Of a stretch of 36,622 bases of DNA, positions 1 to 36,622 are shown one piece after another. Made by a program: the position numbers and the translations under genes. This DNA comes from a virus. Numbering within the stretch: position 1 is the first letter of the stretch; each line of letters opens with the position of its first letter. The stretch covers positions 1-36,622 of IMG/VR virus record IMGVR_UViG_3300020428_000038; one strand, given 5' to 3'. A model generated the notes under the pieces. The model had not been told where the DNA came from. It made no database searches and saw only the letters and a program-made list of their open reading frames with translations.

Positions 1-1303
1 TAGAAGCAAGACCCATTGGTTGATAGTATTTCAACACTCCAGTTACTTTATCCCAAGATGCCACATATCCAACGGCAGTTGATCCAACACCAACTGTCTG
101 GGTAATTTCAGAATCTACAGCATATGTTGTTGCTGTAGTAATACCACCAAGTTTCAAAGCTTTTAATCCACTGACCATTGCGGTGTCTAGTAATTCTGTA
201 CTACTACCGTATACAGTGGGATTTTTTATTAGTCCAACCCTAGCAAAATCATTACCTTCAATAATGTCTGGGTTAGTTTCTAGAGTTTCAAATCTAGAAT
301 AGAGTAGAGCTCTATATGCTCCCAATTCTCTATAAATGTCATATCCATGACCACCTTTAGGTGGAATAATGACATTGAAGTTAGAAATAGATGTTGTTCC
401 TATTCCTGTATTGGTAAGGTTAGCAAGAACACCGCCTGACTCACTGCCAGGAGCGCCTGGGAAGAACTGTATCGATCCGTGGGTGTATCCTGTTCCTCCG
501 TCAGTAACAAATACCTCAGATACCTTTCCGAAAGAATCAACCGTAATAGTTGCCTTTCCTCCTGTTCCATCTCCCAAAATCGGAACATTAGCAAAAGATG
601 TAGAGATCGGTTGATAGTTAGAACCTCTATCATTAACCACAACAACTTCAATTTTACCATCTATAGCATTAGCCTTTGTTGCAACAGTCTCGCCCTGTTT
701 ACCCCAGTTTTCGGGCACAGGTATGTATTCAATAGAGTCAAATTTAACGATCTCGGATGGTTTAATCGTATAAAGGTATTTCCAAACATAACCATCGCCA
801 CTAGTACCAGCTGCTCTTGGCTCAAGGTCAACAAATGTGGGTTGGTCATACGAAGGCCTTCCCTTTGGGTTTTCTGGGTCGGATCCATTTTGCAGACAAA
901 TGTAAACTTTCAAGTCTTCATTGACTATGTAGTAATTTGCCTCGTACAAACTCCCCTGACTAGTAATAGGTGTGAGATTGTAGATATTGTAGTCATGCCT
1001 GTACATCTCGTAAGTTGTACCAGCAACCCAACTAACCTTTCTGACAAGTCTGCGAACATCCTTATCAGTAACTTTCTTCATCGCAATAATGGATTCTTTA
1101 ATTCCATATTCTTCCTCAAACCCATCTAAAGGTGAGGGAGTATCAGTTGCCCACGTAGCAGTACCACCCGCTTTAGGTTCAATGGAATTGGGTAATCCCA
1201 TGAAAGCATAATACTTATTAACAGTAGATCCGACCCCGACAAAACTTTGCACGAAAGTCTCGGCGTTCAGAATCCTGAATTGTTCGGATATAATTGCAGG
1301 CAT
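1..1303 (-). CDS. gp8: Baseplate wedge protein gp8 (3' end beyond the left edge)
   Basis: This reading frame starts at an ATG at 1303 and stays open for 434 codons to the window edge. The N-terminus begins MPAIISEQFRILNAETFV, which I recognise from cyanophage gp8 proteins. In T4, gp8 is a 334-residue wedge subunit that binds gp7 and gp10 in the tail baseplate; this copy is already longer. Around residues 215-275 there are two GG-x-GY type beta repeats (VVNDRGSNYQP and VTDGGTGYTHG), which also occur in the two giant neighbours and are not a T4 feature. A late-promoter-like CTAAATA lies 24 nt upstream of the start. The gene closes the baseplate block that starts with gp25. The C-terminus is unseen. 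Confidence 0.86.
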   Translation of the reverse strand, partial: MPAIISEQFRILNAETFVQSFVGVGSTVNKYYAFMGLPNSIEPKAGGTATWATDTPSPLDGFEEEYGIKESIIAMKKVTDKDVRRLVRKVSWVAGTTYEMYRHDYNIYNLTPITSQGSLYEANYYIVNEDLKVYICLQNGSDPENPKGRPSYDQPTFVDLEPRAAGTSGDGYVWKYLYTIKPSEIVKFDSIEYIPVPENWGKQGETVATKANAIDGKIEVVVVNDRGSNYQPISTSFANVPILGDGTGGKATITVDSFGKVSEVFVTDGGTGYTHGSIQFFPGAPGSESGGVLANLTNTGIGTTSISNFNVIIPPKGGHGYDIYRELGAYRALLYSRFETLETNPDIIEGNDFARVGLIKNPTVYGSSTELLDTAMVSGLKALKLGGITTATTYAVDSEITQTVGVGSTAVGYVASWDKVTGVLKYYQPMGLAS

Positions 1304-1326
1304 TTTAAAAAACTAGTCCTTTGGTT

Positions 1327-1333
1327 TATTTAG
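1327..1333 (-). promoter_or_regulatory. Putative late promoter for gp8
   Basis: The minus strand reads CTAAATAAA, 24 nt before the gp8 ATG. It shares the core TAAATA with exact T4-type late promoters (TATAAATA) at 13291 and 25048, and with CTAAATA before the gp25 cluster. The position suits a late -10 element. Confidence 0.5.
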
Positions 1334-1338
1334 TGTGG

Positions 1339-4300
1339 TTAAGTTAGTGGTTTTAATCTGGAAACTACAGCAGCAGTAGATAATCCTACATTACCATTGT
1401 TTGCATTGACGAAAAATTCTTTTGGATTTCCTGAACCACGATTCTGATATCCGTAGATTTGACCCCAACTATATTTACCCCAGAAGGTATCAGTAGTTGC
1501 AGTTGTACCAACTCCCACCTGAATATGATTGTTTCCATAAGGTGTTGGGCCTGGTTGGAAAGCACAAGTGACAGTTACGATTCCAGAAACAGCATCTCCA
1601 TTTGTAACTTCTTCTACTCTGAATACTCCACCAAGATAATCACCAGCAGTAACCATACCAACAGGTTCATTTGCACCACTAGAAGTTGTAATACCAGTTA
1701 GTGCATGTCCAACAACTAAAGAACTATCATAAATTGTGAAATAATCACCTTTCTCAAGTCCAGAGTACTCAACACCAAGAGCGTTTAGTGATGAATAACC
1801 ATAACCCAAATTGGTATTATCATTATATTGTGATTTTAGAGTAAATGCTAATCTAGGCAGAACACCAGCGGAACCTGGCAACCATGTATTTATTCCTACA
1901 ATGTCACCAAAATCACCCTTAGCATTAACTGAATAAATTTTCTCCTGTTTCGCCTTATCAGTTTCGATAATAACTGGAGGAGAACTACCAACTTCATAAC
2001 CAAATCCACCGTCTGTTACTGTAAGTGCAGTTAGAACACCAGCGGTAACAGAAGAAGTTGCAACTGCCCTGTTAATAACTGGATCTGCATAGAATTGTGT
2101 TGTTCCTGTTCCAACTGCAATAATTCTAGTACTTGCAAAATCACCAAATGAAGTATTAACAATATCCCTAATCTCATTAGTATGATTTACTTCTCTCTTA
2201 TTCCAGTTTGCAAGATCGAATGAATAGTACATGTCACCAACAGTACTAATTCCAATATAGATTCCATCGATGAACTTAAGTGTCTTAAAGTCAAATGTAG
2301 CAGGATGAACGGTGCCTGCAGGTAACTGTTGACTCCAAGGTTGCCAGTAATTCTTATTGGTAGAAATACCAATAGTACCATTATCACCAACACAGATGAA
2401 TCTATTTCCATCATAGATGATATCATTCAAATCATATGCAGTATTACTGATCTTATCTCCCCATCCAGTTCCGTCATTAGATGCAATAACTACACCACCA
2501 TTTCCAACTGCGACAAATTCTGATTGACCATAACATACAGAGTTTAATTGTTGTAGAGTTCCTGAATACTGACTAAATGCCTCTGCAGTTGTAAGACCAA
2601 CAGCAGTAAAGATAGATCCAGCAGCACCAACAGCAACCCATGTATTTCTAGTTCCTTCCCAAAGAACATCTTGGAAATTACCTTCATAGGTACTATCAAA
2701 TTTACCTGTCTGGTTGATGGCAGGAATTGTTCTTTCTTCTTTAAGATCAAGCGCAGTCCAAGTACCGATACTGTTACCAATTGCAACTGCTCTTGCCATA
2801 GATGCATAATCACCTACAGCCATAACATTCAGACTACCTTGATTGGCATAACTGAATCCCATACCAACACCATTAAAGGTAATAGTATTACCGAATCCAA
2901 TCTGTCCTCTTTCCCAGAATGTTCCACTCTTAGTATTGATATAGTAACTACTTGATCCAACAGCAACAATTGGTTCCTGTTGAGTAATAGCCTTAAATTC
3001 AACTGATTGGAGAACACCACTAATTCCATCAAATTTCCAATCTTTGATAGGATCTTTACGAGTAATTAATGCGCTTGAAATAGCAACATTAGGACTTGCA
3101 AGATTACTGTATCCAGTTCCACCATAACTGATAGCCAAAGAGGATATACTGGATGAGGTAGAAACAATAGAGGTTACAATACCTGGCTCAACATCACCAT
3201 CGTCAAAGATTTGTATATTTCTTTCAGCTTGAAGTAGTTTATCAATATTTGTGAATACTGGGAAAGCATTACTTACATGAAGTCTATCATCTAAATTTCC
3301 AACAGCTTTAATAATTCTTGTAGTAGGAAGAACTTTACTCTTCAAATTAGGTCTTGATTTTGGTATCAATACACCAGAAAGAATCTGATCCTGTCTTTGT
3401 TTAATCCAAGATAGTGGTCTATCAGCATTCTGATCAGTATTAATTCCAATACTATCATATGTGAATGTTTCTAAGAGGTCAGAAGCAACTATTCTCTTAG
3501 TTGTTCTTTGGAACTGATCAATATCAAATAGTTCTAATTTATTCTCTTTAATTTGTACAATATCACCAGACTTAACTGATTGTACTGGATCAATTGTTTC
3601 AACGTCTCTCTTAGATCCTCTGAAATAGAATACAGAACACTTGGAATTAACTTTTGGTGCCTCTGTAAATATGATTCTACTACCCTTGAAAGTATAAGAA
3701 GATTGTGGAGTCTGAAGAATATCATTGATGTAAATGAATATATTATTAGTAATATTCATATCACTACCAGGCAGAGTCTTAAGACTCAATATTTCAGTCT
3801 CACCAGCAGTTGTTACTGATAGAGTAAACTTCTTACGTCTTCCATTAAAGTATGCAGAAATGTCATCAAATAGAATGAACTGGCCAGGATAGAATCCAGA
3901 GAAAGTATCACTCTCTAATTCCATGACCTTCAATTGGAATTCAGTAAGAACTCCTACTCTTGGGTCTGTAGCAATACCAGCAACAGTAAGAACTTCATCA
4001 ACTTTAAATGCAGTTCCTTCTTCAAGGATATTGTACTCTCCAATCTGACCATCAACGTTGATACGAACATCAACCTTAGAATCTGTTCCAACACCTGTTG
4101 ATCCAGAAACATATTCAAGTTTTCTATTGAAATATGGATCAGGTTCAGCAATATCAACATAAACAGGTTTGTCTATCCTACCACCTCTCTTGAATAGAGC
4201 CCTTTCGGTAGTCAATCCAGCATCAACCCTAAAGGTAGCACTGTCAATCTTTTCTATAACATCGAATCCAGAGAATCCTTTCTCAATAGAGGAAGCCATT

Positions 4301-7300
4301 CTCTTACCTTGTTGTGAAAGTCCACCTCTATTGTAATTGTGATCTACAGTAGAAATACCAACATTAACAACAAAGTTCTTATTATCAATAATCTTATCTA
4401 CAAATGTACCACCAGATGCATAATCTACTCCACTTGCTGAATTATTAAATTCTCTTGGAGCAATAATAACACCCTGAATAGTACCACCAGAATTGTAATG
4501 TGTTGGAACAGTAGAAACACCAACATTAGTTTCAATGTTATTAGCGTCTATAACTCTAGTAATAACAGACCCATTGTACCAAGGATCTCCTCCCTTTGGA
4601 TATACATGAGAAGTTGCATTACCATCTCTAGAACACTTGAAGTAGATGGACTCATTTGCCAATTTAACATTCTGTCCAATTTCTAGACTATGAGTTCCAA
4701 TACTCATCGTCATTACACCAACAGACTCTTGATATGTTGCACCACCAACGTTGAAATTAACTTGGTTTGTTGCACCAACATTTAGACTGATAGTATTTGA
4801 TGTTATCTTAGTAGGTTTCAGTCCTTCAGAGTGAGCAGGATCGTCAATACCAGCTGCACCACAATTTAATGTAATAGTAGTATCACTAGTTGCTCCAATA
4901 GAAACTACCTTCTTATGGATTGGATCACTTGTTCTTGGATAAGTATGATTTGAAGCATGAGCATCTTGAGCACAAGTAAATGTCAAGGCATTTGTAGCAA
5001 TTCCTACATTAGCATTATCATTTACAACGAATCCGTGACCAGCACCAACTGTTAACTCAAGATCTCCAATTACATCATTGTAAGATGCATCAGTAACACC
5101 ATAAGTTACAAGAGTAGAAATACCACAATTGATTGTTATTGTTGTGGAAGTTACTGCCTTAATTCCAACCTGTTTGTTATTAATTGGGTCAGCATCACGA
5201 GGATATGCATGATTAGTTGCATGTGCATCTCTAGCACATGTCATTGTAATTGAACGAGTATGAATACCAACAGTATTATTCGCTTTCTTAACACCATTAG
5301 TTGCAGAAGAAACGAATGTATGTACACCTACACTGGTTGAAGGAGGATTCTTAACAACTTGAACAGAGAATGTATTTGTGTCTGTGCCAAGTATAGGTAA
5401 CCAAGTATTATAGTAATCATCACTAGGACGAGGATATGCCTTAGGTGTTGCATGAGTGTCTATACCACAAGTAAAGACAAATGCATCTGGTTCAAATTTA
5501 ACATACTCACCAACTTCCCATCCATGACCAGCAACAGTCACAGTCATTATACCAGCAGCAGGATTGTAATTTGCGTTTGTAGCAGTTGCTTGACCCTGTG
5601 CAAGTAATCCATGTCCAGATCCAACTGTTAACTCAATATCTCCCGTTGCAGGAGTATATGTTGCAGTTGTAATACCACTAGAAACGATTGTAGAAACACC
5701 AACGTTAACCGTTATACTAGTAAGAGTTGTTGCTCCAATTGCTACGTTTACAAGACCATGTATAGGGTCAGATGCTCTTGGATATGCATGATTAGTTGCA
5801 TGGTTATCTCTATCGCAAGTTAGAACAATACCACCTGTTGCAATTCCAACTGTATTACTACCAGCAACAAGACCATGTGCAGAAGCAAACTTCATAGTCA
5901 TATTACCCGTAACAGCGTTATAAGATACGTCGTTAGGAGTTAACTTCGTTCCAGTCCAAGAACCAACATGAACTGAATTTGTAGCAGCACTAACAAACTC
6001 ATGTCTGTAATTACCACCAGTAAATGCAACACCAGCAAGTGAACTTACATATGTGTGTGCATAATCTCCACCCTTAATTACTGCACCAGATGTTGCACTA
6101 ACGAAGGTATGTGCAAAGCCTGGTCTTGGATATGCATGTTCTGTGGCATGTTGATCCATCTCACAAGAGAAGATCAGTCCACCAGTTGCAATACCAACAC
6201 TTGTGGCAGTAGTTAATCCATGAGAACTGTCAGTTGTAAATGTGACAATACCAGAGGAAGGAGTATAAGTGGATGTGGTTATATTATACTTAACCAGACT
6301 TGTTATACCCACATTAAATGTAAAGGTATCTGCTGTAGATGTTAATATACCTATTTCTCTATTATTCAGTGGATCTCCAGTGTTAGATTTACCAACAAAG
6401 AGTGTTATTGTATTGGCAGTAGTTGCCCCAATAGAAATGTTCTTATTATGATATGGATCAGTGTTACGTGGATATGTGTGATTAGTTGCATGTAAATCTC
6501 TAGCACATGTAAATGTCATTGAATTGGTAACAATACCAATTGGTTGACCAACTAGAAGTCCATGATTAGCAATGGTGATTTCCATTGATCCAGATTCAGG
6601 ATCATAAGTTGCAGCAGTTATATTCTTAGATACAATCTGACTAACACCTACATTAACTGTAATTGTGTCAAGTGTAGTAGCACCAATTGCAACGTTTGTA
6701 AGACCGTGAACTGGGTCTGTTGACCTTGGATATGAGTGATTTGTAGCGTGATTATCTCTATCACAAGTTAAGGTAATTGAATTAGTTGCAATACCAACTG
6801 TATTAGTACCTGCAACCAAACCATGATTGGATCCAAATGTCAGAACCATGTTACCTGTTTCGGCATTATAGGCAGCATTTGTTGGTGTTAATTTAGCACC
6901 ACTTTGAGTAACATAAATTGATTCTGCACCAGCACTTACAAAATTATGTGCATATGATCCACCAGTAAATGCAGCACCAGTTGTCGCACTTACAAATGTA
7001 TGAGCATAACCTGATCTTGGATATGTGTGATCAGATCCATAATTGTCTTGAGAACACTGGAAGGTATAAGAGTTTGTTGTTATACCAATAGTATCCCTAG
7101 CAATCTTTATATTATTGGAGATTGCATTTTCAAATGTATGAACATAGTTACCACCAGAGATAACGGAGTCAGCAGAAGAAGAAATAAAGATATGAGTTGA
7201 TTGGTTAGATGACTTACCAACATCTAGTGTAATTGTTGTATCAGTTGTTGCAACAATCTTAACTGAAGTATTATAAGCAGGATCTGGGCCACTAATAGAA

Positions 7301-10300
7301 GTTGCTCTAGGATAGAAGTGATTTGTAGCGTGATTATCTTGACCACAAGTAAATTTGAATGCCCTAGTTTTTAATTTTACGCCATTACCTTTCTTAAGTG
7401 AATGTTCACCAATATCTACAGTCATTAATCCAGTGAAAGGATTATAAGATCCACTGGTAGGAGTATGAGTTACAATAGTAGATACACCAACAATAACCTT
7501 AAACTTATCATCAGCAACAGTTTCTATAGGTAACCACTGTTGATGTACTGGATCTGATGCCCTTGGATAACTCTTGATGGACTTTCTACCATCCATCATA
7601 CATCTGAAATTAATAGAGTCTCTATCAAATTGAACCCTATCTCCAGTTATTAGATTATGATCACCATTTGTTGTGACTGTCATAATGCCAGATGCAGCAT
7701 CATAAGTCGCAAAATTAGTTGTTTGAATTAAATTACCACTCAATCCATGACGGTTAGAGAATACAGTTACAATACCAGTGCTAGCAGTATATGCAGCAGT
7801 TGTTATTGAGTAATTCTTAATCGTTGATACACCAACATTAATTGTAATAGTGGAATCAGTTGTTGCTCCAATACCAACACTCTTATTACCACCAATAGGA
7901 TCATCGGGACGAGGATAAGCATGTTTTGTCTTATGTTGATCCCTGAAACATGTCATTACAACTGCAGCTGTGTTAATCCCAACAGTATCAGTTGCTTTCT
8001 TCAGTCCTCCAGCAAGACCAACGAAAAATATATGTTCAGTAGTGTTTGTAGATACGCCAACAAATACGGAGAATGTATTAACTCCTACATTATAAATTGG
8101 TAACCATCGATTAGCATATGGATCGGATGAACGAGGATATGCGTGAGGAGTTGCATAATCATCTTCTTCACACTTAAATGAGACTGATCCAGTACCAAAA
8201 TTAACGTAATCTCCACTAAGGAACCCATGATTTGCGATAGTAGGTTCTATTACTCCAGTAGAAGGAGTATATGTTGCAGTTGTAATCGTGTGTGAAGTTG
8301 GAGAAGTATATGAATGACCAGATCCAACTGTCATCACTAAGTCACCTGTGGCAGCGTTATAACTCGCATCTGTGATTGCTCTTTCTTGAACAGTCGATAC
8401 ACCAACTCTAACTTCAAAAGTATTAGATGTTGTGTCAACAATTCCTAGTTCTGTATTATATGCTGGGTCTGTAGTACGAGGATATGCATGTTCTGTTGCA
8501 TAATTATCTTTCGCACACTTGAATGTTAATGCACCTTTAGATATTTCAACCTTTGTTGAAGGTCTCTTAAGTCCCCCAGAAACAGCAGATTCAAATGTAT
8601 GGTCATATACACCACCAGTAATTACAGCATCTGTTCCCACTCCACTAAATGTATGTCCATAATCACCACCAGCAATTACGCCCTCAACTGCAACACCTTG
8701 GTTTGGAACAAACGAGTGTATGAAGTTTCCAAGAGTTGTTACACCAACATTAGCTGTGAATATTGTACCAGCACAACTAACAATAGGAACTGCTGTATTA
8801 TAGAAAGGATCTTGTGGTCTTGGATAGAAATGATTAGTTTGGAAAGCATCCTTAGCACATTTAAAGACAATAGAACCTTCTTTAAATTTAATACTATCTC
8901 CAACAGTAAATCCATGAAGTCTATCAAGAGAAATAGTAATAATACCAACAACAGGGTTATAATCTGCAAACCTAATGTTGTATTTGACTATTGTTGAAAC
9001 ACCAACCTGAACGGTTATTGTAGTAGTTCCTATACCTGTTATGGGAACAGCAGTATCATAAACAGGATCAGTTGAACGAGGATAATACTTAGTAGCTGTC
9101 TGACTATCCATCTCACACTTAAATCCAAGTGAAGATGGTTTAATTTTAATACTAGAACCTGCTAATAGATCATGATTACCAATAGTCATGGTCATCACAC
9201 CTACAGAAGGTGTGTATAAAGCATCAGTAACACTGTAATTAACAATGGTACTCATACCAACAAATACTTCAAAATTATCTGTTGTCTTATTGGATATTGG
9301 CAACCACTGATTACTTACAGGATCAGTAGAACGTGGATATGTATGAGTAGTAGAATTACCATCCATTGAACACTTAAATCCAATGGCATCGTTATCAATC
9401 TTAATTTGATCACCATTGGCAAAGTTATGGCCAGGAACAGTTATAGTTAATATTCCAACAAGAGCGTTATATCTTGCAGTTGTTATTGTATGGGATGTTG
9501 GGCCTGATAATCCGTGGCCAGGGACTGTTAAAACTAATGCACCAGTACTAGGAACATAATCTGCATTTGTGGGTGTAGTTGTACCACCACCAACTATATC
9601 GATACAGTCAGCAACCGTTCTTGCTGGAACGAATGTATGGGCATAATTACCACCGACTTTTATAGTCTTATCTTCAGAACTAACAAATTTGTGTTCGTAA
9701 TTACCACCACTAAATGTAGAATCAGCAGTAGCACTAATAAACTTATGTGTAAAGTCTCCACCAGTTAATAAAGCACCTTCTTCAGAACGAATGTACCTAT
9801 GATTATAAGCACCACCACCAATTAATGCACCAGCATTTGCCTTATCGAATACATGAGTGAATTGATCCTTTGGAGGAGCAAATCCAACATCAATAGTAAC
9901 TGTTGTTCCAGCAATACCAACAACAGGAAGTGAAGTATCGTATGCAGTAGAACGACTTCTTGGATAATAATGTTGATTTGCACCATTATCTAACTGACAT
10001 GTAAATCCTAAACCAGTAAATACAACATCTTTACCCACTTTATAACCGTGAGCAGCAGAGGTTGTTACTGTCATAACACCAGTAGTATTATCATATTCAG
10101 CACTTGATATCCCTAGTGCTGGATCGTAATTACAAGTGAATGAAATACCAGAAAGAATAACACAATCATCTTCTGTTAGATTGTGATTTTTTCTAGTAGT
10201 AATAGTTGCAATTCCAGTCTGTTCATCATACTCTACACCACCAACATTTACTGTAGGGGCACTAGTAAATGTAACAGCAACACCACTTGCATAAACAAAG

Positions 10301-12234
10301 TCATCAGTCTCTAATCCGTGTCCAGCATATGCTATAAATGAACCCACTCCTGCATGATGAGTGTGGATACCACTTGTCGTTACAGCAGCACCAATATTGA
10401 TAGTGAAATTATTAGCATCTGCAACACTTCTTACACCATAATACTTTTGTGCATCGGTTGGGAATGTAATATCACCCTGTCCAGTACTAAATGCAATACC
10501 TGCTAATTTAACAACACTAGATGTTGTTAATCCATGTCCACTTCCAGAAGTGACTGTGGCTACACCAGATATATCATCATAACTTACTGATGTTATCGCA
10601 ACTGAATTTCCAGCCTGATTACCATAAGCAGTAAGGGTAGTAATACCGTTTGAAGGAGTTCCATTAATATATGAAATTGTCCTTGGTGCATAGAATCCAG
10701 TTCCACCCTCTACAATAGCAAAATTAGTAACTATTCCTGCTTCTGCTCTATTAACTACACCACCAGTTACATATTGATGTGCAAAAGTAGATACACCAAC
10801 AAATGCTTCAAATGTGTTTGTGGTTATACCAAGTACATCAAAACCAACTACATTTCTACCATCCAGAATGTTAGTATCAACACCAGCCCTTGTTAATCCA
10901 CCACTAACATAAGTTATTGGTTGTGTACTTATACCAAGATTAACTAATACGTTATTGGCATCAATAACTTCAGTAATTGGATAAGCATCCTCTCTAAAAG
11001 TATATGTACTAATACCATTATAGACTTGTACTTGTGTTATTAATAGACTTCTACTTTGATTAGAACCCGTACCAATATAGTGACCACCAGTAACTCCAAT
11101 AGTAGCAATTCCAGTTATATAATCGTACCCAAAAGTATTAACGTTCCTATTCGCAGATACAGGAGTAAAAGTAAATCCTGCACCAGTTATTCTAACTCTA
11201 TCGTCCTTTTCAAAACCATGAGATGCAGCACCAGTACTAAACGTACAAATACCAGCAATATGGTTATAATCTGCAGTACTAATAGCAACTGCACTTCCTG
11301 CTGAAGTTCCAAGATATGCAGTTAAACTTGCACCATAACCTTGAGATGATCTAACACTAATTTCTGGGACTGATCTATATCCTTGACCCTTACCTTCTAT
11401 TTGAATAAACTCAAGACTACCAGTTGATCCAACACCAACTCTTGCAGCAGCCTTAGTTGGTAAGTAATAACCAGAACCAGTCTGAAGTCCTACTTTATTA
11501 ATTCTTCCTGCCCTTGGAACTCCACTTAAGAAATTAAGTTTATTTGAAGCATTATCTACAATTTCAAAGTCTAGTCCTGGCGTTTGTACTACGTTGTTAA
11601 TTAAGATGAATGGATTGTTGTTTATATCCACTCCAGTATTAACATTGTTATAAACAGAGGTAACTATCCCGTTATTCTCTGTTAGGGTGAATTGAGTTCC
11701 TGCAATACCTGTAAATTCTAATGATATATCATCTAGAATCGTATTAGTGTCAGCAGTGTCAAAAGGATCCAACTTTCTGGAGAACATTCTGCCAGCAAAT
11801 GAAGATCCAGTTTCGAGTCCGACTGGGCCAGTTTTACCATAGGGAGCATCACTGAAAAAGATGTTATCGTCTACAATATTATAATCACCAGAAAATACTG
11901 AGTAAGCAATACCAGCAGAACTATGACTAGTTCCTAAAGTACCAAAAGCACCTCTCTCTACAACAACCTGTGACTGTGTAGATGTACTAAAAACAGGATA
12001 ATATCCAACACCTGTTTTAAAGATAATAATATCAGATATGGTGCCTACACCACTAATAACAGGATAAAATACACCTTCAATAGTTGGTGTAGTTGTCCCA
12101 TCAATTTCTATTTTTGGAGGATCCGTTTTAGCGTATCCAGCTCCACCAGCTAAAACCTGTATCTGGTGAACACCGTAAGTGGAATTAAAGGATGGTTTGA
12201 ATAACGCTCCTTGTCCAGGCGTAGTTCTTGGCAT
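1339..12234 (-). CDS. Giant repeat-rich virion structural protein (baseplate/tail-fibre-like)
   Basis: This 3631-residue protein starts 14 nt after the 340-residue gene, with an AGAGG ribosome site. I cannot give it a T4 name; by position it replaces gp9-gp12-type genes. From the N-terminus it has: a region with GxGY beta repeats (residues about 1-600); 18 repeats built on C-x2-D, then H or K, then YPR, then GVST (about 740-2560); at least twelve short GG-x-Y-x-H-x-FV repeats scattered among them; a linker with a further KSKVLPTTRIIK-type stretch; a propeller-like region of about seven AVG-x-GG blades (about 3089-3384); and a last GG-x-GY unit. No signal peptide, membrane segment or frameshift is visible. 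It probably forms a long beta-rich surface part of the tail. Whether it binds the host is inference. Confidence 0.93.
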   Translation of the reverse strand: MPRTTPGQGALFKPSFNSTYGVHQIQVLAGGAGYAKTDPPKIEIDGTTTPTIEGVFYPVISGVGTISDIIIFKTGVGYYPVFSTSTQSQVVVERGAFGTLGTSHSSAGIAYSVFSGDYNIVDDNIFFSDAPYGKTGPVGLETGSSFAGRMFSRKLDPFDTADTNTILDDISLEFTGIAGTQFTLTENNGIVTSVYNNVNTGVDINNNPFILINNVVQTPGLDFEIVDNASNKLNFLSGVPRAGRINKVGLQTGSGYYLPTKAAARVGVGSTGSLEFIQIEGKGQGYRSVPEISVRSSQGYGASLTAYLGTSAGSAVAISTADYNHIAGICTFSTGAASHGFEKDDRVRITGAGFTFTPVSANRNVNTFGYDYITGIATIGVTGGHYIGTGSNQSRSLLITQVQVYNGISTYTFREDAYPITEVIDANNVLVNLGISTQPITYVSGGLTRAGVDTNILDGRNVVGFDVLGITTNTFEAFVGVSTFAHQYVTGGVVNRAEAGIVTNFAIVEGGTGFYAPRTISYINGTPSNGITTLTAYGNQAGNSVAITSVSYDDISGVATVTSGSGHGLTTSSVVKLAGIAFSTGQGDITFPTDAQKYYGVRSVADANNFTINIGAAVTTSGIHTHHAGVGSFIAYAGHGLETDDFVYASGVAVTFTSAPTVNVGGVEYDEQTGIATITTRKNHNLTEDDCVILSGISFTCNYDPALGISSAEYDNTTGVMTVTTSAAHGYKVGKDVVFTGLGFTCQLDNGANQHYYPRSRSTAYDTSLPVVGIAGTTVTIDVGFAPPKDQFTHVFDKANAGALIGGGAYNHRYIRSEEGALLTGGDFTHKFISATADSTFSGGNYEHKFVSSEDKTIKVGGNYAHTFVPARTVADCIDIVGGGTTTPTNADYVPSTGALVLTVPGHGLSGPTSHTITTARYNALVGILTITVPGHNFANGDQIKIDNDAIGFKCSMDGNSTTHTYPRSTDPVSNQWLPISNKTTDNFEVFVGMSTIVNYSVTDALYTPSVGVMTMTIGNHDLLAGSSIKIKPSSLGFKCEMDSQTATKYYPRSTDPVYDTAVPITGIGTTTITVQVGVSTIVKYNIRFADYNPVVGIITISLDRLHGFTVGDSIKFKEGSIVFKCAKDAFQTNHFYPRPQDPFYNTAVPIVSCAGTIFTANVGVTTLGNFIHSFVPNQGVAVEGVIAGGDYGHTFSGVGTDAVITGGVYDHTFESAVSGGLKRPSTKVEISKGALTFKCAKDNYATEHAYPRTTDPAYNTELGIVDTTSNTFEVRVGVSTVQERAITDASYNAATGDLVMTVGSGHSYTSPTSHTITTATYTPSTGVIEPTIANHGFLSGDYVNFGTGSVSFKCEEDDYATPHAYPRSSDPYANRWLPIYNVGVNTFSVFVGVSTNTTEHIFFVGLAGGLKKATDTVGINTAAVVMTCFRDQHKTKHAYPRPDDPIGGNKSVGIGATTDSTITINVGVSTIKNYSITTAAYTASTGIVTVFSNRHGLSGNLIQTTNFATYDAASGIMTVTTNGDHNLITGDRVQFDRDSINFRCMMDGRKSIKSYPRASDPVHQQWLPIETVADDKFKVIVGVSTIVTHTPTSGSYNPFTGLMTVDIGEHSLKKGNGVKLKTRAFKFTCGQDNHATNHFYPRATSISGPDPAYNTSVKIVATTDTTITLDVGKSSNQSTHIFISSSADSVISGGNYVHTFENAISNNIKIARDTIGITTNSYTFQCSQDNYGSDHTYPRSGYAHTFVSATTGAAFTGGSYAHNFVSAGAESIYVTQSGAKLTPTNAAYNAETGNMVLTFGSNHGLVAGTNTVGIATNSITLTCDRDNHATNHSYPRSTDPVHGLTNVAIGATTLDTITVNVGVSQIVSKNITAATYDPESGSMEITIANHGLLVGQPIGIVTNSMTFTCARDLHATNHTYPRNTDPYHNKNISIGATTANTITLFVGKSNTGDPLNNREIGILTSTADTFTFNVGITSLVKYNITTSTYTPSSGIVTFTTDSSHGLTTATSVGIATGGLIFSCEMDQHATEHAYPRPGFAHTFVSATSGAVIKGGDYAHTYVSSLAGVAFTGGNYRHEFVSAATNSVHVGSWTGTKLTPNDVSYNAVTGNMTMKFASAHGLVAGSNTVGIATGGIVLTCDRDNHATNHAYPRASDPIHGLVNVAIGATTLTSITVNVGVSTIVSSGITTATYTPATGDIELTVGSGHGLLAQGQATATNANYNPAAGIMTVTVAGHGWEVGEYVKFEPDAFVFTCGIDTHATPKAYPRPSDDYYNTWLPILGTDTNTFSVQVVKNPPSTSVGVHTFVSSATNGVKKANNTVGIHTRSITMTCARDAHATNHAYPRDADPINNKQVGIKAVTSTTITINCGISTLVTYGVTDASYNDVIGDLELTVGAGHGFVVNDNANVGIATNALTFTCAQDAHASNHTYPRTSDPIHKKVVSIGATSDTTITLNCGAAGIDDPAHSEGLKPTKITSNTISLNVGATNQVNFNVGGATYQESVGVMTMSIGTHSLEIGQNVKLANESIYFKCSRDGNATSHVYPKGGDPWYNGSVITRVIDANNIETNVGVSTVPTHYNSGGTIQGVIIAPREFNNSASGVDYASGGTFVDKIIDNKNFVVNVGISTVDHNYNRGGLSQQGKRMASSIEKGFSGFDVIEKIDSATFRVDAGLTTERALFKRGGRIDKPVYVDIAEPDPYFNRKLEYVSGSTGVGTDSKVDVRINVDGQIGEYNILEEGTAFKVDEVLTVAGIATDPRVGVLTEFQLKVMELESDTFSGFYPGQFILFDDISAYFNGRRKKFTLSVTTAGETEILSLKTLPGSDMNITNNIFIYINDILQTPQSSYTFKGSRIIFTEAPKVNSKCSVFYFRGSKRDVETIDPVQSVKSGDIVQIKENKLELFDIDQFQRTTKRIVASDLLETFTYDSIGINTDQNADRPLSWIKQRQDQILSGVLIPKSRPNLKSKVLPTTRIIKAVGNLDDRLHVSNAFPVFTNIDKLLQAERNIQIFDDGDVEPGIVTSIVSTSSSISSLAISYGGTGYSNLASPNVAISSALITRKDPIKDWKFDGISGVLQSVEFKAITQQEPIVAVGSSSYYINTKSGTFWERGQIGFGNTITFNGVGMGFSYANQGSLNVMAVGDYASMARAVAIGNSIGTWTALDLKEERTIPAINQTGKFDSTYEGNFQDVLWEGTRNTWVAVGAAGSIFTAVGLTTAEAFSQYSGTLQQLNSVCYGQSEFVAVGNGGVVIASNDGTGWGDKISNTAYDLNDIIYDGNRFICVGDNGTIGISTNKNYWQPWSQQLPAGTVHPATFDFKTLKFIDGIYIGISTVGDMYYSFDLANWNKREVNHTNEIRDIVNTSFGDFASTRIIAVGTGTTQFYADPVINRAVATSSVTAGVLTALTVTDGGFGYEVGSSPPVIIETDKAKQEKIYSVNAKGDFGDIVGINTWLPGSAGVLPRLAFTLKSQYNDNTNLGYGYSSLNALGVEYSGLEKGDYFTIYDSSLVVGHALTGITTSSGANEPVGMVTAGDYLGGVFRVEEVTNGDAVSGIVTVTCAFQPGPTPYGNNHIQVGVGTTATTDTFWGKYSWGQIYGYQNRGSGNPKEFFVNANNGNVGLSTAAVVSRLKPLT
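2085..2970 (-). repeat. Propeller-like AVG repeats at the C-terminal end of the giant protein
   Basis: About seven repeats of roughly 40 residues carry a core such as FVAVGNGGVVIASNDGTGW or FICVGDNGTIGIST, ending in an aromatic residue. This pattern (hydrophobic-AVG, G-x-I-x-x-S-x-D-G-x-x-W) is typical of beta-propeller blades of the BNR/sialidase or YVTN kind. The fold is inferred from the pattern, not computed. Confidence 0.7.
5690..6133 (-). repeat. Internal segmental duplication, copy 2
   Basis: This block (YPR-PGFAHTFVSA through LTCDRDNHATNHAYPR to GVST) matches the block at 6637-7025 almost residue for residue in the DRDNHATNH and NVAIGATT parts. It has one extra GG-x-YAHT-type unit. 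The order of repeat types is the same, which points to duplication of about 0.4 kb followed by divergence. Confidence 0.65.
6637..7025 (-). repeat. Internal segmental duplication, copy 1
   Basis: This is the partner of 5690-6133. It runs YPRSGYAHTFVSATTGAA, then a GG-x-YAHNFVSA unit, then LTCDRDNHATNHSYPR and NVAIGATTLDTITVNVGVS. Copies lie about 0.9 kb apart from start to start. Confidence 0.65.
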
Positions 12235-12248
12235 TTAATCTACGTCCT

Positions 12249-13271
12249 CTATATGATGTTAATGGAACTGCTACAATAAACCCTAGTAACACCAGTACCG
12301 TCCCTGATAATACTAAAGGTTAATATGTCATCATTTGCTGTTGCAGGTGGAGGATTACCACCAACCCACTTAATACCAGATGCAACAGGCGCCCCATTGA
12401 CGTTTACTGCATCTCCGTAAGTATATCCAATACCAGAATTATTAATCACCGTAACTGTTGTTGCTTTACTATTTGCACCACTTACATTTGTAAAATTCCA
12501 TGCTGTAACTGATGTTGTAAGTCCACCAAGAACAACTGAACCCTGAGATATATCAACGGTGAATGTACCTCCTGCACTTACAGTAAAGTTATCACTAAAG
12601 TTACCTACGACTTTCTCTGTAATATCTGCATTAAAGTTTACCTGATCGGTTAAAGTACTAGTACCACTGACTAAAACATCCCCCTGAACATCTAGTCTAC
12701 AAGTGGGAGCAGTAGAACCTATTCCAGTATATGCGTTTTTATCAACAACAAATGACTTTCCATCAGTAGAATTTTGATCAGATACTCGTAATCCGTGTCC
12801 ATTACCTTTTGCAATTGCCCATATAGTAGGTCTTTCGTTTGAGAATGATGCAACTTCTAACTGTGAGGTAGGCAGTGATGTGCCTATACCAACCATACCA
12901 TCAGCTTTGATCCTAAACATGGTGGTTGCATAACCAACCTCAATAGGCCCATCCGTAATTGCACCAGGCTGTTGAATGGTTATCTTACCAACATCAGCAT
13001 AACTTGATGTTACAACACCAGATGTATTGACATTTATATCGTCTGCAACACTCTTTGCAATTCCAGCAGCAATAGATGTCGTCGCAATACCACAGTTAGT
13101 AGAATAACCAGCAGTAGTAGCGTAAGAAACGAAACTTAAAAGGTTAGCACCGTCTCCAAACGTTTCATAAATTTCACTAAAATTACTATTAATTTTGATG
13201 GTTCCTGCCAATAGGGTATCACCCGTGCCGTCATTCGGAGCAGAACCAGTACTAATTCCCTGTTTAGACAT
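12249..13271 (-). CDS. gp9/gp10-like baseplate or short-fibre structural protein
   Basis: This 340-residue protein carries near its N-terminus NDGTGDTL...KINSNFSEIYETFGDG (residues 13-41). It matches the start of T4 gp10 (DDGTGDYLRKGGIKINENFDELY) and, more loosely, gp9, as I recall them. Residues 128-140 and 183-195 are two copies of the G-I-G-x-x-x-P-x-x-x-L-x-V motif, common in trimeric phage fibres. The C-terminal part is a beta-rich region that includes NNSGIGYTYGD. It is much shorter than T4 gp10 (602). The exact late promoter TATAAATA lies only 20 nt upstream and there is no clear ribosome site, so the leader is very short. It is followed closely by the 3631-residue gene, with which it is probably co-transcribed. 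Confidence 0.9.
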   Translation of the reverse strand: MSKQGISTGSAPNDGTGDTLLAGTIKINSNFSEIYETFGDGANLLSFVSYATTAGYSTNCGIATTSIAAGIAKSVADDINVNTSGVVTSSYADVGKITIQQPGAITDGPIEVGYATTMFRIKADGMVGIGTSLPTSQLEVASFSNERPTIWAIAKGNGHGLRVSDQNSTDGKSFVVDKNAYTGIGSTAPTCRLDVQGDVLVSGTSTLTDQVNFNADITEKVVGNFSDNFTVSAGGTFTVDISQGSVVLGGLTTSVTAWNFTNVSGANSKATTVTVINNSGIGYTYGDAVNVNGAPVASGIKWVGGNPPPATANDDILTFSIIRDGTGVTRVYCSSSINII

Positions 13272-13290
13272 TATTTAAAACGTTTTTCTT

Positions 13291-13298
13291 TATTTATA
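13291..13298 (-). promoter_or_regulatory. T4-type late promoter TATAAATA
   Basis: There is an exact TATAAATA on the minus strand in the short gap between gp7 and the gp9/gp10-like gene, 20 nt before the start codon. It matches the T4/cyanophage late consensus recognised by the gp55 sigma factor. Confidence 0.75.
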
Positions 13299-13299
13299 G

Positions 13300-16200
13300 T
13301 TAATATGGAGGGTTATCATCGTGACTTGCCAATGTTGTGTCGGCAGTCGTAACTGAAGAATTCATTCTATTGGTATCATAATAGAAATTATTAGCAACTG
13401 TATTCTCTGCTTTGGCTGTTCTTGCCTGAGCAAATGTAGTGTCACCAATCTGTTTAACCTTAAGGTACTCATTATCTATCTTCAGAATATCTCCTTTTGT
13501 TAAAGAACCAATTCCTGCAGAAACAGTTACACCTTCATCAGTTTGACCAAGAGCACTTGAAACAGTTATACTTAGTTTTTTGTTCTTTATAGGAGTTTGA
13601 ATAATATTATCCACCATAATCAAAGCCTGTTTTGTTGGTTCCTGAACTGTAAGGATATGTGTCCCCGTTCCTAATCCAACAAAATTGAAAGGTAATGATG
13701 TAGATAATCCAGCAACTCTGAATTTAAAGTCATCAACTTTCTGTACGAATAACTCATTAGGCATGACATTTGTACCCAACTCAACAGGAGTTAGATATAC
13801 GTCATCAGTTGGTGTAGATCCACCAATATATGTTCCAGCAATAGCAACTACATTAGTAGAAGCATATCCCGTTCCTCCAGTAACAACACCAACAGCTGTA
13901 ATATCTAAATTACCATCTCTAGTAATATTAAATACTGCACCAGATCCAGATCCATTATTCGTGGATGGAACATTACTGTACATGGTAGAAACACCAGTTC
14001 TTGTACCAGTAACCTTTGTAATTGGGAACGTCAAATTATTTGCAGGAGTAGCCCCACCTAAGTGTGTACCAGCAATACTTACGTTGTCTCCAACAAAGTA
14101 ACCAGCACCACCATTAATCAATGTAACTGCTGTAGATATACACTGTCCAGTAGTTTGATTGAAATCGAACTTGACTTGGAAATGAGCACCAGAACCTCTA
14201 GTACATATACCAGCTAATCCACCATTAGGATTACCAAAACCATAAATTCGGAATTGATCGCCTGGAGGGTTAGCAGTTACTGCAGTACCCGTTACGGGGC
14301 CTGGGATTTGGACGTTATATCCATTTTCAAATATTGCACTACCACCAATACCAGATGATCTGGCAGCCATAATAATATCTTTAGTACCTGTTGTATGTGA
14401 TGTAATTGCAATACCAATCTTAGATCCACCGTCGGTGTCTAAAGTTACAGTCTGACCAGTCTGGAAATCATGATTCTGAATACTAATGATGTTAAGTGCT
14501 AGATCAACAACGTTTCCATTAGCAGAATTATATTGTTTCTTAAAGGCAGGGACGCCGCCAGAAGTTAACTGGAACTGTTTACTTCCAACCAATGTTCCTG
14601 TTCTATCATGAGAACCATCAAATCCACTAGAGATATCATCCAAATTTAAGACCTTATTGGTCTTATTCATAACAAAACTCTTAATTGGTCTTCCTTCTGG
14701 GAAATAGATTCTCTGTACAGAACCGTCTGGTAGAGGATCGTCCTCAGTAACCATAGCAAAATTATCTCTTTTACCCAAATACATCTCATTATCAATATTC
14801 AAAATAAGGTCAATCTTAATATCAGCAGGTTTGACCTTCATGTTGGTTGACTTAGCAATACCAACAGATACCAAATTCAGTGTTTCAGCATCCTTCTTAG
14901 AATCACTCTCTACTACAAGATCAGAGAATTCTAAGAATCCAGATGGATGAACAATAGATTTTACAGCCTCTTTCCACTTATTGTGTGGTAACTTACTCTT
15001 AATTGAATATGCAAACTTTTGATAATAGAAGTTGTCTGATAATCTCTGACTGAAATCATTCAGAATACCAACATTCATATCATTCTTGGAAACCTTATCC
15101 CTAGTAACTCCAAGAGTTGTATCAACACTAAATCTGTTGACATCTCTTACATTACCATGAAGTTTAGACACCTGACCATACAATGTATCTCCAGGCAATA
15201 GTTTTCCAATAGTATCTCTAAGTCTAAGTTGACCAATGTTTCCATTCCAACCATTCTCAGAAACATATCCTTCAAATCTAACAGATGTTACTTTCTCACC
15301 AGAAACATACTTGGCATCGTCAATAATCGTCATATTGAACTTAGCCATGTCATTGTAGTTAACAATGGATCCTAAAGTGAAGTCATCATCATAGGCACCC
15401 AAAGTAACAGTAGAAATGCCAGGAGCATCATTCATACTGAAAGTAACTGTGTTATTAGCGGTACTTACACCTGTTACTGAATAGAAAGTATAGTCATAAT
15501 CTGCAGAGTTGAAATTGCCCTCTCCATTCGTTATTGATAGTGGTTTTAATCTACATCCTTCAACAAATACCTTGTCTCCTACTGCAAATGGTAGTTTAGT
15601 TTCAGTAGATGCAAATCCAGTTTTTATTGGAATATTGAACTGTGCATCTAATAGTAATTCAACAGTAACAGATGTTCCTGAATGAGTTATGGCATCAATG
15701 TCATAACCATTAGAGTTATTAGTTGTAATTATGCTTAGTGGTTCTTTAAATTCATAAGCATTCTGAGTAACTTCTACACTATCAACAGATCCACCAATTA
15801 CATGTGCAGCAATTGATACATTATCATTACCACGAACAGTAAGTTTAGGTGGTTGGTTATATCTCTGACCACCATCAACAACTTTAATTTTATCTATTCT
15901 AGCAATACCACTTATGTCAACAATTGCAGGAACACTTAAGAATGGCAATAGAGTAGGATCAGTTGGATAATCAAATCCATCTTTTACTCTTTCAATAGTA
16001 TCGATCTGACCTATTTCTGGTGAAGAAACCTTAACAATGGCATCTTGACCTTGAGTACTTGCAAAACCAATAACTTTAGGTAGAACAGTATATCCTTTGC
16101 CAGGGAAATTGATTTTAGTCTGAGAAACTGGGCCCCTTGCAGTAGGTGAAGTTGTACTATATGTGATAGTACTTACACCTGTTCTAGAGACATATTTCTG

Positions 16201-19200
16201 AGCTTCTAGTGGTTTTTCTAATAAGTTGAAAGTAAAGTTCTTATCATCACTTCTTATTACTTTATGTTCATTCTTTAGAACAATATTTCTGAATGTTATG
16301 TTGTTTCTTCCAGTAACATCAGTATCAGATGATCCATATGTCTTTCTTGCATCTGAAGGAACAACAGGAGTCAAATTATAGAATGTTTTACTTGGCCATT
16401 CAATATCAGTTCTAAGAACTACAGTTGCATTAGCATTTCCAGAAATACCATTTCTTGCAATGTTAAATCCAGATAAACTTGTACCATAAACGTCTAGTCT
16501 TGAATTGAAAGTAATATCTTCAAAGAAGTCCAATCTCATATCCAATAGACTGTTATCAGAAACATCAAAAGTGATGGTATTTCCTGTTGTAAAGTCTACT
16601 GGTGGATTGATCTTAGCAATATAACTCTTATTACCTGATTGAGATTCAGTTACCGTTGTTATTGCTACAGGATTAGAAGCAAAAACATCAGATTTATACT
16701 TACAAAGTTTTATAGATTCAGTATCTTCCCTAAGAACAAAATAAGTCTCATTATTTGACAACCCAGCAATAGTATTTCCACTATCATAATAAACTACTTT
16801 ATCTCCACTCTGTAGGTCTTCATCAGCAATGTTTATCTGAGTTAAATCAGTAGAGAAATTAGTATATGCAAATCCTACTTTCTTTGTAGTTACTTTTGCA
16901 ATAACAGGATCATATCTAAGGGCAACTGATTCAGCAGACTTAGGTAATGCATCTAATGTAATTGTGTCACCAGTTAAAAGACCATGAGCAGAAGATACTC
17001 CTACATCTCCATAGAATCTTTCTATCTTTGTAGTTACTTTTGGATACTTAGTTGTAAGTGAATGTGCAAACCCAGAATTAGATGCAGGTGTATAGAACCA
17101 TATTGCATCTCCTGTCGTACAGAACCCTGCAGTTGCCAATCCAATATAATCTGGTTCTAAGTTAATTGCCCAAACATCTCCATCAGGAAGAACTACCGTA
17201 CCCACACCAGAAGTTGCACCAGCACTAGTTTGTGCCCAAACAATAGAAGTTCCACCAATACCCATGTTATAAGTCAAGTTTTGACCAGTAAAGAAGGTAT
17301 GATCTTTAATATAAATTCTTTGTTGAGGAACAAACCTATTTTCTATAGTTTGTACAGCTGTGGTACTTAAACCAGTAAGAGGTATATCATAGTGTGTTCC
17401 AGTAGAACCAACACCAACAGTTTGTTGTGGATTAAAGTAGGTTACATAGTTTTCAAAAGTAAATTGAGATACCGTTGAAGCACCAACTGGGAAGTGGAAT
17501 TCCTTTGGTTTTAATACTACATTAAATTCTGCAGCTGCATGTGTCATTGCAGCACCAACAAAATTCTCTCTATTTACGAATAGTCTGGAGAACTGTTCAT
17601 CAATATTAGTAACTAAGAAAGTCTCTGTTCCTATACCAATATGATCACTTGGTTTAAAACCTCTGGTATCTGTAACATATATGTGAGTACTAACTCCAGT
17701 ATTAGTTACATTGTCTAAGAAAGTTGCCAAACCTACAGTTCTAGTAAGAACGGTAACCTTTTGAGGCCCATTAAACTCAGTAAATTGAGAAGTATCAATA
17801 CCACTTAAAACAACTGTTTCACCACTTGATATCTCATGAGGAATGGTTGTTACACCAACAATTAAACCTTTGTCTTTTCTTAATTCAGTGCCTGGGAATG
17901 TAGAGACTCCAATCGTTACAGATTCTACATCTTTACCAAGAATTTCACTTACAACAATACTAGCACCAGTTCCATCAGTACCTTTATTATCTAATGTAAG
18001 AGGATCGTCTATTTTATACCCATCACCTCTAGCAAAAATAGTTACTGAAGTTATTCCAGCATTCTTTGTTTTTCTAACTTCAAATTCCTGTTTTAAGGCA
18101 TCCTTAACATCATCAATCAACTCATAATCGGAATTACCATATGTTAGATAATATGGAGATATATTTCTAGTAAGTTTCCTAGAAGCAATATCAATATCTT
18201 GGTTAAAGAAAGTTACAAAGTTCTCTTCAATTGGAGTGTCTTTAAATGCACCACCAATCATATATGGGAACTTAGGTTTAGCAACACCACTAGAATCAAC
18301 GTCAACACTGTAGAAATAAGCATAAGTTCCATCAGGGAACTGTGGAGTAACACAATACCTTCCACCATGTTCGTCTAAGCCTCCAGAGTTATCGAAGAGA
18401 TAATCATTAACAAAGTATCCAAACGCAAAGCCAGGAGGTCTTAAACCAGATCTAAGACTAGTATCAAGGATATATCCACTACTCAATCTAATAATTGCAC
18501 CACCAACAGCATTCTGATAACCATAAGGGCCGTAAATTGGATTACCATCATAGGCATATCCCAATACTGGTGAATGTGTTGCGTTAGGTGTCTCTAAGTT
18601 ACCAGAATCAATGTTATCTCCAAGTTGATATCTCAACTTCTGTGGGGGATACATTCCTATTGTTTGTAGTTGATATTCTGGGTTTGTACTTGGTTTAGTT
18701 AATATAGAGTCCTCAACACTGATAATGTTCTCATTCTTCTGAACTTGATTAAGTTTCCACTCACGAACGTTAGCAATAAACTTAGCAGATTTACCTCTGT
18801 TCTGTAGATCTAAAGTAGTATCACTAGAAGCATAACCAACACCACCATCAAGTATTGATACACCTGTTATTCTATTATTAGTAATAATAGGTCTAATATC
18901 AGCAAAGTCTCCTGTAGGACTGTAAATGTTAATATCAGAGTCTTCTCGGTATCCTTGACCAGTAGCAAGTATCTGAACGTCTACAATAGAACCATCGATA
19001 ATGATTGGTTTCAATAATGCCTGATATACAACTGTTGATATTCCAACATCAGGTCTTCTATGGAAGTCCATGATATTAGTACAACCATAACCAATTCCAC
19101 CTTCTTCTAAGTAAACACTTTCAATAGATCCAAGAACTAAAGGTGATATTTCAGGTTTGATGATAGTTGTGCTACCAATAGCAGATAAACTCTCTACGTT

Positions 19201-22200
19201 TACAACTATGTTTGGATACTTTACAGTATGTTTACCAGTACCCAAACTCTGAATTATAGCGTTTTTATTTTTGTTATAATTCGTAAGATCCCTCTGTGTT
19301 GAAACTCCAACATCACACAGTCTAAACCTGTTGGTGTCAATTGTCTTAACTGCATATTGTGTGGTACTTGAAAGTCCAGAGCAAAGAGTTCCTGAACTAG
19401 AATATTCAACTATTTCTCCATCACTGAAATTATGATCGTAGGCAAGAATATAATCATCAGATGTACTGATACCCGACTGAACATCTCCATTAACAGGTCT
19501 TGCTTGAACAATAATCTTCTTGTTTGAATATCCAGAACCCGATTCCTTTACATAAATTCGAGTTATAGTATTTTTAGCATTAAGTGAAGTAAATTTATGG
19601 AAACCAAAACTAATATTTCCTAAATTAACGGTATTAATTCCAACTTTAGCATCTTCTGAACTATTGTATAACTTAATTCTTTTTTCATTCTCTACTCCAA
19701 CGAAGTAAGTAGATCCACTAACAACGTTGACTATAGGAGTGTTACCTCTAGCATCATAAACAACACCTTCACCAACTTCAAAGTTGTGTCTTGCCTCAAA
19801 AGTTACACTTTCATCGGTAGTGTTGACTGATGTACCATCTGCCTTGAAATTTGCTACAATTCTACCCTTTACAAGGTTAGACTCTAGAACAGCACCAGAT
19901 CCATTGCCACCACTGACTGTAATCTTTGGTTTTTCCTGATATCCAATGCCAGGAGTAATTAATTTAACTTCTCTAAATGATCCAGAAATATTGGCATGAC
20001 CAATAGAACCAGATCCTTGTTGATCGTTAATGACCAAAGGTGGGCCAGTTATAACATCGTAATCTTTGCCTGGATTAGTTACCTTTATATCAATTAGATC
20101 ACCGTGGAAGATTTGTTCATCAAAAACAGTTGGTGGGAACAGTTCAACACCATTCGCCATCAATCCTACAGCTCTGTTATTAACTTCTCTCTTGTTTGGA
20201 TCATCAAATAATGTCTTTTCTTTGATGAATGGATACTTTCTGAGAATCTTTTGATTCTTCAGTGTTTTATTCTCCCATCCAGACTTGTAAATGAATTGAC
20301 CAGTGGTATTTGTTCTTATAGCAATATACTTTTTAGCAAATACGTCAGATCCACTAAACGACAAATAGAATTCAGTTTGGTTGACATTGGTTACAAAGTA
20401 GATACCAGTCGCAATTCCACTACTAGTAGTGTTGTCCCAGTAGATTTTATCTCCAGTTACGTAATTGTGGTTTAATGGAGTGTTGGCAGCGGGGTCTTCG
20501 GATTTTATGGTATATGTATAGCCACCACCTAACAGAGGTGTTCCGTACCCATCTGTGACCTCTACAGAACTACTCTTAACCCATACCTTATTGTCAGTTG
20601 CAAAAATAGGGTAATTTGGTAGACCAGATGATGCTACATAGAAATATTTCTCTTCTTTATCAAGATAACTGTTCTGAATACCAACGGGGAAGTTATCTAC
20701 CCCTGCAAAATAGTTGGAATTATGAGAAGCCTTGGTAACTGTCTTGGTAATAGTGTCTGCACCAGTTGGAACAGTACCACTAGTTTGAACAACAATAGTA
20801 TTTGAATATACTTTCGATACATTCGTTGAGGCATATTCAATCTGTTTAATTGTAACATCAACAGATTCCTGATTCTGATTTTTTAACTTTAGAATCTCAT
20901 CAATATAGAAAACACATGAATCATAAAGTACAATTCTATAAGTATTGACGTTTACCTGATTAAGGGTAGCAATACTATGACTAGAAGGAATGTTATAGAT
21001 CCAATTATTAAATTTCGCACTCTCACCCATATCCTTACCGAATGAGAGTAACTTAAGGTTATCCCCAAGTTTCATATTCGTAGATTGAGTAGTATCTACT
21101 TGGTCAATAACATTAACAAGTCTAAATTCAAGTTTTGATGTCTGCCCATATCCTGCATAAGCATACGCAAGTTTATTCTCAAGTATATCTGCACCAAAGA
21201 CTAAAGAAGTACTGATGCCAGTAACTCCTAAGAATTGGTTTATAGTCTTATCAGTATAACGTAAATTTAGGAAGTTTGCACCTGCTCTAGGTTTTACTAG
21301 CAGAGTACCACTCTGACCAAATCCAACTGTAGAGTCAACAACAAGAGTCTCCGAATTCTCATCAGTTAATTCCAATGCCTTCGTCTTACCAGGCACTTGG
21401 AAAGTACCGTCAAAAGATGTAGAGTCTAAGGATACTTCATAAAAGTCCTGTTGATTAATGGGTCTATACTCTACATTATAAATCGAAGCACTAACAGTAC
21501 CAATACCACTTACATCTTGATATAAGAAGTTACCAACAGTCTCTAATGGTTGTCCACCAAACAAGTTTTCTAAAAGAACATGCTTAGTTTTGAAATATAC
21601 GTTATCAGAGGGAACTAATGTTCTTTCAATTGGTTTGATGAGTTCAATATCCTCACCATAAAGAAGTTTGAATAGGATCTGATAAGATGCATCAGTTCCT
21701 TTCGACATATAGAAGTCTTTTGCCCTTGTTAGGACATTAGTGACTGATGTTCCAGATATAAACGATCTATTCTCAAAGCCAGGAAGGAATTCTGTCTTAA
21801 ACTTAGTAAAGAAACTCTGTAAGAAGAGATTACTTAAATTAGTTACTACGGCACCTTCAATGTGTGCCTTTGCAGAAGTTTCTGCAAAATTTAAGAATTC
21901 TGCAGCATCTTCTTTCGATATCTGATCTATTCCACTAAAACCTCTTGCACATCCATCAAATGTAGTATCAGTCTTTGATGTATATGTAATAATCTCATCA
22001 TCAATCTTTAGTAGACCATATGTTTCAGGCCAACCAATAGTAGACGAAACTTCTATACTAGTATCACCTGCAAGTGCAGATAGAGTAAGAATTGTAGCTG
22101 GTATTAAAGTTTCATTATTAAAAGCACCAATCTTTCTATATTCTGGTAAATTGGTCGCTAGATCAACTACACCAGATTGATGTTCTTGAGATTCGTAATA

Positions 22201-22302
22201 TTGATTTAGAAAAGCCCCAAACAAAGGAGATTCCTGATTCAAAAACTCAGGAATCTGTGATTCTATTAAATGAGAGACTTTTACTCTTTTAATATCCGTC
22301 AT
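13300..22302 (-). CDS. gp7: Giant gp7-like baseplate wedge protein with YHYH domain
   Basis: This is a 3000-residue protein whose ATG directly abuts the gp6 stop codon (TAAATG). T4 gp7, the wedge organiser, has 1032 residues, so this is about three times longer. The identification rests on position after gp6 and on an N-terminus (VKVSHLIESQIPEFLNQESP) that I associate with cyanophage gp7. A KIDDE-x-I-x-Y segment with CARGFSG lies at residues about 95-125, and a similar ILKIDNEYLKV segment lies near the C-terminus, about 2905-2950. Residues about 1245-1355 form a YHYH domain (LGYAYDGNPIYGPYGY, then DEHGGRYCVTPQFPDGTYAY). Between these are many GxGY beta repeats. No frameshift is visible. It should sit in the baseplate wedge, with the extra mass possibly facing outward. 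Confidence 0.88.
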   Translation of the reverse strand: MTDIKRVKVSHLIESQIPEFLNQESPLFGAFLNQYYESQEHQSGVVDLATNLPEYRKIGAFNNETLIPATILTLSALAGDTSIEVSSTIGWPETYGLLKIDDEIITYTSKTDTTFDGCARGFSGIDQISKEDAAEFLNFAETSAKAHIEGAVVTNLSNLFLQSFFTKFKTEFLPGFENRSFISGTSVTNVLTRAKDFYMSKGTDASYQILFKLLYGEDIELIKPIERTLVPSDNVYFKTKHVLLENLFGGQPLETVGNFLYQDVSGIGTVSASIYNVEYRPINQQDFYEVSLDSTSFDGTFQVPGKTKALELTDENSETLVVDSTVGFGQSGTLLVKPRAGANFLNLRYTDKTINQFLGVTGISTSLVFGADILENKLAYAYAGYGQTSKLEFRLVNVIDQVDTTQSTNMKLGDNLKLLSFGKDMGESAKFNNWIYNIPSSHSIATLNQVNVNTYRIVLYDSCVFYIDEILKLKNQNQESVDVTIKQIEYASTNVSKVYSNTIVVQTSGTVPTGADTITKTVTKASHNSNYFAGVDNFPVGIQNSYLDKEEKYFYVASSGLPNYPIFATDNKVWVKSSSVEVTDGYGTPLLGGGYTYTIKSEDPAANTPLNHNYVTGDKIYWDNTTSSGIATGIYFVTNVNQTEFYLSFSGSDVFAKKYIAIRTNTTGQFIYKSGWENKTLKNQKILRKYPFIKEKTLFDDPNKREVNNRAVGLMANGVELFPPTVFDEQIFHGDLIDIKVTNPGKDYDVITGPPLVINDQQGSGSIGHANISGSFREVKLITPGIGYQEKPKITVSGGNGSGAVLESNLVKGRIVANFKADGTSVNTTDESVTFEARHNFEVGEGVVYDARGNTPIVNVVSGSTYFVGVENEKRIKLYNSSEDAKVGINTVNLGNISFGFHKFTSLNAKNTITRIYVKESGSGYSNKKIIVQARPVNGDVQSGISTSDDYILAYDHNFSDGEIVEYSSSGTLCSGLSSTTQYAVKTIDTNRFRLCDVGVSTQRDLTNYNKNKNAIIQSLGTGKHTVKYPNIVVNVESLSAIGSTTIIKPEISPLVLGSIESVYLEEGGIGYGCTNIMDFHRRPDVGISTVVYQALLKPIIIDGSIVDVQILATGQGYREDSDINIYSPTGDFADIRPIITNNRITGVSILDGGVGYASSDTTLDLQNRGKSAKFIANVREWKLNQVQKNENIISVEDSILTKPSTNPEYQLQTIGMYPPQKLRYQLGDNIDSGNLETPNATHSPVLGYAYDGNPIYGPYGYQNAVGGAIIRLSSGYILDTSLRSGLRPPGFAFGYFVNDYLFDNSGGLDEHGGRYCVTPQFPDGTYAYFYSVDVDSSGVAKPKFPYMIGGAFKDTPIEENFVTFFNQDIDIASRKLTRNISPYYLTYGNSDYELIDDVKDALKQEFEVRKTKNAGITSVTIFARGDGYKIDDPLTLDNKGTDGTGASIVVSEILGKDVESVTIGVSTFPGTELRKDKGLIVGVTTIPHEISSGETVVLSGIDTSQFTEFNGPQKVTVLTRTVGLATFLDNVTNTGVSTHIYVTDTRGFKPSDHIGIGTETFLVTNIDEQFSRLFVNRENFVGAAMTHAAAEFNVVLKPKEFHFPVGASTVSQFTFENYVTYFNPQQTVGVGSTGTHYDIPLTGLSTTAVQTIENRFVPQQRIYIKDHTFFTGQNLTYNMGIGGTSIVWAQTSAGATSGVGTVVLPDGDVWAINLEPDYIGLATAGFCTTGDAIWFYTPASNSGFAHSLTTKYPKVTTKIERFYGDVGVSSAHGLLTGDTITLDALPKSAESVALRYDPVIAKVTTKKVGFAYTNFSTDLTQINIADEDLQSGDKVVYYDSGNTIAGLSNNETYFVLREDTESIKLCKYKSDVFASNPVAITTVTESQSGNKSYIAKINPPVDFTTGNTITFDVSDNSLLDMRLDFFEDITFNSRLDVYGTSLSGFNIARNGISGNANATVVLRTDIEWPSKTFYNLTPVVPSDARKTYGSSDTDVTGRNNITFRNIVLKNEHKVIRSDDKNFTFNLLEKPLEAQKYVSRTGVSTITYSTTSPTARGPVSQTKINFPGKGYTVLPKVIGFASTQGQDAIVKVSSPEIGQIDTIERVKDGFDYPTDPTLLPFLSVPAIVDISGIARIDKIKVVDGGQRYNQPPKLTVRGNDNVSIAAHVIGGSVDSVEVTQNAYEFKEPLSIITTNNSNGYDIDAITHSGTSVTVELLLDAQFNIPIKTGFASTETKLPFAVGDKVFVEGCRLKPLSITNGEGNFNSADYDYTFYSVTGVSTANNTVTFSMNDAPGISTVTLGAYDDDFTLGSIVNYNDMAKFNMTIIDDAKYVSGEKVTSVRFEGYVSENGWNGNIGQLRLRDTIGKLLPGDTLYGQVSKLHGNVRDVNRFSVDTTLGVTRDKVSKNDMNVGILNDFSQRLSDNFYYQKFAYSIKSKLPHNKWKEAVKSIVHPSGFLEFSDLVVESDSKKDAETLNLVSVGIAKSTNMKVKPADIKIDLILNIDNEMYLGKRDNFAMVTEDDPLPDGSVQRIYFPEGRPIKSFVMNKTNKVLNLDDISSGFDGSHDRTGTLVGSKQFQLTSGGVPAFKKQYNSANGNVVDLALNIISIQNHDFQTGQTVTLDTDGGSKIGIAITSHTTGTKDIIMAARSSGIGGSAIFENGYNVQIPGPVTGTAVTANPPGDQFRIYGFGNPNGGLAGICTRGSGAHFQVKFDFNQTTGQCISTAVTLINGGAGYFVGDNVSIAGTHLGGATPANNLTFPITKVTGTRTGVSTMYSNVPSTNNGSGSGAVFNITRDGNLDITAVGVVTGGTGYASTNVVAIAGTYIGGSTPTDDVYLTPVELGTNVMPNELFVQKVDDFKFRVAGLSTSLPFNFVGLGTGTHILTVQEPTKQALIMVDNIIQTPIKNKKLSITVSSALGQTDEGVTVSAGIGSLTKGDILKIDNEYLKVKQIGDTTFAQARTAKAENTVANNFYYDTNRMNSSVTTADTTLASHDDNPPY

Positions 22303-24177
22303 TTATCTTGTATAGATTGTTTCGCTAGCATAACTAGAGGTTTTGACGTATGATGTAGCAGATGTATTTTCACCAGATGAAATAACGTCTGGTAAAGCAG
22401 TAACTTTACTATTTGCGACATCTAATTGGAGATACAAGTCTTTCAAAGCAATAACATCATTTGATTCGGGAATTGTCTCTATTTCGATGACTCCGCTTGC
22501 AAGTGCAGTTCCTGTTATATTTACCACATCCAAAATAAGCTCTCCGTGAGCATAATCGATTGTCCCTGCATCATTTTTAACGATTAGAGGAACATTATTA
22601 ACAAGTTTAAAGAATACTAGTTTTCCTACAGTTGTTCCAGTAGTAGGAATGTCTCCAAGATATAAAGTTCCATCAATACCGCTTACGGTAAACCCTGTTG
22701 AACGTACTCCATATCCGCCACATTGCATATAGAAAGCATTTCCGTAACAAAGTTCATAAGTCGCAAAAGTGTTGATTTCAGGAGTTATATCCCGCCTCAT
22801 CTTAACTCTGGTAATGTTTGAAGTAACACCTCTTGCAGAATCGTCAATTAGACCAACAACTTTACTATATTTGAATCTACCACCAAAATCATTGATATCG
22901 GATGATGATGAGTAGGTTGTTAGTGTTCTTGTAACACCAGTAAGTAATTCAGTAGCATCTGAAGTTGCGTTAGTGTTATAATAGACCGCAGTATCGACTT
23001 CAACGTAAAGATACTTAAGATCGATGATTTCTGGCTTAATTCCAGCAATAGAATACTGTTTTAACTGTCTTGAAATATCATCCTTGGTAATTTGTGATAA
23101 GAATGAACCGTTTTTCGGTTTTATAGAGATGAAGACCTTACCATACTCAGGAGGATCGAGTTCTTCCCCACCGTAGGCGGTCACAGACTCGACGTTAGGA
23201 TATACGAATGGAATTATCCCCGAATAGTCATTGGCGGTCACGGCACGGTACTGTGATGAGTATATACGAGGTGCAAGATACTTAATTGAACTTACATCTT
23301 CAATACTGTCACCCATTTCCGCTTTTTGGGTTGTTGTGAGAAGTGAAATACCGCCAGTAATCGTGGAATCGGTATCATCCTTCAAAATTCCCACAAATGA
23401 GAAATTTCTAGCGTTATTTCCCAATGCTCCATTAGTTACAATGTAAGTAACTTCAATAATTGCTCCAGCAGGCGGTTTTTTACCAATAATTCCGTCTCCA
23501 AAGAGAATTTCGTAATGTTCGTCTTCAATTTCTTGAATTAGGAACAATTTAGAGGTAGCATCTACTTGTAAAATGTTGTTATAGAGCGTATAAATCTCAT
23601 TTGTCGTAGATTTGACCGTAACACGAATAGAAGTAGTGTCAATATTCGCATTTGGAAGGATAAATCGCTGATTTGGTAGCGAATAATCAATTTGGAAAGT
23701 TTTTGTTAGGTAAACTCCCTCATAAAGCGTTAAATTGTCAAATTGAGCTATATTATTTTCACCAGTTGTAGCAATGAAGTCGTCTGGAATGGAAAATATG
23801 TAAGAACTTCCTTGTTGTGTACCTAATGCACACTGTCCTGCTTTTAACGTTACAATTTTTGTGTCATTTGTACCCAAATCTACGCTGAAATTAACCACAG
23901 CCTGTGCAGATCGGGATGATCTTGGCACATAACCAATATTTCTTGCTAGTGAAACTACATTTTCTCGTAAAGTTGCACTATCAAGGAAACATTCATTAAC
24001 TGCCATGTTCGTATTGTAGGCAGTAATGTATGAGTTATATGCTAAAAGGTCGATTAACGTTGAAAAGTTAGACCCCTCAAAGTCAAAATCAGAGAAATCG
24101 CTGTTTACACGAAGGTAATCTTTAATTTGTGCCCTTAGATCAGCGAAATCTAAGTTTGTAAACTGGTTAAAAGACAT
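22303..24177 (-). CDS. gp6: Baseplate wedge subunit gp6
   Basis: This 624-residue protein is close to the 660 of T4 gp6. The N-terminus (MSFNQFTNLDFADLRAQIKDYL, with SDFDFEGSNFSTLIDLLAYNS and MAVNECFLDSATLRENVVSLA) is the classic gp6 signature. The C-terminal half should contain the fold shared with P2 gpJ (YSGIIPFVYPNVESVTAYGGEE and the region after it). In T4, gp6 dimers link neighbouring wedges around the baseplate ring. The start overlaps the gp25 stop by 1 nt (TAATG), and the stop directly precedes the gp7 ATG, so gp25, gp6 and gp7 look translationally coupled. Confidence 0.96.
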   Translation of the reverse strand: MSFNQFTNLDFADLRAQIKDYLRVNSDFSDFDFEGSNFSTLIDLLAYNSYITAYNTNMAVNECFLDSATLRENVVSLARNIGYVPRSSRSAQAVVNFSVDLGTNDTKIVTLKAGQCALGTQQGSSYIFSIPDDFIATTGENNIAQFDNLTLYEGVYLTKTFQIDYSLPNQRFILPNANIDTTSIRVTVKSTTNEIYTLYNNILQVDATSKLFLIQEIEDEHYEILFGDGIIGKKPPAGAIIEVTYIVTNGALGNNARNFSFVGILKDDTDSTITGGISLLTTTQKAEMGDSIEDVSSIKYLAPRIYSSQYRAVTANDYSGIIPFVYPNVESVTAYGGEELDPPEYGKVFISIKPKNGSFLSQITKDDISRQLKQYSIAGIKPEIIDLKYLYVEVDTAVYYNTNATSDATELLTGVTRTLTTYSSSSDINDFGGRFKYSKVVGLIDDSARGVTSNITRVKMRRDITPEINTFATYELCYGNAFYMQCGGYGVRSTGFTVSGIDGTLYLGDIPTTGTTVGKLVFFKLVNNVPLIVKNDAGTIDYAHGELILDVVNITGTALASGVIEIETIPESNDVIALKDLYLQLDVANSKVTALPDVISSGENTSATSYVKTSSYASETIYTR

Positions 24178-24593
24178 TATATTCTAGTTGATTGAAGGAC
24201 GAATTCTATATTTTGTCTTGGAACGGTTAGTCCAACAATATTATAATTAATAGTTACCGTCAATTCATTGGTATCTAAAGGATAAATGACTTGAACTTCT
24301 GCTGCAGATATCCTAGGTTCATAGTTTTCAAGCAAAAGTTGTATATCATCTTCCAAAACAATGGCAGTGTCTGGATCTTGTTGTTCAAATAGTGAATCTT
24401 CCAGTTCACTTCCTAATAATTTTTGATAAAATCGTTCACCAACCCTTGTTCGGACTAAATTTGTGACAGATCTCTTAATTGCAGCTTCATTTGTAAACAC
24501 ACCAATGTCATCCGTCACTGGATGGCGGACAAATGAAAGACTTATATCCTTAAAAGCCTGACTATTTTGTAATCGGGTATCTACTTTTGCCAT
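24177..24593 (-). CDS. gp25: Baseplate wedge protein gp25 (GPW/gp25 family)
   Basis: The protein has 138 residues from the ATG at 24593 (MAKVDTRLQN). A TTG three codons earlier is possible but less likely, because it would overlap the stop of the upstream gene. T4 gp25 has 132 residues. Family marks are TRVGERFYQKLLGS (residues 49-62) and the conserved E-P-R (92-94) before the last strands. In contractile tails, gp25 bridges the wedge gp6 ring and the inner tube and sheath. The upstream 57-residue gene ends 2 nt before this ATG. Confidence 0.95.
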   Translation of the reverse strand: MAKVDTRLQNSQAFKDISLSFVRHPVTDDIGVFTNEAAIKRSVTNLVRTRVGERFYQKLLGSELEDSLFEQQDPDTAIVLEDDIQLLLENYEPRISAAEVQVIYPLDTNELTVTINYNIVGLTVPRQNIEFVLQSTRI

Positions 24594-24595
24594 TT

Positions 24596-24769
24596 TTAGC
24601 AATACTCGAGCTTATCTATGTCACTTTCACTCAAATTTTGCTTTCTTTTAGTGTCTTGGAGGTAATCTCCTACGACTTCACGCAATAAATCATCGGATTT
24701 TTCGGGTTTATCGATTAAATCCTTCATATTAGAACTAATATAGTCAATTTTGATATGATCGTTGTGCAT
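24596..24769 (-). CDS. Small hypothetical protein leading the gp25 operon
   Basis: The protein has 57 residues (MHNDHIKIDYISSNMKDLID...SESDIDKLEYC). The reading frame is open, with AAGGA just before the ATG, and it ends 2 nt before gp25. It is charged and probably helical. It is the first gene after a terminator at 24807 and a late-type CTAAATA at 24796, so it is expressed with the baseplate genes. I do not recognise its function. Confidence 0.8.
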   Translation of the reverse strand: MHNDHIKIDYISSNMKDLIDKPEKSDDLLREVVGDYLQDTKRKQNLSESDIDKLEYC

Positions 24770-24795
24770 TTCCTTAAAAAAGGTATATCATAATC

Positions 24796-24802
24796 TATTT
24801 AG
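24796..24802 (-). promoter_or_regulatory. Putative late promoter for the gp25-gp6-gp7 operon
   Basis: The minus strand reads GCTAAATAGA, 27 nt before the ATG at 24769 and just downstream of a terminator. It shares TAAATA with the exact late promoters in the window. Confidence 0.55.
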
Positions 24803-24806
24803 CGAC

Positions 24807-24841
24807 AAAAAAACACCTTTAGGCAAGGAACCCAAAGGCGT
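24807..24841 (-). terminator. Intrinsic terminator
   Basis: On the minus strand an 11-bp stem (ACGCCTTTGGG with CCTAAAGGTGT, including three G-T or T-G pairs) is closed by a short loop and followed by seven T. It ends the transcript of the 51-residue gene just upstream. Confidence 0.85.
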
Positions 24842-24862
24842 TTAATGAATTTTCGGTTTTTA

Positions 24863-25018
24863 TCAACCTGCAGCTAGTGGAGATTGGGCATTATTGTTGA
24901 TTGCGGCACTCTTTTTTCGTGCTTGGGCACTAACATCATACTGTCCTTTTACACTACCGCTACCATGCCCAGAACTGACTACGTTATGGGGTGCTTTTGT
25001 TGGATCTGAATCTGCCAT
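24863..25018 (-). CDS. Small conserved cyanophage-type protein, late expressed
   Basis: The protein has 51 residues (MADSDPTKAPHNVVSSGHGS...SPLAAG). It is rich in Ser, Gly, Ala and Asn, probably disordered, with a KGQYDVSAQARKKSAAINNN stretch. GGAG lies 5 nt before the ATG, and an exact late promoter TATAAATA lies 30 nt before it. It is monocistronic, with a strong terminator right after the stop. Its own late promoter and terminator suggest a virion or assembly role, but none is known to me. Confidence 0.82.
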   Translation of the reverse strand: MADSDPTKAPHNVVSSGHGSGSVKGQYDVSAQARKKSAAINNNAQSPLAAG

Positions 25019-25047
25019 TACTACTCCATTTTGCTTGATCGTATCTC

Positions 25048-25055
25048 TATTTATA
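25048..25055 (-). promoter_or_regulatory. T4-type late promoter TATAAATA
   Basis: An exact TATAAATA (in GTATAAATAGAG) lies on the minus strand, 30 nt before the ATG of the 51-residue gene. Together with the copy at 13291 it defines the late consensus of this phage. Confidence 0.75.
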
Positions 25056-25082
25056 CTTTAAGGTGTGTTTTACGCCGAAATT

Positions 25083-25247
25083 TTACTCTGGAGACGCTCT
25101 AAGACGTTGAGGAGACACACCTTCATTGATATGAAACTGTAATCTCTCCTCCGCCTGTTCTTTGGTTAGGTGTTGATCCCTCTTTTCATCAGGAATACCC
25201 CAACCATTAGTACCCAACTCCATTACTTTGTACAAACGGTCTGCCAT
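25083..25247 (-). CDS. Small conserved cyanophage-type protein (MADRLYKV family)
   Basis: The protein has 54 residues (MADRLYKVMELGTNGWGIPDEK, then LTKEQAEERLQFHINEGVSPQRLRA). I recall close relatives as hypothetical proteins next to gp25 in many T4-like cyanophages. A short strand-like N-terminus is followed by a helix. It starts 2 nt after the stop of the glycosyltransferase-like gene and is probably co-transcribed with it. Function unknown. Confidence 0.85.
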   Translation of the reverse strand: MADRLYKVMELGTNGWGIPDEKRDQHLTKEQAEERLQFHINEGVSPQRLRASPE

Positions 25248-25249
25248 AA

Positions 25250-26008
25250 TTAAATTATGCGAGTTTTCTCATGTCCAACACGAATCTTTGGATCACACCA
25301 TATCTCAAATCCTGCTTCCTTCGCATCGAGACAGAAAGATACGTCTTCTCCACACATATCCTGTACATCACCAGATTCAAAGACTTGCATCTTAGGAGCA
25401 AACCAAGGATACTTAAGATCTTTATGTTCAAAGACTCCATGCTTAATGAGAAGCCAACCAAATCCTGTGTAGTCAACTGTGAAAGGCTTTCTACGGCGTG
25501 AGATAGACTCAATAGTTTCGTGATTCATAACTCCACCATTCTTAGCAAAGTCATCTTCCTCTAACCAATGTGCAACCGATGTGGTCTTTCCATCTTCTGT
25601 GCAATACCAACCAGCAGCAATATCCTTCTGCATCCATACCAAACGGTAGAACTTCTCAGTATCGAAAACGATATCGGAGTCAATCCAGATTTGATAATCG
25701 TATTTTAGTTTTCCATCCCAAGGTATTTGGTCTGGGCCTCGTAAGACGTTTGCACCCAAGCACTTACAACGTGCAAAGTTGACCATTGAAGAATAGTCTT
25801 GGGAGATTTGGATACTAGATCCATTTTGAACAAGGTCAAAGCAGAGTTGAACGAATGCTTTTAAGAAGATATAAGAGACTCCTCTACCAGGCAAACAGAA
25901 AACAAATGCTTTTCCTTTTGCTAATTCTTTTGCTTTACCCAGATCGAAGTCGTCTTCAACTTTCTTCGTTTTAGGGGCATTAGCTTTTACTGTAAATCCT
26001 TTAGCCAT
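25250..26008 (-). CDS. GT-A type glycosyltransferase-like protein
   Basis: The protein has 252 residues. After a Lys-rich start comes FVFCLPGRGVSYIFLKAF (35-52), then QISQDYSSMVNFARCKCLG. The sequence WIDSDIVF holds a D-x-D motif (D110, D112), which in GT-A enzymes binds the metal and nucleotide sugar. GEDVSFCLDAKEAGF (220-234) resembles the acidic catalytic segment, and a late His (H246) follows. I recall this protein next to the gp25 region of other cyanophages. Donor and acceptor are unknown; virion protein or phage DNA are possible acceptors. A good sigma-70-type promoter sits just upstream, so it may be expressed apart from the oxygenase genes before it. No ribosome site is obvious. Confidence 0.8.
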   Translation of the reverse strand: MAKGFTVKANAPKTKKVEDDFDLGKAKELAKGKAFVFCLPGRGVSYIFLKAFVQLCFDLVQNGSSIQISQDYSSMVNFARCKCLGANVLRGPDQIPWDGKLKYDYQIWIDSDIVFDTEKFYRLVWMQKDIAAGWYCTEDGKTTSVAHWLEEDDFAKNGGVMNHETIESISRRRKPFTVDYTGFGWLLIKHGVFEHKDLKYPWFAPKMQVFESGDVQDMCGEDVSFCLDAKEAGFEIWCDPKIRVGHEKTRII

Positions 26009-26030
26009 AACATGTATTCAGTACATAGTA

Positions 26031-26059
26031 AGTATACCACGGTCAAATCATTTTGTCCA
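26031..26059 (-). promoter_or_regulatory. Sigma-70-type promoter of the glycosyltransferase-like gene
   Basis: The minus strand reads TGGACA, a 17-nt spacer, then TATACT, each hexamer five of six to consensus. The predicted start lies about 16 nt before the ATG at 26008. The 68-nt gap between genes holds nothing else I can name. Confidence 0.7.
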
Positions 26060-26076
26060 TAGTGTTATATTATATA

Positions 26077-26745
26077 TTAAGCTTCTTTAGACAGAAATTC
26101 TTGACTGTTTTCAGTGCCTAACAACATTCCTTGGTCGTAAATACCCTCTATTTTATTACTGTTTAATGCAATATCACCAGCTAAAGATATTCTTTTCTCA
26201 TCAGTTAAGAAATGGGGGTAAACCGCATGAAATAAATCACTTGGAAACAGTAACATATGACCTTCATTGTACTGTTTTTCTAATTTCCAGTTAACTTTAC
26301 AGTGTCTTCCTGTTATATCTGAGTAAGTTAATATAAAATCACCTGCTTCAGGGTGCATTGTATCCTGAACTTGTTGTTCTTCACTAGCAACAGAGGGTAT
26401 TTTTAACCAAATTACGAAAGAGAACACAGCATCGTGGTTATGTAATGCTTGATATTGACCTTTTGTAGTAGAATTTACCCAGAATTTCTGAAAAGTAAGG
26501 TCATGAATGTGTGTTGACTTTAATCTTGTAGGAAAACCCCACTCTTTTACATAATAATTGATGGCAGGATCAAGAACTGTCTGTTTAAATCGATGTTCAT
26601 CATCAACTAACATCCATTGTTGTTTACCTTCATCAGCATTAATCTCATATTTCTCTATAAGATGGTAAAGATGGTCAGTATGATCCCTCTCCAGAGTTAC
26701 ATCTAGTACTCCAAAGTTGGGCAAAACCCTTTTTTCAATGTTCAT
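26077..26745 (-). CDS. 2OG-Fe(II) oxygenase family protein, copy 1
   Basis: The protein has 222 residues. It shows QALHNHDAVFSFVIWLKIP (99-117) and HMLLFPSDLFHAVYPHFL (163-180) with R185-I-S-L-A-G-D-I. Likely iron ligands are His in H102-x-H104 and H173, and R185 should bind 2-oxoglutarate. The usual HxD pair reads HxH here, as in the second copy at 27071. It is clearly paralogous to that copy (same NFGVLDV-type start, same PEAGDF and ISLAGDI blocks). The substrate is unknown; T4-like cyanophages often carry such proteins. Its ATG overlaps the stop of a 52-residue gene (ATGA). Confidence 0.85.
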   Translation of the reverse strand: MNIEKRVLPNFGVLDVTLERDHTDHLYHLIEKYEINADEGKQQWMLVDDEHRFKQTVLDPAINYYVKEWGFPTRLKSTHIHDLTFQKFWVNSTTKGQYQALHNHDAVFSFVIWLKIPSVASEEQQVQDTMHPEAGDFILTYSDITGRHCKVNWKLEKQYNEGHMLLFPSDLFHAVYPHFLTDEKRISLAGDIALNSNKIEGIYDQGMLLGTENSQEFLSKEA

Positions 26746-26900
26746 TTATTCTTAACCACTTTAATTTCTTCATTTCTAAGTTCATCATCAGGGTAATGGG
26801 TAAAATACGCTCTTAAAAACTCTAATTTGTATTTTAAATCATGTTCACTGACTTCTGACATGATTTCTTTGTCGCCTATAAAGACGTTATAGGTATTCAT
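26742..26900 (-). CDS. Small hypothetical protein between the two oxygenases
   Basis: The protein has 52 residues (MNTYNVFIGDKEIMSEVSEH...NEEIKVVKNK). It overlaps the downstream oxygenase start by ATGA and overlaps the upstream small gene by 14 nt, so it sits inside a tightly coupled run. It looks like a strand followed by a helix. The function is not recognised. Confidence 0.75.
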   Translation of the reverse strand: MNTYNVFIGDKEIMSEVSEHDLKYKLEFLRAYFTHYPDDELRNEEIKVVKNK

Positions 26901-27057
26901 CTTCCCAAACCGCCATCATATCCTCTAGATCTTTCCTTATGTTCGGATGGTACATAAGGTGATTGTCGTTTTCGAGTCTGTATTGAATTGATTCATAGAT
27001 TAATTCCAACTCGCTTACGTCCAGATCAATATTCATCTGCGAGTAACCATATTTCAT
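26887..27057 (-). CDS. Small acidic hypothetical protein between the two oxygenases
   Basis: The protein has 56 residues (MKYGYSQMNIDLDVSELELIYESI...DLEDMMAVWEDEYL). It starts 13 nt after the stop of oxygenase copy 2. The stretch VSELELIYESIQYRL looks helical, and the end is strongly acidic. The function is not recognised. Confidence 0.75.
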   Translation of the reverse strand: MKYGYSQMNIDLDVSELELIYESIQYRLENDNHLMYHPNIRKDLEDMMAVWEDEYL

Positions 27058-27070
27058 TCTATCTATAAAT

Positions 27071-27733
27071 TTAAATTTCTTTAGTACTAGGATTAATTAA
27101 CGCATGAGTACTATGAGAGTTTAATACAATATCTCCAGCAAGAGAAATACGATAGTCTTTTGTTGTATAATGTGGATACACAATATGATTCATATCACTT
27201 GGAAATAACATCATTCTACCTTCCGCACCTTTACTAAGAACATAGTTCTTTTTTTGTATTTGGCCACAAGTATCTGGGTATACAATAACGAAATCACCTG
27301 CTTCTGGTCTGAACCCTTGTGATGCAGCACGTTCTACTTCTTGATCAAATGGAATAGTTAACCATACTACAAAGGTAAAAATCCCTTGATGATCGTGTAT
27401 ACTTTGATACTCACCTTCATTAGATGCACGACCCCAGAACCTACTAAACGATAGGTCGTGATAGTGAGTAGTTTTAAGTTTAAACGGAGTTCCATACTCG
27501 TCAAAGTACTTTTGTGCCGCAGGCATTAAACAATTATCTTGAAAATATAAATCATCATCATTCATAGAGAATTGTTTATCTTCATCGTCTATACTAAGGA
27601 GTTTCCTACCATCCCATTCAGCGTTAGGTGTATACTTATGGACAAGTTTCCACAGGTAATCTACTTCTTCCTTTTCTAATTCACATTGCATAACACCGTA
27701 GTTAGGCAAGTCTTCTATATCACAACTCTTCAT
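27071..27733 (-). CDS. 2OG-Fe(II) oxygenase family protein, copy 2
   Basis: The protein has 220 residues. It shows QSIHDHQGIFTFVVWLTIP (110-128) and MMLFPSDMNHIVYPHYT (174-190) followed by R195-I-S-L-A-G-D-I. The predicted centre is H113-x-H115 and H183, with R195 for 2-oxoglutarate. It shares with copy 1 the HYHDLSFSRFW/HIHDLTFQKFW block and the PEAGDF block, so the pair arose by duplication. Two small genes separate the copies. Its ATG overlaps the stop of the 176-residue gene (ATGA). Substrate unknown. Confidence 0.85.
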   Translation of the reverse strand: MKSCDIEDLPNYGVMQCELEKEEVDYLWKLVHKYTPNAEWDGRKLLSIDDEDKQFSMNDDDLYFQDNCLMPAAQKYFDEYGTPFKLKTTHYHDLSFSRFWGRASNEGEYQSIHDHQGIFTFVVWLTIPFDQEVERAASQGFRPEAGDFVIVYPDTCGQIQKKNYVLSKGAEGRMMLFPSDMNHIVYPHYTTKDYRISLAGDIVLNSHSTHALINPSTKEI

Positions 27734-28260
27734 TCTAACTTCTCCCTATACTTAGCACGGCCAGTAACTACCTTCTCCATTTGTTCTTCACTATAATGGC
27801 CAATATAATAACCTTGTTTCTCTAATTGTTTAGATGCATTGTCTAAGTCAGTAATCCTTTGTATCATTACTATAGTATACATTCCATCTATCTTAGTTAA
27901 TAACCATATATCTTTTCTCTGTTCATTCAGAAACGTGTTGAGTCCGTCAACGCCGCCGCTCATTTGATCAGGATTTATATGACTTTCATTAGATTTAGCA
28001 ACAACTAATACTATATCATGTTTATTAATATCAAAACTGTCACATTCCCTGCTAACAACTTCCCAAAAGTCATATGCACAATAGTAATCATAGACTTTAA
28101 CGAATTTTATTCTACCTTCATCCCATGCCTTCTTTGCGAAGGGACAACGAGGGCCAGTATACTCAGGTAAGTCTTGCCTCGTATGATCTTCGTCGGTCTC
28201 CTGCAACCAATTAATCCAATCATTCGTAAAGTCTTCAAGATGATCTAAGACATGTGCCAT
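27730..28260 (-). CDS. Conserved hypothetical protein, 176 residues
   Basis: The sequence includes GPRCPFAKKAWDEGRIKFVKV (Cys39-Pro-Phe), then a possible Cys61, the strand HDIVLVVAKS (81-90), and a C-terminal TIVMIQRITD strand with a helix (LDNASKQLEKQGYYIG). This suggests a small alpha/beta protein. I do not recognise the family with confidence. It is coupled on both sides: TAATG with the gene before it and ATGA with the oxygenase after it. That context points to a shared role with the oxygenase, but this is inference. Confidence 0.85.
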   Translation of the reverse strand: MAHVLDHLEDFTNDWINWLQETDEDHTRQDLPEYTGPRCPFAKKAWDEGRIKFVKVYDYYCAYDFWEVVSRECDSFDINKHDIVLVVAKSNESHINPDQMSGGVDGLNTFLNEQRKDIWLLTKIDGMYTIVMIQRITDLDNASKQLEKQGYYIGHYSEEQMEKVVTGRAKYREKLE

Positions 28261-28427
28261 TAAAAACTAGCCTCTTCGTACCGTTCTAATTCTTTTTCAT
28301 TGACTTCACTATAAGTAATATCATCCCAATAAGAATGATATAGTCTGCCCCATATTACTTTAAACTCATCTTCATCTAGGTTTTTAAACAGACAACGATC
28401 CTTTAAGTAGATATGGTAGGTTTTCAT
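28260..28427 (-). CDS. Small conserved cyanophage-type protein (MKTYHIYLKDRCLF)
   Basis: The protein has 55 residues from the ATG at 28427. I chose this start because it overlaps the upstream stop as ATGA and has GAGG 5 nt before it; a TTG 30 nt upstream is the alternative. The sequence includes RCLFKNLDEDEFKVIWGRL and then an acidic helix. Other short genes here start in the same way (MNTYNVFIGDK, MKTYHIYLKD). Function unknown. Confidence 0.83.
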   Translation of the reverse strand: MKTYHIYLKDRCLFKNLDEDEFKVIWGRLYHSYWDDITYSEVNEKELERYEEASF

Positions 28428-28780
28428 TTTTTCCTCATAGGTACTTCTATTTGCCAAGAACCTCCGTCTAGAGTAATCATGTCGAAGTTCTTCTTAAACT
28501 CTTTCTCTCGTGCCTTCTTTTCTTTCTCCATTGTTATCTCAATGGTTTCAATACTTCTTTCACCGTAGTTGGGCTTATTAGGATTAGGTTCATCCATATA
28601 CTCTAGGATTAAATCATCAATCATGCCATATAAGGTATCCCACGTTACTCGAATACGTGCATCAATAGCCACTTCATCTATATCATCCTCAGTCATTTCT
28701 AACTTAAGGACTCCTGCTCTGATTGCAACTAACTCATTCAAGTTAAATTCAATCTTTATATCATTATACATTGCTGACAT
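28424..28780 (-). CDS. Hypothetical protein with FNLNELV helix, paralogue of the upstream gene
   Basis: The protein has 118 residues. The N-terminal part (IKIEFNLNELVAIRAGVLKLEMTEDDIDEVA, residues 7-38) resembles the upstream 74-residue protein (YEIRINLNELIEQEM...LTEEQIDHIA), which suggests tandem duplication. The C-terminal half is Lys/Glu-rich (TMEKEKKAREKEFKKNFD) and may be a coiled coil. The start overlaps the preceding stop by 1 nt (TAATG). Function unknown. Confidence 0.85.
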   Translation of the reverse strand: MSAMYNDIKIEFNLNELVAIRAGVLKLEMTEDDIDEVAIDARIRVTWDTLYGMIDDLILEYMDEPNPNKPNYGERSIETIEITMEKEKKAREKEFKKNFDMITLDGGSWQIEVPMRKK

Positions 28781-29004
28781 TAGGGCATCTCCACATGATA
28801 CTGTTCACAAAACCGAGCTATCTCATCATGAACTTGTTTGTATATAGGACTAAGATCAAGATCAGACCTAAGTGCATGTGCTATATGATCTATCTGTTCC
28901 TCAGTTAAACAATGACTAGGATGTAGTGCATCACATACATGCATCTCTTGTTCGATTAACTCATTTAAGTTAATACGAATCTCGTAATCTCTGTAGACTG
29001 GCAT
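28780..29004 (-). CDS. Small hypothetical protein with INLNELI helix
   Basis: The protein has 74 residues (MPVYRDYEIRINLNELIEQEM...SPIYKQVHDEIARFCEQYHVEMP). It is mostly helical by appearance, with two Cys and several His. GGAG lies 3 nt before the ATG. It is the short paralogue of the following 118-residue gene. Function unknown. Confidence 0.83.
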   Translation of the reverse strand: MPVYRDYEIRINLNELIEQEMHVCDALHPSHCLTEEQIDHIAHALRSDLDLSPIYKQVHDEIARFCEQYHVEMP

Positions 29005-29016
29005 ATTCTCCGTTGG

Positions 29017-29187
29017 TTATGGTTCTAGTATATCACATAATGTGCCTTCTGTCATCAGCCTATGTCTCTTTCCAGTAGACCGAGCCCTAGACTGTGCAGT
29101 TCTAAATGCATCTCTCTCATTATGTTTTGTTTGGAAATGTTTCCATGCCCCAAACTGATCCTGCCATTCTATTTCATACTTGGGCAT
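29017..29187 (-). CDS. Small basic conserved cyanophage-type protein
   Basis: The protein has 56 residues (MPKYEIEWQDQFGAWKHFQT...RTAQSRARSTGKRHRLMTEGTL). I recall very similar hypothetical proteins in T4-like cyanophages. It is basic, unlike most neighbours. It is the first gene of the run that ends at 26077. The start codon is followed at once by CCC AAG, and no ribosome site is evident. A candidate promoter at 29342 would give a leader of about 150 nt. Confidence 0.83.
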   Translation of the reverse strand: MPKYEIEWQDQFGAWKHFQTKHNERDAFRTAQSRARSTGKRHRLMTEGTLCDILEP

Positions 29188-29341
29188 TTTTTTATATCTG
29201 AAAAAATATTTAATTACTAATAATATATAGCTCTCGCTTTCGGTTCGTTGTAGGTTAGGGACTTAAGCGCTTTTATAACCCGCCATCGCCCATCAGGGAG
29301 CAACATAACAACATCAATCAGACTGCGAGTTTGCTACATTT

Positions 29342-29367
29342 AGTATACCATGATTGCCTCTCTTAAG
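29342..29367 (-). promoter_or_regulatory. Putative middle-type promoter (CTTAAGA-N13-TATACT)
   Basis: TATACT at 29342-29347 on the minus strand is preceded by 13 nt and then CTTAAGA. The same layout with TTTAAGG-N13-TATAAT occurs at 30093. Transcription would read the operon starting at 29187. The boxes lie inside repeat unit A. Confidence 0.45.
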
Positions 29368-29399
29368 GCAAGCAAACTGTTTCGCATGAGTTTGCTACA

Positions 29400-29408
29400 T
29401 TTTCCACA
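29400..29408 (+). other. DnaA-box-like 9-mer TTTTCCACA (box 1)
   Basis: This is an exact TTTTCCACA inside repeat unit B. As I recall, this is the cyanobacterial form of the DnaA box (E. coli: TTATCCACA). It is one of five exact copies between 29400 and 30443. Confidence 0.55.
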
Positions 29409-29442
29409 GCATGATTGCCTACCCTTAAGTTGCTCAAACATG

Positions 29443-29468
29443 AAAAAGGGTTAGTGTTACCTAACCCC
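29443..29468 (-). terminator. Intrinsic terminator
   Basis: On the minus strand a perfect 7-bp stem, GGGTTAG with CTAACCC, has a 6-nt loop and is followed by five T. It lies 12 nt after the stop of the 64-residue gene. Confidence 0.85.
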
Positions 29469-29479
29469 TGTAATTCTGT

Positions 29480-29674
29480 TTAGATAAGTGTAGCAGACTT
29501 AGAGTTAATCTTACCTCGGTTTGTGTTAGTTCTGATGCCTTTAGTTTGTGATAACCAGAGATCAGATTTGCGAGGGTTTCTAACAGGAAGTCGTACATAT
29601 TTGATCTTGTTTTGTGTATCCAAGATCTCCAAATCTAGTCTGGATAGTTTGCTCAAATCGGTTGGTAATTGCAT
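29480..29674 (-). CDS. Small basic conserved cyanophage-type protein
   Basis: The protein has 64 residues (MQLPTDLSKLSRLDLEILDT...SDLWLSQTKGIRTNTNRGK). It is basic and Ser/Thr/Asn-rich towards the end. I vaguely recall relatives in other cyanophages. It has no ribosome site; a DnaA-type box overlaps its start codon. Its upstream leader resembles that of the gene at 31658-31873. A terminator follows its stop. Function unknown. Confidence 0.75.
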   Translation of the reverse strand: MQLPTDLSKLSRLDLEILDTQNKIKYVRLPVRNPRKSDLWLSQTKGIRTNTNRGKINSKSATLI

Positions 29675-29703
29675 GTGGAAAAGTAATAACGAACTGTGGA
29701 AAA
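29674..29703 (-). other. Two direct DnaA-box-like 9-mers (boxes 2 and 3)
   Basis: TTTTCCACA occurs on the minus strand at 29674-29682 and 29695-29703, 21 bp (about two helical turns) apart in the same direction. The first shares its last A with the ATG of the 64-residue gene, so binding here would also affect that gene. Confidence 0.55.
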
Positions 29704-29719
29704 GTGTAAGGACGATTGC

Positions 29720-30070
29720 TTAAACAACCTCAAGACGATTGCCGTGGTCTAATAGTATCATACCATCAGAGAATGACTCTGTTTGGTTATACATTGAGAC
29801 GAACCAATTCCAGTTCTTTTGAAATACTTTTGCACCGTACATTACTTCACTAAGTAAAGCATTTAAACGACTTTTTGTCGTTACTGTTTCATAACCACAG
29901 GAGTCTAATTTGACTGCCTTAGTGTTATGATCTACAGTGGCAATTTGATGACCATGTAGCGAAATAGTGGAACAATTAGTGGAGTCGTTGTAGCAAACTG
30001 ATGTGTTTGATTTGCTCCAATTAGTGCGGTTAATTACTGCACTGTTCATTGCTCTTTCGATTTTACGCAT
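29720..30070 (-). CDS. Conserved phage hypothetical protein (TTKSRLNALL family)
   Basis: The protein has 116 residues. Recognisable blocks are NRTNWSKSNTSVCYN (14-28), ISLHGHQIATVDHN (36-49) and TTKSRLNALLSEVMYG (64-79). I recall this set (N-W, a Val/Leu-HG strand, TTKSRLN) in many tailed-phage proteins of unknown function. The start follows a -10 TATAAT by 22 nt, with no ribosome site. It is likely a beta-rich small protein. Confidence 0.85.
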   Translation of the reverse strand: MRKIERAMNSAVINRTNWSKSNTSVCYNDSTNCSTISLHGHQIATVDHNTKAVKLDSCGYETVTTKSRLNALLSEVMYGAKVFQKNWNWFVSMYNQTESFSDGMILLDHGNRLEVV

Positions 30071-30092
30071 TTGGTCTGATTTGTATTACTCT

Positions 30093-30118
30093 ATTATAAT
30101 AAATCATTACCCCTTAAA
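30093..30118 (-). promoter_or_regulatory. Putative middle-type promoter (TTTAAGG-N13-TATAAT)
   Basis: TATAAT at 30093-30098 on the minus strand has TTTAAGG exactly 13 nt upstream and no -35 hexamer at normal distance. The predicted transcript starts about 15 nt before the ATG at 30070. T4 MotA boxes lie 12-13 bp before the -10, but the box sequence differs. Confidence 0.55.
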
Positions 30119-30190
30119 TATCAACCACTCTTGGTCCACTTTGTCCACTGTCACACCTTAAGTATTACTAACTGTTCACTCCTTAAGTAT
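30112..30190. repeat. Three CCTTAA(G/A)TAT direct repeats
   Basis: CCTTAAATAT is at 30112, and CCTTAAGTAT at 30156 and 30181. The last two sit in a longer match (CAC, two bases, CCTTAAGTAT) 25 bp apart. They lie directly upstream of the promoter at 30093, so they may be operator or activator sites. Confidence 0.6.
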
Positions 30191-30410
30191 AACATTGTTT
30201 GCGAGTATTTGCAAGACATTTGAGCAACTTAGTGGGAATATTGCCTTATGTGGGGATATAACGACTTTCTTGCCTTTCGAGGGAATTCGTGTTATAATGC
30301 GCCCCAAGATACCTATAATTTGCTACCTTTATTCAACGTTAATTACAAAAGAGATAGAGCACACTACTATGTTTTTTTAACCCTTTTTAAATATAACTTA
30401 AATACATTAC

Positions 30411-30443
30411 TTTTCCACATAAACTAACAATAACTGTGGAAAA
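30411..30443. other. Inverted pair of DnaA-box-like 9-mers (boxes 4 and 5)
   Basis: TTTTCCACA at 30411-30419 and its reverse complement at 30435-30443 form a perfect inverted repeat with a 15-nt centre. About 40 nt of AT-rich DNA adjoins it on the left. GCTACATTTAGT follows 5 nt after the right box. Confidence 0.6.
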
Positions 30444-30521
30444 CTATGCTACATTTAGTGGAATAAGTACCCCTTACTAAGTGTTAGTTTATAAGAGGCA
30501 ATCACTATTCACATATACATT

Positions 30522-30758
30522 TTAGTAACCCTTATTGTCTCTCTGTAGATAACATATTTTCTCATACAGTTGTTTACACATAGAGTAAATATTACCACTC
30601 TCTTCGTTAACATTCACATCATCATACTTTGCAAGACTTTCTAACACTAATAGTTTAAGGATTGCAAGTTCTTCGTTGTTAAACTCTGAGGCAATTAGTC
30701 GTTCTAGGTTATACTTATCGTCAGATAAGTTTGACTCTTGGTTTGCTCTATGGGTCAT
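30522..30758 (-). CDS. Small hypothetical helical protein
   Basis: The protein has 78 residues from the ATG at 30758 (MTHRANQESNLSDDKYNLERL). I chose this start because AGGA lies 5 nt before it; a TTG 15 nt upstream is possible. EELAILKLLVLESLAKY looks like an amphipathic helix. It overlaps the preceding gene by 11 nt. Function unknown. Confidence 0.78.
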   Translation of the reverse strand: MTHRANQESNLSDDKYNLERLIASEFNNEELAILKLLVLESLAKYDDVNVNEESGNIYSMCKQLYEKICYLQRDNKGY

Positions 30759-30894
30759 ACGATTCCTGTTCAATTTCTAATACATAACCATCATAAGTTT
30801 CCTCACTAAAGTTATCATCAGGATCACTTAATCTCTTGATGAAAGTATCAGTATCTTCTTTGATGTTTATGTCCTTATGTGTTAACTTATCCAT
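30748..30894 (-). CDS. Small acidic hypothetical protein
   Basis: The protein has 48 residues (MDKLTHKDINIKEDTDTFIK...YVLEIEQESYDP). It is strongly acidic. The preceding stop overlaps its ATG (TGATG), and GGAGG lies 8 nt upstream. The next gene starts inside its last codons. Function unknown. Confidence 0.75.
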   Translation of the reverse strand: MDKLTHKDINIKEDTDTFIKRLSDPDDNFSEETYDGYVLEIEQESYDP

Positions 30895-31109
30895 CACGAT
30901 TGCCTCCGTTGTTTCTTACTACGTGTGGCAATCTGTCCCAAGTTCTCTACATATACCTCTTTAACTCTCTCATTTAAGTTATCATCTAACTCAAGTAATT
31001 CCCTCCAGTTCCATTCACTTGGGGGAGTACAGTTAGTATCATTTACCGTGAAATCTAAAGTAACCCTATAACGAGTAACTTGCTTCGTTGATTGTGTTAG
31101 CGAGGACAT
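30894..31109 (-). CDS. Small conserved cyanophage-type protein (RYRVTLDFTV)
   Basis: The protein has 71 residues. TRYRVTLDFTVNDTNCTPPSEWNWRELLELD, then VKEVYVENL, resemble a family I recall from many T4-like cyanophages (VTLDF-x-V, a W-x-x-LF-x-L segment, then Y-V-E-x-L). The Lys/Arg-rich end is RSKKQRRQS. A strong sigma-70 promoter lies upstream. No ribosome site is evident. Confidence 0.82.
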   Translation of the reverse strand: MSSLTQSTKQVTRYRVTLDFTVNDTNCTPPSEWNWRELLELDDNLNERVKEVYVENLGQIATRSKKQRRQS

Positions 31110-31136
31110 AAGATTGAGGGGAGAAGTTGATAGTTT

Positions 31137-31164
31137 ATTCTAACAGATTATCTCTAATTGTCAA
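31137..31164 (-). promoter_or_regulatory. Strong sigma-70-type promoter
   Basis: The minus strand has a perfect TTGACA, a 16-nt spacer, then TAGAAT with an extended TG one base before it. It drives the run starting at 31109, with a leader of about 20 nt. It is the most host-like promoter in the window and so is a good early-promoter candidate. Confidence 0.8.
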
Positions 31165-31386
31165 CTCTTAGTTCATCAATATTACGTTTCGTTAATGTTA
31201 TTTAGTGGGGAACTTGTGTCAGTTCATGTATATTTACATTAGTGGCGATTAGAGGTGTTAAGTATAAAAAAATCTGCGGCGTTTGACTCGGAGTGACTAT
31301 TAGTAATGAGAGACGAATAAAGACGAGTAAATGTCAATTAGTCTCAAGGATTAGTAAACACTCATTAATAACGTCAGGGGACGATC
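31165..31386. other. Gene-free spacer of about 220 nt
   Basis: Stops fill all frames. It is rich in ATTAG and TTAGT words and has a short direct repeat, AGACGARTAA twice (near 31312-31332). On the minus strand a run of seven T follows CGCCGCAGA, but no good stem precedes it. I assign no function. Confidence 0.5.
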
Positions 31387-31629
31387 TTAGGTAGTCTGAG
31401 TAATAAATTGTCTCGGTCTTTTCGTGTTGATAGTAACAGCGAAATTGTGATTATCTAGTCTATTTTGTATATCTTCATCCCATTCTTTAATATCAATCAC
31501 TTCTTTAATTATGGTTTGTTCGTTGTTAGTTATGACCTTTAATATCTTATCTTCGATATCATATCCATACCAATTCTTTGTTGGATAGTAGTCAACAACT
31601 GTTTTGAGATTAGGTGATGTTAATTGCAT
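31387..31629 (-). CDS. Small hypothetical protein
   Basis: The protein has 80 residues from the ATG at 31629 (MQLTSPNLKTVVDYYPTKNWYGYDIEDK). An ATG 36 nt upstream would add a hydrophobic dozen residues and overlap the previous gene; I prefer the internal start because MQL/MQS starts recur in this region. The middle looks like strands followed by an acidic helix. The end is basic (TKRPRQF). Function unknown. Confidence 0.72.
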   Translation of the reverse strand: MQLTSPNLKTVVDYYPTKNWYGYDIEDKILKVITNNEQTIIKEVIDIKEWDEDIQNRLDNHNFAVTINTKRPRQFITQTT

Positions 31630-31657
31630 AATAAAAAGGGAAATTAGGTGGATTAAG

Positions 31658-31873
31658 TTAAGCATACATTTCTAAATCTTCCATGACTCGGTGTAGCGCA
31701 CTAAGACAATCTACAATATCAACTTTATAATCAGTGTGTTCAATTACATTGTAGAACTTTGTATATAACCTGTAAAAGTCATCACCATTAGTTACACTTC
31801 GATCCTCCATTTCAAATGGTAGATCATTAAGAACTGTTTGAAGTTCTTTAACACTTAGTTTGGTTGATTGCAT
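31658..31873 (-). CDS. Small hypothetical helical protein
   Basis: The protein has 71 residues (MQSTKLSVKELQTVLNDLPFE...VDCLSALHRVMEDLEMYA). It is two or three acidic helices by appearance. It has no ribosome site. Its leader shares ATCGTCCTT and the TTATTA-to-ATGCAAT segment with the gene at 29480-29674. Function unknown. Confidence 0.77.
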   Translation of the reverse strand: MQSTKLSVKELQTVLNDLPFEMEDRSVTNGDDFYRLYTKFYNVIEHTDYKVDIVDCLSALHRVMEDLEMYA

Positions 31874-31902
31874 GTGAAAAATGATAATAAAGGACGATTA
31901 AT

Positions 31903-31938
31903 AAAAAAAGATATGTATCATTTACTGACACATATCTT
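31903..31938 (-). terminator. Intrinsic terminator containing a stop codon
   Basis: On the minus strand AAGATATGT pairs with ACATATCTT (9 bp), followed by a T tract of seven. The last codons and stop of the 54-residue gene lie in the left arm and loop, so translation runs into the terminator. Confidence 0.8.
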
Positions 31939-32086
31939 CAAATCTTTGTTGAGCAATAGACCCGACATATTCTTCGAGGATTGCTACATCTTGAGACTGT
32001 AATTGTTTGAAATTGGGTGTTACTAACTCCTCCCAAGTTTCATCAAATAAAGTTTCAAGAATTGATTCATTTTGAATGACTGACAT
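31922..32086 (-). CDS. Small acidic hypothetical protein
   Basis: The protein has 54 residues (MSVIQNESILETLFDETWEELV...SIAQQRFEDMCQ). It is acidic and helical. GAGG lies 8 nt before the ATG. It is monocistronic, with one of the four palindrome-type promoters upstream and a terminator over its stop. Function unknown. Confidence 0.8.
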   Translation of the reverse strand: MSVIQNESILETLFDETWEELVTPNFKQLQSQDVAILEEYVGSIAQQRFEDMCQ

Positions 32087-32111
32087 AGACTTAACCTCAT
32101 TTGATATATTA

Positions 32112-32169
32112 ATAATAACACTTTTTAAGGTGTTATGGGTGAAATAGTGGACAGTTTGTGAACTGTCAC
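32112..32169 (-). promoter_or_regulatory. Composite palindrome promoter, copy 1
   Basis: The minus strand reads a palindrome GACAGT-N6-ACTGTC (32150-32167), then TGTCCAC-N8-CCAT, a 17-nt spacer, and TATTAT with an extended TG. The palindrome begins right after the stop codon at 32170. It drives the 54-residue gene at 32086. Confidence 0.75.
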
Positions 32170-32475
32170 TTAATTATACTTTGTTAACTCACTTTCTGAT
32201 ATATTGTTAAGCATATCACGATAAGTTTCATCATCAAATGTTAACTCTATCTCTTCTTTTAGTTCGATTTGATTATACTTATCAAAGTCATCTTGTAGAG
32301 TCTGATAGATAAATTGTTCCATTGATTCGAGATCCATGCTATCAATAATTGCATCACAATAACTGTTCTTAAGTATCTGTAACTCAGGGGAACTTAATGT
32401 CCTATGTGTTACAATCACTTTTGCATCTAACTCACTATTTGTAGCATTGGGATTGGCAATTTGACTGTAATTCAT
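32170..32475 (-). CDS. Small acidic hypothetical protein, 101 residues
   Basis: It starts at the ATG at 32475, which overlaps the previous stop as ATGA; an ATG 45 nt upstream would overlap that gene much more. The sequence includes LDAKVIVTHRTLSSPELQIL and an acidic C-terminal half (IELKEEIELTFDDETYRDML). It is last in a run of three overlapping genes, followed by a composite palindrome. Function unknown. Confidence 0.8.
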   Translation of the reverse strand: MNYSQIANPNATNSELDAKVIVTHRTLSSPELQILKNSYCDAIIDSMDLESMEQFIYQTLQDDFDKYNQIELKEEIELTFDDETYRDMLNNISESELTKYN

Positions 32476-32660
32476 GTTAGATAGTTGTGAATAGTACGGT
32501 GAGGTTTGATATACTCCCAAGTCCTACAATCAACCTCTTCGTTATCAATGTAACAACGAACATTGTCGGACGTAGATGATACTTTGGTTGGTGTAATATC
32601 TTTGGAATTATACCAAAAATCATCCCAATCTTTAGGGGAGTTAGTAACATCTTCAATCAT
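32472..32660 (-). CDS. Small acidic hypothetical protein
   Basis: The protein has 62 residues from the ATG at 32660 (MIEDVTNSPKDWDDFWYNSK). GAGG lies 9 nt before this ATG, and the start overlaps the previous stop by 8 nt; an ATG 9 nt upstream is an alternative. It has an aromatic, acidic start and two Cys near the end (VRCYIDNEEVDCRTWEY). Function unknown. Confidence 0.72.
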   Translation of the reverse strand: MIEDVTNSPKDWDDFWYNSKDITPTKVSSTSDNVRCYIDNEEVDCRTWEYIKPHRTIHNYLT

Positions 32661-32865
32661 AATCTTCATCCTCTTCGTTATCAGCGTCCCAGTCAATTAA
32701 ATCTTCTTCATCAATAGGAAACTCACCCAATTTGTAGTTACTAAGTGAACCTATCATTGACCAAACTTTCTCACCTGATAACATATATTCATTGCAAATA
32801 TGTTCAACTGCATCTTCAACAACTTCGAGAACAGTTGTTGCTTCTTGTTGTAATTGTTGATCCAT
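32653..32865 (-). CDS. Small very acidic hypothetical protein
   Basis: The protein has 70 residues (MDQQLQQEATTVLEVVEDAVEHI...DADNEEDEDYD). The helical N-terminal half leads to a highly acidic tail. It is the first gene after the terminator at 32897. Its charge resembles DNA-mimic proteins, but nothing else supports that role. Confidence 0.78.
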   Translation of the reverse strand: MDQQLQQEATTVLEVVEDAVEHICNEYMLSGEKVWSMIGSLSNYKLGEFPIDEEDLIDWDADNEEDEDYD

Positions 32866-32896
32866 TTGTGTTAATTAGTAAAGAACAGTTTGTAAT

Positions 32897-32919
32897 AAAA
32901 AAGGGGGTTAATCCCCCTT
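32897..32919 (-). terminator. Intrinsic terminator
   Basis: On the minus strand AAGGGGG pairs with CCCCCTT around a 5-nt loop, followed by a T run. It directly follows the stop of the 70-residue gene at 32920. Confidence 0.9.
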
Positions 32920-33132
32920 CTAGTCAGGTAATGATCTAATTTTGTTTACGATAGAATCTACTCTATCTACAACAGAAATTCCACCAATTAGATCCTCATC
33001 ATTTGCATCATCATCTTGATAATGAATGTAATCATCCATTGAAGCATAGATGGTTTCCCATTCTGACTCTGTGAAAAATCCCTTGATAGTCTGTAACTGA
33101 TCGTAGGAATAATCTCTCACATTTGTTTGCAT
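32920..33132 (-). CDS. Small acidic hypothetical protein
   Basis: The protein has 70 residues (MQTNVRDYSYDQLQTIKGFF...DDDANDEDLIGGISVVDRVD). GAGG lies 10 nt before the ATG. It is monocistronic: the composite palindrome promoter at 33161 is upstream and a terminator follows. Function unknown. Confidence 0.82.
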   Translation of the reverse strand: MQTNVRDYSYDQLQTIKGFFTESEWETIYASMDDYIHYQDDDANDEDLIGGISVVDRVDSIVNKIRSLPD

Positions 33133-33160
33133 AAGGTTGATCCTCGTTTGTTACTCTCTT

Positions 33161-33220
33161 ATTATAGGTCATAAGACCATCAATGGGGAAAAATGTGGAC
33201 AGTTCGTAGACTGTCACACA
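33161..33220 (-). promoter_or_regulatory. Composite palindrome promoter, copy 2
   Basis: The minus strand has palindrome GACAGT-N6-ACTGTC (33198-33215), TGTCCAC-N8-CCAT, a 16-nt spacer, then a perfect TATAAT. The palindrome starts 8 nt after the stop codon that ends the gene at 33223. It drives the gene at 33132. Confidence 0.78.
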
Positions 33221-33222
33221 TT

Positions 33223-33456
33223 TCATTGCTCTTTGGTTTCCCTATTGTCATAATAAGTATCAACAATACCTTCTAATTTAGAGAAGATACTGTTAATTTC
33301 TTTGGAAACTAAACACTCAGTTTCATAATCTTTGTAACCATCAATTAGGGTTTCTAGTGTACATAAAATGACACCAATTTCACCCTCAGTTAGTGTTACA
33401 TTGTGAGGACGATCTAACTCATCTTCAATGTTAGGAATGTACTGTGATCTTTCCAT
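33223..33456 (-). CDS. Small acidic hypothetical protein
   Basis: The protein has 77 residues (MERSQYIPNIEDELDRPHNVTLTEGEIGVIL...VDTYYDNRETKEQ). The LTEGEIGVILCTLETLIDGY segment looks like a helix. It starts 5 nt after the previous stop and is last in a run of six genes from 34396. Function unknown. Confidence 0.8.
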   Translation of the reverse strand: MERSQYIPNIEDELDRPHNVTLTEGEIGVILCTLETLIDGYKDYETECLVSKEINSIFSKLEGIVDTYYDNRETKEQ

Positions 33457-33461
33457 GTTAA

Positions 33462-33659
33462 TTAATACTCAGAACGGGCAAGAAATGGTGTAATGTTATC
33501 AATTTTGTATCCTATTACTTTTGCTTTAACGATCTTATCTTCTTCATCATAATGATACGCAGAATTCAAATAACATTGAATTTCTTCACATAAATGTTCG
33601 CCATTTATGTCATCTTCATTATCAAGAATGATGTTGCAATAGTAAGTGATTTGTTTCAT
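33462..33659 (-). CDS. Small hypothetical protein
   Basis: The protein has 65 residues (MKQITYYCNIILDNEDDINGEHL...VKAKVIGYKIDNITPFLARSEY). It alternates strand-like and acidic stretches. The start overlaps the previous stop as ATGA. Function unknown. Confidence 0.8.
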   Translation of the reverse strand: MKQITYYCNIILDNEDDINGEHLCEEIQCYLNSAYHYDEEDKIVKAKVIGYKIDNITPFLARSEY

Positions 33660-33796
33660 TTGGATGGGATGAATTCAGGGTTTTTAACTAATACTTTGTG
33701 ACCTCTTTTTGTGTCTATTACTTTAACATATAGACACCTCTTTTCACTATCTAATGTAGCAAATTGAGTGAAAGATTTACGTCTAATTATTTTCAT
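33656..33796 (-). CDS. Small basic hypothetical protein
   Basis: The protein has 46 residues (MKIIRRKSFTQFATLDSEKR...GHKVLVKNPEFIPSK). It is basic, unlike its neighbours, and probably a small beta protein. GAGGAGG lies just upstream, and it overlaps genes on both sides as ATGA. Function unknown. Confidence 0.78.
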   Translation of the reverse strand: MKIIRRKSFTQFATLDSEKRCLYVKVIDTKRGHKVLVKNPEFIPSK

Positions 33797-33957
33797 TCTG
33801 CCTCCTCAATCGTGTAGACTTCGTAATCATCATCATCAATGAATTGCCAATCGATAGTATCACTTTGTATGATACTTTCAAGATCATCTTTGCTCTCTGC
33901 CTCAACAAATGCAACGTAGTTTGTTACTCTGGAGGCACACAATCTGTATTCTTTCAT
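33793..33957 (-). CDS. Small acidic hypothetical protein
   Basis: The protein has 54 residues (MKEYRLCASRVTNYVAFVEA...QFIDDDDYEVYTIEEAE). A strand, helix, strand pattern is apparent. GGAG lies 9 nt before the ATG. The last codons, GAG GAG GCA GAA, double as the ribosome site of the next gene. Function unknown. Confidence 0.8.
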   Translation of the reverse strand: MKEYRLCASRVTNYVAFVEAESKDDLESIIQSDTIDWQFIDDDDYEVYTIEEAE

Positions 33958-33959
33958 TG

Positions 33960-34217
33960 TTAAGAACTCCATACGAATTGTGGTTGATCGAGTATAATAT
34001 CTCTGACTCTTTCTCTGTCTAAAGTATCACCATCACCCCATTGATATGTAACATTGAAATAGAGATTGTTGTTCTCTTTTGCTACATTTATGCGGCGGGC
34101 ATACTCTTTAATAGCAGTGAAAATGTCATCCTTAGTTAAACCTTTAATCGGATAAAGATCAGATTGTGGGTTATAGAAATCCCACACATAGTCAATGAAT
34201 TCTTGTAAATCGTTCAT
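33960..34217 (-). CDS. Small conserved cyanophage-type protein (LQEFIDYVWDFY)
   Basis: The protein has 85 residues (MNDLQEFIDYVWDFYNPQSDLYPIKGLTKDDI...LDRERVRDIILDQ). I recall relatives in other T4-like cyanophages that share the start (EFID-x-V-x-DFY), the middle T-x-D-x-I, and the end (D-R-E-x-V-R-D-I). It overlaps the previous stop by 1 nt (TAATG). Function unknown. Confidence 0.84.
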   Translation of the reverse strand: MNDLQEFIDYVWDFYNPQSDLYPIKGLTKDDIFTAIKEYARRINVAKENNNLYFNVTYQWGDGDTLDRERVRDIILDQPQFVWSS

Positions 34218-34396
34218 TAAACTAACCCCAATACTTTGTAATGATTAACATTTTGACTAGGAAATTGATGAACTGAAGATACTTCTTCAACAGCAACAAT
34301 CTTCCCAGTTTTGTTATAGTAATCATCCGCAATTATGTTTGCATAAGTGTAATCATCTGCAAACTGAATTGGATCACTAAAAACAATAAACTTCAT
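34217..34396 (-). CDS. Small hypothetical protein, first gene of a run of six
   Basis: The protein has 59 residues from the ATG at 34396 (MKFIVFSDPIQFADDYTYAN...NHYKVLGLV). Upstream in-frame ATGs exist at 34447 and 34468. The predicted transcription start (about 34466) rules out the one at 34468, and only 34396 has a GGAG (11 nt away). An alpha/beta pattern with an acidic middle is apparent. Function unknown. Confidence 0.7.
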   Translation of the reverse strand: MKFIVFSDPIQFADDYTYANIIADDYYNKTGKIVAVEEVSSVHQFPSQNVNHYKVLGLV

Positions 34397-34472
34397 AGGA
34401 AAAGTTGCTCCAATTAATGTGAAATGTGGTCTTGTCTGTTGCTCCATAAAGGCAGAACTTGACCACATTTAT

Positions 34473-34530
34473 ATAATACATGAAAAAACCCCCTAATGGG
34501 GGTTTGGTGTGACAGTTTGTTTAGTGTCTA
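34473..34530 (-). promoter_or_regulatory. Composite palindrome promoter, copy 3, with a terminator in its spacer
   Basis: The near-palindrome GACACT-N6-ACTGTC (34511-34528) overlaps the stop codon of the upstream gene. In register with the other copies follow CCAT (34496-34499), a 17-nt spacer and TATTAT (34473-34478). The intrinsic terminator at 34483-34505 spans CCAT and the spacer. One arm position is mismatched. Confidence 0.62.
34483..34505 (-). terminator. Intrinsic terminator
   Basis: On the minus strand AACCCCC pairs with GGGGGTT around a 4-nt loop, followed by a run of T. It lies 23 nt after the stop of the 50-residue gene. Confidence 0.9.
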
Positions 34531-34680
34531 CTTTGGAATTGATTCTATCTCTAATACTGTATAATGACCTTTATTGTTTACATCCTTAATCCTAAATTCA
34601 TAATCTCCATTAACACCAACTGTAATAAATGCCTCAGGATTGTATTCTTTAAGGACGTTAATTAATTGGCGTACGAGCAT
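34528..34680 (-). CDS. Small hypothetical protein
   Basis: The protein has 50 residues (MLVRQLINVLKEYNPEAFIT...KGHYTVLEIESIPK). The helix followed by strands (FITVGVNGDYEFRIKDV) resembles many small phage proteins of cyanophages. It starts 1 nt after the previous stop region and ends a run of five genes from 35651. Function unknown. Confidence 0.78.
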   Translation of the reverse strand: MLVRQLINVLKEYNPEAFITVGVNGDYEFRIKDVNNKGHYTVLEIESIPK

Positions 34681-34681
34681 A

Positions 34682-34855
34682 TTAGTCTCCAAAGATTGAA
34701 CCAACTAAAACTTCATATTCTTTCACTTCTTTATCATTTAGTCGGGAAACTAAGTCATCTAATAGTTCACCAAGAAGATGATTATCTTCTTTAATGGCAT
34801 AACCAAGATCTTGAATTAGATCCCTTCGTTGTTGTAATTGAGAGTCAGTTAACAT
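34682..34855 (-). CDS. Small acidic hypothetical protein
   Basis: The protein has 57 residues (MLTDSQLQQRRDLIQDLGYAI...EYEVLVGSIFGD). It is mostly helical by appearance. The ribosome site GGAG is contributed by the last codons of the upstream gene. Function unknown. Confidence 0.78.
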   Translation of the reverse strand: MLTDSQLQQRRDLIQDLGYAIKEDNHLLGELLDDLVSRLNDKEVKEYEVLVGSIFGD

Positions 34856-34858
34856 TAT

Positions 34859-35008
34859 TTATATCTCCAAGTAGGGTGAATCTGTCTCGTGAAAGTTAAC
34901 ACCAACAGGTGAAAATTCATTGCGAGAAGTGTCAAATAGTGTTACGACTTTGAGCAACTTATCATCATCAAAGTTCTCAAGTTCTGTTAACAAATCAAGG
35001 TAAGTCAT
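34859..35008 (-). CDS. Small acidic hypothetical protein
   Basis: The protein has 49 residues (MTYLDLLTELENFDDDKLLK...VGVNFHETDSPYLEI). It has an acidic N-terminal helix, then strands. It lies 8 nt after the previous stop. Function unknown. Confidence 0.76.
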   Translation of the reverse strand: MTYLDLLTELENFDDDKLLKVVTLFDTSRNEFSPVGVNFHETDSPYLEI

Positions 35009-35016
35009 GGATAGTT

Positions 35017-35208
35017 TTAGCGAACAACGTATTCAACTTCGCCATCGGCGATGTCTGCCTGAACACCTAATTTCTTGATGATTGTTCTAATCTTTACATC
35101 ATACTTAACAGCAACGTCATCAGGATTTGTACGTTTAGTTAATACATGAATCAAGAAATCACACTCAGGTGATGTTAGTTTAGAATCTAACATTGTTTGA
35201 GGTTTCAT
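35017..35208 (-). CDS. Small hypothetical protein with a possible helical DNA-binding-like segment
   Basis: The protein has 63 residues (MKPQTMLDSKLTSPECDFLIHVLTKRTNPDDVAVKYDVKIRTIIKKLGVQ). The DVAVKYDVKIRTIIKKLGV part could form a helix-turn-helix (valine-lysine-tyrosine turn), but the match is weak and it may be only a helical fold. The ATG overlaps the previous stop as ATGA. Function unknown. Confidence 0.78.
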   Translation of the reverse strand: MKPQTMLDSKLTSPECDFLIHVLTKRTNPDDVAVKYDVKIRTIIKKLGVQADIADGEVEYVVR

Positions 35209-35651
35209 GCTACTACTTCCTCCTTTTCTGGGTTTGGTATTAACGCAGGGATGACATTTGTGTCTACTATGTTATAATTATCATCATAAGAATGACTGAT
35301 TTCATAACACTCCCATTTGTTATCTGTAGTGAATACATACACATACTCTTCACAAGAGTTAGCATTACTCACATAATCATCAAAGTTTAAATCTAATCTA
35401 GGTTCAGTATTTTCACCTCTATCATTATAATATAGAGGGGCAGTTTCACCTAATTCTTTTCTATCCCAGTCGTCATTTGAGTCGCATGATGACATATCGC
35501 CACCATCAATTAACTCTTCTATCTTCTCTCTAGTGTTGAACTTTGCTTTTAAAGTAACACCTAACCACTGAGGATAACCATCCCAATGATGATAAACAGA
35601 GACGATACTTCCGTTGTCTAATTGTAAACCAATTCGGGATCTTGTGGACAT
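35205..35651 (-). CDS. Conserved phage protein (MSTRSRIGLQL family)
   Basis: The protein has 148 residues. The start MSTRSRIGLQLDNGSIVSVYHHWDGYPQWLG and ELIDGGDMSSCDS are very characteristic of a family I recall from many tailed phages, with no known function. A beta-rich core with a HHWDGYP turn and an acidic tail is apparent. It starts about 18 nt after a terminator T tract. No ribosome site is seen, so the mRNA may be nearly leaderless. It leads a run of five genes. Confidence 0.9.
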   Translation of the reverse strand: MSTRSRIGLQLDNGSIVSVYHHWDGYPQWLGVTLKAKFNTREKIEELIDGGDMSSCDSNDDWDRKELGETAPLYYNDRGENTEPRLDLNFDDYVSNANSCEEYVYVFTTDNKWECYEISHSYDDNYNIVDTNVIPALIPNPEKEEVVA

Positions 35652-35668
35652 AATAATAATAATTAAAG

Positions 35669-35707
35669 AAAAAAAGAGGGGGCAATGTAATACAAATGAT
35701 TGCCCCC
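35669..35707 (-). terminator. Intrinsic terminator
   Basis: On the minus strand GGGGGCAAT pairs with ATTGCCCCC (9 bp) around a 12-nt loop, followed by CTC and seven T. It lies 13 nt after the stop of the small gene at 35720. Confidence 0.9.
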
Positions 35708-35719
35708 ATTGTTTGTTAG

Positions 35720-35833
35720 TTAGTTTCCAGCATTACCATCAACGTATGCTTCAATAATTTCTAGCAATTCAGCACCAGTTTGTGCTTCTTCTAGTGAAAA
35801 GAAAAGATCGTTGATTTCAGTTGAAACAGGCAT
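35720..35833 (-). CDS. Small acidic protein, start uncertain
   Basis: The protein has 37 residues from the ATG at 35833 (MPVSTEINDLFFSLEEAQTG...AYVDGNAGN). The frame stays open upstream as LKLGIVVNLPKQ, with only CTG-type starts, so translation may begin earlier. No ribosome site is seen. It is acidic and helical. It lies 59 nt after the previous stop and just before a terminator. I keep it because of its composition and position, but it is the weakest gene here. Confidence 0.6.
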   Translation of the reverse strand: MPVSTEINDLFFSLEEAQTGAELLEIIEAYVDGNAGN

Positions 35834-35892
35834 TTGTTTAGGTAAATTAACAACAATACCCAGTTTTAAGTCATTTGGTAGGACTATAAGAT

Positions 35893-36072
35893 TTAATTTG
35901 CAGTTGATAGTTTCTGATGTAAATCGTATGTAATATAATTTCTTATATCACTAAATTCAGGATCAGTTCCTTCAGGTTGTTTTGCAATACTCTTTTGGAA
36001 AGTATTCAAACGATCTGCAATAATACCACTAAGAGCAACAAACTCTTCATTGGTAAATGTGATTGTTTTCAT
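35893..36072 (-). CDS. Small hypothetical protein (MKTITFTNEEFVALS)
   Basis: The protein has 59 residues from the ATG at 36072. I chose this start because GGAGGG lies 6 nt upstream, the best ribosome site in the window; an ATG 63 nt upstream would begin before the predicted promoter. The sequence includes TFTNEEFVALSGIIADRLNTF, a helical segment, and an acidic middle. A composite palindrome promoter precedes it. Function unknown. Confidence 0.85.
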   Translation of the reverse strand: MKTITFTNEEFVALSGIIADRLNTFQKSIAKQPEGTDPEFSDIRNYITYDLHQKLSTAN

Positions 36073-36093
36073 TGAATTCCCTCCATTGATACT

Positions 36094-36151
36094 AATATAA
36101 CAGATCCACCAGAGAATGGCGGATTTAGTGGACACTAATCAAAGTGTCACA
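36094..36151 (-). promoter_or_regulatory. Composite palindrome promoter, copy 4
   Basis: The minus strand has palindrome GACACT-N6-AGTGTC (36131-36148), TGTCCAC-N8-CCAT, a 16-nt spacer, then TATATT with extended TG. The palindrome begins 8 nt after the stop codon at 36156. It drives the 59-residue gene at 36072. Confidence 0.78.
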
Positions 36152-36155
36152 TGGT

Positions 36156-36617
36156 CTAACGTTTCCAGTCCTTTTTGACTGTAAAGTTAGCATAACTAAA
36201 CTGTTTTCTATTAACTAACTTATAAGTACCATACTTATTGGACATAACATAACCTTCATGTTCACATTTAACGTCATCAATATAACATTCAATTTCTTGA
36301 TCTGTTCCTATTGCTGTCATTAATGATAGTTTAATATCTCTGATAAAGTTATACAAATGAAATAGATTTGCATGAAATCCTGTTTCTTTTGCAAGTTCAT
36401 TTGCATTTAATTCTCTTTGTTCTCTGATAAACTTATTAACAACGACTTTAATTTGTTCACCTTGTTTCTTATCAGGAAACTTAACAAATCGCACCGCAGT
36501 TTGAGCAAGTGAGATCTGTAAATCTAATGAGAATGGTGTAAACAATAGTTCTGCGTTAGTTGATAAGAACTTAACCTCTTCTGCACTCGCATCTTTATAG
36601 TTAAACTCTGCAATCAT
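36156..36617 (-). CDS. Hypothetical phage protein, 153 residues (upstream context cut off)
   Basis: The sequence includes AELLFTPFSLDLQISLAQTAVRFVKFPDKKQGEQI, NANELAKETGFHANLFHLYNFIRDIKL, and a basic end (FTVKKDWKR). The NELAKETGFHANLFHLYNFI part looks helical and could resemble a helix-turn-helix, but I do not recognise the family firmly. The first ATG is 5 nt from the right edge, so the true start and promoter may lie outside the window. Confidence 0.82.
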   Translation of the reverse strand: MIAEFNYKDASAEEVKFLSTNAELLFTPFSLDLQISLAQTAVRFVKFPDKKQGEQIKVVVNKFIREQRELNANELAKETGFHANLFHLYNFIRDIKLSLMTAIGTDQEIECYIDDVKCEHEGYVMSNKYGTYKLVNRKQFSYANFTVKKDWKR

Positions 36618-36622
36618 TGACT

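Follow-up and report, generated by a model that had tools for sequence, protein, structure and literature searches.

Promoters of T4-like marine cyanophages with a palindrome in fixed register upstream of the -10 element

Introduction

Doron et al. reportedly described in 2016 a novel regulatory element that controls early genes in Syn9, with similar results for P-TIM40, and the element is said to be conserved and abundant in T4-like cyanophages. The palindromic element analysed here is probably the same early-gene element, so we do not call our finding new in kind; it has very probably been reported before. The two belong to the same phage group, and Syn9 has our palindrome in its small-gene cluster and before the gene for the DUF6267 protein. 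No open paper that we found quotes the motif sequence. What may go beyond the 2016 element is the variant with CCAT, the terminator nested within the promoter and the occurrence in S-TIM5 and S-SKS1.

The late promoters activated by P2 Ogr and P4 delta have a dyad near -55, a strong -10 and a poor -35, and are read by the host sigma-70 polymerase together with a phage activator. Their half-sites follow TGT-N12-ACA and they act late, whereas the palindrome described here is GACAST-N6-ASTGTC and its genes are probably early; an Ogr-like zinc finger was not noticed here. The promoter early stem-loop (PeSL) of T4-like phages, as quoted in PMC4503421, couples a stem-loop to an early promoter that lies between operons. 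In that quoted form PeSL is without an upstream palindrome, whereas here the stem-loop is optional and lies inside the promoter. A stem-loop of S-PM2 at 11369-11391, noted in the same paper (PMC4503421), falls exactly between a palindrome at 11350-11367 and its -10 at 11400-11405.

Cyanomyoviruses lack MotA and AsiA, and it is unclear how their early and middle genes are controlled (PMC2984593). A comparison of 16 cyanophages sought sigma-70, T4 late, Pho and NtcA sites (PMC3037559); NtcA sites have been predicted and PhoB sites tested in cyanophages (PMC3037559, PMC10976474). Marine cyanophages do without the T4 proteins by which early and middle promoters are chosen, so their way of taking over host transcription is an open question. 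A genome-wide description of the element, covering its consensus, register, optional -35, nested terminator and taxonomic limits, provides a DNA bait for the missing regulator and a means of predicting which genes of uncultured phages belong to the first wave.

Results

The window, by which we mean the whole 36.6-kb virus record that was analysed, belongs to a T4-like marine cyanophage with genes for baseplate wedge proteins, very large ORFs nearby and 2OG-Fe(II) oxygenases, and its DNA is similar to that of S-SSM7, P-SSM2 and S-SM2. Two of the ORFs near the baseplate genes, of 3631 and 3000 aa, occupy 1339-12234 and 13300-22302 on the minus strand.

All four promoter copies sit on the minus strand in the tiny-gene cluster of the window. 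The first has the palindrome GACACT-TTGATT-AGTGTC at 36131-36148 within the flanks TGTG...CAC, CCAT at the -35 place (36116-36119), a stem-loop at 36104-36124 between palindrome and -10, and the -10 TATATT at 36094-36099, followed by a ribosome-binding site and an ATG at 36072. The second combines the imperfect palindrome GACACT-AAACAA-ACTGTC (34511-34528) with a CCAT (34496-34499) that lies within an intrinsic-terminator stem-loop (34486-34505), and with the -10 TATTAT (34473-34478). In the third, GACAGT-CTACGA-ACTGTC (33198-33215) is followed by CCCCAT (33183-33188), TATAAT (33161-33166) and the start of a 70-aa ORF at 33132, and in the fourth, GACAGT-TCACAA-ACTGTC (32150-32167) by ACCCAT (32135-32140), TATTAT (32112-32117) and the start of a 54-aa ORF at 32086. 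These four places agree with the original prediction, and so does their geometry. Each CCAT starts exactly 11 nt past the palindrome and is followed by a spacer of 16 or 17 nt and a TATWAT-like -10; in all four, 40.5-41.5 nt separate the palindrome centre from the -10 downstream, and the -10 hexamer lies 49-50 nt from the first base of the palindrome. The hexamers are perfectly complementary in three of the four palindromes, the exception being that at 34511-34528, and a TTGACA -35 is absent throughout. The number of copies stands at four for the predicted form, but there is a fifth, weaker copy at 30096-30152, in which GTTGAT (30120-30125) replaces CCAT between the palindrome GACAGT-GGACAA-AGTGGA (30135-30152) and the -10 TATTAT (30096-30101), upstream of a 116-aa ORF (phrog_554) that starts at 30070. 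ORF starts, each an ATG, lie close downstream at 36072, 33132, 32086 and 30070.

The palindrome on its own, with two mismatches allowed, is not significant in the window (6 found versus 5 expected). Combined with a -10 at 49-51 nt, it gives 7 matches, three of which are opposite readings of the same palindromes, versus 0.03 expected, and none of 100 shuffles reached 7.

The four window sequences are members of a large virus promoter family, present in nearly every marine cyanophage of the T4-like type that was checked. Scanning IMG/VR for the palindrome with CCAT returned at least 119 stretches; among the matches listed, at least 47 sites on at least 43 loci have a correctly placed TATAAT-like -10, mostly 16 or 17 nt after CCAT, and many others look like chance. 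Eight isolates that were not selected for CCAT contain 306 oriented palindromes (one mismatch allowed), 82 of them with a TATAAT-like -10 at 49-51 nt, versus about 3 per position elsewhere in the same isolates and 2-5 in Markov controls. In these isolates CCAT has its peak at 29 nt, with 15 cases versus about 2. We also ran the test in reverse, on 425 candidate promoters of eight phages defined by -10, ribosome-binding site and ATG only: exact left halves of the palindrome are enriched only at 49-51 nt from the -10, and the right half-site chiefly at 37-39 nt.

A matrix of palindrome and -10 was applied to phage genomes at score 16, where counts may include both readings of one palindrome. Since the first eight genomes served as its training set, only the counts outside them are independent, namely ACG-2014f (42), P-SSM2 (31), S-SKS1 (22), S-TIM5 (8), P-TIM68 (4) and the negatives T4, Ma-LMM01, PSS2 and P-SSP7, in which there are no sites; the other genomes gave 44 in S-CAM7, 25 each in P-RSM4 and S-PM2, 20 in P-SSM4, 19 in P-HM2, 18 in S-RSM4, 17 in S-SSM5 and 12 in Syn9 (10-14, varying with the threshold), with controls at 0-1.7. 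Ten Syn9 sites lie at 44777, 47207, 48561, 49081, 51003, 52999, 127495, 130356, 148745 and 162056. The element was found in 13 of 13 marine cyanomyovirus or S-SKS1-type genomes scanned. It is common to three separate lineages, represented by Kyanoviridae, S-SKS1 (Llyrvirus) and S-TIM5 (Aurunvirus), and its copies are few or divergent in P-TIM68 and S-TIM5. At one genome end of S-TIM5 (163-171 kb), a myovirus of separate lineage, a divergent form, GCCAGT-N6-AGTGGCCC, is clustered.

The recurrence proposed for related cyanophages was confirmed by 209 sites in 13 marine cyanophages (score 18 or more, non-redundant, each palindrome read once). In most phages nearly all sites are on the same strand and concentrated in one cluster. 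Their consensus is TGTGMCAGTTNNNNAASTGKCACA, with the promoter-proximal half better conserved, and the general form is TGTGMCAGT-N6-ASTGKCACA, with its centre about 53 nt upstream of the inferred start. The distance from palindrome to -10 is fixed and the -35 is variable. CCAT occupies the -35 place in 21 of the 209 sites (10%), versus about 0.8 expected at one in 256, and a TTGACA-like sequence (5/6) is found at 26-28 nt, the same place as CCCCAT, in 37 (about 18%); most sites have neither. CCAT had been proposed as a fixed part of the architecture; since only 21 of 209 sites in genomes unselected for it have it, we regard it as a frequent variant and not as a defining part. The GACA...TGTC-CAC-N8-CCAT form of the window is one end of a range; of the isolates, P-RSM4, P-SSM4 and S-SSM5 have it most often. 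That the architecture was undescribed is likewise doubtful, given that the element is general in all T4-like marine cyanophages tested and that an early-gene element was reportedly described for them in 2016. The sites conform to sigma-70/SigA promoters, which have a TATAAT -10 with a -35 16-18 nt upstream: the -10 is strongly conserved at a fixed distance, and a TTGACA-like -35 is present in a minority only.

The position frequencies of the 209 sites also agree with the view that the site is not NtcA- or CRP-like. They contain no NtcA triplets of the form GTA-N8-TAC. For CRP (TGTGA-N6-TCACA), TGTGA and TCACA are present but 14 bp apart, with AGT/ACT inside. The T4 MotA box TGCTTTA, which in T4 belongs to the -30 region of middle promoters, is not seen at the -35 place. 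Like the present element, the sites of the cyanobacterial activators NtcA, CRP and PhoB are palindromic or repeated and lie upstream of SigA promoters, but their half-sites, spacing and position differ.

A stem-loop between palindrome and -10 (z below -2 versus shuffles) was found in 90 of 208 sites (about 43%), compared with 17 of 208 upstream controls. These nested stem-loops often have a T run and are often intrinsic terminators; those at 34486-34505 and 36104-36124 are examples from the window.

The element lies upstream of tiny ORFs and also of genes for a helicase (phrog_16), a cobS-like AAA ATPase (phrog_249), a peptidase (phrog_459) and the DUF6267 protein (phrog_455). It is kept before the phrog_249, phrog_459 and DUF6267 orthologues in several genera, the last in P-RSM4, P-SSM4, S-SSM5 and Syn9. 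Such a phylogenetic footprint upstream of orthologous genes argues for function. In the window, the C-terminal part of a DUF6267/phrog_455 protein is encoded near the contig end (36156-36617, minus strand); its orthologues elsewhere are preceded by the same type of promoter.

Discussion

The site, its fixed register, its recurrence and its association with predicted promoters are read from the DNA. We consider it likely that each copy is a cyanophage promoter of the SigA/sigma-70 type with a dimeric activator site, probably serving early genes. A strong -10 and a poor -35 would be combined with a predicted dimeric site whose centre lies about 53 nt upstream of the inferred start. A homodimeric DNA-binding protein sitting directly upstream of the -35 region would recruit or stabilise host RNA polymerase and so compensate for the poor -35, and could turn on many small operons of the hypervariable tiny-gene cluster together with a few conserved genes. 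Many copies would have the upstream operon's terminator nested between activator site and -10, giving a compact terminator-promoter joint.

Activation is the typical role of an upstream site near -53 at a promoter whose -35 is weak. Since a dimer near -53 would contact polymerase and make up for the poor -35, we infer activation, which seems to us quite a bit more probable than repression. The suggestion in the original prediction that the constant distance marks a regulator site acting with RNA polymerase is supported. The early timing of the downstream genes is probable, judging from the gene cluster and from the early-gene element that Doron et al. reportedly described in 2016.

Whose protein would bind the palindrome is a separate matter. 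It could be a host cyanobacterial transcription factor exploited by the phages, which is compatible with activation. Early genes need to be read before phage proteins exist, and the element is common to the Kyanoviridae, S-SKS1 and S-TIM5 lineages with no common phage regulator evident. On the other hand, a search of 84,980 species genomes with strict palindrome patterns that include CCAT (the strict form only) hit none of a cyanobacterium, PSS2 and P-SSP7, which infect Prochlorococcus, are without the element, and the site is unlike the consensus of NtcA, CRP or PhoB. We regard a host factor as a serious possibility, although on balance we lean away from it.

The palindrome could also be an operator at which a phage repressor turns these genes off at a later stage of infection. 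A dimeric palindrome ahead of many small early-type genes would suit such a shut-off system too, and with their strong -10 the promoters might fire unaided. We think this improbable, as the site keeps a rigid distance, lies upstream of the -35 and overlaps neither the -35, the -10 nor the start, and the -35 elements, poor in most cases, fit promoters that depend on an activator.

That the inverted repeat is an RNA or DNA hairpin (a terminator, a processing site or a PeSL-type recombination joint) and not a protein site is very unlikely. Single copies do fold well as RNA, and about 43% of sites have a terminator-like stem nested downstream. However, the positions that would pair do not covary: at the hairpin-partner positions 4 and 13 there are 39 GC and 27 CG but 67 GG and 33 CC, with an odds ratio of 0.48, and we reject the hairpin on that ground. 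As the half-sites do not covary as hairpin partners, a dimeric protein site with two independent contacts is predicted. Moreover, the half-sites conserve base identity beyond mere complementarity, and the repeat lies upstream of the promoter, hence outside its own transcript, at a fixed distance from the -10. That the four copies, lying within about 4 kb, are mere recent duplications of one intergenic region whose layout has no functional meaning is hardly credible, given that spacers, -35 and inner N6 vary between them and that the layout recurs in distant phages, unrelated contigs and before orthologous genes.

As to the identity and origin of the activator, tentatively, a regulator without a recognisable DNA-binding domain, either virion-borne or made from a conserved phage gene, might read the palindrome in three cyanophage lineages, and the nested terminator might act as a combined stop-start joint in many promoters; we would not put this higher than a possible scenario. 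Pfam searches gave no recognisable DNA-binding regulator that is common to motif-bearing phages and absent from T4: phrog_495, phrog_516, phrog_507, phrog_485 and others with this distribution have no regulator-type DNA-binding domain in Pfam. A 63-aa ORF of the window (35017-35208, minus strand), the middle of which resembles a LuxR/GerE helix-turn-helix by eye, has no Pfam hit, and no phage passed the GerE cut-off. For this ORF, 50,697 phage records gave no relative and IMG/VR only 8 close ones, a distribution so narrow that it cannot be a general regulator.

A weak lead is phrog_516. It was not found in T4, PSS2, P-SSP7 or this partial window, and its match in Ma-LMM01 is only at chance level. 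Among the motif-bearing phages, this very basic 47-aa protein is present in 13 of 13, encoded at 13549-13692 in S-TIM5 and with homologues in the 12 other cyanophages.
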